Assembly: GCA_017452785.1 (NCBI GenBank)
Contig: JAFTLT010000014.1
Location: forward strand, 1 to 61,574
From: Clostridia bacterium
GTDB taxonomy: Bacteria; Bacillota; Clostridia; Oscillospirales; Acutalibacteraceae
Direction of reading: 5' to 3'
Length of the DNA: 61,574 nucleotides
Shown one piece after another: positions 1-61,574 of the stretch; within the stretch, counting starts at the first letter, position 1, and each line of letters opens with the position of its first letter. The notes under the pieces are model-generated. The model did not search any database. It was not told where the DNA came from and saw only the letters and a list, made by a program, of their open reading frames with translations. The position numbers and the translations under genes were made by a program.

Positions 1-150
1 ATAGCGCTTAAAGAAGCAAATGAAACATATTATTGGTTAAGGCTTTTACACAGTACAGATTATCTGACTGATAAGGAGTTTAAAAGTATGGAAAAAGACA
101 ATAAAGAAATTATTGCAATTTTAGTTTCTATATGTAAAAAACAAACGTAA
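1..150 (+). CDS. Four-helix-bundle protein, C-terminal 49 residues (5' end outside window)
   Basis: Frame 1 is open from the first base and stops with TAA at 148-150. The visible tail reads EANETYYWLRLLHSTDYL, then a charged helix ending in SICKKQT. This pattern (E-A-x-E-T-x-Y-W-L-x-L-L followed by a final helix with a Lys-rich end) is typical of the S23/IVS-type four helix bundle family, small proteins encoded in rRNA intervening sequences and also found alone in many bacterial genomes. Their cellular role is poorly defined. The start codon and N-terminal half are missing because the window begins inside the gene. Assignment rests on the family-like pattern in one helix pair only. Confidence 0.6.
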   Translation: MALKEANETYYWLRLLHSTDYLTDKEFKSMEKDNKEIIAILVSICKKQT

Positions 151-384
151 ATTAAGAGCAAAACGGCTTGCGGTGAAGCGGCACTTAAAATATAAAAAAG
201 TAAAATTTTGCAGGGTGTAAAATCCAAAAAGCAGAAACTGACGGTTACATTCGTTTTGCCTTTTGCGTTTTGCACTTTGCACTTAAATAATTTTTTTTGC
301 TCAAAAACGCTAATGTTTACAAATTGTTCACAAAAACCGCCGAAAACGCCTCAAAAAGTTACGCTTTTGTTACGCTCGGTTTGA

Positions 385-432
385 TATAATGCACTCGTAG
401 ACCAAAATAAATTCCCGAAAGGAGACAAAACA
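385..432 (+). promoter_or_regulatory. Extended -10 promoter and RBS for the 433 gene
   Basis: TGATATAAT gives an extended -10 element with TATAAT at 385-390. No good -35 is seen at the right spacing. An AGGAG ribosome site precedes the ATG at 433. The segment ATTCCCGAAAGGAG recurs almost unchanged in front of the paralogue at 2290, so the duplication included the leader. The rest of 151-384 is AT-rich with no gene that I can support. Confidence 0.55.
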
Positions 433-1716
433 ATGAAAAAATTATTATCAATCATCCTCGCAGTCCTAATGATTGCAACAACAATTCCCTTTGCATTTGC
501 GGCAGGTGACGGTGTACCCCTGACCATTGATGTTACGGATGTCGTCCGGGTGTATATCGGCAGTGAATACGACTATTACGACGAAGACGGCTATATTCTT
601 ACAGGCTCATCAGAAAGCGCAATAGTAAATGTTGAGGAATCCTGTGATTTAACATTAAAGGATGTTACTCTTGCTCAACTGCGCTTTTCCTATGCCCCTG
701 ACGGTTCTGTTATGAATATAACCCTTGAAGGAACAAACGAAGTTACCTATTATCTAATGCTTTCATCAGAACACTTGATTTTTGAGGGAAGCGACAATGC
801 TACATTTAAAGCTCCTTATTTAAACACCAGCGGAAATGACGGTACTGTTACAGTTAATGGCGGTAATATAGTTCTCGAAATGGTTACAGACAATAATGTA
901 CCCACCATAGGCTGTGCTGATTTTATAATCAACGGCGGCACGGTAACAGCTTCAAATAATAATTTTTATACAATCGAAGGACCGGTTAAGCTTAACGGCG
1001 GTACACTCAATGTTATCAGCACTTCTGAAAGCCTTGAAGCGATAGCAGGTGACATTACAATGAACAAGGGTGCCTTGCTTACAGTAAGCGGCACACACGG
1101 ACTTATCAGAAAATTTTATAACAATTTAATGGCAGATGGACTTGCTGAAAGCGATTCATTCTTTGTAAGATACGACACAGAAAGCGAATTTGTGCCTGTT
1201 TCTGACATTAAAGCAGCCCTTGACGGCAAAACTTATGCAGAAATTAAAATTGACGCACATGAGCATGATTATTCCGTAGGCGGCATATGTATCTGCGGTT
1301 GCCCGTGTCCTCATACTGAAACAGTAGGCCATCTTTGTGCTGTGTGCGGTGAAGCAGTAAGCAAGTGTGCAGATGAAGATAGGAACCACAAGTGTTATAT
1401 CTGCGACGAGACCTTAAGCGAATGTACAGATGGAGACAAGAACCACAAGTGTGACCTTTGCGGTGAAACAGTAAGTGAATGTGCAGACGAGGACACAAAT
1501 CACAAGTGTGACTACTGCGGTGAAACCGTAAGCGAATGTACGGATGAAAACAGGGACTACAAGTGTGACTACGGCTGCGGATATGAATTCGAGAACAACT
1601 GTGACCACCTTTGCCACAAGACAGGCTTTATGGGCTTCATCTGGAAGATAGTTCAGCTTATAAGTAAGCTTTTCAAACTCAATCCCTTCTGCGATTGCGG
1701 TGCGGCTCATTATTGA
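433..1716 (+). CDS. Secreted beta-helix-like protein with Cys-rich tandem repeats and CDHLCH...CDCG C-terminal module
   Basis: A 427-residue exported protein of unknown function. Residues 1-23 are a signal peptide ending in FAFAA. Residues ~25-270 carry Gly/Asn-rich strand repeats (NGGNIVLE, NGGTVTAS, NGGTLNVIS) like a right-handed beta-helix or carbohydrate-binding fold. Residues ~285-385 hold about five ~20-residue repeats of the form HKCDxCGETVSECxDExxN, whose CxxC pairs could bind metal or form disulfides. The last ~38 residues are CDHLCH, an amphipathic aromatic helix, and a terminal CDCG-A-A-H-Y. The same signal peptide and same C-terminal module occur in the protein at 2290, so the two are paralogues with different middles. 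A surface location is inferred from the signal peptide. No catalytic motif is seen. Confidence 0.8.
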   Translation: MKKLLSIILAVLMIATTIPFAFAAGDGVPLTIDVTDVVRVYIGSEYDYYDEDGYILTGSSESAIVNVEESCDLTLKDVTLAQLRFSYAPDGSVMNITLEGTNEVTYYLMLSSEHLIFEGSDNATFKAPYLNTSGNDGTVTVNGGNIVLEMVTDNNVPTIGCADFIINGGTVTASNNNFYTIEGPVKLNGGTLNVISTSESLEAIAGDITMNKGALLTVSGTHGLIRKFYNNLMADGLAESDSFFVRYDTESEFVPVSDIKAALDGKTYAEIKIDAHEHDYSVGGICICGCPCPHTETVGHLCAVCGEAVSKCADEDRNHKCYICDETLSECTDGDKNHKCDLCGETVSECADEDTNHKCDYCGETVSECTDENRDYKCDYGCGYEFENNCDHLCHKTGFMGFIWKIVQLISKLFKLNPFCDCGAAHY

Positions 1717-1733
1717 TACAACTGAATAATTTA

Positions 1734-1757
1734 CCGCCGGGAAGAAATCCTCGGGTG
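1734..1757 (+). terminator. Weak hairpin after the 433 gene
   Basis: CCGCCGGGAAGAAATCCT followed by CGGGTGG forms a hairpin nearly identical to the one ending the paralogue at 4310-4336, but without a proper T run. It may be a decayed or read-through terminator, so the next gene could be cotranscribed. Confidence 0.4.
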
Positions 1758-1779
1758 GAATCTCAAAAGGAAAAAATAT

Positions 1780-2259
1780 ATGGAAAAATTAAAAAAGATA
1801 CTGTTGCCCGTGGGTGCCGTTATCTTCGTTGCGGTTATTGTTGTGATGATGTTCACATCAGACCTTGAACACATTGAAGATACCAACGGAGCTGACAACT
1901 ATTCCCTGCAGCAGATTACTGACAGCAATATTATAAACATGGATACAGGTGCCTTGAATTTAAAAATAACAGAGGACATCATTTCAAACACAGTTACTTA
2001 TTCATCGGATAAATTTACGGGTGTTGAGGAAATTTACGGAACAAATTTGGTTGGTAACCGATTTGAAATAACCGTGTATCATGCACAGGTCAATTCGGGT
2101 AACTTTAAAATAGTTTTGCTTGAGGATGACAAAATTGTTCATGAGTTCAAGCTTAACGAGCTGATGCAAACCTATGTGCTTGAAAATCCAAGCGGACACA
2201 TCGCCTTGAGAATAGCCGGTGAGAGTGCAGATTTCAAACTGGATTACTATGTTCTTTAA
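1780..2259 (+). CDS. Small membrane-anchored protein of unknown function
   Basis: A 159-residue protein preceded by AAAAGGA. Residues ~6-26 form one hydrophobic segment (ILLPVGAVIFVAVIVVMMF), and the rest is a soluble, mostly beta-strand domain that would lie outside the cell. No Cys lipobox and no recognisable catalytic motif are present. It sits between two paralogous secreted Cys-rich proteins, 60 bases after one and 30 bases before the other, so the three are probably one transcription unit. I do not recognise the family; a role linked to the flanking surface proteins is only inferred from position. Confidence 0.7.
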   Translation: MEKLKKILLPVGAVIFVAVIVVMMFTSDLEHIEDTNGADNYSLQQITDSNIINMDTGALNLKITEDIISNTVTYSSDKFTGVEEIYGTNLVGNRFEITVYHAQVNSGNFKIVLLEDDKIVHEFKLNELMQTYVLENPSGHIALRIAGESADFKLDYYVL

Positions 2260-2289
2260 TAAACAAAATTCCCGAAAGGAGAAATCACA

Positions 2290-4287
2290 ATGAAAAAATT
2301 ATTATCAATCATTCTTGCAGTCCTAATGATTGCAACATCAATTCCCTTTGCATTTGCGGCGGAATCGGATAGCACAAAAACCACACTTGATGTTTCAAAG
2401 GGTAACATAGTCATCGCTGATACTTATGTAACTCAAAACGGAGAACATGTTGAACTTGATCCCGACGGCTATATCATTACAGGCAAAAGCGAAAATGTAG
2501 ATACTGTTCTGGAGTTTATAAATGAATCTTCGAATACGGTAACTTTCAATGTTGTTTTTGATAATCTGTACATTCAAGCCGCTGCTTATTGTACAGCACT
2601 CAGAATAAAAGGCGAAGGCCCCATAATTTTAAATATTGAACTTGTAGGAACAAATAATATAAAGAAGGGAAGTCACGCTGCGTTTTCCAATCAGGGAAAT
2701 TCAACCCTTGTTGTTAATTTATCAACAGGCTCTGATTCTTCAAATACTTTTCAGAGCAGCGGCAGGTTTTATGATAAAGATAATACAATTGTCTATTTAG
2801 ACGGAAAAGAAATGGATTCGTATGGTCACGTTCACTCAGGCGGCACACAGGCCTGCGGAGGCTATGTATGTGAGGATTGTGGCAATTGGTACGGCGAAGG
2901 TACCGGTGAGCATACAGGCGGCACACAGACCTGTAAGGGCTACATGTGCGAAACCTGCTATAATTGGTACGGCGAGGCTGATGAAACCAAGCATGGTTGG
3001 TATTATGGCTATTGCGAATATTGCAAATCGGAATATCCTGAAGACAGCGAATGTACACATAATTGGGGCAGTAACGGAGAATGCAAAATTTGTGGTGTCG
3101 AATGTGAACATCCTTCTTTTGAAAACGGCTCTTGCACAGTCTGCACATATGCTAATTTTCCTTTTTCACTCACAACGGGCGAAACCGTTACCTATCACAA
3201 TTCATTTGCCGATGCAGTAGATAAGGCTGAAAACGGAAGCACAATAAAGCTGTTAAAAGATCATTTTGATTATGAAATCGTAGACATAGAGAAGGAAATT
3301 ACCCTTGATCTTAACGGTCATAAGTGGAACCAGCCTTCATCGGGAAAGCATTCCGTAAGAGCAAATGTAAAATTTACCGATTCAGTCGGCGGCGGTTATT
3401 GTTATTACGGTTTAGATCTCTACAGTAAATGTACTTTTTCCGGCGGCGGATACAGAAATATCTCGATAGATTTTGAAACAGAAGATACTCTTGACGATTA
3501 CCTTGCAGATGGTTGCAATTATTATGACTATGAGTCCGGCGAGCTTCTTGATCTCTCAGAAGAGACTTTTTATGAGGGAATAAAAATCGTCAGCACTCAC
3601 ACCCACACAGGCGGTACAGCTACCTGCACCGAAAAGGCTGTTTGCAATGGTTGCGGCGAAAGCTACGGTGAGGTTGATAAAGATAACCACGATACAGTTG
3701 ATGTACCCGCAAAAGCAAAGACCTGTACAGAAGCCGGTTGGGATGCTTATGAATACTGTAAGGATTGTACCTACACAACAAAGGTAGAAATTCCTGCAAG
3801 CGGTCACACAGAAGAAACCGTAAAGGGTTACGCTGCAACCTGTACCGAAACAGGTCTCTCAGACGGCGTCAAGTGTTCAGAATGCGGTGATACTCTCACA
3901 GAACAGGTAGAAATCCCTGCAAGCGGTCACACAAAAGAAACCGTAAAGGGTTATGATGCAACCTGTACCGAAACAGGTCTCTCAGACGGTGTTAAGTGTT
4001 CAGCTTGCGGTGATACTCTCACAGAACAGACAGTGATTTCTGCCAAGGGTCACGCTGATGCGAACGGCGACGGTGTTTGCGACAACGGCGGCGAAGCAAT
4101 TGAAAAACAGGAACCCGATACACCTGACGAGCCCTCTGATGAGCCGACAGATGATACAACCAACGACTGTGACCACCTTTGCCACAGCACAAGCAAATTT
4201 GTTCAGTTCTTTTGGAAAATAATCAGTTTCTTACAGAAACTCTTTGGTATTCAGCAGTATTGTGATTGCGGAATTACCCATTGGTAA
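2290..4287 (+). CDS. Large secreted Cys-rich repeat protein with CDHLCH...CDCG C-terminal module
   Basis: A 665-residue exported protein. The signal peptide (residues 1-23) is nearly identical, in DNA as well as protein, to that of the 433 gene. The middle contains two HxGGTQxCxGYxCExC units (~175-225), further CxxC/CxH segments (~240-290), and a beta-rich stretch. Residues ~435-590 are repeats of the type GHTEETVKGYxATCTETGL followed by SDGVKCSxCGDTL; two of them are almost identical 123-bp tandem copies. An acidic Pro/Asp/Thr linker (~600-625) leads to the C-terminal module: CDHLCH, an aromatic amphipathic helix (FFWKIISFLQKLF) and terminal CDCG-I-T-H-W. Probably cell-surface or secreted; function unknown. 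Confidence 0.8.
   Translation: MKKLLSIILAVLMIATSIPFAFAAESDSTKTTLDVSKGNIVIADTYVTQNGEHVELDPDGYIITGKSENVDTVLEFINESSNTVTFNVVFDNLYIQAAAYCTALRIKGEGPIILNIELVGTNNIKKGSHAAFSNQGNSTLVVNLSTGSDSSNTFQSSGRFYDKDNTIVYLDGKEMDSYGHVHSGGTQACGGYVCEDCGNWYGEGTGEHTGGTQTCKGYMCETCYNWYGEADETKHGWYYGYCEYCKSEYPEDSECTHNWGSNGECKICGVECEHPSFENGSCTVCTYANFPFSLTTGETVTYHNSFADAVDKAENGSTIKLLKDHFDYEIVDIEKEITLDLNGHKWNQPSSGKHSVRANVKFTDSVGGGYCYYGLDLYSKCTFSGGGYRNISIDFETEDTLDDYLADGCNYYDYESGELLDLSEETFYEGIKIVSTHTHTGGTATCTEKAVCNGCGESYGEVDKDNHDTVDVPAKAKTCTEAGWDAYEYCKDCTYTTKVEIPASGHTEETVKGYAATCTETGLSDGVKCSECGDTLTEQVEIPASGHTKETVKGYDATCTETGLSDGVKCSACGDTLTEQTVISAKGHADANGDGVCDNGGEAIEKQEPDTPDEPSDEPTDDTTNDCDHLCHSTSKFVQFFWKIISFLQKLFGIQQYCDCGITHW
3784..4029 (+). 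repeat. Two tandem 123-bp repeats inside the secreted protein gene
   Basis: Copies at 3784-3906 and 3907-4029 begin GTAGAAATTCCTGCAAGCGG or the same with one change. They differ at a handful of positions, so the duplication is recent. Each encodes one 41-residue Cys-containing unit. Confidence 0.85.
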
Positions 4288-4309
4288 ACTAAAACCGAAT
4301 AAATAATTT

Positions 4310-4340
4310 ACCGCCGGGGAGTAAATCCTCGGCGGTTTCT
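4310..4340 (+). terminator. Terminator after the secreted protein gene
   Basis: ACCGCCGGGGA pairs with TCCTCGGCGGT across a 5-base loop, followed by a modest T-rich stretch. It ends the 433-4287 gene group. Confidence 0.7.
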
Positions 4341-4414
4341 GTTATATATCATTACTTTTCTTTCTGTTCGGAAAACACTTTTGATGTCCAAAAAACCACT
4401 TAATTTTTCACCTA

Positions 4415-4448
4415 TGGTGTCGGCAAAAACCGACACCACAAACTTTTT
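4415..4448. terminator. Perfect 9-bp hairpin with T-rich tail
   Basis: TGGTGTCGG (4415-4423) and CCGACACCA (4430-4438) pair perfectly around CAAAAA, followed by a T-rich stretch. It lies just before the degraded gene at 4442, with no intact gene directly upstream on the + strand. It may be a terminator left from a lost gene. Confidence 0.5.
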
Positions 4449-4774
4449 CTTCAAAAAGCTTTCTTGACCTTGCAAAAACTGCGGTGAGAAAATGCTTTGA
4501 GCTTCAAAATCAGCTTAACAGTATAAAGCTATGGGGCAAAGCTGATAAGCTCGATACAGGGCAAATATTGGCTCAAAATCGCACTCTTTTGTTACAGAAT
4601 GAAAAGCTTAACAGAGAGATTCAAAACTATAGATTGCTTCGTAAAGTTTTCGGTGTGATGAGCAGATTGATGAGCTTGTAGTAAAAGCAAAAGAAACCGA
4701 AAGAGCTACCCGTCAGGCTCGTTACAGAAAACCAAAACAGATTATTAACAGAGCCGATGGACAGCGAATTAAAT
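4442..4774 (+). pseudogene. Frameshifted remnant of a coiled-coil protein, possibly the end of a mobilisation gene
   Basis: One frame encodes FLDLAKTAVRKCFELQNQLN and continues as a Gln/Asn/Leu-rich coiled-coil to ~4655. It then breaks into a frame ending at 4681. Shifting frame at ~4657 restores an open, similar-looking charged helix (DEQIDELVVKAKETERATRQ) that runs to a natural TGA at 4772-4774. There is no convincing start codon or ribosome site. The best reading is the 3' end of a longer gene inactivated by truncation and a frameshift. Its position just upstream of a serine recombinase suggests an element-encoded relaxase-type or accessory gene, but I cannot assign the family. Confidence 0.5.
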
Positions 4775-4845
4775 GATTTAACATGGTAAATGTTGTAAAT
4801 AATAAAAATGAAATAATGTAAGGAAAGGCAGGTAAATTTTTCTTA

Positions 4846-5094
4846 ATGGAAATGGAAGTCTCCGAAAAAGACCGCATTGTCTACTATTGGTTAACTAACG
4901 AAGAAAAAGAAGATGCAGAATTCCGACAGTCGCTCAAGCCTCAGTACGGTGAGTGGAGCAGAAAGGGCTATAAGGTCTGTGTTTTCCTTTCCGGTAAGGG
5001 TAATCTCGTGGAATTAACAAAAGAGTTATTGGTTCACAATAAACATGTTATTGCTAAGAGAAATGTCAGACAAGCGATGGAGAGAGAAAGATAA
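4846..5094 (+). CDS. Small element-encoded protein of unknown function (82 aa)
   Basis: Begins MEMEVSEKDRIVYYWLTNEE and ends in a basic Arg-rich tail. AAGGAAAGG lies ~20 bases upstream, a little far for a ribosome site. No transmembrane segment and no recognised domain. The protein mixes an acidic N-terminus with a C-terminal KxVIAKRNVRQAMERE helix. It lies between the degraded coiled-coil gene and the recombinase, so it is probably part of the same mobile element. An accessory or excision-type role would be speculation. Confidence 0.6.
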   Translation: MEMEVSEKDRIVYYWLTNEEKEDAEFRQSLKPQYGEWSRKGYKVCVFLSGKGNLVELTKELLVHNKHVIAKRNVRQAMERER

Positions 5095-5180
5095 TTCTCG
5101 CTCCGAAGGCAGAATTTATTTCTGCCGGATACATAGACTTCCAATAATTATGTAAATATTATTTTAGGACAAAGGTTGAA

Positions 5181-5242
5181 ATGAACAACATTGTGTGTTA
5201 CAATGTTGTTCATAATGCCGAATAAAATAGAAAACAACATTG
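5181..5242. promoter_or_regulatory. 13-bp perfect inverted repeat plus third half-site before the recombinase
   Basis: ATGAACAACATTG (5181-5193) and CAATGTTGTTCAT (5201-5213) are perfect inverted copies separated by 7 bases. A third direct copy of AACAACATTG lies at 5233-5242, just before the recombinase ribosome site. The arrangement fits an operator for autoregulation or a binding site for an element-encoded factor; a role in recombination is possible but not shown. Confidence 0.6.
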
Positions 5243-5253
5243 GTGGTGATATA

Positions 5254-7470
5254 TTGAGCGTAAAAAGAATAGCGGCATATCTGAGAATTTCTGTTGATAC
5301 GGAAAAAGACAGAGATAACACCTCAATAGAAAATCAGCGACGGATTATCAAGGCATATATAAAGCAAACCTTTCCTGATGCAGAAGTTGATTATTATGAG
5401 GACCGTGACCGAAGCGGATATACCTTTGAGCAACGAGAAAACTATCAGTTAATGCGTCCTCGTCTGATGGACGGCTATTATGATATTCTTATGATTAAGG
5501 ATTTTTCACGTTTCTCCCGTCGTAACAGCAGAGGACTTGTTGAGCTTGAGGATTTGCGTGATGCAGGTGTTCGTATTATATCTGTAAGTGACGGTATCGA
5601 CTATCCGACTTATGACGATTGGAATAATATTCAGGTAAGATTTCTTCTCAATGAAATGCCTGTTACTGATGCTTCAAAAAAGGTAAAACGAGTTGTTGAG
5701 ATTCGTCAGAACAGCGGTAATTGGATTTGTGCAGTACCGTATGGTTACTATATTGTTGATAGCAAGAATATGGTTTTTGAAGTAGATGAAAGTGCTGCTG
5801 AGGTGGTCAGAAAAATTTTTGAGCTTTATAATGACGGTTGGGGTTATAAGAAAATTGCAAATTACCTTACCGAACAAAACATCCCTACTCCCCGTATGGT
5901 TGAAAAAGAACGAAAAGAGAAAGATGCTCAGCTTCGTAAAATCGAAAAAGAAATAAAAATCAAAGCGAGTAATGTGTGGGCAGTTCCGTCTATTAACGGT
6001 ATCTTAAGGAATGATTTTTATATCGGCACTCTGCGTCAAAGAAAATATACCCGTACCAAGATTAACGGTCCGGATAAAAAGCTTGACGAAGAAGAGAATA
6101 TTGTATTTGAAAATCACCATACGCCAATAGTTGAGGTTAAAGAGTTTATGAAAGCTCAGCAAAACCTTAAAACGAGAACTAAATCAAATTACAGAGGTGT
6201 CAAAAAATACGACACTACTTATTCGGGTTTTCTTTTCTGCGGAGATTGTAACAGTCCGATGTTTTCAATGAGCAGACCCGATTTAGCTCCTGCTTATGTT
6301 TGCGGCTCGTATCATAAGCGTGGATTAAGAGGTTGCACCTCTCATCATACACGTATTGATTTGCTTGATACACTTGTAAAAAAATACATTGAGCGTGTTA
6401 TGATGAACGCCGATGTAATGATTGCTGAGCTTGAAAAAGCAATTAAGGATGAGCCTGAAATGATGGAAAAATCTGCTGATACAGTTGCTAATCTTGAAGT
6501 TGAGTTGGCAAAAACAAGAGAAGAGCTTAAAGCAACTCAGAAACAGAAAATCCGGGAGCTTATGAAAAACCAAGGCTCTAACCGTGATATCATAGAAGAA
6601 ACCTACGAGGAAATAGAAGACGAGCTTCTTCAGAAAATTGAAGGTCTTGAAAAGCAGGTTGAAATGATTGTTGAAAAACGCAACACTGTCATTGAAGTTA
6701 ACCGTATTGCAAAGACAGCTCTTGACATTTTCCGTGATATTCTTGAAAAGCCAAACCTTGATAAAGGTGATTTAGGTTTAATTCTTGACAGAATCATAGT
6801 ACACGGAAGTGAAGAACCTTCTATTGATATTGAACTTAAGGCAGATATCAAAATGCTTCTTGAGGCAGGCACTCTTACCGATGAGCAGTTAAAGGAAGCA
6901 GGATACCGAGGTACAGTTGTAAATTTTGATTGGGACATCGGAAGTAACTTAAAAGCCACAATAGTCCAGAAGGCTAATCGCCAAAGGGACAAGGCTTTCG
7001 GTGTCAATGTTATATGTGGCGGCGACCCGTTGGAAATTTACACCGACACCGACGGTGAGGTAATCTTCAAGAAGTATTCCCCTATCGGTGAGCTTGGCCC
7101 CTATACAAAGCAGTATGTTGATGTCCTTGGAAGAACTACGGGAGTACCTGTGGTAATTTGTGACAGAGACCATGTTATTGCCGTGTCGGGTCTGCCGAAA
7201 AAGGATATGGTGGGCAAGCGTATTTCGCCCCTGCTTGAAAGCTATATGGAAAGAAGAAACACCTATGTTTTCGGTCAGGATAAGGATACCCTCATAGTCT
7301 CAGAGGATAGTCCCAAACCTATCAGCGTTATGACACCTATTATCGGCGGCGGTGATGTTATGGGGGCTGTGGTGCTGATGAGCACTGATAAAATGACAGC
7401 CCCCTCTCAGACCGATATCAAGCTCACTCAGGTTGCTGCAGGATTTTTGGGCAAACAGATGGAAGAGTAA
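5254..7470 (+). CDS. Large serine recombinase fused in frame to the C-terminal part of SpoVT
   Basis: Residues are counted from the TTG at 5254, chosen because it follows GGTGGTGAT and starts SVKRIAAYLR; an upstream in-frame ATG at 5191 would add 21 residues. Residues ~3-145 are the resolvase domain: catalytic Ser in YLRISVD, and KDFSRFSRR. Residues ~165-300 are the recombinase DNA-binding domain. Residues ~325-370 are a zinc ribbon (FCGDC...YVCGS...GCTSHH). Residues ~390-490 are a coiled coil. After residue ~588 the sequence changes to GDPLEIYTDTDGEVIFKKYS and a full GAF-type domain ending AAGFLGKQMEE, matching SpoVT from about its residue 31 to its end. The SpoVT part lacks the first strand-loop of the AbrB DNA-binding fold. 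The recombinase should catalyse site-specific integration/excision; the fused tail is probably host sequence captured at the attachment site. Confidence 0.9.
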   Translation: MSVKRIAAYLRISVDTEKDRDNTSIENQRRIIKAYIKQTFPDAEVDYYEDRDRSGYTFEQRENYQLMRPRLMDGYYDILMIKDFSRFSRRNSRGLVELEDLRDAGVRIISVSDGIDYPTYDDWNNIQVRFLLNEMPVTDASKKVKRVVEIRQNSGNWICAVPYGYYIVDSKNMVFEVDESAAEVVRKIFELYNDGWGYKKIANYLTEQNIPTPRMVEKERKEKDAQLRKIEKEIKIKASNVWAVPSINGILRNDFYIGTLRQRKYTRTKINGPDKKLDEEENIVFENHHTPIVEVKEFMKAQQNLKTRTKSNYRGVKKYDTTYSGFLFCGDCNSPMFSMSRPDLAPAYVCGSYHKRGLRGCTSHHTRIDLLDTLVKKYIERVMMNADVMIAELEKAIKDEPEMMEKSADTVANLEVELAKTREELKATQKQKIRELMKNQGSNRDIIEETYEEIEDELLQKIEGLEKQVEMIVEKRNTVIEVNRIAKTALDIFRDILEKPNLDKGDLGLILDRIIVHGSEEPSIDIELKADIKMLLEAGTLTDEQLKEAGYRGTVVNFDWDIGSNLKATIVQKANRQRDKAFGVNVICGGDPLEIYTDTDGEVIFKKYSPIGELGPYTKQYVDVLGRTTGVPVVICDRDHVIAVSGLPKKDMVGKRISPLLESYMERRNTYVFGQDKDTLIVSEDSPKPISVMTPIIGGGDVMGAVVLMSTDKMTAPSQTDIKLTQVAAGFLGKQMEE
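7018..7470 (+). pseudogene. spoVT: spoVT 3' portion, separated from its start by the element
   Basis: Encodes ~149 residues that align by eye with SpoVT residues ~31-178: the second half of the AbrB-like domain (GDPLEIYTDTDGEVIFKKYS), then the GAF domain with VVICDRDHVIAVSG and the conserved end GFLGKQMEE. SpoVT is a forespore transcription regulator and needs its N-terminal AbrB half to bind DNA, which is not present here. The piece can only be made as part of the recombinase fusion unless the element excises. Confidence 0.85.
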
Positions 7471-7586
7471 ATTTGAATGCAGAATGCAGAGTGCAGAGTG
7501 CAGAATTGCGGGTAATTTTTCACCGATAAGAAAAAGTTTATCCGCAAAGAGAGTAAAGATAAACTACCAACTTTTTCAATTATAAA

Positions 7587-7633
7587 CCTCATCCGTCACT
7601 TCGTAACACCTTCCCCTTTTAAAAGGGGAAGGC
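7587..7633 (-). repeat. CTTCCCC/GGATGAGG hairpin element, copy 1
   Basis: On the minus strand: CCTTCCCCTT pairs with AAGGGGAAGG, then GT, a short second hairpin, and GACGGATGAGG. The same architecture occurs at 31349-31394, 34829-34881 and 35378-35427. Confidence 0.7.
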
Positions 7634-7642
7634 AAAAAAACA

Positions 7643-7677
7643 GCAGGTCACTACCGTTTGGAAGTGACCTGCCTTTT
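7643..7677. terminator. Bidirectional terminator GCAGGTCACT...AGTGACCTGC
   Basis: A 10-bp perfect stem (7643-7652 with 7663-7672), T-rich on both sides when read on either strand. It can terminate the recombinase/spoVT transcript and the converging radical SAM gene. Closely related stems occur at 49083-49116 and 55215-55250. Confidence 0.8.
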
Positions 7678-7767
7678 ATTAAGATTGTTGAAGTTTCCGG
7701 TTTCTGAGCTTTCGCTCTGCGGATAGAAACTTTTGGTTAGTAAGAAGCAAAACTGCGACCACAATTC

Positions 7768-9198
7768 CTAATTCCTAATTGAGTTAAACTCCGCCTTGCC
7801 TTCTTCTGTGTCCCTGTAATACTGAGTCTTGGGGTTGGGGTGCTTGGTGCTTTTCCACAGCTCGTCAGCTCTTGGAGCCCACTCTTTTGCGAATTTATCG
7901 CATTTGCTGCAAAGCATTTCTGCAGTCTCTTCCTGAATGAGGTTAGTTGACTTTGCACCCGTTCTTTTTACAATATCTCTCAGACACTGAGGATTTTCAA
8001 GCATGGGACAAGGTCTCAGGTGATTGTCGTTGAAGGGCTGATCATGTCTGAAGGCCATAAACAAGGGATTCTGCAGAGCCTCTAAAAGTGTGTGGGTTCT
8101 GATATTAGAGTCAGAGAAGTGAATAAATACACAGGGCTCCATATCACCTGCTGAGTTGATGTGGAAGTAGTTTCTGCCGCCTGCGATACAGCCGCCCACG
8201 TACTCACCATCACTCTGGAAATCCATAAAGAACATAGGCTTGCCGTTTTTGCCGTTTCTGACACGTCTGAGCCACTTATACATATATTCTCTTTGTTCGG
8301 GAGTGGGGATAAGCTCAGGTGATGCACCGTGACCAACAGGCATAAAATTGAAATAGAGAGCATACTTGACACCCAGCTCAACCATTTTATCAAGAAACTC
8401 GTCGCTTGTTACCTTTTCAACATTATTCCTTGTGTAGCAAACGCTCATGCCATAAAGACAGCCCTTGCTCTTAAGCAGCTTCATGGCATTGATAACCTTC
8501 TGATAGTTACCCTCACCACGTCTGTCATCTGTTGACTCCTCATCACCCTCAATTGAAAGTGCAAGTGCGAAGTTGCCCACTCTGAGCATATCGTCACAGA
8601 GTTTTTCATCAACAAGGTGACCGTTGGTGTACGCCATAAAACCGCAATCGGGATATTCCTCACAAAGCTTTATAATATCGTCTTTTCTTATGAGAGGCTC
8701 ACCGCCTGTGAGCATATAGAAGTGTGTGCCGAGCTCTCTGCCCTGAGAAACGATGCTTGACATTTCTTCATAAGTCAGGTTATTCTGATGGCCGTACTCT
8801 GCCGCCCAGCAGCCCTTACACTTGCAGTTGCAGGCACTTGTGGGGTCAAACAAAATCTGGAATGGTATATTGCAACCGTATTTCTCTCTGTTTTCTCTTA
8901 CTGCCTTAGTACCTTTGACTCCTGCGCCAAGACCAACGGCGAGAAGCATCTTTTTGAGCATTTCTCTGTCAAGGTCATGGAGAATACTCATAGCGAGAGT
9001 GTAATAAACGTTATCCTGCTCCTTGATAATTCTTCTTGCAGCTTCGATATTCTTTTTAGGGAAGGTGTCACCTAAAAGTTTTTCTGCAAGGTCTATGAGC
9101 TTGATAAGGTTTTCCTGAGGATTTTTATCAATATATTTTAACAGTCCGTCAATGGTTGCGCCGACTGCCAGTCTTTCGGCTTTTTCTTTAATTGTCAT
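7768..9198 (-). CDS. Radical SAM/SPASM-type enzyme
   Basis: A 476-residue protein with AGGGAGG before its ATG. Residues 1-95 form a helical N-terminal extension. The radical SAM core begins ~110 with the 4Fe-4S motif CNCKCKGCW (CxxxCxxC), followed by YMLTGGEPLIRKDDI (SAM binding) and LALSIEGDEE. A C-terminal Cys cluster (GGCIAGG...MEPCVFIHF...CPMLENPQC...CSKC) is typical of a SPASM-like auxiliary cluster region. Such proteins modify peptides, build heme precursors or act on other substrates; no precursor peptide or partner is adjacent, so the substrate is unknown. The divergent neighbour is a DedA-type membrane protein. Confidence 0.85.
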   Translation of the reverse strand: MTIKEKAERLAVGATIDGLLKYIDKNPQENLIKLIDLAEKLLGDTFPKKNIEAARRIIKEQDNVYYTLAMSILHDLDREMLKKMLLAVGLGAGVKGTKAVRENREKYGCNIPFQILFDPTSACNCKCKGCWAAEYGHQNNLTYEEMSSIVSQGRELGTHFYMLTGGEPLIRKDDIIKLCEEYPDCGFMAYTNGHLVDEKLCDDMLRVGNFALALSIEGDEESTDDRRGEGNYQKVINAMKLLKSKGCLYGMSVCYTRNNVEKVTSDEFLDKMVELGVKYALYFNFMPVGHGASPELIPTPEQREYMYKWLRRVRNGKNGKPMFFMDFQSDGEYVGGCIAGGRNYFHINSAGDMEPCVFIHFSDSNIRTHTLLEALQNPLFMAFRHDQPFNDNHLRPCPMLENPQCLRDIVKRTGAKSTNLIQEETAEMLCSKCDKFAKEWAPRADELWKSTKHPNPKTQYYRDTEEGKAEFNSIRN

Positions 9199-9295
9199 TG
9201 AGGTACCTCCCTTTGATGAGTATAAATAACATTACATGTTAATATATCATAATTACTTTAAATTGTCTATAACAAAAAGTGAATTATATTTTTTC

Positions 9296-9324
9296 TTGTT
9301 TTCTGCCAATGCTTGGTGTATAAT
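9296..9324 (+). promoter_or_regulatory. Promoter for the DedA/TVP38 gene
   Basis: TTGTTT at 9296-9301 and TATAAT at 9319-9324 with 17 bases between, followed by AAAGGAC and the ATG at 9354. Confidence 0.6.
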
Positions 9325-9353
9325 ATCAAAAGTTACTTTGAAAGGACAAAGCT

Positions 9354-10040
9354 ATGAACAATAAAACAAAATCCACCTTACTCGCCTTACTCAGAGCTGC
9401 TGTTGCTATGACTATATTCGTTTTAGCCGTTATAAATTACGAAAAGCTGAAAAACATAGATGTGCGTGCCATTGTTGAGGCTTCTTCAGGCGTACTTGTT
9501 GCAGTTTTAACCATATGGGGAGTCTATCTTGTCAAATCCGTTCTCTTTATTATACCCGCTTCTCTTATTTATATTTCAATCGGCATGGCTTTTCCTACGG
9601 TTAATGCTTGTTTAATAAGTCTTGTTGGCATTATTCTTGAGGTTACGGTGACTTATTTCTTAGGCCTTTTTCTTGGGGGAGACTATGTCAATAAGCTGCT
9701 TGAAAAAAGCAAGGGCGGGCAGAAAATTTTAGATATGAAAATCAACGACAATTTTCCTGCTTTTCTTGCCATAAGGGCTCTGCCGGTTTTCCCCATTGAC
9801 TTCGTTTCACTTTTCTGGGGTGCATCAAAAGCTAAGTTTCCCCGTTATTTCATAGCCTCTGTTGTCGGCATTATGCCCAGAGTTATCCTCTTCACTATTT
9901 TAGGCGACGGCATTTATGATTATATACCCATTCATCTTATTATTCAGATTGTTATATGTGCTATCCCTGTCGGTGTTATCATTTATCTTGTAAGACACTT
10001 CATAAAAATGAAAAAATCCGACGGTGAGTCGGACCTGTAA
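9354..10040 (+). CDS. DedA/TVP38/TMEM64 (VTT domain) membrane protein
   Basis: A 228-residue integral membrane protein with about six hydrophobic segments. The centre holds the family-type pattern: a Gly-rich FLGLFLGGDYV loop, then FPAFLAIRALPVFPIDFVSLFWGASK, whose R-x-x-P-x-x-P-x-D-x-x-S core resembles the VTT/SNARE-associated domain, with FPRYFIASVVGIMPRVILF after it. The family is linked to lipid scrambling and membrane homeostasis. It is transcribed alone from its own promoter, divergent from the radical SAM gene. Confidence 0.8.
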   Translation: MNNKTKSTLLALLRAAVAMTIFVLAVINYEKLKNIDVRAIVEASSGVLVAVLTIWGVYLVKSVLFIIPASLIYISIGMAFPTVNACLISLVGIILEVTVTYFLGLFLGGDYVNKLLEKSKGGQKILDMKINDNFPAFLAIRALPVFPIDFVSLFWGASKAKFPRYFIASVVGIMPRVILFTILGDGIYDYIPIHLIIQIVICAIPVGVIIYLVRHFIKMKKSDGESDL

Positions 10041-10049
10041 AAGGTAAAA

Positions 10050-10079
10050 TTCCGAACAGCACCTGAGTGCAATTCGGAA
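10050..10079 (+). terminator. Hairpin after the DedA gene
   Basis: TTCCGAA (10050-10056) pairs with TTCGGAA (10073-10079), enclosing a second GCAC/GTGC stem. The T tail is weak. The rest of 10080-10234 is AT-rich with no gene seen. Confidence 0.5.
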
Positions 10080-10234
10080 CTTTACAGATATTAGAGAACC
10101 AGAAGTTGTCACAAATTAAACATAAAAACAAACTTTTGTTGTTTTGCAACACTATAATACAATATCTGTTGCATTTTTTAAATAGTTTTTTTGTTTTTTA
10201 ATATTTTTTAAAAAATTTATTCCAAATTAAAAAT

Positions 10235-10279
10235 AACTCCTCAATTCACCGCAATCAAGTGAGTTGAGGAGTTTTTTTA
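10235..10279. terminator. Strong terminator of the MATE gene
   Basis: AACTCCTCAA (10235-10244) and TTGAGGAGTT (10264-10273) form a 10-bp stem, with A/T-rich runs on both sides. It lies at the 3' end of the minus-strand MATE gene and can act in both directions. Confidence 0.8.
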
Positions 10280-11638
10280 TTCGGCTTTATTTAATTTGCT
10301 GATAAGTGTTTTATAAACATATCTGAAGCAGATAAGTGTAACAATCAGTGACATAATTTCTGCAATGGGGAAGGCGAACCAGACATTATTAAGCACCTCC
10401 GTCTTTGCCAGCAGATATGCTGCAGGCAGCAACACAATAATCTGTCTTGCAAAGGATACAATAGTAGAGAAATGACTTCTGCCAAGTGCTTGGAAGGATG
10501 CACCGAGGTTTATGCTTGCACCTGCAAAAATGAAATGTGTGCTGATTATTCTCAGTGCAGGCACGCCGATACCCATCATATCATCGCTTGCATCAAAGAG
10601 TCTGAGCATTGTTTCAGGCATAATCCACATAAGCAGTGTGCCGAAAGCCATAATTGCCACTGCAATAGTGCAGCTGAATTTAAGAGTTGAAGTTATTCTG
10701 TCTTTGTTTCTTGCACCGTAGTTAAAGGCAACTATAGGAATAACACCGTTATTCAGACCAAAGATAGGCATAAAGACAAAGGACTGCAGTTTGAAATAAA
10801 CACCGAAAACTGCCGCTGCAGTTGTTGAAAAGCCAAGCAGAATTTTGTTAAAGCAGAAGGTCATAAACGAGCCGATTGCCACCATTATAATTGAAGGCAC
10901 ACCGATTTTATAAATTTCACCTATTATCTTGCCGTCAGGTCTGAAGCCCTTAAGTGAAACGTGAACCTCTTTGTTATATTTCTGATTTAAGACTATGCCC
11001 ACAATAAATGCCACTATCTGACCGAAGACAGTTGCAATAGCCGCACCCTTTGCTTCCATTCTCGGAAAAGGTCCGATGCCCATAATGAGAAGCGGGTCAA
11101 AGATAATGTTTATTATAGCGCCTGTGAGCTGTGTTATCATGGCAAGGGTGGTTTTGCCCGTTGCCTGCATGAGTCTTTCCATAGTCACCTGACCGAAAAG
11201 ACCTATTGATGCTGCACAGACAACCGAAAGGTAATCAACACCATAGGAATAAATAGGGGATGCAGTGTCTATCTGTGCCTTAAAAAACAGCGGTGCGCCA
11301 AAAATGCCAAAGAGCAAAAACACAACTGAGCTGAGTGCTGCAAGAAAAACACCCTGAGCCGCAATTTTATTTGCCTTGTCATAATCTCTTGCACCAAGAC
11401 TTCTTGAAAGCAGTGCGTTTATACCTACGCCGGTACCCGTAGCCACACCTATCATAAGGTTTTGCGCAGGGAAAGCAAGTGACACTGCCGTGAGAGCGTC
11501 CTCGCAGACCTGAGAGACAAATATGCTATCCACAACATTATAAAGAGCCTGCACCAGCATAGACACCATCATGGGAAAGCTCATACTTAAAACCAATTTT
11601 TTTATAGGCATAACGCCCATTTTATTTTCTTTGTGCAT
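10277..11638 (-). CDS. MATE family multidrug/Na+ exporter
   Basis: A 453-residue protein with about 12 transmembrane helices in two homologous halves. Start ATG follows AAAGGAG. The N-terminus has the MATE pattern PIKKLVLSMSFPMMVSMLVQ, ALYNVVDSIFVSQ and DALTAVSLAFPAQ; the second half has IYKIGVPSIIMVAIGSF and GLNNGVIPIVAFNYGA, the usual N-YGA signature. Such proteins expel cationic drugs or metabolites using a Na+ or H+ gradient. It is monocistronic, and its substrate cannot be told from the sequence. Confidence 0.9.
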   Translation of the reverse strand: MHKENKMGVMPIKKLVLSMSFPMMVSMLVQALYNVVDSIFVSQVCEDALTAVSLAFPAQNLMIGVATGTGVGINALLSRSLGARDYDKANKIAAQGVFLAALSSVVFLLFGIFGAPLFFKAQIDTASPIYSYGVDYLSVVCAASIGLFGQVTMERLMQATGKTTLAMITQLTGAIINIIFDPLLIMGIGPFPRMEAKGAAIATVFGQIVAFIVGIVLNQKYNKEVHVSLKGFRPDGKIIGEIYKIGVPSIIMVAIGSFMTFCFNKILLGFSTTAAAVFGVYFKLQSFVFMPIFGLNNGVIPIVAFNYGARNKDRITSTLKFSCTIAVAIMAFGTLLMWIMPETMLRLFDASDDMMGIGVPALRIISTHFIFAGASINLGASFQALGRSHFSTIVSFARQIIVLLPAAYLLAKTEVLNNVWFAFPIAEIMSLIVTLICFRYVYKTLISKLNKAE

Positions 11639-11908
11639 TTATTAAACTCCTTTTGTCAGATTATCTTGGTTATTATATCATTGTTGCAATTTTAAATCTA
11701 CACTTTTCAGAAAATTCTTTTATTGATTTCGCACTGTAATCAAAACAAATAAATGTGCAAAATGACGAAATTTAAGTCGTTTTTGCCTAAATTGTCTTTT
11801 TGTTTTTTAGCAAAAATGATAAAATACTTTTTAAGAGGTTGTCTGTCTTTAATTTTTTTAGTTAATATGGTATAATTACTGTGAATTTATTCCCGAGGAG
11901 GATATGAC

Positions 11909-14900
11909 ATGAAAAATTTCAAACGTATAATTTCTGTTCTCTTGTGTCTTGCAATGGTTTTCTCTCTTGCAAGCTCACTTTCCTATGCGGCAGAGTTCAG
12001 AAAAGAAACACCCAAGGCAAAGCTTAACTTTGTAACAATCTCTGACCCCCATTTCTATCCCGAAAGTCTTATGGGCGGCAAGGGTAAGGCATGGCAGGAT
12101 TACGCCTCAACCAACACAAAGCAGTTTGCTCAGTCAGAGCAGATGATGAGAACTGCAATTGAAACTGCAGTGGCAAGAAATCCTGAGCTTGACTATATTC
12201 TTATCCCCGGTGACCTGACAAAAGACAGTGAATATGTGGCTCACGTCGAGTTTGCCGCTTTACTCGAAGAATACGAAGCAAAATACGATGTGCAGTTTAT
12301 TGTTACAACAGGTAACCACGACATCAATCAGGACAGAGCTCTCACCTTTGAAAACGGCAAAAAGGAAAGAGCAAGAGCTATTCAGGCACACGAATTTGAC
12401 GATGTATATAAAAACCTCGGCTATGACCTTGCTTTCACACGCTATGCAACCGACAGCGAAAAGAAGGTTAACGGTCTTTCTTACGCAGTGGAGCTTAAAG
12501 ACGAAAACGGCAACGAGAGCTACCGTCTTATAGTTATTGACAGCTGCAAATATACCTTCGACCCTGAAACTGCTGACCACAAAACTGACGGCGCAGTTAC
12601 AGATGAGCTTATGCAGTGGGTAAAAGGGCTTGCAGATGATGCATATAAAAACGGCAAGACTCCCCTTGTTATGATTCACCACGGTCTTGCAGCTCACATG
12701 GAAACTGAACCTTCCATAACTCATGCTTTCCCTCTTGACAACTATATGGAAGTTGCAGAGCAGCTCGCTTCTTGGGGCATCCACTATGCTTTCACAGGTC
12801 ATCTGCACACAGACGATATTGCTTGCGTTATCAACGATGACGGCGAAGTTCTCTACGACTGCGAAACAGCTTCAATTTCAAGCTATCCCTGCACATACCG
12901 TGAAATGACAATTGAAACCTATGCTGACGGCGAAAGTGCAATGAGCTTTGAAAGTGTAGATTTTGATGCAGTGGCAAAGTTCACCTATGACGGTGTTACA
13001 TACGATAACGGTACATATAAAAACACTGTTTTCAATAACGCTTTCGGCGGACTCAAGAGTGAAGACGGCAAGGCAGATGCAACCATCTTCCTCGTTGATA
13101 TTGTCAAGTCCTTCCTTGGCGGATATATTGAGCAGATAAGCGCTGCAGGTAGTGTTGATGCTTTCCTTAAAACAATGAATATTGACCTTCGTGCAATCAT
13201 CGGTGGCTTCCTTGAGCCTTATATCGGCGAAGGCATTGCAGTGGGCGGCTATAATATTTTCAGCGTTGACAATATTATGTGGTTCATAAACGATCTCCTT
13301 GGTCAGGTTTATGACCTTTATATCAAAAATCCCGATGACCTTTATAATCTGCTTGAGGACCTTATCGGTCAGCTCACAAGCCTTCAGGTTTCAGATTTGC
13401 CCTGCACTGCACTGCTTGAAAGCCACGGCATAGGCGACGCATCAAGACCCGGCAACTTAGGTGATCTTATCCTCACAGCTATGGTATATTGGTATATGGG
13501 TAATGAAGATGCTGCTGAGAATGAATTCCTGCAGGATGCAATTGCAAAATGCGAAAGCGGTGAAACAATCACTAAGCTCTTTGATTTACTCATTGACCTT
13601 CTGCTTCACAATTTAATTGAAGATAACATCCTCGGCAAGCTTGAAATCCGCCTTGGCAAGCTTATGAATGACGATGTAATAGGCAAGGCACTCGGTGACG
13701 GAATTGACTATCTTGTCAATGTGCTGCTTCAGGGCAACCCCACATATATGAATCTTGTTGACACAGTTTTTGCCCTTGAAATACTCCCCTATAAAGATCT
13801 CTATGACGTGCTTGACCAGCTTGCAATTCAGAAATATCTCACCTTCAGCCAGTTTGAGGGCATAGGAATATATGTGGCTTATGTGCTCAATGACTTCACA
13901 GGTGATGTTAACCCACAGCACAAGGGCGACTCAGATGTTGTTTACTCCACCGAAAAGGTTGAGGTGCCCGTAACAAGAGAAAACTACCGTCTGCCCACAA
14001 ATGTCAGCGTAACTCTCGGTGAAGAAAAGAACACGAGTGCATATATCAGTTGGTTCTCAAAATATTCCGTCGGCGGCGACATTGAAATTTACAAGGCCGA
14101 TAAGGAGCCAACCTTTACAGGTACCCCCACAACAAATGCAGATTTCAGCATTGACCTTAAATCAGAAACTGTTACCCGCTCCTTCCCCGGAATTGACATC
14201 GGTATTGCAGGCTTCATTCAATATGAATTTGCAATTAACCGCCACATCGTAACGCTGACAGACCTTGAAGAGGGTGCAACCTATTATTACCGCATAGGTT
14301 CTGCTGAAAAAGGCTGGTGGAGCGACACAGGCGTTATCAGAACAGGTGACGGCAGCAAGGAAGTTACCTTCTTCCATATGGCTGACCCTCAGTCACAAAA
14401 CGAAAAGCAGTATAACAGAGCATGGGCAAAGGTTGTTGAAGAAGCCTTCAAGACTCACCCCGACAGTGATTTCATTATCAACACCGGTGATATGGCTGAC
14501 CACGGCGACAACTTCAAGCATTGGTTCTGGCTTTTCAACACAGCTTCAGATGAGCTTATGAGCACCTATCTTATGCCCACATCAGGCAACCATGAGGGAC
14601 ACGGTACCAACGCAATAGTGAATAACTTTGTTGTACCGAATGCTCCTGAACAGGATGTTACCGGCGGTGTATATTACAGCTTCGATTATAACAACATCCA
14701 CTTTGCAGTGCTCAACTCAGAGAATCTGAATGAAGACGAAGGCCTCAGCAACGACCAGATTGAGTGGCTCAAAAAGGATATGACTGAAAGTGATGCTCAG
14801 TGGAAGTTTGTTGCTCTTCACAAGGCAGTTTACTCTCAGGGCTCACACTATAAGGATGATGATGTATGCGCTATCCGTGAGCAGCTCAGTGTGCTTATGC

Positions 14901-15418
14901 CCCAGCTGGATGTTGATATGGTCTTCCACGGTCACGACCATGTTTATATGAGAACAGGTTCACTTGTCAACAACGCTCTGACAGGCTATGACGCAACATA
15001 TCTTAACTTTGACGGCAAGGTTTATAAGACTCAGATTCAGCCCACAGGCACAACCTATGTCATTTCAGGCTGCAGCGGTGTCAAGACCTACATTCAGAAC
15101 GATCCCTCACTTACAGATGAATACTTCCCCAGAGGAGACAAGATGCTTTCATTTGATTCTCCCATGTTCTCGGCAGTGAGAGTTGTTGACGGCGTGCTTT
15201 ACTTCGATGCCTACACAGTGACAGAAGAAGGTGCCACTGTAGTTGACTCAATTGCTATTCAAAAGGACACCACTCAGGGTGATGTTGCAGAGGGCTACAC
15301 TCCCCCTGCTGAGGACCCTGCCGAGGAGGATAGCGAAAACATCTTTGAAAAGATTCTTTCAGTTCTTGCAAAGGTGCTCAAGGTTATGGTTAACATAGCT
15401 AAGATTTATATTTTCTGA
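11909..15418 (+). CDS. Secreted protein with two metallophosphoesterase domains
   Basis: A 1169-residue exported enzyme. ATG follows GAGGAGGATA; residues 1-28 are a signal peptide. Domain 1 (~38-345) has the calcineurin-like metal motifs DPHFYP, GDLTKD, GNHDIN, HHG and GHLHTDD. A long helical middle (~400-700) follows. Then a purple-acid-phosphatase-type Fn3 domain (~725-810, YISWFSKYSV...ATYYYRIG) leads into domain 2 (~815-1100) with MADPQS, NTGDMADHGDN, GNHEGHG, HKAVY and GHDHVY. The last ~25 residues form an amphipathic helix (FEKILSVLAKVLKVM) after an acidic Pro/Glu linker, recalling the helix in the C-terminal modules at 433 and 2290. A role in extracellular phosphate release is inferred. 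Two full catalytic domains in one chain is unusual. Confidence 0.88.
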   Translation: MKNFKRIISVLLCLAMVFSLASSLSYAAEFRKETPKAKLNFVTISDPHFYPESLMGGKGKAWQDYASTNTKQFAQSEQMMRTAIETAVARNPELDYILIPGDLTKDSEYVAHVEFAALLEEYEAKYDVQFIVTTGNHDINQDRALTFENGKKERARAIQAHEFDDVYKNLGYDLAFTRYATDSEKKVNGLSYAVELKDENGNESYRLIVIDSCKYTFDPETADHKTDGAVTDELMQWVKGLADDAYKNGKTPLVMIHHGLAAHMETEPSITHAFPLDNYMEVAEQLASWGIHYAFTGHLHTDDIACVINDDGEVLYDCETASISSYPCTYREMTIETYADGESAMSFESVDFDAVAKFTYDGVTYDNGTYKNTVFNNAFGGLKSEDGKADATIFLVDIVKSFLGGYIEQISAAGSVDAFLKTMNIDLRAIIGGFLEPYIGEGIAVGGYNIFSVDNIMWFINDLLGQVYDLYIKNPDDLYNLLEDLIGQLTSLQVSDLPCTALLESHGIGDASRPGNLGDLILTAMVYWYMGNEDAAENEFLQDAIAKCESGETITKLFDLLIDLLLHNLIEDNILGKLEIRLGKLMNDDVIGKALGDGIDYLVNVLLQGNPTYMNLVDTVFALEILPYKDLYDVLDQLAIQKYLTFSQFEGIGIYVAYVLNDFTGDVNPQHKGDSDVVYSTEKVEVPVTRENYRLPTNVSVTLGEEKNTSAYISWFSKYSVGGDIEIYKADKEPTFTGTPTTNADFSIDLKSETVTRSFPGIDIGIAGFIQYEFAINRHIVTLTDLEEGATYYYRIGSAEKGWWSDTGVIRTGDGSKEVTFFHMADPQSQNEKQYNRAWAKVVEEAFKTHPDSDFIINTGDMADHGDNFKHWFWLFNTASDELMSTYLMPTSGNHEGHGTNAIVNNFVVPNAPEQDVTGGVYYSFDYNNIHFAVLNSENLNEDEGLSNDQIEWLKKDMTESDAQWKFVALHKAVYSQGSHYKDDDVCAIREQLSVLMPQLDVDMVFHGHDHVYMRTGSLVNNALTGYDATYLNFDGKVYKTQIQPTGTTYVISGCSGVKTYIQNDPSLTDEYFPRGDKMLSFDSPMFSAVRVVDGVLYFDAYTVTEEGATVVDSIAIQKDTTQGDVAEGYTPPAEDPAEEDSENIFEKILSVLAKVLKVMVNIAKIYIF

Positions 15419-15433
15419 TAAAATTTAATAGAG

Positions 15434-15467
15434 CAGTCGCAGAAAAAAATCTGCGACTGTTTCTTTT
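15434..15467 (+). terminator. Terminator of the phosphoesterase gene
   Basis: CAGTCGCAGA (15434-15443) pairs with TCTGCGACTG (15450-15459), followed by TTTCTTTTT. Confidence 0.85.
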
Positions 15468-15473
15468 TACCTA

Positions 15474-15531
15474 TTGACAAAATAAAAAGTCCGTGCTATA
15501 ATTCATTTAACATTTAAGTTAAATGTTAAAT
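15474..15531 (+). promoter_or_regulatory. Consensus promoter with 27-bp palindromic operator for the sdpRI-like operon
   Basis: TTGACA (15474-15479), 17 bases, TATAAT (15497-15502): an ideal sigma-A promoter. A perfect 27-bp palindrome spans 15505-15531, centred on G15518, with core AACATTTAA-G-TTAAATGTT. It covers the predicted transcription start, so a repressor bound there would block initiation. The adjacent ArsR/SdpR-type gene is the obvious candidate. Confidence 0.85.
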
Positions 15532-15552
15532 ATGCAAGTGAGGTGATACATT

Positions 15553-15828
15553 TTGAGTTTGCAAAACACGCTGAAAGCTCTCAGCGACCCGACAAGGCGT
15601 GAGATACTCTCTATGCTGAAAAAAGGCAAGCTCTCAGCAGGTGAAATTGTAGAAAAATTCCCCGTCAGCGGTGCGGCAGTGTCAAGACATTTATCAGTTT
15701 TAAAAGAAGCCGACCTTATAAGAGACGAGCGTGAGGGCAAATATATCTATTATGAACTCAATGCCTCTGTTTTAGAGGAAACACTGCTCTGGCTCACGGA
15801 GCTGAAAGGAGACAAGACCAATGATTAA
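15553..15828 (+). CDS. sdpR: ArsR/SdpR-type autorepressor
   Basis: A 91-residue winged-helix regulator (TTG start after GAGGTGA). The pattern LKALSDPTRREILSMLKKGK, AGEIVEKFPVSGAAVSRHLSVL (recognition helix) and YIYYELN (wing) is typical of ArsR-family SdpR. No metal-binding ELCVC-type Cys motif is present, so it is not a metal sensor of the classic kind. The gene overlaps the SdpI-like gene by 8 bases. In Bacillus subtilis SdpR represses sdpRI and is sequestered at the membrane by SdpI when the SdpC toxin binds; the same logic is inferred here. Regulation is probably through the 27-bp palindrome. Confidence 0.85.
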   Translation: MSLQNTLKALSDPTRREILSMLKKGKLSAGEIVEKFPVSGAAVSRHLSVLKEADLIRDEREGKYIYYELNASVLEETLLWLTELKGDKTND

Positions 15829-16903
15829 AAATAATAAAACAAAAACTCTCATTTCTTCGCTTATTATTCTCTTACCCACTCTTTTCGGCATTATAATCTG
15901 GGATAAGCTCCCAAATGATATGGTGTCACACATAGGTCTTGACGGCACAGCTGATGCTTTAAGTCCAAAAGCCTTCTGTGTTTTCGGCATGCCTGTTATT
16001 CTGCTGGCACTGCACCTGTTTTGTTTGTGGATAACAGGTAAAGACCCCAAAAATAAAAAGCAGACTAAAAAGGCTATAGGTATGGTCTATTGGATTATTC
16101 CTGCTATTTCAATTTACACTTCTTTACTGTTTTATTCCATAGCATCAGGCATGGATATTTCTTATGAAGTTATAACACTTATGCTCATTGGAATTATGTT
16201 TGTTGCAATAGGCAATTATCTTCCTAAATGCAAACAAAACTACACCTTAGGCATTAAGGTTAAATGGGCAATAGAAAACGAAGAAAACTGGAATGCAACT
16301 CACCGTTTCGGTGGCAAGGTGTGGGTAGTTTGCGGTGCGGTGATTATGCTTTGCGCCTTTCTACCCGGAAAGTTTATCCCTTATGTGCTTATAGGAAGTC
16401 TTTTGCCCACAGCCATAATTCCTACTCTCTATTCTTATTTATATTATAAGAGGCAGACTAAAAAGGGCACTTATGCGGTAACACAGACTGCACCAACTAT
16501 GCCGAAAGTGTATAAAATAATAACCGTAGTGTGCATTGCTGCTATAGTTATATTTGTCCCCCTTATTTCAAACACAGGTGATATTGATTTTGTTTTCGGT
16601 GAAGATGCTCTGGCAATTGAGGCAGATTACTACAACGATATATCTGTCAGCTATGAAAGCATTGACGATATAGAATTTTATGAAGCAGCTGTTGAGGGTC
16701 TGAGAACAAACGGCTTCGGCTCCTTCAGGCTTCTTATGGGACAGTTTAAAAATGATGAGTTCGGCTACTATACACGCTACACCTATTATAAGGATGCAGG
16801 CTCTGTGGTACTGAGTATAGGCACTGAAAAACTGGTTATCGGCGGAAAAACCTTAACAGAAACAAAAGTACTTTATGACACTCTGAAAGAGAAAATCAAG
16901 TAA
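15821..16903 (+). CDS. sdpI: SdpI-family membrane protein (immunity/signal transducer)
   Basis: A 360-residue membrane protein. The N-terminal DUF1648-like segment has LPNDMVSHIGLDGTADALSP, followed by paired helices, the SdpI-type motif YLPKCKQNYTLGIKVKWAIEN with ENWNATHRFGGK, and two more helices to ~205. Residues ~225-250 add one more helix, and ~255-360 form a soluble C-terminal domain, making the protein much longer than B. subtilis SdpI (~207 residues). It is translationally coupled to the SdpR-like gene. No SdpC-like toxin gene is near. Likely roles are immunity to a secreted toxic peptide and control of SdpR by sequestration. Confidence 0.8.
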   Translation: MIKNNKTKTLISSLIILLPTLFGIIIWDKLPNDMVSHIGLDGTADALSPKAFCVFGMPVILLALHLFCLWITGKDPKNKKQTKKAIGMVYWIIPAISIYTSLLFYSIASGMDISYEVITLMLIGIMFVAIGNYLPKCKQNYTLGIKVKWAIENEENWNATHRFGGKVWVVCGAVIMLCAFLPGKFIPYVLIGSLLPTAIIPTLYSYLYYKRQTKKGTYAVTQTAPTMPKVYKIITVVCIAAIVIFVPLISNTGDIDFVFGEDALAIEADYYNDISVSYESIDDIEFYEAAVEGLRTNGFGSFRLLMGQFKNDEFGYYTRYTYYKDAGSVVLSIGTEKLVIGGKTLTETKVLYDTLKEKIK

Positions 16904-16994
16904 GTATTCACAATTGGTTCATCTTATGCAAATGACCTCATAAGAAAAAAATATAGAATTATAGCGAGAACATTTCTGTTCGTGAGGTGGTTTT

Positions 16995-17642
16995 ATGATA
17001 AAAAAGCTCAAAGAGTATTATGGAAATCTCAAGAAAGAAGACAAAGCTATATTCTTTTTGCAGATAAGCACACTTTGCAATATAGTTGTTGCTTTCGTAA
17101 AATTGATACTTGCTCTGAGCCTTCCGTCACTGTGGTTTTTTATAAATGCCTGTTTCCTGTTTGTTCTCATTCTTGCAAGAGGCTTTTCTTTAAGAGATTA
17201 CAGAAAGGCAAAGTACACTGCCGATAAAGCTGAAGAATTAAAAATATCCCGCAGAAATTATCTCAACAACGGCATCATTCTTTTAGCTTTAGGTGTGATA
17301 TATTTTTGTGTCAGCCTTTATCTTATGTTCCGTGGAGGAAAAGGCGCAATGCACGAATATCTCACATATCTCACTGCCCTTATTGCCTTTTGGTCTTGCG
17401 GCTCGGCAATTTACGGCATGGTGAAATATAAAAGAGACCACTCCCCTATTCTCAGTGCAGTTAAGATAACAAACTTTGCCTATGCTCTTACTTCTATTGT
17501 ACTGACTCAGGTTGTGCTGCTCAGCGCATTTTCAGGCGACATTGACACTAAGCTCTTTAACGGCATAACGGGTATGGCGGCAAGCGTGGCAATAACTGTC
17601 TTCGGAATATATATGGTTATAGGCGCCAAGAAAATCAGATAA
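16995..17642 (+). CDS. Integral membrane protein of unknown function
   Basis: A 215-residue protein with about six hydrophobic segments (near residues 20-35, 42-62, 92-110, 120-140, 152-178, 188-208). ATG follows GAGGTGG. It starts with a basic, soluble MIKKLKEYYGNLKKEDKA stretch. No conserved catalytic or transport motif is recognised. It lies 91 bases after the SdpI-like gene on the same strand and may be cotranscribed; the intervening sequence contains a small CTTATG/CATAAG dyad but no strong terminator. Function cannot be assigned. Confidence 0.7.
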   Translation: MIKKLKEYYGNLKKEDKAIFFLQISTLCNIVVAFVKLILALSLPSLWFFINACFLFVLILARGFSLRDYRKAKYTADKAEELKISRRNYLNNGIILLALGVIYFCVSLYLMFRGGKGAMHEYLTYLTALIAFWSCGSAIYGMVKYKRDHSPILSAVKITNFAYALTSIVLTQVVLLSAFSGDIDTKLFNGITGMAASVAITVFGIYMVIGAKKIR

Positions 17643-17651
17643 CAGTGAAAA

Positions 17652-17699
17652 AGCAGGGAAAGTCAAACGACAATCCCTGCTATAATTTTATCTTTTTTA
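17652..17699. terminator. Terminator between converging genes
   Basis: AGCAGGGA (17652-17659) pairs with TCCCTGCT (17674-17681), with a T-rich tail. It separates the + strand membrane protein gene from the minus-strand zinc-ribbon gene ending at 17697. Confidence 0.75.
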
Positions 17700-18086
17700 C
17701 GGCAGACGCTTACCGCACTGATTGCAATATTCAAAATCGCCCTGCGCCTTTGCGCCGCAATAAGGGCAGTATTTGCTGTCTGAGGTTTCACTCTGAAAAG
17801 TGTAGGTTTGTTCTCTCTTTTCACCGAAGCGTTCATTCCATGGGTCGGTTTCTTCGCCTTCTTCGGTTATATCAAATGAAGAATATCTGTTTTTGCCCGT
17901 GGCATTTTTGAAGTTATAAACCACATTAACTATGGCAATTGCCACAAAAACAAGTCCGAAAAGACCAAATATGCCTGCCCCCATAGAAACAGCCGCAATT
18001 GTCCACACTACACCGAAAATGGCAACAAATATGCCAACAATCGCACTCATCATTGAAGGACCTCTGCCGGGTTTTATGCTTTTCAT
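17697..18086 (-). CDS. Membrane protein with C-terminal zinc ribbon
   Basis: A 129-residue protein. The ATG at 18086 is chosen because AGGAGAG precedes it; a longer open frame upstream overlaps the neighbouring gene and has no ribosome site. Residues ~15-60 hold two hydrophobic segments (AIVGIFVAIFGVVWTIAAV and IFGLFGLVFVAIAIVNVVY). The last ~25 residues are a double-CxxC zinc ribbon (YCPYCGAK...YCNQCGKRLP). It is the third gene of a likely operon with the DUF4097-like and LiaF-like genes; an envelope stress role is inferred from that company only. Confidence 0.75.
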   Translation of the reverse strand: MKSIKPGRGPSMMSAIVGIFVAIFGVVWTIAAVSMGAGIFGLFGLVFVAIAIVNVVYNFKNATGKNRYSSFDITEEGEETDPWNERFGEKREQTYTFQSETSDSKYCPYCGAKAQGDFEYCNQCGKRLP

Positions 18087-18099
18087 AGTTTTTCTCTCC

Positions 18100-18930
18100 T
18101 TATGCAGCAAATTCCACTCTGACAAGACCGATACCGCCCTCGATTTCAACAAGACTTTCACCGCTGCCGATTACATCTCCGTCACTGACTCGCTCACCGT
18201 CAACTCTGAAATCACCTATGCCTGTTTCGGCACTGACTGCATAGCTTGCTTTATCACCCTTAAGGGTAAGGCTGAGTTCACCCACACCTGCCTCTACAGT
18301 GCTTTTGCCTTTAAGCAAAGCGGTTATACTTGTCTGACCAACCCCAAGAGAAATATCCGGGTTATTTATGGTGCCGTCACTTATTGTCAGTTCACCTGCA
18401 CCGCCGTCAATATTGGCATCTCTCTTTACTCTGAGATAGTCAATCTCAACTTCACCTGCACCCAAATCAAGGTCAAGACTGCCGCAATTAAGGCTCTCTA
18501 TATAGATATCCCCTGCGCCGGCACAAAGGCTAACTTTTTCAAAGCTCATTTTGTCGGGTACAGTAATAAGAAGCTTGCCCACAGCATCAAAGCCGAAAAT
18601 CGAGTCGCTGTCATTTTCTATTTCCAGCTTATTCTTTTCTTCATCAATGTCAAAATTAATGCCCGAATATTTAACGGTGAAGCTGTTACCTTTTTCTATT
18701 ATTATATCCACTGCTCCCACATCAATATCCAGCTTATCGATTTCATCTGACTTAAGGGTATATTCCTTAAGTTCTGAAAATTCAGCTTTATTTTCCTTGA
18801 TTTCTGTTTTAAGGGAGTGAACACCGCTGATAGCCAGCAAAGCCGTAACAGCACCGCCGATTATTGTAACAATGAGAAAAATTGCAAACGCCGTAGCGCA
18901 GTATTTTATAACTTTTTGAAATGAGGTCAT
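18100..18930 (-). CDS. DUF4097-type beta-repeat membrane protein
   Basis: A 276-residue protein. One transmembrane helix (residues ~12-35) is followed by a short helix and then a long run of repeated short beta strands typical of the DUF4097 putative adhesin fold (VGAVDIIIEKGNSF, AGAGDIYIESLN, LGAGEVEIDYLRV, GGAGELTISDG, GVGELSLTLKG). The repeats form a beta-helix-like ladder outside the membrane. ATG overlaps the stop of the LiaF-like gene by 4 bases, so they are translationally coupled. Proteins of this kind are often encoded next to LiaF or Lia-type sensors and are thought to act in envelope stress responses. Confidence 0.8.
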   Translation of the reverse strand: MTSFQKVIKYCATAFAIFLIVTIIGGAVTALLAISGVHSLKTEIKENKAEFSELKEYTLKSDEIDKLDIDVGAVDIIIEKGNSFTVKYSGINFDIDEEKNKLEIENDSDSIFGFDAVGKLLITVPDKMSFEKVSLCAGAGDIYIESLNCGSLDLDLGAGEVEIDYLRVKRDANIDGGAGELTISDGTINNPDISLGVGQTSITALLKGKSTVEAGVGELSLTLKGDKASYAVSAETGIGDFRVDGERVSDGDVIGSGESLVEIEGGIGLVRVEFAA

Positions 18931-19616
18931 TTAATATCAACTCCTCCGAAAAGGCAGATTGAGCTGACATAAACTGTGGGAGCACCGGGAAGCTCAGGAA
19001 GCCTTCTCTTATCGTCTGTGCCGCCGAAAATTGCAGTTGACTTGATCTGCACATTTACATTATCCGGCAGTAAAATATCTACTCCGCCAAAGGTTGCGTT
19101 GGCATTGATAATAACATCCTCTGTAATAATAGCACCTCTAAGGTCGCAGGTAACACTGCCGAAAACCGCTGTCAGGTCATTACCGTAGAAGGTCTGACCG
19201 TCATATTTTATGCTCTTGCCGCCGAAGGTTGCACAGTGGGTGTCTTCAGCACCCTTTTTGTCACTGAAATTTTTGAAGGCTGACTTCTTAGCCTTGCCCA
19301 TAAAAGCATCCTTAAACACCAGTGACAGACCTATTATAACAAGAACGGTGGGAATAAGCAGCTTCCATATCATATCAAAGGTGAGAATGCCCTGACAGGC
19401 AAGAAGAAGCACTACGCCAATAACTATGCCGATAATGTTACCCGTCTTATCTCTGCTTCTAAAAAGCTCAATGGTGCAGGGTACAATAATAAACAGTGTC
19501 CACCAACCGTCAAAGAAAATATCTTTGATTTCGATAACATCAAAGGCACTAAGACCAAAAACTACACCGAGGACAATAAAGAGAAGTCCCCATAAAACAT
19601 TGCTCATTTTTTTCAT
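18927..19616 (-). CDS. LiaF-like membrane protein
   Basis: A 229-residue protein. The ATG at 19616 is preferred, about 13 bases after AAAGGAG; a GTG at 19628 lies too close to that site. Four hydrophobic segments fill residues ~5-110. The C-terminal half has the repeated FGG strands of the LiaF C-terminal/cell-wall-active antibiotic response domain (CATFGGKSIKYDGQ, VFGSVTCDLRGA, ATFGGVDILLP, TAIFGGTDDKR, CLFGGVDIK). LiaF proteins inhibit or tune envelope stress signalling in Firmicutes. No liaRS two-component pair is visible nearby, so its partner is not known. Head of a three-gene operon. Confidence 0.82.
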   Translation of the reverse strand: MKKMSNVLWGLLFIVLGVVFGLSAFDVIEIKDIFFDGWWTLFIIVPCTIELFRSRDKTGNIIGIVIGVVLLLACQGILTFDMIWKLLIPTVLVIIGLSLVFKDAFMGKAKKSAFKNFSDKKGAEDTHCATFGGKSIKYDGQTFYGNDLTAVFGSVTCDLRGAIITEDVIINANATFGGVDILLPDNVNVQIKSTAIFGGTDDKRRLPELPGAPTVYVSSICLFGGVDIK

Positions 19617-19696
19617 AATAATTTTCACACTCCTTTAGTGTTTTTCATTTTAATTATATGTACTGAACCTTAAATTGTCAATAAAAAAACAAAAAA

Positions 19697-19726
19697 AGAG
19701 AAGTTCCTGCGAGCTTCTCTTTTTAT
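19697..19726. terminator. Terminator of the giant Ig-repeat gene
   Basis: AGAGAAG (19697-19703) pairs with CTTCTCT (19714-19720); read on the minus strand it is followed by a T run. It lies directly after the stop of the gene at 19738. Confidence 0.8.
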
Positions 19727-19737
19727 TACATTATATA

Positions 19738-22700
19738 TTATGCTTTGGCACTGACTGTTACCCTGCACTTTGCCGACACACCGTATCTGACACTTGTGAT
19801 TGTGATTTCAACAACGCCTGCCGACACTGCCGTGATAACTCCGCCTTCAACTGTGGCAATGGAGCTGTCTCCGCTTGTCCAGATGACAGTTTTGTCTGTT
19901 GCGTTTTCGGGGAGTATTGTGGCAGTAACTGACTTTTTATCCCCTGCTGTCATAGTGAACTCTGTTTCGGAGAGCTTTATCTCTGTGACAACCTCTCTGA
20001 CAGTGATGAGACACTGAGCATAAACTGTTTCATCACTTGCCGAAACCGCCTTGACAACAGCCTTTCCGCCCTTATCCTGAGCAGAAACAATGCCGTCTGT
20101 AACCTTTGCTATGCTCTCATCGCTTGACACCCAGATAATTCGGCTGTCATCAATATTTTCAGGTGAAAGAGCAGGCACGAGAGTTATGCTTTCTTTCGGG
20201 TCAAGCACTGCATCAGGCTTATCGAGCTTGATTTCATTGATGCCCTGAAGCACTCTGACAATGCAGAAAGCAAAGTTGTTGCCGTCTTCACTCTTAGCTG
20301 TGATAACTGCTGAGCCGCTGCGAAGAGCTGTTACCTTGCCGTTTTTCACAGTGGCAACCTTATCGTCGCTTGACTGCCAGATAAGAGCTTTATTTTCTGC
20401 GTCTTCGGGCTGCACGGTGGCTGTGAGAGTAAGGGTTTTGCCTACATAAACTGTTTCACTGCTGCTTGGCAGTGTCACTGAGGAAACATGCTTGATAACC
20501 GTTACTTCACAAGTTGCCTCAAGACCTGTATCCTCGGTCTTTGCAGTTATCTTTGCGGTACCTCTGCCCACTGCGGTAACAACACCGTCTTCTACCTTGA
20601 CAACATTTTCATCTGAGGAAGTCCAGATAATGTTTTTATTGGTTACATCTTCAGGTGTGATTTCTGCTTTCAGAGTAAGAGATTCACCAAGATAGATTGT
20701 TTCCTTTTCTTTATCAAGGGTTATTGTCTTGCTGCTGACCTTGACAGTTACCTTACATTCGGCAAACACACCGTCTGTGGTGCTTGAAGCTGTGATAACT
20801 GCCTCACCGCCTGCCACAGCCATAACCTTGCCGTTTTCATCAACTGTGGCAATCTTTTCGTCTGAAGATGTCCATGTTATCTGCTTTTCAGTTGCATTTT
20901 CAGGCAGAACAGCTGCTATAAGCACCTTGCCCTTGCCCTTTTCGAGGGTGAGCTCATTAAGGCTCAGCTCCACCTTTTCGGCAAGAATCATAACCTTAAC
21001 CTTACATTCAGCCTTTGTTTTGCCGTTTGAAGCCGTTGCCGTGATAACCGCATCGCCTATTGAAACAGCCGTAATATTGCCGTCTTTATCAACTGTTGCG
21101 ACCTTTTCATCACTTGATTTATAAGTCACTGACTTGTCATAGGTGTTTTCAGGCATCACCTTTGCAGCAAGTGAAAACTTATCGCCCACATTGAGAGTCT
21201 TGCTCTGTGCGGCAAGCTCAACACTTAAGGGAAGCTGTCTGACAGTAACCTTGCACTGTGCCGCAATATTTTCATTATCGGCACTCACTGCTGTAATAAC
21301 AGCTTCGCCGCCTGCCACTGCAGTAACCTTGCCATCCTTGACAGTGGCAACATTTTCATTGCTCGACTTCCAAATAACAACCTTATCACTTGCATCCTCA
21401 GGCAGCACTGTGGCTGTGAGTGTAAATTCGCCGTCACTGTAAATAGTTTTTTCTGCCGCATCAACAGTCAGCTGTGTAACTGCCTTTTTAACAGTAACCT
21501 TAACCTCTTTATATGCATCCGGATTTTGATTTGAGGTAATCTTAATAATCGTTTCGCCTTTTTTGAGTGCTCTGACATTGCCGTTCATATCGACAAGAGC
21601 TACTGATTCATCCTCAACCGTCCAATAAACGGCAGGGTTCTCAGCGTTATCGGGAACAACCTTGGCGTTTATTTTAAGGTTTTCATTTTCATAAAGAGCA
21701 TATTCGTCCTTATCTGTTTCAATAGCGTCAACGCTCTGAAGCACTGTTACCTTGCACATTTTCACAACGCTATCGTTATTTTTAGCTTTGACAGTGATAT
21801 ATGTTGTACCCTTGCCGATGCCGGTAACGAGACCTTTTTCATCAACAACAGCAACACTTTCATCTTCGCTCAGGAAAACAACCTCTTTATCTGTTGCATC
21901 CTCAGGGATAACCTTATAATCGATGAGGCTTGACTTTCTGTTATAGACAGTGAGCTCACCTGTAATAAGCTCTATATCCTCAAGAGGCTTGATAACAGTC
22001 ACCTTGCAGGTGTCTTTTTTGTTGTTTTCCTTTGAGAGAACAGTGATTGTAACCGTACCGCATGCAAGAGCCTTAATGTTACCCTCAGCGTCAACAGAAA
22101 CTATCTTGTCGTCTGAGCTTGAGAAGGTGTAGCCCTTTTCGCTTGCAGTTTCAGGTTTGACAGTCGCATTGAGCTTATGCTCTGCGCCGAGGATGACAGT
22201 AATATTGCTTCTGTCAAGTGAAATTGAAGTTACATGCTGCTTGACAGTTACCTTACACTGAGCAGTTTTTGCGCCCTCATCGGTCTTGACAGTGATAACT
22301 GCTGTTCCCACGCTGACACCTGTAACAACACCCTTTGAGTTTACTGTTGCAACACTCTTATCGGAGCTTGAGAATGTTACTGTCTGCTTATTTGCATCAG
22401 AAGGCAGCACGCTTGCTTTCAGAGTCAGCTTTTCACCAGCATAAACATCAGCCTCATTCTTATTGAGTTCAACGCCTGTTACCACCATATAAACGGTGAC
22501 CTTGCAGGTTGCCTTAAGTCCGTTTTCACTTGTTGCTGTTATTGTTGCAGTGCCCTGACCCACAGGCTTGACAACACCTGCTGAGGTTACTGTAACAACC
22601 TTTTTATTGCTTGACTTCCATGTTACGGTCTTATCCGTTGCATTTGAGGGTGAAATTGTGGCCTTCAGTGTGAGAGTAGTGTCTGACTTAAGAGTAGCTG

Positions 22701-25700
22701 AGGATTTATTCAGAGCTATCTTTGTTACTGCTCTCTTAACAGAAACGGTGCACTTTGCCGTATATGAGCCGTCACTCGTCTTGACAGTGATAACTGCTGT
22801 GCCGGGTTTGACGGGAGTGACAACACCGCTTGTTGAAACCTTTGCCACTGCACTGTCACTTGAAGTCCACTTAACTGTTTTTGTGGTTGCATCTGAGGGT
22901 GACACTGTTGCTTTAAGAGTGAGAGTCTTGCCGAGATAAAGCTCAGCTGAAGATTTATTGAGCTTGACTCCCGTTACCTTCTTGACAACATTGACAGTGC
23001 ATTTTGCTTTGTAGCCGCCGTCTGCAGTTGTGATAGTGATTGTTGTTTTTCCGAGCTTTTTGGCTGTGACAACACCTGAGGAAGAAACTGTTGCAACGCT
23101 CTTGTCACTCGTCTTCCAGGAAACAGTTTTGTTACTTGCATCTGAGGGACTGATTGTTCCCTTGAGAGTGTATTTATCGCCAACCTCAATTCTTATTGAG
23201 GATTTACTGAGCTTGATGCTTGTTACCGGCTTGACAACATTGACCTGACAGGTTGCTTTTTTGCTGCCCTGAGTGGTTGTTGCCGTGATAACTGCATATC
23301 CCACACCCACTGCCTTTATCTTGCCGTTTGCGTCAACTGTAACAACATCGTTGTCGCTTGAGGTCCATTTGACAGTTTTGTATGTTGCGTTTGACGGTGA
23401 CACTGTGGGGGTGATCGTTGTGGAATTGCCATATTTGAGAGTGAGTGAAGTTTTATTAAGCTTGACACTCTTAACGGCAGTGTACACCGTAACGGTGCAT
23501 GTTGCACTGAACTTGCCGTCCATTGTGGTGGCAGTAATTTTGACAGTGCCTGCCTTTATGCCCTTGACAACACCTGCTGAGGTTACTGTTGCAACCTTTG
23601 TGTTGCTTGATTTCCATGTAACATTTTTATTGTTTGCGTTATCAGGCTTAACCGTTGCAGTGAGAGTTTTCGTTTTGCCTATGCCCACTTTAAGGGTCTT
23701 TGATGAAACTGTAACGCCTGTGGGAGGCTGTGTGACAGTTACCTTGCAATAGGTTGATGCATTACCGTCAGCTGAGGTTGCAGTTATTGTTGCAGTACCT
23801 GCGGCAACAGCAGTGATAACACCCTTTGAATTGACAGTGGCAACATTTTTGTTGCTCGTCTTCCATGTTACGGTTCTGTCTGAAGCAGTGGTAGGCTTGA
23901 CAGTTGCAACAAGGGTCTTTGTTTTGCCTGCATTGATTGATATATTTGTAAAGTCAAGGCTGACCTCAGTTGCAAGCTGCACAACCTCAATAACACAGCT
24001 TGCAGTGTAGCCGCCGTCTTTTGTGGTGACAGTGATTTTAGCGGTACCCTTAGTGCGTGCAGTAACCTGACCTGCTTCGTTGACCTTAGCAACATTTGTG
24101 TTTGAGCTTTCCCATGTGAGATCTGTGATTTCAGCATCTGCCGGCAGAACCGTTGCAGCAAGAATTCTCTTTTCACCCTTTGGAATGGTAACAGTGTCCG
24201 CTGCAAGCTTTACACCTGAAACTGCAACATAAACATTAACATTGCATGAGGCTGAGCAGGCTCCGTCTTTTGATGTGGCACTGATGGCAGCATAGCCTGC
24301 TGCTTTTGCAGTTACAACACCTGAGGCACTGACTGTAGCAACATTTTCATCTGAGGAAGTCCAGATTATATCTTTATTCGTTGCATCGTCAGGCATAACT
24401 GTTGCCTTGAGTGTTTTTGTTTTGCCTCTTGCAAGCTTTATGCTATCGTTGCTGAGACTTATGCCGGTAACGGGCTGAATGACAACAACCTTGCACTGCT
24501 GCTGGAATGAACCGTCTTTTGTAACAGCCTTGATGATAACTTCACCTGTTGACACAGCCTTTACTATGCCTGAGGAAGAAACTGTTGCCACGGTTTTATC
24601 ACTCGATGTCCATGTGATTCCCTTTTCGCTTGCGTTGCTTGGAGTTATGGTTGCAATAATAGGTGCAGTGTCACCCTTTATCAGGCGCATTGCATTTGTT
24701 TCAAGGGTGAGACCTGTAACAGCCACTTTTTCTCCGACAGTAACAGCACATGTGGCTGTGTAACCTCCGCTTTCTGTTCTGGCAGTGATTATGGCAGTAC
24801 CCATGCTGAGGGCTGTCAGCTTGCCAGCAGCTGTGACATTGACAACTGCTGAGTTGCTTGTTGACCATGCAACATTACGGTTTGTTGCCGTTTCGGGCAG
24901 CACGGTTGCATTGAGGGTAATCGTCTGACCGATATACATATTTCTTGTTGAGTAATCAAGTGCAACACCGCTTGCATCCTGCAAAACAGTGAGAAGACAC
25001 TTTGCAGTGAAGCCGCCACTGACAGTTGTTGCCGAAATATAGCAGGTGCCGCCTGCAACAGCAGTGACAAGACCTGTTTCGGAAACCGTTGCCACATTCG
25101 CATCACTTGTTGCCCATGTGACATCCTTGTTTGTGGCACTTGTGGGGGTGATAACTGCATTGAACTGGAATTTATAGCCTGCCCAGAGAGTGAGTGTGTC
25201 TCTGCCTATAGAAACGCCCTGAGCTGAAATAACTACGGTAACATTACACTTTGCAGTGTGTGCACCGTCTACTGTGGTGCAAGTGATAACTGCTGTGCCC
25301 ACTGCCTTACCTGTTACAACACCGTAGGGGTCAACAGTAGCAATGCTTTCGTCACTTGATGACCATGTAACCTCCTGATTTGAAGCATAGGAAGGTGTGA
25401 TCGTGGGCTTGAGGGTTACTTTATCGCCTGTGCTGACAGTTTCGGCAGGTGAAATTGCAACACCCTTTACGCTTTGTGTAACTGAAATAACGCAGGTGTC
25501 AGATTCCTCTGAGCCGTCAAGGGCTGTTGCTTTAATAACAACCTCACCGGGATATTTTGCAGTGACGAGACCGTTCTGGTCAACAGTGGCAATCTTTTCA
25601 TCACCTGAAGTCCATTTAACATCTGTGTATTTATCGCCGTCACTTGTGGCAACGGTTGCTTTGAGCTGAAGGGTTTCTTCGCCGTCAAGTGCAGCACTTT

Positions 25701-27114
25701 CTCTGTCGAGAGTAACACTTTTTGCCTTTGCAGCAACCCTGAGAGTACCTGAAGCAGTAAGCTTGGAGCCGTCGGTTGTTGTGGCTGTTATAGTGCAGAC
25801 ACCCTTTGCCTTAGGATAGAGCACACCGTTTTTATCAACTGTGCACACAGATGTGTCGCTGCTTTTCCATGTGAGAACCTGATTACCTGCATCCTCAGGA
25901 GAAATAACGGCTGTAAATTTTGCATCTTCTGTTGTCAGAGTGATAACCTTTACGCTCTCTTTGAAATTCAGTGAAGAAACCTGGGGCTGAACCTCAACAA
26001 CAAATGAACCTGTAACACCGCTGCCGTCAGTTGCTGAATAAGTGATTCTTGTTCTGCCCTCAGTGAGAGCCTCAATTTTAGCTGAGGCAGTTGAACCTGA
26101 CACGGCAGAACCCGAAACAGTGGCAACTGCAGGTTTTGAGGATTTCCACTCTATATCTTTGAAGCTGGCATCGGTGGGATTGATTCCCAACTTGAAAGTT
26201 TCTGTTTCGCCCTTAACGAGATAAAGGGTTTCGTTAACAAGAGTTGTTGTGGGGGTCAGAGCAGTTATATGCACTGTTTTATTAACTGTGACCTTGCATG
26301 AAGCACTGACGCTGATTTTGTCGCCGTCACTTGCTGTTACCTTGATTGTGCAGGCACCGGGTGCATTTGCTGTGACAACCCCCTCATCATCAACCGAAGC
26401 AACTGCTGTGTTTGTGGATGACCATGTGTAAAAAACTTCGCCTGTGGGTGTTGCCGAGGAATCAACGCCCAATGCGCTTGCCGTGAGAGCCTTTGACTGA
26501 TCTTCAAAAAGTGTGAGGCTGTCACTTGAGAGCTTAACAGAAGAGAGAGGGTTAAGCACTGTAACGTCACATTTTGCAGTCTTGCCGTTTGATGTTGCTG
26601 TGATTGTCACCTTTGAGGGAGTATATTTTTTAACTGTGACAACAGCTTCGAGAGTGCCTGTTTTTTCCACACTGACACAGGAGCTGTTGTTTGATGACCA
26701 TGTAACTGCATCACCTGCGTTTTCAGGGTTGAGGATAGCATTCAGCACTGCTGTTTTTCCCACTTCTACGGACACTGCCGAATTATCAAGTGATATGCTC
26801 TGAGTGTGAGGCACGAGATTTTTTATAGCCTTTCTGAGGTCTTCTGCAGTCTGATCAATTTCAGCCTGCGAATAGTCTCTTATCCAGTTCCAATCTATGA
26901 TATTCTTAGCCTGCTTATAGTAGGCTTCAAGAAGGCTCGTGTCTATGTAGTTGCCCCATTCTGATTTATCTGGTACGCTTTCATAGACCTTTTCAAGCTC
27001 CGTTATATCACCTGCATAAGCCTCGATGGTGAAAATATCCCCCAGAGGAGTTACGGGCACTGAGCTAAGCAGCATAATACCGCACAGAATTAAACTTAAA
27101 ACTCTCTTCTTCAT
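19738..27114 (-). CDS. Giant secreted protein with 28 bacterial Ig-like (BIG2) repeats
   Basis: A 2458-residue exported protein. Residues 1-~33 are a signal peptide; ~35-105 form a helical FIVAR-like segment (ADLRKAIKNLVP). From ~107 to the end I count 28 consecutive BIG2 domains of 81-98 residues, each with the pattern L-x(n)-G-x-x-x-L-x-A-x-V-x-P-x-x-A, then W-x-S-S-x-x-x-V-A-T-V, then G-x-V-T-A and A-x-C-x-V-T-V. Repeats 12-17 are the most alike and Lys/Thr/Ser-rich; repeats 19-28 are more acidic. The protein ends right after repeat 28 (RVTVSAKA) with no LPxTG, SLH or dockerin signal, so the means of retention is unknown. It is probably a fibre-like surface protein or adhesin. It is monocistronic with a signal-peptide start ATG at 27114. 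Confidence 0.92.
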   Translation of the reverse strand: MKKRVLSLILCGIMLLSSVPVTPLGDIFTIEAYAGDITELEKVYESVPDKSEWGNYIDTSLLEAYYKQAKNIIDWNWIRDYSQAEIDQTAEDLRKAIKNLVPHTQSISLDNSAVSVEVGKTAVLNAILNPENAGDAVTWSSNNSSCVSVEKTGTLEAVVTVKKYTPSKVTITATSNGKTAKCDVTVLNPLSSVKLSSDSLTLFEDQSKALTASALGVDSSATPTGEVFYTWSSTNTAVASVDDEGVVTANAPGACTIKVTASDGDKISVSASCKVTVNKTVHITALTPTTTLVNETLYLVKGETETFKLGINPTDASFKDIEWKSSKPAVATVSGSAVSGSTASAKIEALTEGRTRITYSATDGSGVTGSFVVEVQPQVSSLNFKESVKVITLTTEDAKFTAVISPEDAGNQVLTWKSSDTSVCTVDKNGVLYPKAKGVCTITATTTDGSKLTASGTLRVAAKAKSVTLDRESAALDGEETLQLKATVATSDGDKYTDVKWTSGDEKIATVDQNGLVTAKYPGEVVIKATALDGSEESDTCVISVTQSVKGVAISPAETVSTGDKVTLKPTITPSYASNQEVTWSSSDESIATVDPYGVVTGKAVGTAVITCTTVDGAHTAKCNVTVVISAQGVSIGRDTLTLWAGYKFQFNAVITPTSATNKDVTWATSDANVATVSETGLVTAVAGGTCYISATTVSGGFTAKCLLTVLQDASGVALDYSTRNMYIGQTITLNATVLPETATNRNVAWSTSNSAVVNVTAAGKLTALSMGTAIITARTESGGYTATCAVTVGEKVAVTGLTLETNAMRLIKGDTAPIIATITPSNASEKGITWTSSDKTVATVSSSGIVKAVSTGEVIIKAVTKDGSFQQQCKVVVIQPVTGISLSNDSIKLARGKTKTLKATVMPDDATNKDIIWTSSDENVATVSASGVVTAKAAGYAAISATSKDGACSASCNVNVYVAVSGVKLAADTVTIPKGEKRILAATVLPADAEITDLTWESSNTNVAKVNEAGQVTARTKGTAKITVTTKDGGYTASCVIEVVQLATEVSLDFTNISINAGKTKTLVATVKPTTASDRTVTWKTSNKNVATVNSKGVITAVAAGTATITATSADGNASTYCKVTVTQPPTGVTVSSKTLKVGIGKTKTLTATVKPDNANNKNVTWKSSNTKVATVTSAGVVKGIKAGTVKITATTMDGKFSATCTVTVYTAVKSVKLNKTSLTLKYGNSTTITPTVSPSNATYKTVKWTSSDNDVVTVDANGKIKAVGVGYAVITATTTQGSKKATCQVNVVKPVTSIKLSKSSIRIEVGDKYTLKGTISPSDASNKTVSWKTSDKSVATVSSSGVVTAKKLGKTTITITTADGGYKAKCTVNVVKKVTGVKLNKSSAELYLGKTLTLKATVSPSDATTKTVKWTSSDSAVAKVSTSGVVTPVKPGTAVITVKTSDGSYTAKCTVSVKRAVTKIALNKSSATLKSDTTLTLKATISPSNATDKTVTWKSSNKKVVTVTSAGVVKPVGQGTATITATSENGLKATCKVTVYMVVTGVELNKNEADVYAGEKLTLKASVLPSDANKQTVTFSSSDKSVATVNSKGVVTGVSVGTAVITVKTDEGAKTAQCKVTVKQHVTSISLDRSNITVILGAEHKLNATVKPETASEKGYTFSSSDDKIVSVDAEGNIKALACGTVTITVLSKENNKKDTCKVTVIKPLEDIELITGELTVYNRKSSLIDYKVIPEDATDKEVVFLSEDESVAVVDEKGLVTGIGKGTTYITVKAKNNDSVVKMCKVTVLQSVDAIETDKDEYALYENENLKINAKVVPDNAENPAVYWTVEDESVALVDMNGNVRALKKGETIIKITSNQNPDAYKEVKVTVKKAVTQLTVDAAEKTIYSDGEFTLTATVLPEDASDKVVIWKSSNENVATVKDGKVTAVAGGEAVITAVSADNENIAAQCKVTVRQLPLSVELAAQSKTLNVGDKFSLAAKVMPENTYDKSVTYKSSDEKVATVDKDGNITAVSIGDAVITATASNGKTKAECKVKVMILAEKVELSLNELTLEKGKGKVLIAAVLPENATEKQITWTSSDEKIATVDENGKVMAVAGGEAVITASSTTDGVFAECKVTVKVSSKTITLDKEKETIYLGESLTLKAEITPEDVTNKNIIWTSSDENVVKVEDGVVTAVGRGTAKITAKTEDTGLEATCEVTVIKHVSSVTLPSSSETVYVGKTLTLTATVQPEDAENKALIWQSSDDKVATVKNGKVTALRSGSAVITAKSEDGNNFAFCIVRVLQGINEIKLDKPDAVLDPKESITLVPALSPENIDDSRIIWVSSDESIAKVTDGIVSAQDKGGKAVVKAVSASDETVYAQCLITVREVVTEIKLSETEFTMTAGDKKSVTATILPENATDKTVIWTSGDSSIATVEGGVITAVSAGVVEITITSVRYGVSAKCRVTVSAKA

Positions 27115-27293
27115 TCTTAAATTACCTCGTTTCTTTAAGACCTTTCTGTATTTTCAGGTTAATAGTCAAATCAAATAATTCTGTTATTTTAATAACAACT
27201 ATATAATACTATAATAGGGCGCAATAACCTATTATGAGTATTTTACATTATAGTGGAAATTTCACCCACTGTCAACCTAAAGGAAGAATTCTA

Positions 27294-27322
27294 TTGTAAA
27301 AGTTTACAATTTATGTTAAAAT
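27294..27322 (+). promoter_or_regulatory. Promoter of the exonuclease III gene
   Basis: TTGTAA (27294-27299), 17 bases, TAAAAT (27317-27322), then AAGGAGAAAACCT and ATG at 27359. The rest of 27115-27293, between the divergent genes, is AT-rich with no gene seen. Confidence 0.6.
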
Positions 27323-27358
27323 CGGCATAATAAAAGACAAAGTATAAGGAGAAAACCT

Positions 27359-28117
27359 ATGAAAAAATTCGTCTCATGGAATGTAAACGGCATAAGAGCC
27401 TGTGTGCAGAAAGGCTTTATGGAATCTTTCGCTGAGCTTGATGCTGATATTTTCTGCCTGCAGGAAACCAAACTTCAGGCAGGTCAGATCGAGCTTGACC
27501 TCCCCGGCTATCACCAGTATTGGAACTATGCCGAAAAGAAGGGCTATTCGGGTACGGCGGTTTTCACAAAGCAAAAGCCCACATCAGTTTTCTATGGCAT
27601 GGATAAAGCTGAGCACGACACCGAAGGCAGACTAATCACTCTTGAATATGAAAATTTCTATTTCGTTTGCTGCTATACTCCCAACGCTCAGGACGGACTC
27701 AAACGAATTGAATACCGTATGAAGTGGGAAGACGATTTGAGAGAATATCTCACATCTTTGAGCAAAAACAAAGTAGTTGTTTACTGCGGCGACCTCAACG
27801 TGGCTCACAACGAAATAGATCTTAAAAATCCTAAAACTAACAGAGGAAACGCAGGCTTCTCAGATGAAGAACGTGGAAAATTCTCACAACTTCTTGAGGC
27901 AGGCTTCATTGATTCATTCCGATATCTTTACCCCGATGTTGAGGGCGCCTATTCATGGTGGAGCTACCGTTTTCAGGCAAGACAGAAGAACGCAGGCTGG
28001 CGTATCGACTATTTTGTTGTTTCAGATTATGCAAAGGATAAAATAATTGACTCTAAGATCCATCCTGAAATTTTCGGCTCAGACCACTGTCCGGTGGAGC
28101 TTGACATCGATTTGTAA
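27359..28117 (+). CDS. xth: Exodeoxyribonuclease III
   Basis: A 252-residue AP endonuclease/3'-5' exonuclease of base excision repair. The motifs are complete: WNVNGIRACV at the N-terminus, the metal-binding Glu in LQETKLQ (~34-40), YCGDLNVAHNEIDL (Asp/Asn catalytic pair, ~142-155), GFSDEERGKF, the DNA-intercalating YSWWSYR...NAGWRIDYF, and the catalytic Asp-His in GSDHCPVELD at the end. Length fits the family. AAGGAG precedes the ATG. It is transcribed alone from its own promoter. Confidence 0.95.
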   Translation: MKKFVSWNVNGIRACVQKGFMESFAELDADIFCLQETKLQAGQIELDLPGYHQYWNYAEKKGYSGTAVFTKQKPTSVFYGMDKAEHDTEGRLITLEYENFYFVCCYTPNAQDGLKRIEYRMKWEDDLREYLTSLSKNKVVVYCGDLNVAHNEIDLKNPKTNRGNAGFSDEERGKFSQLLEAGFIDSFRYLYPDVEGAYSWWSYRFQARQKNAGWRIDYFVVSDYAKDKIIDSKIHPEIFGSDHCPVELDIDL

Positions 28118-28570
28118 TCGATGTCAGGAATGAATGATGAATAATTAATAATGAATAATTGCGGACGCAGGTCAGATACCTCCGATCTTCCACCCTTCAC
28201 CCGCAGAGGATGCACTCAAAAACGGCAAGTACCGTCGATTAAGTCTCGTTTTCAGCTTGCAAAAGAGGGAAGTTTGCGGCGGCTCCATTAAATCGCCAAA
28301 GCGATTTACAGCCGCTTAGCGGCTGAACCGAATACCATTCGGTTATGGAGCCGCCTCACCGCTGACCGATTCGGCGGGATAAGGCTTTCCTCCATGTCCG
28401 GACCCAAACGGCTACAATGCCGACCGCAGGTCCCACAATTCTGCACTCTGCGTTCTGCATTCAAAACAAGCATTCTCGTTTTGCGAGAGTTATTTCAAGG
28501 TCTGCTGAGTGGCTTTTCAGGTGCTCTGACGATATAATAAAGTCACACCAAAAAGAAGGAGCGATTTATT
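28118..28570. repeat. Intergenic composite repeat region
   Basis: No gene is seen in this ~450-base gap. It begins with an AATGATGAATAATTAATAATG simple stretch, carries GCGGACGCAGGTC and ACCCGCAGAGGATGCACTC blocks similar to those at ~60020-60090, then the four-way junction at 28278-28355. It ends with ATGCCGACCGCAGGTCCCAC (also near 53935) and the reverse of the GCAGAATGCAGAGTGCAG block found at 7481 and 55100. It appears to be a mosaic of dispersed repeat modules. Confidence 0.6.
28278..28355. ncRNA. Perfect four-way-junction (cloverleaf-like) structure, unknown function
   Basis: Outer stem GGCGGCTCCAT (28278-28288) pairs with ATGGAGCCGCC (28345-28355). Inside, three perfect hairpins follow with no unpaired bases between them: TAAATCGC/GCGATTTA (28289-28308), CAGCCGC/GCGGCTG (28309-28325) and AACCGAAT/ATTCGGTT (28326-28344). 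All 34 pairs are Watson-Crick. It does not match a tRNA (no anticodon-size loop, no TTC arm, no variable loop). It could be a structured RNA, a DNA cruciform or a mobile-element end. Confidence 0.6.
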
Positions 28571-29389
28571 ATGGCAAACAAATCAATGGGTAGTTTTCTT
28601 TCAGAACTGAGAAAAGAAAAAGGCATCACACAAAAAGAATTGGCAGAGTTTCTCAATGTTTCCGATAAAACTGTGAGCCACTGGGAATGTGATAAATACT
28701 CACCCGATATAAGTGTTATCCCCATTCTTGCGGAATTCTTCGGTGTCACCTGCGATGAGCTGCTCAAAGGTGAGCGAAATGCACCGACATATAAGGAAAG
28801 CAGCTTCAGCTATGAGCCTATCGGCAAAGAAAGCGAATACAGAAAATATACTCTCAAGGCTCTGCAGAATGCTTACGGCAAGCTAAAAATCACAAATGTT
28901 ATTGCCGTTTTCACGGCGGCACTCATGTGGGCAGTGCTCTTTGTTGTCATTCAGCTTATTGACAGATATATTCCCATATGGGATTTTGAAATTTATGCCA
29001 TTATAGGCTCAGCTATTTTTTCAGCCGCACTGGGTGCTATTATTTCAATTTCAGCTTATCACAAGTTCACAAGCAAGCTGAATATGTGTGACCTGTCCCC
29101 GACTGAACACAAAACAAGAAAGAAGAAGGCTTTTACCGTCTGTCTTTTTCCTATTGTATTTTTAGCGGCAATTGCACTTCTGACATTGATATGTCTTTTA
29201 CCCGCCCGTGAAATACCTTATGTTGATACACAGACTATGCCGCTTTCAGATTATCTTGAAAATGAGATGCCATATGCCGTAGACCCGTCGGAAGTTGTTT
29301 CAGGTGAAGCTGTTGTTTCAGTTCAGGATGAAGGACTTTCGCAGGAAGGATATGTTTCGGGTGAGATTGCCGTTACAGATAAAGAATAA
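28571..29389 (+). CDS. Membrane-tethered XRE-family transcription regulator
   Basis: A 272-residue protein. Residues ~8-65 are a Cro/C1-type helix-turn-helix (LRKEKGITQKELAEFLNVSD, KTVSHWECDKYSPD). Three hydrophobic segments follow (~108-132, 140-162, 190-212) and a short acidic, Ser/Glu/Val-rich tail that may be extracytoplasmic. AAGGAG precedes the ATG. Such HTH-plus-membrane proteins are frequent in Clostridia and are thought to couple an envelope signal to gene control. Its HTH is closely similar to that of the next gene (29542), so the two are paralogues or a tandem duplicate. Confidence 0.8.
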   Translation: MANKSMGSFLSELRKEKGITQKELAEFLNVSDKTVSHWECDKYSPDISVIPILAEFFGVTCDELLKGERNAPTYKESSFSYEPIGKESEYRKYTLKALQNAYGKLKITNVIAVFTAALMWAVLFVVIQLIDRYIPIWDFEIYAIIGSAIFSAALGAIISISAYHKFTSKLNMCDLSPTEHKTRKKKAFTVCLFPIVFLAAIALLTLICLLPAREIPYVDTQTMPLSDYLENEMPYAVDPSEVVSGEAVVSVQDEGLSQEGYVSGEIAVTDKE

Positions 29390-29541
29390 CACCTCTGTGT
29401 GAAAACTGTATGAAATCTTATGCCGTTTTTTCTTGAACAATAGGAACTCTCAGTTTCTGAGAGTTCATTCCCCGACTGTCTTGTTTACTTTTTCAAGGGG
29501 TACTGATAAACTGAAATCACAGAAGAAAAGGAGGTGCCTTT

Positions 29542-30738
29542 ATGAAAATGTCTCTGGGTGCTTTTATTGCACACTTAAGAAAAGAAAAAGGTCTCACACA
29601 AAAACAGCTCAGTGAAATACTCAATGTTTCTGATAAAACCGTAAGCCATTGGGAAAGAGAGGAGTCCTCACCGGATATTAGCCTTCTTCCTTTATTGGCA
29701 GACACCTTTTCAATAACTGTTGATGAGCTGCTCAGAGGTGAAAAAGCGGTTGCAAAGTCTGACGACTACAACAATAATGCTACCGTTACGGCAGAAACAA
29801 AAGCAGAAGATGATTTTCACAAATTCAAAATTAACAATATCATCGCTGCAGCCGTATCAGGCAGTGTTTTTCTTTGCGGAATATGCACCTTCATTTTTCT
29901 GGGCATATGGATTATAGCTTTTGTCCTGCTTGTTTCCGGTGTTTCTTCCATATATGCATGGACTATATACAATAATTACATCTATAAAAACAAAGGCAAC
30001 GCTTCTCTTTGCAAAAAAGCATTGCGTGTAAGCAGTATAGTATTTTATTGCAATTTTTCTTTTATATTCATAGCTATAACCTCATTATTTATCAATGTTA
30101 TAGGCGGTTTCATTTTCCTGTCATTTACAGTTGCTCCCTTGCTCTGTCTTGGCACTGAGCTACTCCTGAGAAAAAAGGGCATACTCCCTAAAGACCCCAA
30201 ATGGCCTGAACCGAGAAGAAACAGACTCAAGCTCAAGCTCGCCTGCACTGCACTGGCTTTCATTCTTCTTTGGGGTTCACTTATTGCCAATCAGGAGTAC
30301 CATCCCTATAACACTATATACAAGCACGCAGAATATGTAGAGCTTGCTAACCGTAAAGCCTTCAATGAGTATATAGAAACTGCTGTGCCCGCACCGAAAG
30401 AGAAGTATGAAGATAAATATCAAAGCCCTTATGATATAGAGTTCTATGAAGAAACCGAAAACGGCACAGAACGCTGCAACACCTTTTACAGAAATGAAGA
30501 AGGCTTGGAGTATATGCTGATTTTTAACTACAGCAATAAAGAGGTGCTGAAAATACGCACCACTGACGGCAACGGTTTTCCCGTCAGGTGCTACACCCAC
30601 AGTGCTTTGATAGAGGCAGAAAAGAAAGCTGAGCCCGAAATAAAAGCCGTAAAAATCTGTTTATTCGCCCTTTTCCCTGTTTCTATTGCAGCGGCGTTTT
30701 GTGTGTACTTTGCCATAAAGAAGAAAAAAGGACTGTAA
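29542..30738 (+). CDS. Membrane-tethered XRE-family regulator (paralogue of the upstream gene)
   Basis: A 398-residue protein with GGAGG before the ATG. Residues ~8-65 form the HTH (LRKEKGLTQKQLSEILNVSD, KTVSHWEREESSPD), nearly the same as in the preceding gene. Hydrophobic segments lie near residues 95-120, 120-140, 165-190, 190-210, 235-252 and 370-390. Between the last two is a ~115-residue soluble domain, likely outside the cell. The C-terminus KKKKGL is basic. Targets are unknown. An independent regulator role is inferred from the domain layout. Confidence 0.78.
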   Translation: MKMSLGAFIAHLRKEKGLTQKQLSEILNVSDKTVSHWEREESSPDISLLPLLADTFSITVDELLRGEKAVAKSDDYNNNATVTAETKAEDDFHKFKINNIIAAAVSGSVFLCGICTFIFLGIWIIAFVLLVSGVSSIYAWTIYNNYIYKNKGNASLCKKALRVSSIVFYCNFSFIFIAITSLFINVIGGFIFLSFTVAPLLCLGTELLLRKKGILPKDPKWPEPRRNRLKLKLACTALAFILLWGSLIANQEYHPYNTIYKHAEYVELANRKAFNEYIETAVPAPKEKYEDKYQSPYDIEFYEETENGTERCNTFYRNEEGLEYMLIFNYSNKEVLKIRTTDGNGFPVRCYTHSALIEAEKKAEPEIKAVKICLFALFPVSIAAAFCVYFAIKKKKGL

Positions 30739-30838
30739 TTTACTCCCCTTTCATCATACAAACTGCACAAAAAACTGCCCGATTTCCCCGTACCAACAAA
30801 ACAAAGCAAAAAAAATTTAAAAAATTTGCAAAAAGGTA

Positions 30839-30867
30839 TTGACAAACCTCTTTTGTTCGTATATAAT
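30839..30867 (+). promoter_or_regulatory. Perfect consensus promoter of the solitary 5S rRNA gene
   Basis: TTGACA (30839-30844), 17 bases, TATAAT (30862-30867). The start of transcription would fall near 30874, about 36 bases before the mature 5S end. Confidence 0.85.
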
Positions 30868-30909
30868 AGCCTCACTGATTAAGACGAGTGCGTAATAAGC
30901 GCAAGCGTA

Positions 30910-31026
<117 letters not shown>

Positions 31027-31038
31027 CAGTATAAAGAA

Positions 31039-31068
31039 CTGCAGTAATAACTGCGGTTTTTTCTTTTT
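31039..31068 (+). terminator. Terminator of the 5S gene
   Basis: CTGCAGT pairs with ACTGCGG (one G-T pair) around AATA, followed by TTTTTTCTTTTTT. Confidence 0.8.
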
Positions 31069-31159
31069 TATTTTTAATTTTCCTATTGATATTTACACCT
31101 TGAATAGAATATAATGTAAACGGACAATAATTAAGCTATAACTTTTCAGGAGGTGTCTT

Positions 31160-31348
31160 ATGGCAGGTAATGTGGTTTTTATGCCTGACATCGAATACAG
31201 ATCATGGTGCAACAGAAACAGGGAGCTTCTTGAGGAAATAACCAAGACAGGCAAGGTTTCAACCATGTGGCTGAAAAAAGACAACAACAAGAGCTTTCTT
31301 ATCAGATATTTCAAAGAGTGCGGTTACACAATTTCAATTGATGAATAA
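31160..31348 (+). CDS. Small protein of unknown function (62 aa)
   Basis: ATG follows CAGGAGGTGTCTT, a strong ribosome site. The protein begins MAGNVVFMPDIEYRSWCNRN and is charged, with no membrane segment and one Trp-Leu-Lys-Lys centre. I do not recognise the family. It could be a conserved small regulator. It lies 120 bases after the 5S terminator, so it is transcribed separately, perhaps with the next small gene. Confidence 0.6.
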   Translation: MAGNVVFMPDIEYRSWCNRNRELLEEITKTGKVSTMWLKKDNNKSFLIRYFKECGYTISIDE

Positions 31349-31394
31349 CCCCTCAGTCAGCCTACAGGGCTGACAGCTTCCCTTTCAGCGGAGC
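31349..31394 (-). repeat. Hairpin element with GACTGAGGGG end, copy 2 of the family
   Basis: Read on the minus strand: GAAAGGGAAGCTGTC, a variable hairpin AGCC...GGCT, then GACTGAGGGG. Flanks match the copy at 34829-34881, while the inner hairpin arms differ in sequence but still pair. Confidence 0.6.
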
Positions 31395-31440
31395 CGAGAT
31401 TAAGGTGTTATATCAAATATCATAACAGGAGAAAAGAAAA

Positions 31441-31614
31441 ATGAAAGACATAGCAAAATTCGTGAAAACAATTACCATTGCAGCAAAGGCTATTAAGGTT
31501 GCCTCTCTTTGCCTCACTGTTGGAGCCACTGTACACTCCCTCATTCCCAAGTACGATAAAATTGAGGGTATTGATACCGACAAACTCATAAGAGATTATT
31601 CACCGAAACAGTAA
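31441..31614 (+). CDS. Small hydrophobic-core protein of unknown function (57 aa)
   Basis: ATG follows CAGGAGAAAAGAAAA. The protein starts MKDIAKFVKTITIAAKAIKV, has one hydrophobic stretch (~12-37, ending VGATVHSLIP) and a soluble acidic/basic end (RDYSPKQ). Repeated Ala-Lys spacing in the first half suggests an amphipathic helix at the membrane. Coding capacity is supported by the ribosome site, a full-length frame and a terminator directly behind. Function unknown. Confidence 0.6.
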   Translation: MKDIAKFVKTITIAAKAIKVASLCLTVGATVHSLIPKYDKIEGIDTDKLIRDYSPKQ

Positions 31615-31627
31615 TCATAAAGTTTTA

Positions 31628-31658
31628 GCCGTCACTTCCAAAGTGGCGGTTGTTTTTT
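31628..31658 (+). terminator. Terminator after the small ORF
   Basis: GCCGTCACTT (31628-31637) pairs with AAGTGGCGGT (31641-31650) using two G-T pairs, followed by TGTTTTTTA. A sister hairpin with the same arms lies at 32714-32744. Confidence 0.75.
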
Positions 31659-31775
31659 ATACTCCACACTGAACACAATCTGCGATATAGGTCACAAAAC
31701 GGGATGTGGACTTTACTTTAAAGAGCAGGTATAATTAAAACAGAAGCTTCTGAATAATGCGAAAGGAAAAATAAT

Positions 31776-32699
31776 ATGAATAATGTTTTTTCAGATAATC
31801 TCAAAAGATTCAGGCAAGAGAAAAAATTTACGCAAGAGCAAGTGGCAGAGGCTCTCGGTGTGAGTACCCACACAGTTTCACGCTGGGAGTGCAGCACCAC
31901 ACTGCCCGATGTTCTTATGCTCCCGAAGCTGGCAAGGCTTTACTGTGTAACTGTTGACGACTTTTTCAAAGAAAGCTCCACGGCTTATGAAAACTACGCT
32001 CAGCGTTTAGCTTCGGTTTTTGAAGCAACACATGACCCTGAGGATTTTTTTCGTGTAGATATTGAGTTTAAAAAGCTCATAAAGGATAACAAGCTCACAA
32101 CACTCGATATGTGGCTCTACGGCGTAAGCCACCAGTTTATGATGAATTACTGCATCGAGAAGGCTTTTTATTGGTTTGATAAGGTTCTTGAAATAGGCGA
32201 AAACGAAGACAGATTTTCTAATCACAGAGCAAAGCTGCAAAGAATGAAGCTATGCTCTCAGCTTGGCAAAGATGAGGAAAACATCAAAACGCAAAAAGAA
32301 AATGTCGATAAAAACATTGGCAACGCAAATGAATGGTGTATGCTGCTTGCTGCCTATATGTTTGCCGACCGCTATGAGGAAGCATATGAGTGGTTTGTCA
32401 AAGCAATTTCTCGCTTCCCCGACGAATGGGAATTATATATTCACGGCGGCGATATATGTAAGAAACTTAAAAAGTATGATGAAGCCTTTGAATATTGGGA
32501 TAAAGCCGAAAGCCTCGGCACAGATTTTCTTGACGGAAAATATTCTAAAGCCCAGTGTCTTGAAGATATAGGCAAATATGAAGAATCCGGAAAAATCTGG
32601 CAGGAAATTGCCGAAAGTCTTATAAATAAAGGCTATGACATAGAGGCTCAGATGCCAAAGCAGCACGCAAAGGCTTGCTTAGAAAAAACAACAGCATAA
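31776..32699 (+). CDS. XRE-family regulator with helical (TPR-like) C-terminal domain
   Basis: A 307-residue cytoplasmic protein with AAAGGAAAAA before the ATG. Residues ~6-60 are an HTH (LKRFRQEKKFTQEQVAEALG, VSTHTVSRWECSTTLPD). The rest is a series of helix pairs rich in Tyr/Trp/Ala (YIEKAFYWFDKVLEIG-type, YEEAYEWFVKAISRFPD, YDEAFEYWDKAESLG, YEESGKIWQEIAESL), resembling tetratricopeptide repeats as in RRNPP-like regulators. That would fit peptide or protein sensing, but no partner peptide gene is seen. It is monocistronic, ended by a hairpin. Confidence 0.8.
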   Translation: MNNVFSDNLKRFRQEKKFTQEQVAEALGVSTHTVSRWECSTTLPDVLMLPKLARLYCVTVDDFFKESSTAYENYAQRLASVFEATHDPEDFFRVDIEFKKLIKDNKLTTLDMWLYGVSHQFMMNYCIEKAFYWFDKVLEIGENEDRFSNHRAKLQRMKLCSQLGKDEENIKTQKENVDKNIGNANEWCMLLAAYMFADRYEEAYEWFVKAISRFPDEWELYIHGGDICKKLKKYDEAFEYWDKAESLGTDFLDGKYSKAQCLEDIGKYEESGKIWQEIAESLINKGYDIEAQMPKQHAKACLEKTTA

Positions 32700-32713
32700 T
32701 CACGCCAAAGACA

Positions 32714-32746
32714 GCCGTCACTTTGCCGAGTGGCGGTGTTTTTTGT
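32714..32746 (+). terminator. Terminator of the XRE/TPR gene
   Basis: GCCGTCACT (32714-32722) pairs with AGTGGCGGT (32729-32737), followed by GTTTTTTG. Confidence 0.8.
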
Positions 32747-32787
32747 TGTTTGTCCTGTCAGCACAATATCGCTCAGGTCTTTTTTAA

Positions 32788-32829
32788 GCCCTCGCCGGGC
32801 AGGCGTTACTTTTTTTGAAAAAAAGTAAC
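32788..32829 (+). repeat. GCCCTCGCC core element, copy 1
   Basis: The core GCCCTCGCCGGGCAGGC (32788-32804) is followed by a perfect A/T-rich hairpin, GTTACTTTTTT with AAAAAAGTAAC (32805-32829). Other copies are at 34904-34920 (core only), 45615-45655 and 47463-47509. Confidence 0.75.
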
Positions 32830-32981
32830 CAAAAAAACTTTGCTTGTTCTGACGAAGGCTTTGGTTTTTGTGCACTTTTTCCAAAATTATTCCCTCGGCT
32901 ATGTGCAATTTCAACTTGCACTAAACTCCTTTTAGTGGTAAAATGAAAAGGTTAGAAAAAAATTTAAAATCAGGTGAAATA

Positions 32982-34802
32982 ATGGATATTAGAAACGAAG
33001 TAAGAAATGTTGCAATTATCGCTCACGTTGACCACGGCAAGACTACCCTTGTTGACGAGCTTTTAAAGCAAAGCGGTACCTTCAGAACCAATGAGCAGGT
33101 TGCAGACAGAGTTATGGACTCAGGTGACCTTGAAAGAGAAAGAGGCATCACTATCCTTTCTAAAAATACATCAATCCACTATAAGGACACAAAAATCAAT
33201 ATCGTTGACACTCCGGGGCATGCCGACTTCGGTGGAGAGGTTGAAAGAATACTTCTTATGGTTGACGGTGTTCTGCTGCTCGTGGACGCTTTTGAGGGCT
33301 GTATGCCTCAGACAAGATTTGTTCTCAAAAAGGCGCTCGGCCTCAAGAAAAAGGTTGTAGTTGTTGTAAATAAAATTGACAGACCCGGTGCAAGGCCTGT
33401 AGAGGTTATTGACGAAGTGCTTGACCTGTTTATTGAGCTTGGTGCAGACGAAGACCAGCTTGAATTCCCCGTGGTTTATGCCAGTGGTAGAGACGGCTAC
33501 GCTTCTCTTGATGACAGTGCAAGAGACGGTGATATGAGACCGCTTCTTGATGCTATACTTGAAAATATCGATGCTCCTAAAGGCGACCTGAACGGCCCCA
33601 CACAAATTCTTTTTTCCTCACTTGATTATGATGACTACATCGGCAGAATCGGTGTTGGCAGAGTGGAAAGAGGCTCAGTTAAGCAGGGTCAGCAGGTTGT
33701 TCTTTGCAACAACAGCGGAGAGCAGAAGAATGTAAGAATATCAAAGCTCTATCAATTTGAAGGACTTAAGAGAGTTGAGGTTGCATCTGCCACCTTAGGC
33801 GATCTGATTTGCGTATCAGGCATTGCCGAGCTCAACATCGGTGACACTGCATGTGACCCTGAAAATGTTGAGCCACTCCCCTTTATAAAGATTGACGAGC
33901 CCACAATTTCAATGAACTTCATTGTCAACAACAGTCCCTTTGCAGGCAAGGAAGGCAAGTTCGTCACCTCAAGAAATATCCGTGACCGTCTGTTTAAAGA
34001 GGTTGAAACCAATGTTTCAATGCATGTTGAAGAAACTGACACCACAGACTCCTTCAAGGTCAGCGGCAGAGGTGAGCTTCATCTTTCTATCCTCATCGAA
34101 ACTATGCGCCGTCAGGGCTATGAGTTTCAGGTTTCACGCCCCAAGGTTATTCTCAAAGAAGAAAACGGCGTAACAATGGAGCCTATGGAGCTTCTTATTG
34201 TTGAGGTGCCCGAACAGTATGCAGGCTCAGTTATTGAAAAGGTCTGCTCAAGAAAAGGCGAACTCGAAAACATGGGCGCTCGTGACGGCGGCTCAACACA
34301 TCTTGAATTCAAGGTGCCTGCAAGAGGTCTTATCGGTTACAGAAGTGAATTTATGACCGACACCAACGGCAACGGCATTATGAATCAGCTCTTTGCAGGC
34401 TATGAGCCTTATAAGGGTGATATTATTACAAGAGAACGCGGGTCTATCGTCGTACACGAAACAGGTGAAAGCTCCGCCTACGGACTTTTCAACACTCAGG
34501 ACAGAGGTCGTCTTTTCATCGGTCCCGGCGTGCCTGTATATGAAGGCATGATCGTTGGTGAATGTGCAAAATCCGAGGACGTTGTGTGCAATGTCTGCAA
34601 GCAGAAGCACCTGACCAACACCCGTGCATCAGGCTCTGACGATGCTCTGAGACTTGTTCCGCCCTCAAATCTTTCACTTGAACAGTGCATGGAATTTATT
34701 AAGGATGACGAGCTTTTAGAGGTTACACCTGTTTCACTCAGACTCAGAAAGACAATTCTGTCAAAAGAGCAGAGAATGAAGAAACAGTTTAAGAAAAACT
34801 AA
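32982..34802 (+). CDS. typA: Ribosome-binding GTPase TypA/BipA
   Basis: A 606-residue translational GTPase. The ATG at 32982 is preferred over an in-frame ATG 39 bases upstream because CAGGTGA lies just before it and the product then starts [20 protein letters not shown] like other TypA proteins. G motifs: [14 protein letters not shown] (switch I), [14 protein letters not shown] and [10 protein letters not shown]. Domains II, III and V follow, then the TypA-specific C-terminal domain ([20 protein letters not shown]). TypA acts in 50S subunit assembly and stress adaptation. It stands alone in this stretch; no neighbour is functionally linked. Confidence 0.95.
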
Positions 34803-34828
34803 GCAACAGCGTGTTTTTGATTTGTCTT

Positions 34829-34881
34829 GGCTCTCCCTGAAAGGGGAGCTGTCGAAATCGCTTGCGATTTTGACTGAGGGG
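34829..34881 (+). repeat. Hairpin element with GACTGAGGGG end, copy 3
   Basis: GGCTCTCCCT, AGGGGAGCTGTC, then a variable hairpin AAATCGC/GCGATTT, then GACTGAGGGG. It lies directly behind typA and may also act in its termination. Confidence 0.65.
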
Positions 34882-34903
34882 TTCTCACGTTAGTAAAAAG
34901 AAT

Positions 34904-34968
34904 GCCTGCCTGGCGAGGGCAAAAAAAACACAAAATTATGGTCGCAGTGAAAGTTGCGACCTTTTTTG
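34904..34968 (+). terminator. GCCCTCGCC core element (reverse, copy 2) plus terminator
   Basis: The reverse core GCCTGCCTGGCGAGGGC is at 34904-34920. It is followed by GGTCGCA (34940-34946) pairing with TGCGACC (34955-34961) and CTTTTTTG. The hairpin probably ends the typA transcript. Confidence 0.7.
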
Positions 34969-35559
34969 TTATATAGACGCAGGATGAAACTCGCACTTTT
35001 TATTTATTTTTTAGTGGGATGAAAAATATTTTTGAGGGGAGCTTTATCTGTCATTTTTAGTTTTAACATAACAGTTAATCTTTCCACGCTCATGCCGCTA
35101 TGGCACTTACTTTGTCCCGATCGACAAAGTAAGCAAAGCGCTCTTTTTTTGATTATGTCAGTCACATATTTAAATATAGCCTGCGGCCGCCTTCAAATGC
35201 TGACTACGAAGCGGGGCAGTCCGATGTTATTATCAATGTCACTCAAATTACCAACTATATCCCTTTTTTAACTAATCTCTTGCCGCCTGCGTCAGCAATT
35301 TCCGAAGCGGGTTAGTTTGTCGCTGACGAAAAGGGTAGTTTGATGTGTGGTTTCAGTTAGTTTATTGAGGCCGATTTACCTTCCCCTCTTAGGGGAAGGT
35401 GGCAGACCGAAGGTCTGACGGATGAGGTCAACGCAGCAGTAAAAAGTTTTCCTCTTGCGGTTCCCCCAAAAAAGCAAAATGCAAAATTGTGGTCGAGGTG
35501 AAAATTGCGGCCATTTTTATTTGCAGCGTGCAGCAATAACACTTCACACACCGCATAGC
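34969..35559. repeat. Long gene-poor region with hairpins and repeat copies
   Basis: No gene is supported here. It contains CTTACTTTGTC/GACAAAGTAAG (about 35109-35137), a CTTCCCC/GGATGAGG element at 35378-35427, and a degenerate GGTCG...GCGGCC hairpin with T run at ~35491-35518. Stretches such as GCGTCAGCAATTTCCGAAGC look like decayed sequence. Open frames here have no ribosome site or codon structure. Confidence 0.5.
35378..35427 (+). repeat. CTTCCCC/GGATGAGG hairpin element, copy 4
   Basis: ACCTTCCCCT pairs with AGGGGAAGGT, followed by GGCAGACC-gaa-GGTCTG and ACGGATGAGG. The inner hairpin arms differ from those of the copy at 7587-7633, but both pair. Confidence 0.7.
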
Positions 35560-35588
35560 TTGACAAGTTTAATTTTTTATAGTAAAAT
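35560..35588 (+). promoter_or_regulatory. Promoter of the attenuated methyltransferase gene
   Basis: TTGACA (35560-35565), 17 bases, TAAAAT (35583-35588). Transcription would start near 35595, giving a ~215-base leader before the methyltransferase ATG. Confidence 0.8.
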
Positions 35589-35618
35589 CACCTCAAATAT
35601 TAATCGGAGGAAAACGGT

Positions 35619-35654
35619 ATGTTCTTTATCTCTATTCGACGCAGACGAAGATAG
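35619..35654 (+). CDS. Leader peptide MFFISIRRRRR (11 aa)
   Basis: An 11-codon open frame with a strong ribosome site (CGGAGG, 35605-35610) 8 bases before ATG. It encodes MFFISI followed by five Arg codons (CGA CGC AGA CGA AGA) and TAG. It lies just behind a promoter and ahead of two hairpins, the layout of ribosome-mediated attenuators of antibiotic-resistance genes. Arg-x-Arg (+x+) sequences are known to cause macrolide/ketolide-dependent stalling in erm leaders. The stalling function here is inferred, not shown. Confidence 0.65.
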   Translation: MFFISIRRRRR

Positions 35655-35666
35655 CTTGTATCTGGT

Positions 35667-35770
35667 ATCAGGTGCAGGCTTATATTGCTGTGTGCCTGAT
35701 GGAGTAATAGAGAAAAGTTAACCTTTTATATTACTGTTAATGGCATATAGCTGTTAACAGTATTTTTTCT
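35667..35770 (+). promoter_or_regulatory. Attenuator: upstream hairpin and intrinsic terminator
   Basis: Hairpin 1: ATCAGG (35667-35672) with CCTGAT (35695-35700). Terminator: TACTGTTAA (35732-35740) with TTAACAGTA (35754-35762), then TTTTTTCTT. Between them AAGTTAAC (~35715-35722) can pair with GTTAA of the terminator's 5' arm, offering an antiterminator. All of this lies before the methyltransferase ribosome site, so default termination would block expression unless the leader ribosome stalls. Confidence 0.75.
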
Positions 35771-35810
35771 TATTAAAACAAAAAGATTTAAATTTTGGAG
35801 GTTATTTAAA

Positions 35811-36557
35811 ATGGATAAAATAAAAATTTCATCATTAAACAAAGCGATTTTTGAGCAAATCAATTTGCCTGACAATGCAGTTATCGCAGATTTAGGTTGC
35901 CGTGATGCTTCTTTCCTTTTAGGTTTTCAGCAGGCTTTTCCGAATAAAATCAAATCCGCCATTGGTGTTGACATAAACGACAAAGGATTTAAAAATGTAA
36001 AATATAAAAAGCCGATTAAGCTTAAGGTGATGAATTGCTCAAAGAAGCTCAAATTCTCGGATAACACCTTTGATTTTGTTTTTACCAAAGATATGTTCGA
36101 GTGCGTTTCGGACAAAGAAGCTTTGGTCAGCGAAATTCACAGAATCTTAAAACCCGGCGGAACTGTAATTTGCGTAAATTGCGATTGGGAAAGTATAGTC
36201 TATAACGGCGAAAACAAGGAACTTATTTCAAAAGCAATTCATTCCTATGCAGTAACAAAACAACCTTGGATGGATGACCTTGACAGTTGGATTGGCAGAA
36301 GGATGTACGGAATTTTCAATAAAAGCAATCTATTTAAAAGTTCTGTTACTGTTCACAATGTTGTTGAAACGGAATACAAAGAAGGTTGTTTTGGATTCGA
36401 TTTCAGTAAACATATTTCTTGGCTTCACGAGGAAAATACAGGTGCTTTCAGCAAAGAAGAATATGACGAGTTTATTGACAATCTGAAGTCCGCACAAAAA
36501 GACGGCAGTTACATATTTTCCAAGCCTTATTATATCTATAAGGGCATTAAGAAATAA
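35811..36557 (+). CDS. Class I SAM-dependent methyltransferase under attenuator control
   Basis: A 248-residue enzyme with TTTTGGAGG before the ATG. Motif I is VIADLGCRDASF (~23-34), motif II is GVDIN, and DNTFDFVFTKDMFE and LKPGGTVICVNCDWESI (~105-140) are motif IV/VI-like, as in UbiE/COQ5-type methyltransferases. The C-terminal ~110 residues, likely the substrate-recognition part, are not recognisable. The attenuator suggests induction by a translation-inhibiting antibiotic, so drug or ribosome methylation is a reasonable hypothesis. It is not similar by eye to Erm (no Erm-type NIPY/F motif). Confidence 0.8.
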   Translation: MDKIKISSLNKAIFEQINLPDNAVIADLGCRDASFLLGFQQAFPNKIKSAIGVDINDKGFKNVKYKKPIKLKVMNCSKKLKFSDNTFDFVFTKDMFECVSDKEALVSEIHRILKPGGTVICVNCDWESIVYNGENKELISKAIHSYAVTKQPWMDDLDSWIGRRMYGIFNKSNLFKSSVTVHNVVETEYKEGCFGFDFSKHISWLHEENTGAFSKEEYDEFIDNLKSAQKDGSYIFSKPYYIYKGIKK

Positions 36558-36586
36558 CCATATCATTACATTCTCACCATAGAATT

Positions 36587-36620
36587 ATGGCGAGCAGGAA
36601 AAACCTGCCCGCCATTTTCA
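36587..36620. terminator. Bidirectional terminator between converging genes
   Basis: ATGGCGAGCAGG (36587-36598) pairs with CCTGCCCGCCAT (36604-36615), with TTTTC behind. It serves the methyltransferase gene and the anti-sigma-like gene. Confidence 0.8.
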
Positions 36621-36624
36621 GTTA

Positions 36625-37719
36625 TCACTGAAAACTACCGTCAAAGACTGTGATTTCGCCTAAATATTCCTCAACCACAGCACAAACATAGAAGTAAGCA
36701 TATTGCTGTATATCATTATCGCCCGAATAGCTTTTCACATAAAATCTGTAATAAGGCAGATAATATTCCTGATTGCCCACAGTATAATAAATAAGATCTG
36801 CTTTTTCTATTACATCCTCAGTTATTTCTCCGCCCTCAACATAACTTTCAGCTGCAGAGCTGATATGTTCACCCCTGAGAAGCTTTTCTTTGGCTTCGCC
36901 AAGGCTTATAACAGGATAATCCCCTATTTTTTCAGAGCCGTTCAAATAATTATCGCTGCTACCCGTAATATAATTTCCGCTTTCAGTGAGATAATGGCTT
37001 TGCATATTAAAGTTGATAATATCCTCCACGATGCTTTCGCCTTTATAATAAGAGCGTGTTTTTGCCATGAAAATCTCACCGTCTACAGAATACTCCGTAT
37101 AAACACCTGTTTCGGTTTCGTTATCACTGCTTTTATTGCAAGCGGTCTGCATATGCTTTTCTATCAGTGCAAAATCACTTTCTCTCACGGTTATATTGCT
37201 GCCTTTCGGGAAAGCTCTGACAGTACCCTTTTCGGTTTCAAGGCTGAAACCATATACTTCTTCCCCTTGACTCACACTTATCTGAGTATTCCCGTAGCTC
37301 ATACCTAATTTATCGGCAAGGTCCTCTGCCTGCTTTTTAAGGTCAAGAACATTAAAATATGTCTGGCTAAGCTTGCCCTCATTGTAGCAGAGGTTTTTAT
37401 AAACAGGCAGGGTTTCCAAAACCACATCCTCATTCCACGGGTTTATATCATCTGAATTTTTCATTGACAGTTCATCCGTACCCTCATAGCCCATTCCCTC
37501 AATGACAATGCTATAGCCTATTTTCGGCAAGTCACCGTCTCTTGCCGTCAAGGCTGATGTAACAGAATATCCTCCTGCAACAAGGCACACACAAGCGGCA
37601 GCTGCCACTGCCCATTTAAAGGCCGCTCTTTGATAAAATGAAATCTTTTTCGGTGCGGCATCTTCAATATATTTTTCATCAATTTTGCCTAAGGCATTAA
37701 ATAAATCTTCGCCTCTCAT
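36625..37719 (-). CDS. Probable membrane-anchored anti-sigma factor
   Basis: A 364-residue protein whose ATG overlaps the sigma factor stop by 4 bases. A cytoplasmic N-terminus (~1-33, MRGEDLFNALGKIDEKYIED) is followed by one transmembrane helix (~34-55, FKWAVAAAACVCLVAGGYSV) and a ~310-residue extracellular domain of unknown fold. The layout and coupling to an ECF sigma gene are those of anti-sigma factors. No zinc-binding HxxxCxxC motif is seen. The signal sensed by the large outer domain is unknown. Confidence 0.75.
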   Translation of the reverse strand: MRGEDLFNALGKIDEKYIEDAAPKKISFYQRAAFKWAVAAAACVCLVAGGYSVTSALTARDGDLPKIGYSIVIEGMGYEGTDELSMKNSDDINPWNEDVVLETLPVYKNLCYNEGKLSQTYFNVLDLKKQAEDLADKLGMSYGNTQISVSQGEEVYGFSLETEKGTVRAFPKGSNITVRESDFALIEKHMQTACNKSSDNETETGVYTEYSVDGEIFMAKTRSYYKGESIVEDIINFNMQSHYLTESGNYITGSSDNYLNGSEKIGDYPVISLGEAKEKLLRGEHISSAAESYVEGGEITEDVIEKADLIYYTVGNQEYYLPYYRFYVKSYSGDNDIQQYAYFYVCAVVEEYLGEITVFDGSFQ

Positions 37720-38273
37720 ATTATTTCCTCTCTTTCTAAGTGTTCTCTCAGCTTATGTCGCTGACGGTAAAGCAGTGATGTCACTTTACTTTCACTCATA
37801 GAAAAATCCCTTGCTATATCGCTTACAGAAGAACAGTACCAATAGCGTCTGAGGAAAATATTTCTCTTTTCCGTACTCTGCCGCCTAAGAAAATCTTCAA
37901 CGGCTTTTATAAGCAGCTTTTCATCAAGAGTATCTTCCACACTCATTCCTGACGGTATGCATCCCTCAAGCTCGGATAAAACAAGCTCAGCACTGCTGCC
38001 GCCTCTTTTTTCGGCAGAGTACAGCTTATAACGGTTTATTGCAAGACCTCTCGTTATTTTGCCGAGATAGGTACGCAGGTTATGCGGCTCTTTAGGCGGA
38101 ATAGAATTCCAAGCACGAAGATATGTATCATTGACACACTCCTCACTGTCCTGATTATTAAAAAGAATGTTCTTCGCTATGCAGATGCAATAGGCACCAT
38201 ATTTTTTATCTGTTTCGTCAATAGCTTTTTCTGAGCGTGCAAAGTAAAGCTTTATGATATCGATATCCTTCAT
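37716..38273 (-). CDS. ECF-type RNA polymerase sigma factor
   Basis: A 185-residue protein. The ATG at 38273 is chosen because AGGAGG lies 7 bases before it. Region 2 covers ~20-85 (AKNILFNNQDSEECVNDTYL, RAWNSIPPKEPHNLRTYLGK); region 4 covers ~130-180 (EDFLRRQSTEKRNIFLRRYW, YCSSVSDIARDFSMSESKVT, SLLYRQRHKLREHL). It is translationally coupled to the anti-sigma-like gene. Target promoters are not identifiable here; ECF genes often control their own operon. Confidence 0.88.
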   Translation of the reverse strand: MKDIDIIKLYFARSEKAIDETDKKYGAYCICIAKNILFNNQDSEECVNDTYLRAWNSIPPKEPHNLRTYLGKITRGLAINRYKLYSAEKRGGSSAELVLSELEGCIPSGMSVEDTLDEKLLIKAVEDFLRRQSTEKRNIFLRRYWYCSSVSDIARDFSMSESKVTSLLYRQRHKLREHLEREEII

Positions 38274-38337
38274 TTTCATCCTCCTTTCACCTATATACAC
38301 CGCTAAAAATCCGAAATATTGCAAAAAACAAAAAATT

Positions 38338-38363
38338 TCAGCCGCCCTTTTTAAGACGGCTGA
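38338..38363 (-). terminator. Terminator of the TrpXYZ-type operon
   Basis: TCAGCCG (38338-38344) pairs with CGGCTGA (38357-38363); on the minus strand it is followed by AATTTTTTG. It lies directly after the stop at 38369. Confidence 0.8.
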
Positions 38364-38368
38364 TTATT

Positions 38369-39175
38369 TTATTTAGACAATAAAGCCTTGTCGCTGGCGA
38401 ATTCGCTGCCGCTTGCCTTTTCAAAAAGACCGAGCAGCTCAGCAATAGTCAACTTTTTCTTTTCTTCACCTGAAACATCAATAATAACTCTGCCCTCATG
38501 CATCATTATAAGGCGGTTGCCGTGAGCAATGGCATCGTGCATATTATGGGTTATCATAATGGTTGTGAGTTTATTTTCAGTGACAATTTTATCGGTGATT
38601 TCCAGCACCTTTGCCGCTGTTTTAGGGTCAAGTGCAGCTGTGTGTTCATCAAGCAGCAAGAGCTTTGGGCGTCTGAGAGTTGCCATAAGCAGTGTCACTG
38701 CCTGACGCTGACCGCCCGAAAGCAAGCCCACCTTACTCGAAAGTCTGTTTTCAAGACCCAGTTCAAGTGTGGCAAGGAGCTTCTTATACTCCTCACGCTC
38801 TGCCTTTTTGATGCCCCATATAAGCTTGCGCTTTGTTCCTCGTCTTGCCGCAATTGCAAGATTTTCAGCTATTTCCATATCAGGAGCAGTGCCCTTCATA
38901 GGGTCCTGAAAAACTCTGCCGAGTAAGGCCGCCCTTTTATATTCAGGCATATTTGTCACATCAACACCGTCAATTTCAACCTTACCGCAATCAGGCTTCC
39001 ACACGCCTGCAATGGCATTGAGCATGGTTGACTTTCCTGCACCGTTACCGCCTATAACTGTGACGAAATCGCCATCCTCAAGGGTGAGGTTAAGTCCGTT
39101 AAGGGCAGTTTTTGCATTAACCGTGCCCGGATTGAAGGTCTTTTTAAGATTAGTGATTTTAAGCACCTGCTTCAC
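38369..39175 (-). CDS. ABC importer ATP-binding protein (TrpZ-type)
   Basis: A 268-residue ATPase. Walker A GGNGAGKST (~43-51), signature LSGGQRQAVTL (~149), Walker B KLLLLDEHTAALDP (~170-183), switch His in MITHNMHDA (~207). The start overlaps the permease stop. It energises the transporter formed with the permease (39159) and the binding lipoprotein (40117). Proteins of this set belong to the ABC_sub_bind/BPD_transp_2 type used for tryptophan or related aromatic compounds (TrpXYZ) in Firmicutes. Confidence 0.85.
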   Translation of the reverse strand: MKQVLKITNLKKTFNPGTVNAKTALNGLNLTLEDGDFVTVIGGNGAGKSTMLNAIAGVWKPDCGKVEIDGVDVTNMPEYKRAALLGRVFQDPMKGTAPDMEIAENLAIAARRGTKRKLIWGIKKAEREEYKKLLATLELGLENRLSSKVGLLSGGQRQAVTLLMATLRRPKLLLLDEHTAALDPKTAAKVLEITDKIVTENKLTTIMITHNMHDAIAHGNRLIMMHEGRVIIDVSGEEKKKLTIAELLGLFEKASGSEFASDKALLSK

Positions 39176-40097
39176 CTCCCGCAGTTCCTTTACCGTCAGA
39201 AGCGCCCACCATATTTTCAGGCTTTTGCTTGGTGAAATACTTACCCTTCAGATAAGGTATGGCAAGGAAGAGTGCCACGATAATTGCCGAGAGCATTTTA
39301 AGATAATCGGTTTTAAGTCCAAGCAGTATAACAAAGTTATAGATAATATAGTAAACTATACCGCCGCCTATAACACCTATAAGGCTCACAACAAAATTAG
39401 GCTTGATTTTCATTGAAACAGACAGACCTATAAATATCGCCGCAAGGCCTATAACGATAGCGCCTCTGCCGTCATTTATATTTGCCGAGCCCTTATACTG
39501 TGCAAGCATAGCACCCGATAAAGCAACAATTCCGTTGGATATTGCAAGGCCGATAACCTTATTGAGCTTGACATTGACACCCTGAGCACAGCTCATATCA
39601 GGGTTATCACCTGTGGATTTAAGAGTGAGACCCACTTCGGTGTAAAAGAAGAGCCACAGCATTATTATAGTTGCAGTTATAATAAGACCTGCTGCAATAA
39701 TTGCCCCTATATTGTCACTCATATGAAGCAGAAGATTGCTGTCACGGTAGTTGATGGTGACAAGGGATTTTCCGCCTAAAATCGAAAGGTTAACAGAATA
39801 AAGTATCAGCTGAGTGAGAATACCTGCAAGTATTGAAGGAATGCCCAGAGCCGTGTGAAAAAGGCCTGTCAGCACGCCTGTCAGGGCACCTGCAATAAAA
39901 GCAGCTATAACGCTGAGCCACACGGGCACACCGTTTGCTATCAGCACTGCACAAACACATCCGCCTGTGCAGATTGAGCCGTCAACCGTCAGGTCAGCAA
40001 TATCTAAAATTTTATAGGATATGTAGACACCTATTGCCATCAATCCCCATATAAGCCCCTCTGCTACAGCACCGGGCAACGCATTTAAAAAAGCCAT
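39159..40097 (-). CDS. ABC importer permease (TrpY-type)
   Basis: A 312-residue permease of the branched-chain/ribose-type fold, with about eight hydrophobic segments. It starts MAFLNALPGAVAEGLIWGLM and contains ISYKILDIADLTVDGSICTG, a characteristic Asp-Leu-Thr-x-Asp-Gly-S segment of this permease type, and LKSTGDNPDMSCAQGVNVK. Gene order binding protein, permease, ATPase, with overlap to the ATPase, supports a single transporter. Confidence 0.85.
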   Translation of the reverse strand: MAFLNALPGAVAEGLIWGLMAIGVYISYKILDIADLTVDGSICTGGCVCAVLIANGVPVWLSVIAAFIAGALTGVLTGLFHTALGIPSILAGILTQLILYSVNLSILGGKSLVTINYRDSNLLLHMSDNIGAIIAAGLIITATIIMLWLFFYTEVGLTLKSTGDNPDMSCAQGVNVKLNKVIGLAISNGIVALSGAMLAQYKGSANINDGRGAIVIGLAAIFIGLSVSMKIKPNFVVSLIGVIGGGIVYYIIYNFVILLGLKTDYLKMLSAIIVALFLAIPYLKGKYFTKQKPENMVGASDGKGTAGGEAGA

Positions 40098-40116
40098 TTT
40101 TTACCTCAAGTTATTA

Positions 40117-41046
40117 TTAGTTTTCGGGAACTTCAATTCCGAGATTTGCACAGAGCTCTTCGTTATAAACAACGCTGGGAGTAAGAGTCATAATGTCAAT
40201 ATCAGCAGGAGCCTTGCCCTCTAAGAGGATTTCAGCAGCCATCTTGCCTGTTTCACGGCCAAGCTCATAATAATCAATTGCAAGGCTTGCATAGCAGACT
40301 GCTCCGCCGTAGCTTGTGTAAACGGGGATTTTCTTTTCTGAGCAGATTGTGCCCACAACAGCGTCATTGTCAGCAACAGTGTTGTCTGAGGGAACATAAA
40401 TAGCCTTGCATTCATTTGCAGCAGCAGTTACAAGAGCCTGAAGCTCTGTGGTTTCTGAGAAGGTGTATGCTTCAACAACAATGCCTTCAGCTTCAAAGAG
40501 CTCCTTAACAGCGTTATACTGAACAAGTGAGTTTGATTCGTTTGTGCAGTAGAGAACACCAACCTGATCGCCTTTTTCAAGACCGAGAGTGTCAATCATC
40601 ATTGTTGCCTGCTCAGCAAAGGGTACAGCGTCTGAGGTACCTGAAACATTTTCAGGAATACCGCTTTTGAAGGTATCCTCATAATCTGTTACTGATGTGC
40701 CAAGAACAGGTATTGTGCTTGTGGCATTTGCAGCTGCAACAAGTGCGGGAGTTGCATTAGCCATGATAAGGTCAACATTCTTTGCAGTGAATGTGTTGAT
40801 AACGGTACCGCAAAGGTCCGGTCCGCCTGCAACCTGTGTGTCGATTTCTGCTGTTTTGCCTGCTTTTTCCATTTCTTCATTGAGAGCATCAATAAAGCCC
40901 TGAGTTGCCTTATCAAGAGACTCATGCTCAGAAAGCTGGCAGATACCAACAACGAAATCTGCTTTGTCTTCGCCACAAGCAGCAAGTGAAAGGCACATTG
41001 CAGCACAAAGGATAAGTGTGAGAACGATTGAAATTGTTTTTTTCAT
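40117..41046 (-). CDS. ABC importer substrate-binding lipoprotein (TrpX-type)
   Basis: A 309-residue lipoprotein. The ATG at 41046 is chosen; AAGGAG lies ~9 bases upstream, while a GTG at 41055 overlaps that site. The lipobox is CLSLAACGED (Cys ~24). The mature part has the ABC_sub_bind pattern: FVVGICQLSEHESLDKATQG, ATSTIPVLGTSVTDY, GVLYCTNESNSLVQ, AIYVPSDNTVADN and KIPVYTSYGG. It is the first gene after the T-box leader. Tryptophan is the likely substrate by family and T-box context, but tyrosine or another amino acid is not excluded. Confidence 0.85.
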   Translation of the reverse strand: MKKTISIVLTLILCAAMCLSLAACGEDKADFVVGICQLSEHESLDKATQGFIDALNEEMEKAGKTAEIDTQVAGGPDLCGTVINTFTAKNVDLIMANATPALVAAANATSTIPVLGTSVTDYEDTFKSGIPENVSGTSDAVPFAEQATMMIDTLGLEKGDQVGVLYCTNESNSLVQYNAVKELFEAEGIVVEAYTFSETTELQALVTAAANECKAIYVPSDNTVADNDAVVGTICSEKKIPVYTSYGGAVCYASLAIDYYELGRETGKMAAEILLEGKAPADIDIMTLTPSVVYNEELCANLGIEVPEN

Positions 41047-41110
41047 TAAAAACACTCCTTAAAATAATTTTTTATAATTGACACAGCTTACTGTGAAAAT
41101 CACCAAAATA

Positions 41111-41395
41111 AAAATCCCCGTAATCCTAAAAGATTACAGGGACGATTGTTAAACCGTGTTACCACTCTGTTTCGCACTTTTTTCACAAAAAGCACCTCAT
41201 CAGGTGCAGAATATACACCCTTGCAATATAACGGTTGCTACCGGTGAGGCCTACACAGCACAAAGTCTTCAGCCCACGGCTAACAGAATGAATTCACCCG
41301 GATTGCTTTACTGTTTTGCACCTGACAACAGCTCTCTGAAAAGCATTTTAAAGGGTTACTGGTTTCTGCTCAAACGCCTTTTTAGTTTCTATTTT
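41111..41395 (-). promoter_or_regulatory. T-box leader controlling the TrpXYZ-type operon
   Basis: On the minus strand, the T-box core AGAGTGGTAACACGG lies at 41154-41168, followed by CAATCGTCCCT and the terminator CCCTGTAATC-TTTTA-GGATTACGGGG with a T run (down to ~41111). Upstream are the Stem I start AGAGAGC...GGTGCAAAACAG (~41330-41300) and the CCGGTAGCAACCGTTATATTG stem III area. Uncharged cognate tRNA would pair with TGGT/A of the core and prevent termination. The specifier codon could not be fixed by eye; Trp is expected from the transporter family. Confidence 0.9.
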
Positions 41396-41401
41396 GACAG
41401 T

Positions 41402-41430
41402 ATTATATATAAACTTACGGAATTTGTCAA
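41402..41430 (-). promoter_or_regulatory. Perfect consensus promoter of the T-box transcript
   Basis: On the minus strand TTGACA (41425-41430), 17 bases, TATAAT (41402-41407). Start of RNA is near 41395. Confidence 0.85.
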
Positions 41431-41461
41431 GAGTTTTTTCTTCTCTTCGGTACTCTGACGA

Positions 41462-42667
41462 TCACTCTTTTTGCTGTGCATCGCTTTCAGCCTGCTCCTC
41501 GGCACGCACTCTTGAAGGCGACTTCCAAAGATTTATTATGCCCTCATCATTAAGGAGCTTGAGCATAATTATGACAATGGGAAGCACAAACACACCAAGC
41601 ACACCGAAGATTTTAAGTCCGAGATACATGGCAATGAGTGTCACAAAGGGAGGAAGACCCAACTGACCCGCAACGAGCTTTGGCTCAACTATCTGCCTGA
41701 TAACCGTAACCGTTACATAAATCACAATAAGACCTATTGCCATGCCGTAATCACCAACTATGAGGCTGTAAGCTGCCCAAGGAAGCACAATCGTACCCGT
41801 ACCAAGAACGGGGATAACATCAACGATTGCCGTCACAACAGCAATAACTGCAATATAGCTTGACTGGAAAATGCCCAGCAGCTGCAGCACAGTGAGTCCG
41901 ATAAACACTTCCGTGAAGGTAACGAGCATAATAAGAGCATATGCCTTTGCCATTTTACCGAGGTTAAGCTTGAGCAGCTGCTTGGCTCTTGTTACATCCT
42001 TGCGTTTATCTTTCGGGAACTGACAGTAAACAAAATTTGTTATTTTATCATAGTCCGCTGTCATAAAGCATGCACACACTATTGTCACAACAATGCTTAT
42101 GAGCAGTGACGGAATACGGCTTGCAGTGGAGATAACACCTGTTATGGGGGTTGTTATCCATGAAATATTGAAGGAGTTAGAAAGGCCTGTTATCTGCTCA
42201 GGGAGCTGAGTGTTGGTGCCTGCAACATATTCACGCAGCTGTGTGAACAGCGAAGCAATGCTGTCTGTGACATTTTCACTTATAAAGTCAGGAAGCCTGC
42301 CAACGAAGCTGAGTATAGCAGTTTCAACAGTGTTTATAATAGAGTCAATATTCTGAAACTGCAGTGTAACATAGCTGATGAAGCCTTTAATTTCCTCAGC
42401 AGCTCTGACTCCGATGAGCACCACAATAGCACAGGTAATAAGCAACAGACCGAAAACACATATGGTTGATGCCAGACCTTTTTTTATGATTGTCTTTTTC
42501 GTTATAAAGTTTTTAGGTCTTTGCAGCATTACGGCAATCACAAAGGCAAAAAGAATAGGGAAACACAAACCGAATGCATATTTATAAAGAAAATAACCGA
42601 GCACCAAGAGCATTGCATAAAATGCTACATTGATTATCCATTTGCGTTTCTTTTCAACGTCTGTCAT
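41462..42667 (-). CDS. AI-2E family transporter-like membrane protein
   Basis: A 401-residue protein with about eight hydrophobic segments: the AI-2E (PF01594-type) layout. N-terminal helices FYAMLLVLGYFLYKYAFGLC and FPILFAFVIAVMLQRPKNFI; a long soluble middle (~95-205); then YALIMLVTFTEVFIGLTVLQ, GIFQSSYIAVIAVVTAIVDV, PVLGTGTIVLPWAAYSLIVG and GLKIFGVLGVFVLPI. The VDVIPVLGTG element is typical of the family. Members export or act on diverse solutes; some Clostridia homologues are sporulation (YtvI-like) proteins. It ends near the T-box promoter and is monocistronic. Confidence 0.85.
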   Translation of the reverse strand: MTDVEKKRKWIINVAFYAMLLVLGYFLYKYAFGLCFPILFAFVIAVMLQRPKNFITKKTIIKKGLASTICVFGLLLITCAIVVLIGVRAAEEIKGFISYVTLQFQNIDSIINTVETAILSFVGRLPDFISENVTDSIASLFTQLREYVAGTNTQLPEQITGLSNSFNISWITTPITGVISTASRIPSLLISIVVTIVCACFMTADYDKITNFVYCQFPKDKRKDVTRAKQLLKLNLGKMAKAYALIMLVTFTEVFIGLTVLQLLGIFQSSYIAVIAVVTAIVDVIPVLGTGTIVLPWAAYSLIVGDYGMAIGLIVIYVTVTVIRQIVEPKLVAGQLGLPPFVTLIAMYLGLKIFGVLGVFVLPIVIIMLKLLNDEGIINLWKSPSRVRAEEQAESDAQQKE

Positions 42668-42944
42668 TTAAAACACCCCTTTATTAAATTAGGAATTATG
42701 CATTATGAAATTCGGAATTGCGTTTAAGTATGCTGAAGTATCAGGTAAATTACCGCAAAATGAATTCATATTACTCCTTTATTTTTGTTATTTATTTATA
42801 TTATATTACCTTAAGCTTAACTTAAAATCAATGTATTTAACAAAATAAAAAAATTTTTTTCCAAATACTTTTCTTAAGCGACAATTTGTGTTATTATATA
42901 TTGTATATTTTCACACTCGTTGGTGTAGAAAGGCAGTAAAAACA
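42668..42944. other. Gap before hom: AT-rich, fragment of repeat only
   Basis: Holds an AATTAGGAATTATGCATTATG simple stretch resembling the ends of the dispersed repeats, and an AT-rich stretch probably containing the hom promoter (TTATATATTG around 42894). No gene or clear structure seen. Confidence 0.4.
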
Positions 42945-44165
42945 ATGAATGTAGCAATCTTAGGCTTCGGCGTTGTCGGCTCAGGCGTTGCCGAGGTTAT
43001 CAAAAACAACTGTAAATCCATTGAAGAAAACAGCAATGTTTCCCTTAAGGTTACACGCATACTCGATATCAGGGATTTCCCTGAAAGCGAGTATAAAGAT
43101 ATACTCACCAAAAGCTTCGATGATATTCTCACAGATGACAGCATTGACATTGTTGTTGAAACAATGGGCGGTGTAAGCCCTGCCTTCAGCTTCGTTTCGG
43201 AATGTCTGAAAAAGGGCAAGCATGTTGTTTCTTCAAATAAAGAGCTTGTTGCCACAAAAGGCTATGAGCTTCTTGCTCTGGCAAGAGAAAACAATGTCAA
43301 CTTCCTGTTTGAGGCTTCTGTAGGTGGCGGCATCCCCATCATAAGACCCATCAGCCGCTGTCTTGCCGGCAATAAAATAAATGAAGTTGCAGGCATACTC
43401 AACGGAACATCCAACTTCATTCTGACTAAAATGATAGTGGACGGCATGAGCTTTGACGAGGCTCTTAAGCTGGCTCAGGATAAGGGCTATGCAGAAAAAG
43501 ACCCCACAGCAGATGTTGAAGGTCTTGACGCAATGAGAAAAATCTGCATACTCGCTTCACTGTGCTTCGGCTCACATGTTTATCCCGACGGTGTTTACAG
43601 TGAAGGCATTTCAAAAATCACTCTCGAAGACGTGGCTTATGCTGCCTCTTATGACAGTGTTATCAAGCTTATTGCAAGAGCAAAGAAAATCGGCGGCGAC
43701 AAGGCCCTTGTTATGGTTTCTCCCTGCCTTGTTAAAAACAGCAGCATGCTTTCAGGCGTAAACGGCGTTTTCAATGCATGTCTCGTGCGTGGTGATATGG
43801 TCGGTGACGTGCTTATGTACGGTCAGGGTGCAGGCTCACTTGCAACTGCCAGTGCCGTTGTGGGTGACGTGATAGACTGTGCCGCCAACGATAAAGAACG
43901 CAAATTCTTCGGTTGGGGCGATAAAAAAGAAGGTTATCTCGCTGACTATCTCGACTGCGAAACTATACTTTATGTCAGAGCAGAGAGCGCTGATAAAGCA
44001 GCAATCGAAAAGGCTTTCGGCAGCGTAGAGTATCTCACAAGAGAAAATCAGCCGGCAAACGAAATTGCTTTCATCACTGCCGCAGCAAAGGAAAAAGACC
44101 TGCGCTGTGCACTTGAAAAAGCAGGTATCAATGCGCTTTCAGTAATCAAAGTATCTGATTATTAA
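42945..44165 (+). CDS. hom: Homoserine dehydrogenase
   Basis: A 406-residue enzyme reducing aspartate semialdehyde to homoserine, the branch toward threonine and methionine. The ATG at 42945 starts MNVAILGFGVVGSGVAEV, the expected NAD(P)-binding GxGxxG. Later motifs: VETMGG, HVVSSNKELVA, LFEASVGGGIPIIRPI, AGILNGTSNFILTKM and AEKDPTADVEGLDA (catalytic region). An ACT domain occupies ~335-406 (CETILYVRAESADKAAIEKAF), implying feedback control, usually by threonine. Aspartate kinase follows 39 bases downstream on the same strand. Confidence 0.95.
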   Translation: MNVAILGFGVVGSGVAEVIKNNCKSIEENSNVSLKVTRILDIRDFPESEYKDILTKSFDDILTDDSIDIVVETMGGVSPAFSFVSECLKKGKHVVSSNKELVATKGYELLALARENNVNFLFEASVGGGIPIIRPISRCLAGNKINEVAGILNGTSNFILTKMIVDGMSFDEALKLAQDKGYAEKDPTADVEGLDAMRKICILASLCFGSHVYPDGVYSEGISKITLEDVAYAASYDSVIKLIARAKKIGGDKALVMVSPCLVKNSSMLSGVNGVFNACLVRGDMVGDVLMYGQGAGSLATASAVVGDVIDCAANDKERKFFGWGDKKEGYLADYLDCETILYVRAESADKAAIEKAFGSVEYLTRENQPANEIAFITAAAKEKDLRCALEKAGINALSVIKVSDY

Positions 44166-44204
44166 TCAATAAATTATTTTTTCAAATAAATCAGGAGGAT
44201 TTAT

Positions 44205-45407
44205 ATGGCACTCATAGTTCAGAAATTCGGTGGCTCATCTGTTGCTAACGCAGAGCGAGTTATGAATGTTGCCCGCATTATCACAGACACATATAAAGAG
44301 GGCAACAGTGTCGTCGTTGTTGTTTCAGCTCAGGGTGACACAACAGACGACTTAATCGAAAAAGCAAACGAAATCAACCCCAGAGCATCAAAAAGAGAAA
44401 TGGATATGCTTCTGACCTCAGGTGAGCAGATTTCAATCGCACTGCTTGCAATGGCAATTGAAAGCCTCGGCTATCCCGTTATCTCACTTTTAGGCTGGCA
44501 GGCAGGCTTCAGCACCAACTCAGCCTACGGCTCAGCAAGAATTCATAAGGTTAACCCGGAAAGACTTCAGAACGAAATCGACAAGAAAAAGATTGTTATC
44601 GTTGCAGGCTTCCAGGGTCTTAACAAATATGATGACCTGACAACCCTCGGCAGAGGCGGCTCAGACACAAGTGCAGTTGCTATTGCAGCAGCTCTTCACG
44701 CAGACCGCTGTCAGATTTTCACAGACGTTTCAGGTGTGTACACTACCGACCCCAGAAAGGTAGCTAATGCACAGAAGCTTTCAGACATCACATATGATGA
44801 AATGCTCGAATTCGCAACACTGGGTGCTCAGGTACTTAACAACCGCAGTGTTGAAATGGCAAAAAAATACAACGTAGAATTAGAGGTTCTCTCAAGCCTT
44901 ACAAGAGAACCCGGCACAATAGTCAGGGAGGTAGCAACCATGGAAAAAATGTTAATCAGAGGCGTAACCAAGGACACAGATATTGCAAGAATTTCAGTAG
45001 TAGGTATGAAGGACATTCCCGGCAATGCATTCAAGATGTTCTCAAGACTTGCTCAGAAGGGCATCAACATTGACGTTATTCTTCAGTCTGTCGGCCGTGA
45101 CGGCACAAAGGATATCTCCTTCACATGTGCAGCATCACACGCAGAGGAAGCTGTTGAAATTCTCAATGACATCTTCTCAATGGAAGGCGCAGTTGTTTCA
45201 AGCGACACAACAGTTGCTAAGGTTTCAATTGTTGGCGCAGGCATGCAGTCACACTCAGGCACAGCTTCAAAGATGTTCGGTGCTCTCTATGAGGCAGGTA
45301 TCAACATCAGCATGATTTCAACCAGTGAAATTACAATCAGCGTTCTTATTGATAAGGAACTTGCCGACAAGGCAGTTTCAGCAGTTCACGCTGCATTCTT
45401 CGGCTAA
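44205..45407 (+). CDS. lysC: Aspartate kinase
   Basis: A 400-residue enzyme phosphorylating aspartate, the first step to Lys, Thr and Met. ATG follows CAGGAGGA. Motifs: LIVQKFGGSSVANAERV, VVVVSAQGDTTDDLI, TSGEQISIALLA and TLGRGGSDTSAVAIAAAL. Two ACT domains fill ~260-400 (ARISVVGMKDIPGNAFKMFS; KVSIVGAGMQSHSGTASKMF), the site of feedback inhibition. An internal ATG at 44940 (codon 246) with its own AGGGAGG suggests a second, beta-like product. Cotranscription with hom is likely. Confidence 0.95.
   Translation: MALIVQKFGGSSVANAERVMNVARIITDTYKEGNSVVVVVSAQGDTTDDLIEKANEINPRASKREMDMLLTSGEQISIALLAMAIESLGYPVISLLGWQAGFSTNSAYGSARIHKVNPERLQNEIDKKKIVIVAGFQGLNKYDDLTTLGRGGSDTSAVAIAAALHADRCQIFTDVSGVYTTDPRKVANAQKLSDITYDEMLEFATLGAQVLNNRSVEMAKKYNVELEVLSSLTREPGTIVREVATMEKMLIRGVTKDTDIARISVVGMKDIPGNAFKMFSRLAQKGINIDVILQSVGRDGTKDISFTCAASHAEEAVEILNDIFSMEGAVVSSDTTVAKVSIVGAGMQSHSGTASKMFGALYEAGINISMISTSEITISVLIDKELADKAVSAVHAAFFG
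44925..45407 (+). other. Possible internal start giving an aspartokinase beta-like subunit
   Basis: AGGGAGG (44925-44931) lies 8 bases before an in-frame ATG at 44940-44942, codon 246 of lysC. The product would be 155 residues comprising both ACT domains. B. subtilis aspartokinase II makes a beta subunit by internal initiation at a corresponding place, so the same arrangement is plausible here. Confidence 0.55.
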
Positions 45408-45418
45408 TAAATAAAAAA

Positions 45419-45445
45419 GGCTGCTACGAAAGTGGCGGCCTTTTC
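45419..45445 (+). terminator. Terminator after lysC
   Basis: GGCTGCTAC (45419-45427) pairs with GTGGCGGCC (45432-45440; with G-T pairs) around GAAA, followed by TTTT. Confidence 0.7.
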
Positions 45446-45614
45446 CAATGAAGCGTCAGCTTCAATTCATGACGTCAGGCAATTCATGCATTTAATGCAT
45501 TTCATGGCGAAGCCAATTCATTAAGATAACCGGAGCGTAGCGACCCACAATTATTATCTATTCATTATTCTTTATTATCTATTATCTTGGCAGGCGTTCT
45601 CGCCTGCGCTCTTC

Positions 45615-45655
45615 GCCCTCGCCGGGCAGGCATTCTTTTCTTGTAAGAAAAGAAT
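45615..45655 (+). repeat. GCCCTCGCC core element, copy 3
   Basis: Core GCCCTCGCCGGGCAGGC (45615-45631) followed by a perfect hairpin ATTCTTTTCTT/AAGAAAAGAAT (45632-45655). The arms differ from copy 1 but still pair. The preceding 45446-45614 holds TTCAATTCATGACG-type and ATTATTCTTTATTATC simple repeats and no gene. Confidence 0.75.
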
Positions 45656-45688
45656 CAAAAGAACTTTTCCCCCATTGAGGTGAACACT

Positions 45689-47446
45689 ATGAAATCAACA
45701 ACTAAAAAAGGCATGCTCAAAAAGCACTTTTTCCCATACTTCCTAAAACATAAAAAGGTGCTCATACTCGACCTTATATGTGCATCGCTCACAACAGGCT
45801 GTGAAATAGTCCTGCCAATGATGGTCAGGGAAATCACAAGCATTGCAACAACAGACATATCCAAACTGACCTTAGAGCTTATTCTTTCTCTTGCTGCAAT
45901 TTATATTCTGCTGAAAATCATCGATATGGCGGCAGGGTACTATATGATCTATATAGGCCACGGCATGGGCGTTAAAATTGAAAAGGATATGCGTGAGGAT
46001 ATGTTCGCTCATCTGCTGACGGTGCCTTTCAGCTATTTTGACAAAACTAAAGTGGGTCAGCTTATGTCGAGAATAACCACCGACCTGTTTGATGTGGTTG
46101 AGTTTGCTCACCATTGCCCCGAAGAATTTTTGATTGCGGGCATAAAGGTCATTGCAAGCTTTATTATTCTGACAGCTATTAACCCGATTCTTACAGTGGC
46201 CACATTTATTTCCATCCCCCTTATCTTTTACGGCACTCTTTATTTCCGCCGCAAAATGCGTGCTGTTTTTAAAGAGAGACGTGTTATTGCAGGTGAGGTC
46301 AACGCTCAGACAGAAACCTCACTTTTAGGCATAAGGGTTGTCAAATCTTTTTCCAATGAAAAAACAGAAGAAAGAAAGTTCAACGAGCGCAGCACAGAGT
46401 TTGCCGAGGTGCAGAAGGCATCATATAAATATATGGCAAGACTCAACAGCGTTGTGAGAATGTTTGACGGTCTGATGTATGTTGTTATGATTCTTCTTGG
46501 CGGCACCTTCCTTATCACAGGAAAAATCACTGCGGCAGATATGACAGCTTATCTTCTTTATATAGGCATGTTAATTGCTGCCATAAAGCGAATAGTTGAA
46601 TTCACTGAGCAGTTTGAAAAAGGCATGACAGGCATTGAGCGTTTTGCCGAAATTATGGAAGAGCCTTCAGAGGCAGGCTATCACTCCCCCGGTACCCTCG
46701 AAAGCATCAAGGGCAACATCAATTTTGAAAATGTAACCTTCAGCTATGAGGAGGAAAAGGGCGACGTGCTGGCAAACCTTAACCTCAACATCAATCAGGG
46801 TGAGAACATTGCCATTGTGGGCCCCTCAGGCGGCGGAAAAACAACTATGTGCAGCCTTATATCCCGATTTTATGAGCTTAAAGAGGGCAGAATAACCCTT
46901 GACGGCAATGACATAAATGAAATCAACCTCAGCTCACTCAGACAGGCTATCGGTGTTGTTCAGCAGGATGTATATCTTTTCTCAGGCAGCGTTATGGAAA
47001 ATATCCTTTACGGTGCACCCGATGCAACAAGAGATGAGGCAATTAAGGCAGCAAAAAAATCAGGTGCACACGATTTCATTATGACTCTGCCTCAGGGCTA
47101 TGACACCTACATAGGTGAAAGAGGCGTTATGCTTTCAGGCGGTCAAAAGCAGAGAATAAGCATCGCCCGTGTATTTATAAAAAATCCGCCTATTATCGTG
47201 CTTGACGAGGCAACCTCAGCTCTTGACAATGAGAGTGAGCAGTTTATCAAGCAGTCCCTCAGCGAGCTGACCAAGGGCAGAACTACCTTCACAATTGCTC
47301 ACAGACTTTCAACAATCCGCAATGCTGACAGAATTATCGTGCTCACAGACAAGGGCATTGAGGAGCAGGGCTCACACGAGGAGCTTATAAGCAAGGGCGG
47401 AGTTTACAAGAGGCTTTATGAGATAAGCGTGGACTTAGAGAATTAA
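45689..47446 (+). CDS. ABC exporter, fused membrane and ATPase domains (multidrug/lipid type)
   Basis: A 585-residue half-transporter. The ATG at 45689 follows GAGGTG; an in-frame GTG 9 bases upstream is less likely. Six transmembrane helices lie within ~20-320, including the coupling region FSYFDKTKVGQLMSRITTDL. The ATPase domain has Walker A GPSGGGKTT, the Q-loop GVVQQDVYLFSGS, signature LSGGQKQRISIARVF, Walker B IIVLDEATSALDNES and His in FTIAHRLSTI. It probably works as a homodimer, exporting drugs or lipids. It stands alone between repeat elements. Confidence 0.92.
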   Translation: MKSTTKKGMLKKHFFPYFLKHKKVLILDLICASLTTGCEIVLPMMVREITSIATTDISKLTLELILSLAAIYILLKIIDMAAGYYMIYIGHGMGVKIEKDMREDMFAHLLTVPFSYFDKTKVGQLMSRITTDLFDVVEFAHHCPEEFLIAGIKVIASFIILTAINPILTVATFISIPLIFYGTLYFRRKMRAVFKERRVIAGEVNAQTETSLLGIRVVKSFSNEKTEERKFNERSTEFAEVQKASYKYMARLNSVVRMFDGLMYVVMILLGGTFLITGKITAADMTAYLLYIGMLIAAIKRIVEFTEQFEKGMTGIERFAEIMEEPSEAGYHSPGTLESIKGNINFENVTFSYEEEKGDVLANLNLNINQGENIAIVGPSGGGKTTMCSLISRFYELKEGRITLDGNDINEINLSSLRQAIGVVQQDVYLFSGSVMENILYGAPDATRDEAIKAAKKSGAHDFIMTLPQGYDTYIGERGVMLSGGQKQRISIARVFIKNPPIIVLDEATSALDNESEQFIKQSLSELTKGRTTFTIAHRLSTIRNADRIIVLTDKGIEEQGSHEELISKGGVYKRLYEISVDLEN

Positions 47447-47462
47447 CATCAACGTGTTTTTT

Positions 47463-47509
47463 ATTACTTTTTCCACGGCAGGAAAAAGTAATGCCTGCCC
47501 GGCGAGGGC
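47463..47509 (-). repeat. GCCCTCGCC core element, copy 4 (reverse)
   Basis: The reverse core GCCTGCCCGGCGAGGGC at 47493-47509, preceded by hairpin ATTACTTTTTCC/GGAAAAAGTAAT (47463-47492, loop ACGGCA). It directly follows the ABC exporter gene. Confidence 0.7.
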
Positions 47510-47523
47510 GATAAAAAAGAAAC

Positions 47524-47556
47524 AAGGCGACCCTATAAAGGTCGCCTTTTGTTGTT
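47524..47556. terminator. Bidirectional terminator
   Basis: AAGGCGACC (47524-47532) pairs with GGTCGCCTT (47540-47548), with T-rich flanks both ways. It separates the ABC exporter from the converging small membrane protein gene. Confidence 0.85.
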
Positions 47557-47565
47557 GTAAAATTG

Positions 47566-47718
47566 CTATTTTTCATCAATCACTTGTTCTTGGCTGTATC
47601 CCTTTTCATATCCTTCTTTTAAACTCTCTTTTGCTGTATCGTTTGTAAATATAAAAACAAGGTATACTACTAATAATATCAATATAATCATTGTCATCCA
47701 CTTGATTGTTTTTTTCAT
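47566..47718 (-). CDS. Small single-pass membrane protein (50 aa)
   Basis: ATG follows AGGAG by 8 bases. The sequence starts MKKTIKWMTM, has one transmembrane helix (IILILLVVYLVFIFT) and a charged tail with KEGYEKGYSQEQVIDEK. It is the second gene of an operon with the zinc-ribbon protein, 14 bases after its stop, and both are richer in A/T than the surroundings. Function unknown. The GYEKGY motif resembles tails of small membrane partner proteins, but I assign no role. Confidence 0.65.
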   Translation of the reverse strand: MKKTIKWMTMIILILLVVYLVFIFTNDTAKESLKEGYEKGYSQEQVIDEK

Positions 47719-47732
47719 TATTCATTCTCCTA

Positions 47733-48698
47733 TCATTCCAAGGTAACGCCTATCATCGTCTCGTTTCCTTCAAACATGCAAACATAGTTTATTCCATTTT
47801 TTGTTGCCATGCCCTTTTCCATAGTTTTTGAAGCAATCGACTTAGCTTCATCAAAACTCAACGAAGGATCACAAGTTTCAACTAAAGCCACTAAAACCCT
47901 TGCTGAAACATCAGAACCTGAAGCAGTACCTATAAGTCCATTAAAACAAGTTGTGTCCTTTTCAGAAACAACAGCAGTATCTTCGCCATCTAAAAACATC
48001 ATTGCACTAACTTTTTCACCATACTCTAAAACACCGCACACAAAGCTCCCATCGACTGAGCCGCTAGCAGTGGATAAAGTATTGTTACTCATACCTTCTA
48101 ACTGAACTTCCAAGCGTTCTATAAACTCATTCGGCGTAATCAAAAACTTGCTTCCATTATGCAATTTCTTTATTGTTTCATATTTTTTATCTAAAATCTC
48201 ATCACATTCGGAACAACATTGTTTAGATGTAATTACAGCATCTACCATATCAGTTGTTTTCTTCCATTTACCCGGTGTATGCTCTAAAGCATCACCAACT
48301 GTTTCTTCGCAACGAGAACAAGTCTTTGGCGCAGAGCAACTTGCTTCTACCCAAGTATGCCCTAAAGGTTCACCTTTTTCCTTTTCGCAATGCATACATA
48401 TTTGAGGCAATTCACAAGTTGCTTCATAGTATTCATGTTCGCATTTGATCCAATTAAAAAAACTAATTATAAAAAATATAAGTATGACCGCTATAACTAC
48501 TTTTTTAAGTTTTTTCTTTTTTGCTCTTTTTTGATGATCATAAAATGTCATTTCACTTTGTTCTTTTTCTCCGACAATAGAATCTTTTATTGTAGCTTTC
48601 TCAACTGTTGGCTCAACAACACTATTGCTTGAACTTCCGCACTCAGGACAAAATTTTGTTTCTTCACTGTTTTCTTTTCCACATTTTGGACAAATCAT
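47733..48698 (-). CDS. Zinc-ribbon membrane protein with Cys-rich repeats
   Basis: A 321-residue protein. The ATG at 48698 is chosen because AAGGAA precedes it and the product then starts MICPKCGKENSEETKFCPEC, a classic double-CxxC zinc ribbon. A transmembrane helix lies at ~72-90 (VVIAVILIFFIISFF). Outside are three CxxC units spaced like treble-clef repeats (CELPQICMHCEKEKGEPLGH, CSAPKTCSRCEETVGDALEH, CCSECDEIL), then a ~150-residue domain of unknown fold. The Cys units resemble those in the secreted proteins at 433 and 2290. Function unknown; surface sensing or binding is only a guess. Confidence 0.75.
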   Translation of the reverse strand: MICPKCGKENSEETKFCPECGSSSNSVVEPTVEKATIKDSIVGEKEQSEMTFYDHQKRAKKKKLKKVVIAVILIFFIISFFNWIKCEHEYYEATCELPQICMHCEKEKGEPLGHTWVEASCSAPKTCSRCEETVGDALEHTPGKWKKTTDMVDAVITSKQCCSECDEILDKKYETIKKLHNGSKFLITPNEFIERLEVQLEGMSNNTLSTASGSVDGSFVCGVLEYGEKVSAMMFLDGEDTAVVSEKDTTCFNGLIGTASGSDVSARVLVALVETCDPSLSFDEAKSIASKTMEKGMATKNGINYVCMFEGNETMIGVTLE

Positions 48699-48847
48699 TT
48701 CTTTTTTCTTCCTTTCCTTAATCCATTGACGATTTTTTATCATCACGTATAGCTTTAGTATACACTTTTTATGTTTAAAAGTCAACATAAATTAAACATA
48801 TTAATAATAGTGGTTATGTTATAAAATTAAACAAAGAGGTGTTGAGA

Positions 48848-49033
48848 ATGGACAAAAACAAAGAAATTCTTACTATATCAAAAAAGACCAACCCAGTGAT
48901 GTTTAGCATACGTGTTGATCAAACTATAGTTGATTATTATGATAAGCTCGCTGCTGAAACAAACCGTAGCAGAAACGAGCTCATAGCAATGGCACTTGAA
49001 TTTGCAATGGATAAAATAGAAATCAAACGATAA
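48848..49033 (+). CDS. Ribbon-helix-helix (CopG/Arc-type) DNA-binding protein
   Basis: A 61-residue protein. The ATG at 48848 follows AAAGAGGTG; a GTG at 48839 overlaps that site. The fold is clear: a strand MFSIRVDQTIV, then helix YYDKLAAETNRSRNELIAMA and helix LEFAMDKIEIK. It is probably a dimeric repressor. It is divergent from the zinc-ribbon operon with ~150 bases between, so it may control that operon and itself. No toxin gene follows, so an antitoxin role is not supported. Confidence 0.8.
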   Translation: MDKNKEILTISKKTNPVMFSIRVDQTIVDYYDKLAAETNRSRNELIAMALEFAMDKIEIKR

Positions 49034-49060
49034 CAGCAATTTGATTGTTATCGTTATTTC
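49026..49060 (+). terminator. Terminator overlapping the RHH stop
   Basis: AACGATAACA (49026-49035) pairs with TGTTATCGTT (49046-49055), followed by ATTTCTTTC. The stop codon is part of the stem. Confidence 0.75.
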
Positions 49061-49082
49061 TTTCAAGTGAAGAAAATAAGAG

Positions 49083-49116
49083 GCAGGTCGCTACCAACTA
49101 AAGGGTAGTGACCTGC
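49083..49116. terminator. GCAGGTC...GACCTGC hairpin
   Basis: GCAGGTCGCTACC pairs with GGTAGTGACCTGC (49083-49095 with 49104-49116), with one mismatch or G-T pair. Related to hairpins at 7643 and 55215. T tail is weak here. Confidence 0.55.
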
Positions 49117-49149
49117 TGTGGTTTTAGTGAGGTTAAGCGTGTCACCCAC

Positions 49150-49226
49150 GCCCGCAGGCACTTCACGATACGAAGTATCGCTTCACGCACCGAAGGTGTG
49201 CTTCACGTGCCGCTAGGCACACTTAG
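49150..49226. repeat. Mini-hairpin array: CTTCAC-spaced hairpins, site A
   Basis: Consecutive hairpins CGATAC-gaa-GTATCG, CGCACC-gaa-GGTGTG and GTGCC-gcta-GGCAC, each preceded by CTTCA or CTTCAC, with a ~20-base period. Stems differ from each other but each pairs; the spacer is constant. Confidence 0.75.
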
Positions 49227-49269
49227 TTCTAAAAAATAAAGGACTTGCCTTAAGCAAGTCCTTTATTTT

Positions 49270-49345
49270 TGGAGCGGATGACGAGGCTCGAACTCGCTAC
49301 CTCCACCTTGGCAAGGTGGCGCTCTACCAGATGAGCTACATCCGC
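49270..49345 (-). tRNA. tRNA-Gly (GCC)
   Basis: Cloverleaf on the minus strand starting GCGGATG, anticodon loop CTTGCCA within CACC/GGTG, TTCGA arm, and CCA encoded at 49272-49270. Last of four tRNA genes in order Val-Asp-Phe-Gly. Confidence 0.95.
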
Positions 49346-49350
49346 AAATT

Positions 49351-49426
<76 letters not shown>

Positions 49427-49456
49427 AAATAGAGAACTCTATTGAATTCCCCTAAA

Positions 49457-49533
49457 TGGCGACCCGGAACGGGCTCGAACCGTCGACCTCTAGCGTGACA
49501 GGCTAGCGTTCTAACCAACTGAACTACCGGGCC
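49457..49533 (-). tRNA. tRNA-Asp (GTC)
   Basis: Starts GGCCCGG, anticodon loop CTGTCAC within CTAGC/GCTAG, GGTTCGAGCCC T-arm, discriminator G and encoded CCA. Confidence 0.95.
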
Positions 49534-49538
49534 ATTTA

Positions 49539-49614
49539 TGGTGGGAACAACAGGGCTCGAACCTGTGACCCTCTGCTTGTAAGGCAGATGCTCTCCCAGC
49601 TGAGCTATGCTCCC
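49539..49614 (-). tRNA. tRNA-Val (TAC)
   Basis: Starts GGGAGCA, anticodon loop CTTACAA within CTGC/GCAG, AGGTTCGAGCC T-arm, discriminator A and encoded CCA. First of the four tRNAs behind the shared promoter. Confidence 0.95.
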
Positions 49615-49655
49615 ACATCTGCTGTTTGAGATGTCTCTCTCGCAGCGACTCGTAT

Positions 49656-49684
49656 ACTATACAACAAAAATGTTTTTTTGTCAA
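49656..49684 (-). promoter_or_regulatory. Promoter of the tRNA cluster
   Basis: On the minus strand TTGACA (49679-49684), 17 bases, TATAGT (49656-49661). Transcription would start near 49649, ~35 bases before tRNA-Val. Confidence 0.8.
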
Positions 49685-49731
49685 CACTTTTTTGAAAGTT
49701 TTTTTGATTTTTTTCTAATTTTTTTCAGCAC

Positions 49732-50601
49732 TCAGCTTTTGGCAAGTTTTTTCAGTTCATAAGGGGTGAAAACATACTTCTTATCGCAGAACTGACAGCA
49801 GACCTCTGCGTCGCCTTCCTCAGCCATAGAAAGAAGCTCCTCTCTGCCCGTGCTGATAAGTGCAGCCTCAACTCTTTCCTTTGAGCAGTAGCATTTATAT
49901 TCGGGTGCACTGCTGTCAAGTATATCAAGCTCAAAATGCTTAAGTGCATGACGGCATATTTCTTCGGGAGTCATGCCTTTGTCAATGAGACCCGAAATAG
50001 GCTCAAGGCCTTCTATGCTCTTTTCAACTAAATCGATTGTGTCATCCATTGCTGTGGGAAGCAGCTGAATTATAAATCCGCCTGCCGCCTTTATTGACAG
50101 GTCGGGATTGACCAGTACCCCAAGAGCACAGACTGATGGCGTCTGCTGACTGATTGAATAGTAGGCAGTTACATCCTCGGCAATTTCGCCGCTGATAATG
50201 GGAGTCTGACCCACGTAGGGCTCTTTCATGCCAAGGTCTTTTATAACGGTCAGGAAGCCGTCTTTGCCAACTGCGCCCGCAACGTCGAGCTTACCTTTTA
50301 TATTAAGGGGAATTTCAACAACAGGCTCCTGCACATAGCCTCTGACATTGCCCTGAGAGTCGGAAACAGCAAGCACCGTGCCTGCAGGACCGCCGCCGTT
50401 CATTCTCAGAGTAACAGAGTCATCCTTCCCCTTGAGAGCACAGCCCATAAGTGATGCTGCTGTGAGAAGTCTGCCCAGAGCTGCCGAGCATACGGCAGAG
50501 GTCTTGTGAATTTCCTGAGCCTTATTAACTATATCTGTTGAATCGACAGCCATAATTGTGAGTGTGCCGTCTTTTGAAATACATCTTACTGATTTACTCA
50601 T
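49732..50601 (-). CDS. hslO: Redox-regulated chaperone Hsp33
   Basis: A 289-residue holdase activated by oxidation and unfolding. The N-terminal domain starts MSKSVRCISKDGTLTIMAVD and has TSAVCSAALGRLLTAASLMG, GGGPAGTVLAVSDSQGNVRG and SGEIAEDVTAYYSISQQTPS. The C-terminal zinc centre CYC...CCQFC gives the CxC-n-CxxC switch. AAAGGATA precedes the ATG. It is followed by the tRNA cluster and preceded by a methyltransferase gene, with a hairpin array in between, so it may have its own promoter. Confidence 0.95.
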   Translation of the reverse strand: MSKSVRCISKDGTLTIMAVDSTDIVNKAQEIHKTSAVCSAALGRLLTAASLMGCALKGKDDSVTLRMNGGGPAGTVLAVSDSQGNVRGYVQEPVVEIPLNIKGKLDVAGAVGKDGFLTVIKDLGMKEPYVGQTPIISGEIAEDVTAYYSISQQTPSVCALGVLVNPDLSIKAAGGFIIQLLPTAMDDTIDLVEKSIEGLEPISGLIDKGMTPEEICRHALKHFELDILDSSAPEYKCYCSKERVEAALISTGREELLSMAEEGDAEVCCQFCDKKYVFTPYELKKLAKS

Positions 50602-50622
50602 AACTATATCCTTTCAAAAAAA

Positions 50623-50710
50623 ACTTGTCCGAAGGACAAACTTAACTCACCGAAGGGTGAGCTTCACTTGCCGTGAGGCAAACTTCACTTCGTCAAAGAC
50701 GAAACTTCAC
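50623..50710. repeat. Mini-hairpin array: CTTCAC-spaced hairpins, site B
   Basis: Four hairpins in a row: TTGTCC-gaa-GGACAA, CTCACC-gaag-GGTGAG, TTGCC-gtga-GGCAA and TTCGTC-aaa-GACGAA, each followed by ACTTAA or ACTTCAC-like spacer. Period ~22-24 bases. It fills the gap between the Hsp33 and methyltransferase genes. Confidence 0.75.
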
Positions 50711-50712
50711 TT

Positions 50713-51471
50713 TTATTGTGTTCCTATCTTTCTTGCCACAAAAACTGCTCTTTGTGTGTCAGCTTTAACGGGCAGTGTTGTCATTTCCTCATAAATGCCG
50801 ATAACTTCAAACTTATTGTTTTCGAGCCACTGCTTTATATGGTGCAGCTCATAACCTCTTTCGGAAAATTCCTCGCAGTATCTGTAGTAGGTTTCCTCAT
50901 CATCCTCGTCTTTTTCAAATATGTCTAAGCTCACCCTTGTCAGCAGATTGTCATCCGTACTGTTTTGCCAAACGCAGTAAACCTCATCCGTATCATAAAC
51001 GAAGGTGTTGTCCCCTAAAACCTCTCTGTGCTTATAGGGAGTGTTCACATCAAAAATGAAAAGGCCCTTATCTTCCATAAACAGAGATACTCTTCTGAAA
51101 ATTTCCTGAACCGTTTTTGCATCGGTCACATGGTTAATGCTGTCTAAAGTTGACACGCAGGCGTTTATGGTACCGAAAAGGTCAAGCTCTTCCATTCTCT
51201 GGCAAAGAAAGATAACGTCTTCATCTGTTTCCATTTTCTTTTCCTGAGCCACAGACAGCATATCCTCTGAAGCATCAACACCAATAACATCATAGCCCAT
51301 AGCCGAAAGCATAAGAGACAGTGTGCCCGTACCGCAAGCCAAATCAAGCAAAATCCCCTCACCGACTCCGTTTTCGGCAAGGAGACCTCTTATGTATGCA
51401 CATCTTTCTTCATAGTCTACATTTTCTGTAAGGCTGTCGTAATAATAAGCAAAATCGCCATAGGATGCCAT
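50713..51471 (-). CDS. Class I SAM-dependent methyltransferase
   Basis: A 252-residue enzyme beginning MASYGDFAYYYDSLTENVDY. Motif I is ILLDLACGTGTLSLMLSAMG (~42-60), then YDVIGVDASEDMLSVAQEKK (motif II), DVIFLCQRMEELDLFGTINA and VSTLDSINHVTDAKTVQEIF. The substrate is unknown. The start is 7 bases after the YerC-like gene's stop, so these two form an operon. Similar methyltransferases are commonly found beside YerC-type genes in Firmicutes, but the reason is not clear. Confidence 0.85.
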   Translation of the reverse strand: MASYGDFAYYYDSLTENVDYEERCAYIRGLLAENGVGEGILLDLACGTGTLSLMLSAMGYDVIGVDASEDMLSVAQEKKMETDEDVIFLCQRMEELDLFGTINACVSTLDSINHVTDAKTVQEIFRRVSLFMEDKGLFIFDVNTPYKHREVLGDNTFVYDTDEVYCVWQNSTDDNLLTRVSLDIFEKDEDDEETYYRYCEEFSERGYELHHIKQWLENNKFEVIGIYEEMTTLPVKADTQRAVFVARKIGTQ

Positions 51472-51478
51472 AGCTTAA

Positions 51479-51766
51479 TCAATCCTCTTTAGCAAAGATT
51501 TTTTCATAGCCGCCCTTGCCGAAAGCAAGTGAACGGTTAACACGGCTGATTGTTGCAGTGCTTGCACCGGTTTCCGCAACGATGTCGCTGTAAACTCTTT
51601 TCTCCGAGAGCATTTTAGCAACAACAAGTCTCTGTGCTATTGAAGCCAGCTCTGTCTTGGTGCACATATCATCAAGGAGTGCCTCACATTCCTCATAGGT
51701 TTCGATTTTAAGCAGGGTTTTATAGAGATAGTCTATATTCTCTAAGGTTTTATTTCTTTCCGCCAT
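51479..51766 (-). CDS. YerC/YecD-type TrpR-like regulator
   Basis: A 95-residue helical DNA-binding protein similar to YerC/YecD and TrpR. Helices KTLENIDYLYKTLLKIETYE, ALLDDMCTKTELASIAQRL, then the HTH ASIAQRLVVAKMLSEKRVYS, DIVAETGASTATISRVNRSL, and FGKGGYEKIF at the end. AAGGAGAAAG precedes the ATG. It is the first gene of an operon with the methyltransferase (51471). The regulated genes are unknown. Confidence 0.88.
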   Translation of the reverse strand: MAERNKTLENIDYLYKTLLKIETYEECEALLDDMCTKTELASIAQRLVVAKMLSEKRVYSDIVAETGASTATISRVNRSLAFGKGGYEKIFAKED

Positions 51767-52017
51767 GATTACTACTTTCTCCTTTAAATGGCATATTTCC
51801 TTGCTATTTTAGCACACTAAAACAAAAAAGTAAAGATGTTTTCGCAATTTAAAGTGTTTTTTTGGTACGCGCCTTAGTTTGCGGCGGTGGTCGGCATTCC
51901 CGCCGTGATAGTATAGATGAAAATTACAGTTTTGTAATAATAGGGTTTATTTCATATAAATTACACATAAGGGTGCTATATTGTTAATGGTGAAATTTAC
52001 CAAGAAAGGATGATAAT
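51767..52017. other. Divergent intergenic region
   Basis: Contains the start signals of the YerC-like and LRR/Fn3 genes. GCGGCGGTGGTCGGCATTCC near 51880 resembles part of the dispersed repeat blocks at 28430 and 53935. A possible -10 TATATT lies before GAAAGGATG and the LRR gene ATG. Nothing else seen. Confidence 0.4.
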
Positions 52018-53850
52018 ATGAAAAAACTATTTGTTTTAATTTCACTTATTGCCGTTGCAGTAATTGCCTGCGTGTCTTTCAGCGTGAGTGCAGACGACGG
52101 AACAGTTGTAATTGACAATGTTGTTTATGAACTCACAACTCAGAAGTACGGCAAGTATGATTACGGTGAACATTATGCTGTTACGGATTTTTTCTATGAA
52201 GAGTCTCTTGCAGACACAACAACCAAGATTAATATAGTTGATGAAATCGGCGGCATTGAGGTTAAAGTTATTCATACTAATCTTCCTGAAACAGGTGGAG
52301 ACTCGGAGCCTTCTCCTGAATATGACTATAGTTTTCCCATTGTAAAAAATATAGTTATTCCCGGAACTGTAAAATATATAGGTTATTATTCTTTTAGTTT
52401 TTTCCCGAACGTTGAAAAACTATATCTTCCGGCAGAACTTGAGGGAATAGGAACAGGTGCTTTTTGCCTTATGAAGTCACTCAGGAGCATAACGATACCG
52501 CAGGGAGTTACTTATATATCTGACCGCACTTTTTACGGTTGTGAAAGTCTTAAAAAAGTTAAAATTGCAGGAAATATTCTTGGCATAGGTGAATTTGCAT
52601 TTGGGAATTGCAAAAATCTGACTTCACTGAACTTTCCGAATTCAATTAAGGAGTTCGGTGAGGGAGCTTTTTACAACACTGCTTTGAAAAAAATAATCAT
52701 CCCTGAAAATGTAAAACTTCACACAGACGGCGGTGGCATAACACAAGGCTGTAGTAAACTTGAAAAAATAGTTTTTGAAGATACAAGCAGTGATAAAGCC
52801 AAATATTTAGAATTAATGTGCTTAGACAGAACACCCGCTGTAAAAGGCTTATATATAAAAACCATTCCTACAGAAAGCCTTTTATTTGGAAAGAGCGATT
52901 TGGATAATCTTCCAAATCTCGAAAAAATCTATTTTGCCGGCTCAGAAGAAAAGTGGAATGTGTTGACATCAGATACAATGAGAAAAGAGCTTGAACTCAG
53001 AGGAATTGAGGTTGAGTTTTACTACAGACACAGCCACAGCTTTAAGCAAAGCGGAAAAGCCACCTGTAAAAACGGCGGCACATATACCTACACCTGTGAA
53101 TGCGGTGACAGCTATAAGCAAAGTGTCAGCAAAGCTCAGGTTAAGCACAAATACGGTGCATGGAAGGTGACTAAGAAAGCAACCTACACCGCAACAGGCA
53201 CAAAGCAGAGAACCTGCTCAGTCTGCAGCAAAACAGAAAAGAAAACCTATTATATGCTTAAGCTTGGAGTAGTCAGTGAAATAAGATGTGAGAGCTTTCT
53301 TGATAAAATCACTCTGTCATGGGATGCATCAAGAGGTGCAACAGGCTACAGAGTATATAGAAGAGAATATAAAGACGGCAGATTAGGTGAATATGTCAAG
53401 CTTGCATCTATAAAGGGAAAGACAACATATACGATTAAGAATCTTGAAAAAGGAACGGAGTATTACTTTGCTGTTCAGCCTTATAATAAAGACAGCAAGG
53501 GCAATGTTGTCTTCTCAGAAAAAACAATAGTTGTCACACAAACTCTTGCAACTGCTCCGAAAAATCTTGTGGGTGTATCTGAGGAAGCCGGCAACGTTAA
53601 TCTCACTTGGGAGTCCAGCGGAAACAGTGTTACTTATATTGTAAAAGTCAGTGACTCAAAAGAAGATGCTGCCATGGGCAAATATTACGTCTCATACCAT
53701 GCCGGTATAGAAGAAACCGATATAATAACACATCTTCTAAGCGGGCATACCTATTACTTCTGGGTAAGCATTGATGATTTTAGCAGCCGTAATTTTGACA
53801 CCGTTGACGGAATAAAAACAAGCAACATAGTGGAAGTAACGGTAAAATAA
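52018..53850 (+). CDS. Secreted leucine-rich repeat (BspA-type) protein with Fn3 domains
   Basis: A 610-residue exported protein with AAGGATGATA before the ATG. Residues 1-25 are a signal peptide (FSVSADD). Residues ~110-260 hold BspA/LRR_5 repeats of the form SLRSITIPQGVTYISDRTFYGC and SLKKVKIAGNILGIGEFAFG. A Cys/His-rich repeat segment (~335-410: CECGDSYKQS, RTCSVCSKTEKK) is followed by two Fn3 domains (~420-510, KITLSWDASRGATGYRVYRR; ~515-610). No cell-wall anchor is present. Probably a secreted or surface adhesin/binding protein; it is monocistronic. Confidence 0.85.
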   Translation: MKKLFVLISLIAVAVIACVSFSVSADDGTVVIDNVVYELTTQKYGKYDYGEHYAVTDFFYEESLADTTTKINIVDEIGGIEVKVIHTNLPETGGDSEPSPEYDYSFPIVKNIVIPGTVKYIGYYSFSFFPNVEKLYLPAELEGIGTGAFCLMKSLRSITIPQGVTYISDRTFYGCESLKKVKIAGNILGIGEFAFGNCKNLTSLNFPNSIKEFGEGAFYNTALKKIIIPENVKLHTDGGGITQGCSKLEKIVFEDTSSDKAKYLELMCLDRTPAVKGLYIKTIPTESLLFGKSDLDNLPNLEKIYFAGSEEKWNVLTSDTMRKELELRGIEVEFYYRHSHSFKQSGKATCKNGGTYTYTCECGDSYKQSVSKAQVKHKYGAWKVTKKATYTATGTKQRTCSVCSKTEKKTYYMLKLGVVSEIRCESFLDKITLSWDASRGATGYRVYRREYKDGRLGEYVKLASIKGKTTYTIKNLEKGTEYYFAVQPYNKDSKGNVVFSEKTIVVTQTLATAPKNLVGVSEEAGNVNLTWESSGNSVTYIVKVSDSKEDAAMGKYYVSYHAGIEETDIITHLLSGHTYYFWVSIDDFSSRNFDTVDGIKTSNIVEVTVK

Positions 53851-54122
53851 ACCATTCTCATGCAACATCCTGACAGCATCCACTTTCTCGGCGGATAAAA
53901 ACTTGCCCAATGCACCAACCCTACACGGATAAAATGCCGACCGCAGGTCCCGCAATTATTCATTATTCATCATTCATTAAAAAAGGCGGCGGGAATTTCC
54001 TGCCGCTTTTGCTCCCCCTGCGTACAAAAATTATTAAATTTCACTTCACACAGCTTTCACCCTTGAAATTATATGGAAAATTATGTATAATTAAAGCCTA
54101 ATAACAAGGAAGGGTGTTTATT
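53851..54122. terminator. Terminator and repeat block after the LRR gene
   Basis: GCGGCGGGAA pairs with TCCTGCCGC at ~53986-54006, followed by TTTTGCT, as a terminator. Before it, ATGCCGACCGCAGGTCCCGC (~53935) and ATTATTCATTATTCATCATT are parts of the dispersed repeat family also at 28430. The hydrolase start signals occupy the end. Confidence 0.55.
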
Positions 54123-55076
54123 ATGACATATCAGCTTAAAATCGCTTTAATAATTCTCGGTGCGGTAGCAGGTCTGCTTCTTCTTGCCTATGTTGCTCTT
54201 GGCTTTGTTTTCTTTTTTATTGCACTTGGCAGCAAAAGGCGTGAAGACGAAACGGTACCCTGCAAAAACTCACTTTTTGAAAGAAATGCAGACAACGCTA
54301 ATCTGAAAACAGGCTATAGATGGTATGACAGCACATACAAGCAGGAAGTAACTATCAAAAACCGCAAGGGCGTCACCCTTCACGGCATGGAATTCCGTAA
54401 CCCGGAAAACACCAATGTGTGGGTTGTCGTTCTTCACGGCTGGACTAATGTTAAGCGTGAGGTTTCATCCTATGCTATGGAGCACTATAAAAGAGGCTTC
54501 AATGTGCTTATCCCCGACCTCAGAGGCCACGGCAACAGTGAAAGCAAATTTGTTTCAATGGGCTGGCTTGACAGACTCGATGTTGTCGACTGGACAAAGA
54601 GCATCGCAAAAGAAAATCCCAAGGCCAAAATTATTATCCACGGCGTTTCAATGGGCGGTGCCACAACTATGATGACCACAGGCGAAAAGCTGCCTGAAAA
54701 TGTTATTATGGCAATTGAAGACTGCGGCTTCATGGGTGTCAAAGAAATTTTCACAGACCAATGCATAAGAAAATATCACCTGCCGCCAAAGCTCGTTATG
54801 CCTCAGGCATCACTTGTGTGCAAGCTCATAAACGGCTTCTTCTTCGGTGAAGCTTCTTGCGTAAAGCAGTTGAAAAAATCAAAAACTCCCACACTGTTTT
54901 TACACGGTGATAAAGACGATTTCGTTTTACTCGAAAACCTTGAGCCCGTTTATAAAGCATGTGCCGCCGAAAAAGAAAAATACATAATCAAAGGCGCAGA
55001 GCATGCAGTTTCCTCCCATTGGTTCCATGAGGAATACTGGCAGGTTGTCAATGATTTTGTCGACAGACACCTGTAA
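54123..55076 (+). CDS. Alpha/beta hydrolase with N-terminal membrane anchor
   Basis: A 317-residue protein. The ATG at 54123 follows AAGGAAGGG; a GTG 9 bases upstream is less likely. Residues ~5-35 form a hydrophobic N-terminal anchor. The hydrolase domain has VWVVVLHGWTNVKREV (oxyanion HG), LIPDLRGHGNSESK, the nucleophile GVSMGGAT (Ser in GxSxG), the acid in LFLHGDKDDFVL and His in IIKGAEHAVS. Substrate unknown; similar proteins are esterases or peptidase-like hydrolases. It has no linked neighbours. Confidence 0.88.
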   Translation: MTYQLKIALIILGAVAGLLLLAYVALGFVFFFIALGSKRREDETVPCKNSLFERNADNANLKTGYRWYDSTYKQEVTIKNRKGVTLHGMEFRNPENTNVWVVVLHGWTNVKREVSSYAMEHYKRGFNVLIPDLRGHGNSESKFVSMGWLDRLDVVDWTKSIAKENPKAKIIIHGVSMGGATTMMTTGEKLPENVIMAIEDCGFMGVKEIFTDQCIRKYHLPPKLVMPQASLVCKLINGFFFGEASCVKQLKKSKTPTLFLHGDKDDFVLLENLEPVYKACAAEKEKYIIKGAEHAVSSHWFHEEYWQVVNDFVDRHL

Positions 55077-55091
55077 TTTTGCGCAGAGCGC

Positions 55092-55380
55092 AAAATTAAG
55101 TGCAGAATGCAGAGTGCAGAATTGTGGTCGCAGATTTACTTTTCTGTGATAAGCAAGTCTTTACCCGCAAAAAAAGTAAAGATAAGATACCAACTATCTT
55201 GATTATAAGTGTTTAACAGGTCATTACCGTTTCGGTAGTGACCTGTTTTCATTTTATTAAGCTTGATACAGCTTCAGGTTTCTCAGCTTTTGCTCTGCGG
55301 GGATAAACTTACTGTTGGCAGGAAGTAAACCCACTACCACAACTCCTGACTCCTCATTCCTAACTTCTAATTTTCTGACT
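55092..55380. repeat. Copy 2 of the ~300-bp dispersed intergenic repeat
   Basis: Same block order as 7481-7790: GCAGAATGCAGAGTGCAGAA, GCAAAAAAAGTAAAGATAAG, a TACC AACT stretch, hairpin AACAGGTCATTACC/GGTAGTGACCTGTT, TTTTGCTCTGCGG, and CTCATTCCTAACTTCTAATT. The two copies differ by many substitutions, so the duplication is old or the element has moved repeatedly. Confidence 0.7.
55215..55252. terminator. Terminator AACAGGTCATTACC...
   Basis: Stem 55215-55228 with 55234-55247 (14 bp, one G-T pair), followed by TTCATTTT. Homologous to the hairpins at 7643 and 49083. Confidence 0.75.
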
Positions 55381-55458
55381 CCTGACTTTGTTTTCCGTCT
55401 GCATAAAACAAAACACAAGTGGAAATATAAAAAAGAACTATGAAGGCAGGTGACAGTT

Positions 55459-56886
55459 TTGAGAAAAAGCGGCATACTTCTGCCCGTGTTTTCACTCCAC
55501 GGCAATTACGGCATAGGTACACTTGGAAGTGCCGCCTATGAATTTATAGATTTTCTCAGCCAAAGCGGTCAGTACTATTGGCAGATATTGCCTCTTAACC
55601 CTACCTCTTATGGCAATAGCCCTTATCAGAGTCCCTCGGTTTTTGCATTTAATCCCTATTTTATAGATCCTGATTTTTTAGTGCGTGACGGCTTTTTAAA
55701 CAAAAGTGACATCGGATGTTTAAAAGAAGAAAACAGCGGCAGAATAGATTACGCAAGGCTATATAAAACAAGAATGTCTCTATTGAGAAAAGCAGCCGAA
55801 AAAGTCAGCAGCAGAGATTCCGATTATCTTTCTTTCATCGAGGAAAACAAATTCTGGCTAAGCGATTACGGTGCTTTTATGGCACTGAAGGAAGAAAACA
55901 ATATGCTGCCTCACTATAAGTGGACTAAAAAGATTACAGACACTGCAAGAGCTGGCAACATCGGAATTACTCACTGTAAAATTCAGTTTTTGTTTTCAAG
56001 ACAGTGGTTAGCCTTAAAAAAATATGCCAATGATAAAGGCGTTCATATTATAGGGGACTTGCCTATATATCCCTCACTTGACAGCAGCGATTTTTATTTC
56101 GGCAAAGAAAACTTCCTTGAAGGCGAAGTTGCTGCCTGTCCGCCCGACAGCTTCAGCCCTAACGGACAGCTTTGGGGCAACCCTATATATAACTGGCAAA
56201 AAATGGAGCAGGAAGGCTTTATCTGGTGGAAGGAAAGACTCCGTCAGGCAAAGCGGCTTTTTGACACAGTGAGAATAGACCATTTCAGGGGCATATACGA
56301 ATATTACAGTGTAAAGGAAAATGCCTCCACAGCTATAAACGGCAAATGGCATAAAGGCCCCGGAATGAGCTTTGTGGCAATGATAAAAGAGTCCTTTCCC
56401 GATCTTGAAATCATTGCCGAGGATTTAGGCTTTCTCACCGATGATGTCAGAGCCTTCTTTAAAGAAAGCGGCTTTGACGGCATGAAAATTCTGCAGTTTG
56501 CCTTTGGCGACGAAAACAGCGAATATCTTCCTCACAATTACACAAAAAATTCAGTTGCTTACACAGGAACCCACGATAACCCTACAGTTAAAGGGTGGCT
56601 ATGCACCTGCAACACAAAAGAGCTTTTGCACGCAATGGATTATCTCGGTGTTTCTTCAGTCAGCCGTTTATGTGACAGCTTTATCAGAGCGGTACTATCA
56701 AGTGTGTGCCGTGTGGCAATCATTCCCTTGCAGGATTGGCTCAGTCTTGGCTGCAGCGGAAGAATAAACACACCGGGTACTGTAGGAAAAAACTGGGAGT
56801 TCCGTATAAACGAAAGCTGTCTTACCCATAATCTTTCAGAAAAAATTCTTTATTATACAAAACTTTATAACAGAGCAAAGGAGTAA
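55459..56886 (+). CDS. malQ: 4-alpha-glucanotransferase (amylomaltase, GH77)
   Basis: A 475-residue enzyme that transfers glucan units between maltodextrins, releasing glucose. TTG at 55459 is preferred as start, 5-8 bases after GGCAGGTG; a GTG at 55450 overlaps that site. The GH77 motifs are present: GILLPVFSLHGNYGIGTLGS, WQILPLNPTSYGNSPYQSPS, DLPIYPSLDSSDF, the nucleophile Asp in VRIDHFRG, the acid/base Glu in IIAEDLGF, and YTGTHDNPT. It is the first gene of a maltodextrin operon; the binding protein starts 4 bases after its stop. Confidence 0.95.
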   Translation: MRKSGILLPVFSLHGNYGIGTLGSAAYEFIDFLSQSGQYYWQILPLNPTSYGNSPYQSPSVFAFNPYFIDPDFLVRDGFLNKSDIGCLKEENSGRIDYARLYKTRMSLLRKAAEKVSSRDSDYLSFIEENKFWLSDYGAFMALKEENNMLPHYKWTKKITDTARAGNIGITHCKIQFLFSRQWLALKKYANDKGVHIIGDLPIYPSLDSSDFYFGKENFLEGEVAACPPDSFSPNGQLWGNPIYNWQKMEQEGFIWWKERLRQAKRLFDTVRIDHFRGIYEYYSVKENASTAINGKWHKGPGMSFVAMIKESFPDLEIIAEDLGFLTDDVRAFFKESGFDGMKILQFAFGDENSEYLPHNYTKNSVAYTGTHDNPTVKGWLCTCNTKELLHAMDYLGVSSVSRLCDSFIRAVLSSVCRVAIIPLQDWLSLGCSGRINTPGTVGKNWEFRINESCLTHNLSEKILYYTKLYNRAKE

Positions 56887-56890
56887 TCTT

Positions 56891-58294
56891 ATGAAAAAAC
56901 TATTTTGTATTATTCTTGCATTGAGTCTTCTTTTCACCCTTGCTGCCTGCGGTGACAATGACGGCAACTATGATGCCACCAACGAAAACGGCACCTCAGC
57001 CCAGCAGCAATCACAAAACGGCACTCAAACGGGGGCAACAGAAATATATTTTCTCAACTTCAAGCCTGAGGTAGGCGAGATATACAAGGCAATAGCCGAT
57101 GATTACAAAAAAGAAACAGGCGTCACCGTCAAGGTCGTAACCGCTGCAAGTGACACATATGAACAGACTCTCACCTCAGAAATTGCGAAGAGTAATCCCC
57201 CGACAATCTTTCAGATAAACGGCCCCATCGGCTATGAAAGCTGGAAAAATTATTGTGCCGACTTAAAGGGCACTAAGCTCTATTCAATTCTCAGCGATAA
57301 GAGCATGGCAATTGCCTCTGACGGCGGCGTGTGGGGCATCCCTTATGTTGTTGAGGGCTACGGCATTATATATAACGAAGAAATAACCGACAAATATTTT
57401 GCACTGGAAACAAAGGCCACAGACTTTAAGTCTATGGATGAAATAAACTCTTTTGAAAAGCTGAAGGCACTTTGTGAGGATATGCAGAAAAATAAAGAAG
57501 CTCTCGGCATTGACGGTGTATTTGCCTCAACCTCATTTTCGCCGGGCAATCAGTGGCGCTGGAACACTCACCTTTTAAATGTACCCTTCCACTATGAGAT
57601 GGACGAAAATGACGAATATGAAAACAGCACTCTTGCAGGTCTTGCTGCAGATGAATTTTCATTTAATCACGCAATAAACTTCAGAAACATCTTCGATCTT
57701 TATCTCAATAATTCAGTGGCTGATAAAAAGCTCATCGGCTCAAAAAGTGTCAATGACTCAATGGCTGAGTTTGCTCTTGGCAAAGCAGCAATGGTGCAGA
57801 ACGGCTCATGGGCTTATGCTGAAATCAGTCAGGTTGACGGCAACAAGGTCAAAAGCGACAAGGTTAAGATGCTGCCCATTTACATGGGAATTGAGGGCGA
57901 AGAGGAGCAGGGTCTTTGCATAGGCACCGAAAACTATTTTGCAATTAACTCAAAGGTACCCGAAGACAAGCAGAAGGCATCAGCAGATTTCCTTTATTGG
58001 CTTTTCTCATCAGAGACAGGCAAACGCTATGTGAATGAGGAGCTCGGCTTTGTTACACCCTTCAGCACTATGAGTGATGCAAAGCTCGCTGACCCTCTTG
58101 CAAATGAGGTGCTTTATTGGTCAAATAAGGATGATATTGACTCAGTTCCCTGGGCATTTATTTCCTTCCCCGGCACAACCTTCAAGGACACTGTTGGCAA
58201 TGCACTCTTGGAATACGCTCAGGGTACCAAGCCTTGGGAAGAAACTGCAAAAGCCATTAAGCAGGCATGGCAGGATGCTAAAACAAAATATTAA
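56891..58294 (+). CDS. Carbohydrate ABC importer binding lipoprotein (maltodextrin-type)
   Basis: A 467-residue lipoprotein; the lipobox is LFTLAACGDN (Cys ~19), followed by a flexible Asn/Gln/Thr linker. The extracytoplasmic solute-binding protein family 1 pattern is present: IYFLNFKPEVGEIYKAIADD, TGVTVKVVTAASDTYEQTL, GVWGIPYVVEGYGIIYN, GKAAMVQNGSWAYAEI and ADFLYWLFSSETGKRYV. The ribosome site AAGGAG overlaps the end of malQ. The context (MalQ, permeases, MsmK-type ATPase) indicates maltose or maltodextrin uptake. Confidence 0.88.
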   Translation: MKKLFCIILALSLLFTLAACGDNDGNYDATNENGTSAQQQSQNGTQTGATEIYFLNFKPEVGEIYKAIADDYKKETGVTVKVVTAASDTYEQTLTSEIAKSNPPTIFQINGPIGYESWKNYCADLKGTKLYSILSDKSMAIASDGGVWGIPYVVEGYGIIYNEEITDKYFALETKATDFKSMDEINSFEKLKALCEDMQKNKEALGIDGVFASTSFSPGNQWRWNTHLLNVPFHYEMDENDEYENSTLAGLAADEFSFNHAINFRNIFDLYLNNSVADKKLIGSKSVNDSMAEFALGKAAMVQNGSWAYAEISQVDGNKVKSDKVKMLPIYMGIEGEEEQGLCIGTENYFAINSKVPEDKQKASADFLYWLFSSETGKRYVNEELGFVTPFSTMSDAKLADPLANEVLYWSNKDDIDSVPWAFISFPGTTFKDTVGNALLEYAQGTKPWEETAKAIKQAWQDAKTKY

Positions 58295-58330
58295 ACCTAT
58301 TATTCACAATAAAGAAAGGGCGAATATCAA

Positions 58331-59173
58331 ATGAGAAACAACCTGAAAAAGTATTATCCTATATTCGCCCTGCCCACAACGGCTGCATTTACTGTTGCCT
58401 TTCTCTTTCCCTTTGTGATGGGCCTTTATCTTTCCTTCACACGCTTCACAACAATAAGCGATGCTGAATTTACGGGGCTTTCCAATTATATAGAGGCCTT
58501 GACAAGCAAGGATTTTCTCAATGCACTCTGGTTCACACTTAAATTCACCTTTGTCAGTGTTATATCGGTTAACCTTATAGCCTTCAGCCTTGCAATGCTG
58601 CTGACAAGAAAGATAAAGGGCAGAAACTTTTTCCGCACCGTCTTTTTTATGCCTAACCTTATAGGCGGAATTGTGCTTGGCTATATCTGGCAGCTGATTA
58701 TAAACGGTGTGCTTGAAAGAATGGGTGTGACCATAACCTTCGACCCGAAATACGGCTTCTGGGGTCTTGTAGTGCTTATGAACTGGCAGATGATAGGCTA
58801 TATGATGATTATCTATATAGCAGGCATAGGTAATATTCCCTCTGACCTTATTGATGCGGCAAAGGTTGACGGCGCAAACAGCTTTGAGATACTGCGTCAT
58901 GTCATTATACCAATGGTTATGCCCTCAATCACTATCTGTCTTTTTCTGACAATAACAAACTCCTTCAAGCTCTTTGATGCCAACCTTGCCCTGACAGACG
59001 GTGCACCCTCACGGCAAACGGCTATGCTTGCCCTTGATATTTACAAAACCTTTTACGGCACTGTGGGCTCTCAGGGTATAGGGCAGGCTAAGGCAGTTAT
59101 CTTCTTCCTGCTTCTTGCGGCAGTGTCTCTCATACAGCTTAAATTCACACGTGAAAGGGAGGTTGAGGCATGA
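58331..59173 (+). CDS. Carbohydrate ABC importer permease, MalF-type
   Basis: A 280-residue protein with six hydrophobic segments, starting MRNNLKKYYPIFALPTTAAF. The cytoplasmic EAA loop that contacts the ATPase is LIDAAKVDGANSFEILRHVI (~175-195), followed by IPMVMPSITICLFLTITNSF. AAAGGGCG precedes the ATG. The stop overlaps the start of the next permease by 4 bases, so the two are translationally coupled and form the membrane heterodimer. Confidence 0.9.
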   Translation: MRNNLKKYYPIFALPTTAAFTVAFLFPFVMGLYLSFTRFTTISDAEFTGLSNYIEALTSKDFLNALWFTLKFTFVSVISVNLIAFSLAMLLTRKIKGRNFFRTVFFMPNLIGGIVLGYIWQLIINGVLERMGVTITFDPKYGFWGLVVLMNWQMIGYMMIIYIAGIGNIPSDLIDAAKVDGANSFEILRHVIIPMVMPSITICLFLTITNSFKLFDANLALTDGAPSRQTAMLALDIYKTFYGTVGSQGIGQAKAVIFFLLLAAVSLIQLKFTREREVEA

Positions 59174-59997
59174 AAAAGCACTACAGCAAAATTATATTCA
59201 TTCTGCTTCTTGCAGTGTGCGCCCTCTTCCTTTTCCCCGTTTTTATAGTGCTGATGAATTCCTTCAAAAGCAAGTTTTACATCAGTGCCGAGCCTTTTAA
59301 GCTGCCCACAGGCGAAACCTTTGCAGGACTTTCAAACTATATTGACGGTCTTGCAAAAACAGGCTTCTTCTCAGCCTTCATCACTTCTCTTTTCATTACT
59401 GTGTGCTCTGTGGGAGCTATAGTGCTGTTTACGTCTATGACTGCATGGTACATCACAAGAGTAAAAAACCGATTCACAAAGTTTACTTATTATGCCTTTG
59501 TTTTCTCTATGGTGGTGCCTTTTCAGATGGTAATGTTCACTATGGTTAAAACTGCCAATGTTTTAAACCTTGATAACCCTTGGGGCCTTATTGTAATTTA
59601 TCTCGGCTTCGGAGCAGGACTTAGCGTGTTTATGTTCAGCGGCTTTGTTAAGGGAATTCCCATTGAAATTGAAGAGGCGGCAATGATAGACGGCTGCGGA
59701 CCCATAAGAACATTTTTCCTTGTGGTTTTCCCCCTTATGAAGCCCACAACAATAACCGTTGCCATAATAAACACCATGTGGATATGGAACGACTATCTGC
59801 TGCCATATCTGGTCATAGGCAGTGACTACAAAACAATTCCCATCGCAATACAGTATCTCAGAGGCGGCTACGGCTCAATTGATATGGGTGCTATGATGGC
59901 AATGCTTGTGCTTTCCATTATACCTGTTGTCATATTTTATCTGCTTTGTCAGAAGCACATCATAAAAGGCGTTGTTGCAGGAGCAGTAAAAGGATAA
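59170..59997 (+). CDS. Carbohydrate ABC importer permease, MalG-type
   Basis: A 275-residue protein with six hydrophobic segments: FILLLAVCALFLFPVFIVLM first, then FKLPTGETFAGLSNYIDGLA in the outer loop. The EAA loop is EIEEAAMIDGCGPIRTFFLV (~170-190), then VFPLMKPTTITVAIINTMWI. Pairs with the preceding MalF-type permease. The operon is interrupted after this gene by a 234-base repeat-bearing spacer before the ATPase. Confidence 0.9.
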   Translation: MKKHYSKIIFILLLAVCALFLFPVFIVLMNSFKSKFYISAEPFKLPTGETFAGLSNYIDGLAKTGFFSAFITSLFITVCSVGAIVLFTSMTAWYITRVKNRFTKFTYYAFVFSMVVPFQMVMFTMVKTANVLNLDNPWGLIVIYLGFGAGLSVFMFSGFVKGIPIEIEEAAMIDGCGPIRTFFLVVFPLMKPTTITVAIINTMWIWNDYLLPYLVIGSDYKTIPIAIQYLRGGYGSIDMGAMMAMLVLSIIPVVIFYLLCQKHIIKGVVAGAVKG

Positions 59998-60231
59998 TTA
60001 GGAATGAAGAATTAGCAATTGTGGTTGCGGGTTACTAATTAATAACATTACAGGTTCTACCCGCATAGGCAGCACTCAGAAACAGCTTACTCCATCGATT
60101 ATAATGTATTGTTTTTATCGTGTTGGCTTGGCGGGTTCCGAAAAAAATAAAACGGATATTTTCGCAGCAAAGCAACCCGAAATTTCTAACTTCTCACTCC
60201 CAATTTCCAATTCAATTTCGGAGGTTTTTCT
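59998..60231. repeat. Spacer with dispersed repeat blocks inside the maltodextrin operon
   Basis: Contains GAATGAAGAATTAGCAATTG, TGGTTGCGGGTTACTAATT, ACCCGCATAGGCAGCACTC and CTTCTCACTCCCAATTTCCA-type stretches that resemble blocks at 28130-28250 and at the ends of the 7481/55092 repeats. The position between permease and ATPase genes makes it a likely insertion. Function not known. Confidence 0.55.
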
Positions 60232-61338
60232 ATGTCTTCCATTACATTAAAGGGTGTTTCTAAAATATTTGAAGACGGCTACAGAGCAGTGGACAGCTTT
60301 TCTCTTGAAATACCTGACAAAGAGTTTCTTGTGCTTGTGGGGCCTTCAGGCTGCGGCAAGAGTACAACACTTCGCATGATAGCAGGTCTTGAAACAGCAA
60401 GTGAGGGTGAAATATATATCGGAGACAGACTCGTCAACAATGTTCAGCCTAAAGACAGGGATATTGCCATGGTTTTTCAGTCTTATGCCCTTTATCCTGA
60501 TAAGACTGTCTATAAAAACATAGCCTTCTCACTTGAAAGGCGAAAGGTGCCAAAAAAGGAAATTGAGTCAAGAGTGCACGAGGCAGCAAAAATACTGCAC
60601 ATTGAGCATCTTCTCACAAGAAAGCCGAAGGCTCTTTCAGGCGGTCAGCGTCAGAGAGTTGCCCTTGGCAGAGCTATTGTGAGAAACCCGGCGGTCTTCC
60701 TATTTGATGAGCCACTGTCTAACCTTGACGCTAAGCTTCGCACACAGATGCGAACAGAAATTTCACTTCTTCACAAGCGCCTTGGCACAACATTTATTTA
60801 TGTGACCCATGACCAGACAGAAGCCATGACAATGGGCGACAAAATTGTGGTTATGGATGGCGGTGTTGTGCAGCAGGCAGACACACCCGAAAATCTTTAC
60901 AACAACCCCGAAAATGCCTTTGTTGCCTCATTTATAGGCTCACCAAGCATGAATTTTCTTGAGGGTACTATTGAAAAAGGCAAGACATCCCTGCTTGCCC
61001 TCATAGGCAGCGATGCCGTACCCACAAAAAAAGACAGCCCTGCGCTCAGAGCAAGGCAGGGACAAAATATAAAAGTAGGCGTGCGCCCTGAAGACATATC
61101 TCTTGAAGGCACTACAGCTCCCCTTAAGGGTACACTCAAAGTGCAGGAAAACTTAGGCAGCGAAGCCTATATCTATATTGAGTACCGTGGCACTCTGCTG
61201 ACTGCAAAGGTACCTCACATAAGTGACAAACAATCAGGCGACGAAATCACTTTTTATATAAACGGGGATAAGATGCACTTTTTCGATGTGGACACGGGAG
61301 TGAATTTAGTCAGAAGTGAAGATCCTCAGTCCTTTTAA
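60232..61338 (+). CDS. MsmK/UgpC-type sugar ABC transporter ATPase
   Basis: A 368-residue ATPase with GGAGGTTTTT before the ATG. Walker A GPSGCGKST (~37-45), Q-loop AMVFQSYALYP, signature LSGGQRQRVALGRAI, Walker B VFLFDEPLSNLD, and His in YVTHDQTEAMT. A C-terminal OB/TOBE domain (~240-365, GVRPEDISLEG) is typical of MsmK, which can serve several sugar importers. It follows the permease genes on the same strand and is inferred to power them. Confidence 0.92.
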   Translation: MSSITLKGVSKIFEDGYRAVDSFSLEIPDKEFLVLVGPSGCGKSTTLRMIAGLETASEGEIYIGDRLVNNVQPKDRDIAMVFQSYALYPDKTVYKNIAFSLERRKVPKKEIESRVHEAAKILHIEHLLTRKPKALSGGQRQRVALGRAIVRNPAVFLFDEPLSNLDAKLRTQMRTEISLLHKRLGTTFIYVTHDQTEAMTMGDKIVVMDGGVVQQADTPENLYNNPENAFVASFIGSPSMNFLEGTIEKGKTSLLALIGSDAVPTKKDSPALRARQGQNIKVGVRPEDISLEGTTAPLKGTLKVQENLGSEAYIYIEYRGTLLTAKVPHISDKQSGDEITFYINGDKMHFFDVDTGVNLVRSEDPQSF

Positions 61339-61574
61339 AGTGCAGAATGGTGATCGCAACTTAGCCCACCGAACCAAAAGTTTTTCCTGTGCAGATGAAG
61401 CTCAAAAAAAGGCAAGTTTTATTAATCTTAAATTAAATCACCAACCACGCCCGAAAGGACGTGGTTTGGATAATAACCCTATAAGGGTAAACAATACCAG
61501 CGGTGCCTGAAGGCACATCTAAGCGACACCAACTGCAGGTGTTGCTTTTACTTTTCTATGAGATGAGCAAATGG
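61339..61574. repeat. Gap with hairpin array (site C) at the window end
   Basis: No gene seen. From ~61443: AACCACG...CGTGGTT, AACCCT-ata-AGGGT, GTGCC-tgaa-GGCAC and GACACC...GGTGTT hairpins in a row, similar in style to sites A and B. The first part is AT-rich with no recognisable signals. Confidence 0.6.

Follow-up and report, generated by a model that had tools for sequence, protein, structure and literature searches.

Why should a site-specific recombinase end in the C-terminal domain of a sporulation regulator? The question arises from one contig (C16) of a Clostridia genome (G000; 74 contigs, completeness 89.8, contamination 3.6). The entire contig, 61574 bases, is the stretch analysed here and is called the window. 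Positions 5254-7470 form a single uninterrupted frame of 738 amino acids with a TTG start. Pfam profiles for Resolvase (2.2e-14), Recombinase (8.9e-23) and Zn_ribbon_recom (1.1e-10) all scored over cut-off, followed by SpoVT_C (2.2e-40, profile positions 1-128 of 128). The serine of RISVD presumably has the role that it plays in large serine recombinases. SpoVT contributes 149 residues to the fusion. The NCBIfam profile spore_V_T matched from position 27 to 180 with 146.5 bits; this is under the cut-off of 235.9, as expected because the SpoVT N-terminus is missing from the fused frame. SpoVT_C was found once in the source genome. The coordinates are collected below.

Table 1. Features of the window around the recombinase-SpoVT junction
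Feature	Position	Strand	Basis
Right part of element to contig limit (presumably extending to base 1)	1..7020	+	No match to G008 locus left of 7021
Small ORF, 82 aa, directly upstream of recombinase	4846..5094	+	No Pfam or NCBIfam match
Inverted repeat, 14-bp arms, ending 40 bp before recombinase start	5181..5213	+	Inverted-repeat search
Element-encoded recombinase, 589 codons: Resolvase, Recombinase, zinc ribbon, coiled coil	5254..7020	+	Pfam; nine-sequence alignment
P arm of attachment site, encoding last element-encoded recombinase residues	7000..7020	+	Inverted repeat with C37 arm
attR core GGCGACCC, Gly-Asp-Pro in both genes	7021..7028	+	8 bp common to C37, window and G008
Host spoVT, codon 31 to stop, 149 codons, fused in frame to recombinase	7021..7470	+	SpoVT_C; identity with G008
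Radical SAM/SPASM gene, first of right chromosomal flank	7768..9198	-	Pfam; flank aligns with G008 to window 16335

A search with a SpoVT N-terminus located the other half of the gene in the same genome (G000:C37:10577-10681). On contig C37, spoVT codons 1-33 continue into ...GDPLHTSLTPYERFCYAILSFSERCIG and then stop, giving 57 amino acids in total. This piece retains positions 1-28 of the 48 in the MazE_antitoxin profile, the first part of the AbrB-type domain. A genome of the same genus, G008, has an intact spoVT, and its locus (L034) aligns to both contigs. C37 2043-10674 aligns with L034 1-9665, and window 7021-16335 with L034 9658-18932, each in pieces. The two alignments overlap in 8 bp, the core. 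Left of window 7021, no match to the G008 locus was found. The spoVT part of the window is 87% identical to the G008 gene over 491 bp of nucleotide sequence and, as judged from that intact locus, the halves on C37 and the window rejoin in frame. Because both contigs flank the intact G008 gene around one core, an element evidently lies between them. Its left end starts at C37 base 10675 and its right part runs to window position 7020; the sequence that separates the two contigs is a gap. The C37 part encodes TnpV (matched only from profile position 29, with a stop upstream in its frame), a RhuM-family gene and a histidine kinase.

The first-pass annotation, made from the letters of the window, had proposed most of this arrangement: a serine recombinase in frame with SpoVT, a junction near 7018-7026, last ~149 residues taken from the host gene, an element inserted in spoVT and an N-terminal half to be sought outside the window. 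Each of these points stood. The same annotation predicted that precise excision would restore spoVT and alter the recombinase C-terminus, and the core, the arms described next and the G008 locus agree with this.

The element arms are inverted repeats around the core, centred on its GA, in all nine attL/attR pairs tested. The arms match at 20-22 of 31 positions, with one best centre; shuffled sequences gave means of about 8 and maxima of 15-19. For the window and C37, 22/31 positions match (shuffles: mean 8.1, maximum 16). Scored without shuffles, five more complete elements (G205, G206, G207, G210 and G213) gave 19-22 and the inverted element of G218 gave 16. The attP arms differ from the attB flanks. 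By this reading the recombinase 3' end is half of attP, which lies within the recombinase gene. Hence, integration exchanges the C-termini of the recombinase and SpoVT. The recombinase evidently loses a conserved tail of ~25 residues and gains the last ~149 residues of SpoVT; the N-terminal half of SpoVT gains the ~25-residue tail in return. That the left fragment acquires the recombinase tail, making the exchange reciprocal, and that the arrangement recurs across Clostridia, both go beyond the earlier proposal.

Is the tail a genuine part of the recombinase? Of 51 distinct tails, 44 in one register were analysed; two very short, one unfinished and three long tails were left out, as was L111, which is off register. 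Arg25 is kept in 44/44, Leu9 in 43/44, Phe/Tyr15 in 42/44 and Glu13 in 26/44. Codon-position entropies of 1.37, 1.11 and 1.71 identify second positions as most conserved and third positions as least. The tail pN/pS is 0.38 over 41 close pairs, and the tails are open in the frame of the recombinase. Residue conservation, the codon-position pattern, pN/pS and the frame open across attP together support the view that the recombinase naturally ends in this tail when the element is free. G217 has a natural arm-to-arm junction in which the tail contains a stop; an intact spoVT lies 2.8 kb away.

We assessed how widely the arrangement occurs by scanning GTDB contigs with a recombinase-only alignment of nine sequences. 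This returned 442 relatives, and the best 80 were kept. Among these 80, 72 run in frame into SpoVT (68 to the stop and four off the contig), seven are unfused and one ends before the junction. SpoVT_C is 147-154 amino acids long in 67 of the 68 complete fusions. Fused named strains are Ruminococcus bromii 5AMG, R. bicirculans 80/3, R. flavefaciens 007c and ATCC 19208, Anaerotruncus massiliensis AT3, Eubacterium sp. MSJ-21, Flavonifractor sp. An100 and Ruminococcus sp. Marseille-P6503. In these eight and Lachnospiraceae B68, both element ends were present in 9/9 genomes, on one contig and strand in seven (12.5 to 54 kb); none of the nine gave a full-length match to the SpoVT N-terminus. A further 48 genomes, from which weaker AbrB-like matches (about 45-63% identity) were excluded by eye, comprised 39 with the N fragment and tail, 44 with the fused C-terminal part and 35 with both. 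The two ends share a contig in 18 of the 48, in the same orientation in 17 (9.0-77.9 kb) and opposed in G245. No full-length SpoVT match was seen in the 48; a second match in G248, a 186-aa frame that might have been an intact gene, is a recombinase-SpoVT fusion at a contig end. Departures from the standard arrangement are the inverted G218 element, the opposed ends of G245, a degraded left end in G010 and a shortened SpoVT_C in the L130 fusion.

Closer to the window, SpoVT_C was present in 51/60 relatives. Long fused frames occur within the genus in G004, G011, G017, G019, G022, G027 and G029 (the contig of which begins inside the recombinase), besides the source genome. G006, G010, G012 and G024 likewise contain N fragments joined to tails. 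Other SpoVT_C frames in the genus are about 143-231 amino acids long, and many same-genus relatives have an intact spoVT. Among 150 genomes of the family, seven including our own have a recombinase match at E <= 1e-80; all six others, in other genera, run into SpoVT, L084 doing so off the contig end. Three IMG/VR contigs (L245, L246 and L248) have the in-frame junction; SpoVT-N with the tail was absent from the four viral records searched. A junction that recurs in 72 of the 80 named loci, in the six family genomes and in these contigs is no product of chance. All 225 records from a plasmid search were under 60% identity.

Some genomes hold the recombinase away from spoVT. Five (G214-G217 and G219) have full-length spoVT with the recombinase elsewhere, and G220, apparently the same assembly as G006 (identical coordinates), has a split spoVT and a recombinase of this kind elsewhere. 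The L123 recombinase (2928-5447), which shares 97% identity with the window-led query, lies in a genome with full-length spoVT and is fused in frame to an ORF that is exo/endonuclease-like by eye, a secondary target. In G218:C11 (L240) and L200, the element is inverted: the recombinase end adjoins the N half of spoVT, with the two on opposite strands.

The elements are mobile. Recombinases often differ far less at synonymous sites than the SpoVT_C parts to which they are joined (L024/L025, 0.014 vs 0.974; L138/L141, 0.029 vs saturated; L180/L190, 0.049 vs 1.70); the converse pattern was seen for L125/L135 and L148/L172. Trees of 74 fusions, with a split support threshold of 90, contained 55 supported recombinase splits and 48 supported SpoVT_C splits, 16 being common to both; 32 of the 55 recombinase splits were contradicted by SpoVT_C splits. 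The conflicting trees and unequal divergence indicate that related elements transfer between Clostridia, evidently inserting repeatedly at the spoVT site. Low dN/dS in SpoVT_C was rejected as proof of selection on the split gene, since many insertions look recent.

Element length is 9-78 kb where both ends are on one contig in the same orientation. The cargo includes type I restriction proteins (G205, G206 and, by clustering, G204), MobA-type relaxase (G204, G206), NikA/MobC-like proteins (G204, G205) and TnpV (G205 and C37). Other cargo in G207, G210 and G213 was seen only as ORFs. By ORF inspection, no phage genes were seen in six complete elements. Defence-like cargo was also noted: type I restriction-modification sets in both L231 (1402-14125) and L232 (1518-9363), GmrSD_N and HipA_C proteins in R. 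bromii, and an Orf5/HEC-06-like protein in A. massiliensis. In the right part of the window element, ORFs 433-1716 and 2290-4287 have near-identical signal-like starts (MKKLLSIILAVLMIAT); both are large, rich in cysteine and have no Pfam match.

Upstream of the recombinase, the small ORF of Table 1 is, by position only, a candidate directionality factor. Similar small ORFs precede the recombinase in other elements; those of G204, G205 and G213 cluster together and, judged by eye, the window ORF resembles them. The adjacent inverted repeat is possibly an operator. Inverted repeats with arms of at least 8 bp occur upstream of the recombinase in 18/38 regions, compared with 1/38 after one shuffle each. 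No sequence was common to most of the 38 regions, and the 14-bp repeat of the window is not general. The upstream repeats of L131 and L139 contain TTACAAT, at a position similar to that of the window repeat.

Does the element leave spoVT again? Precise excision should restore spoVT and the recombinase's own tail together, and we consider reversibility in vivo somewhat more probable than not. In G138, contigs C219/C104 and C78/C42 overlap by exactly 99 bp each, bounded by the core GGGGACCC. This suggests an assembly-graph branch between an integrated and a probably empty site in one sample; two strains or excision could be the source. The empty-site junction itself was not seen in G138. A second candidate for an excising strain, G022, was rejected: its intact and occupied alleles differ at 10/271 bases and so belong to two strains. 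A search with a pattern that matched each of five predicted junctions without a mismatch found no free attP in 35 assemblies of the genus. Several contigs end near the core start (L122 at 271 bases, L174 at 124, L191 at 57, L246 at 126, L247 at 5 and L248 at 291), which is suggestive at best. The IMG/VR contig L247 stops 5 bases into the core, as though assembly had halted at the attachment site.

We regard the anatomy and the reciprocal exchange as well supported and highly probable. An integrative element with a large serine recombinase, inserted at spoVT codons 31-33 and with attP in the recombinase 3' end, is the very probable explanation. Integration cuts spoVT, leaving its promoter and codons 1-33 joined to the element tail (a product mostly of 56-65 amino acids), while the last ~149 codons come to encode a C-terminal domain for the recombinase. 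When the element is free, the recombinase would end in its own tail, read across attP in the same frame. Precise excision may then restore both genes.

What would this mean for the host? To our knowledge, the intervening-element targets for which the compartment is known are commonly used in the mother cell, and excision there was the analogy drawn in the first-pass annotation. While its element, host-derived C-terminus and left fragment were all recovered, this analogy did not hold: in B. subtilis, B. cereus and C. difficile, SpoVT is a protein of the forespore (PMC5061766, PMC3789822). As described in these sources, C. difficile spoVT is under sigma F and G and its mutant lacks heat-resistant spores (PMC3789822), and the B. 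cereus mutant arrests late (PMC5061766). Integration would be expected to block SpoVT and with it mature spores. The spore would pass on any excision made in the forespore, and re-integration or loss would then have to follow. SpoIVA was found in 16/17 genomes tested, the exception being G019. For R. bromii, a full spore-gene set is reported, with spores of L2-63; strain 5AMG is described as lacking 3 of 73 spore genes (PMC5814915).

The swap would also alter the recombinase, which would carry its own tail when free and the GAF-like domain of SpoVT when integrated. This may set the direction of recombination or tie the recombinase to the state of the host. Developmental control of the switch can be proposed only tentatively. 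Slightly less likely still is a heritable two-way switch, in which the GAF-like domain sets direction or ties excision to forespore or nutritional state, with spoVT off meanwhile. One recombination event would then reprogramme both proteins and gate spore formation in many gut Clostridia.

The element may instead be selfish and the fusion incidental. The attP overlap would serve compactness, the conserved spoVT gene would offer a convenient target and the hybrid C-termini would be inert; carriers would not sporulate properly until the element or the lineage was lost. Horizontal spread and seemingly recent, repeated insertion would alone keep the spoVT halves intact, and the relaxase, mobilisation and restriction genes look like those of an ordinary mobile element. 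Against this, SpoVT_C length is nearly constant, decay is not common, and several isolates have only the split gene while SpoIVA is retained in 16/17 genomes tested. These arguments are weak because the insertions may be young, and this explanation has a substantial chance of being right, if somewhat below even.

It is improbable, though worth considering, that the hybrid proteins function when integrated, with the GAF-like domain controlling the recombinase, the SpoVT N half and tail acting as a regulator, or both. The SpoVT C-terminus resembles a GAF domain and may bind a ligand (PMC5061766). Several genomes hold extra copies of the promoter, N half and tail, as if kept or spread; the extra G006 copy, however, has no start and is preceded by an in-frame stop, and the short MazE_antitoxin match makes DNA binding by the N half doubtful. 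Extra copies of the N half and tail were seen in G232:C11 (L296, L297), G244:C12 (L298), G251:C16 (L302), G253:C22 (L299), G217:C107 (L238, L239), G006:C77 (L075), G225 and G250. Several have about 60-110 bp of similar upstream sequence, and simple attP x attB insertion does not account for them.

Many genomes share the fusion, as they would if it were an old, stable gene inherited vertically without an element, but intact spoVT in same-genus relatives (empty sites), left halves with att-like tails and conflicting trees rule this out; the annotation's own alternative, a stable fusion lacking an att-like repeat, is likewise contradicted by the core and inverted-repeat arms. An assembly or binning chimera, conceivable for a draft contig of a MAG-like genome, is just as remote and is ruled out for the class by single-contig structures in R. 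bicirculans 80/3, A. massiliensis AT3, R. bromii 5AMG and others.

The integrative element at spoVT can be compared with several known systems. We know of no intervening element or self-interrupting integrase with such a reciprocal exchange, and among the papers listed in searches of open-licence PMC articles, none reported an element in spoVT in its title or displayed abstract. In carriers, annotation may record spoVT as missing and label the fusion simply as a recombinase. Should excision prove to be regulated, a mobile element may control whether many gut commensals (Ruminococcus, Anaerotruncus, Flavonifractor, Lachnospiraceae) sporulate. This would be relevant to the non-sporing appearance of some strains and to their passage between hosts.

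The domains (Resolvase, Recombinase and zinc ribbon) and the attP, whose inverted-repeat arms flank a short core and which is unlike attB, are those of large serine recombinases. Relaxase (G204/G206), NikA/MobC-like proteins (G204/G205) and TnpV (G205/C37) recall serine-recombinase integrative mobilisable elements, the window element being incomplete; the strong preference for spoVT and an attP within the recombinase frame set the present elements apart. Intervening elements are known in sigK, spsM, spoVFB, gerE and yabG (PMC5595907, PMC10747680). As in the cases described there, a sporulation gene is interrupted at a short core by an element with a serine recombinase, and removal would rejoin the frame; the six complete elements resemble gin in gerE in their apparent lack of phage genes, and some elements carry restriction genes. 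Unlike those targets, spoVT encodes a forespore regulator, on data from Bacillus and C. difficile rather than these hosts. A further difference is that here the recombinase is itself joined to the host gene, whose N half acquires the recombinase tail.

Two systems share the placing of attP in a coding frame. In mycobacteriophage BPs, as described in PMC4557955, integration likewise changes a protein C-terminus; there a repressor is shortened and stabilised, whereas here a recombinase is extended and the host gene changed in return. The SSV-type suicidal integrases of archaeal elements have attP inside the recombinase gene, so that integration changes the gene (PMC8371274). Theirs are tyrosine enzymes split into two inactive parts; ours is a bacterial serine enzyme in which only the tail is exchanged, the remaining enzyme being whole and gaining a host domain. 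It offers a natural test of whether a changed recombinase C-terminus sets the direction of recombination. Self-interrupting integrases are called exclusively archaeal in that review (PMC8371274), in contrast to which the spoVT element would carry a serine-class self-interrupting recombinase in Bacteria.
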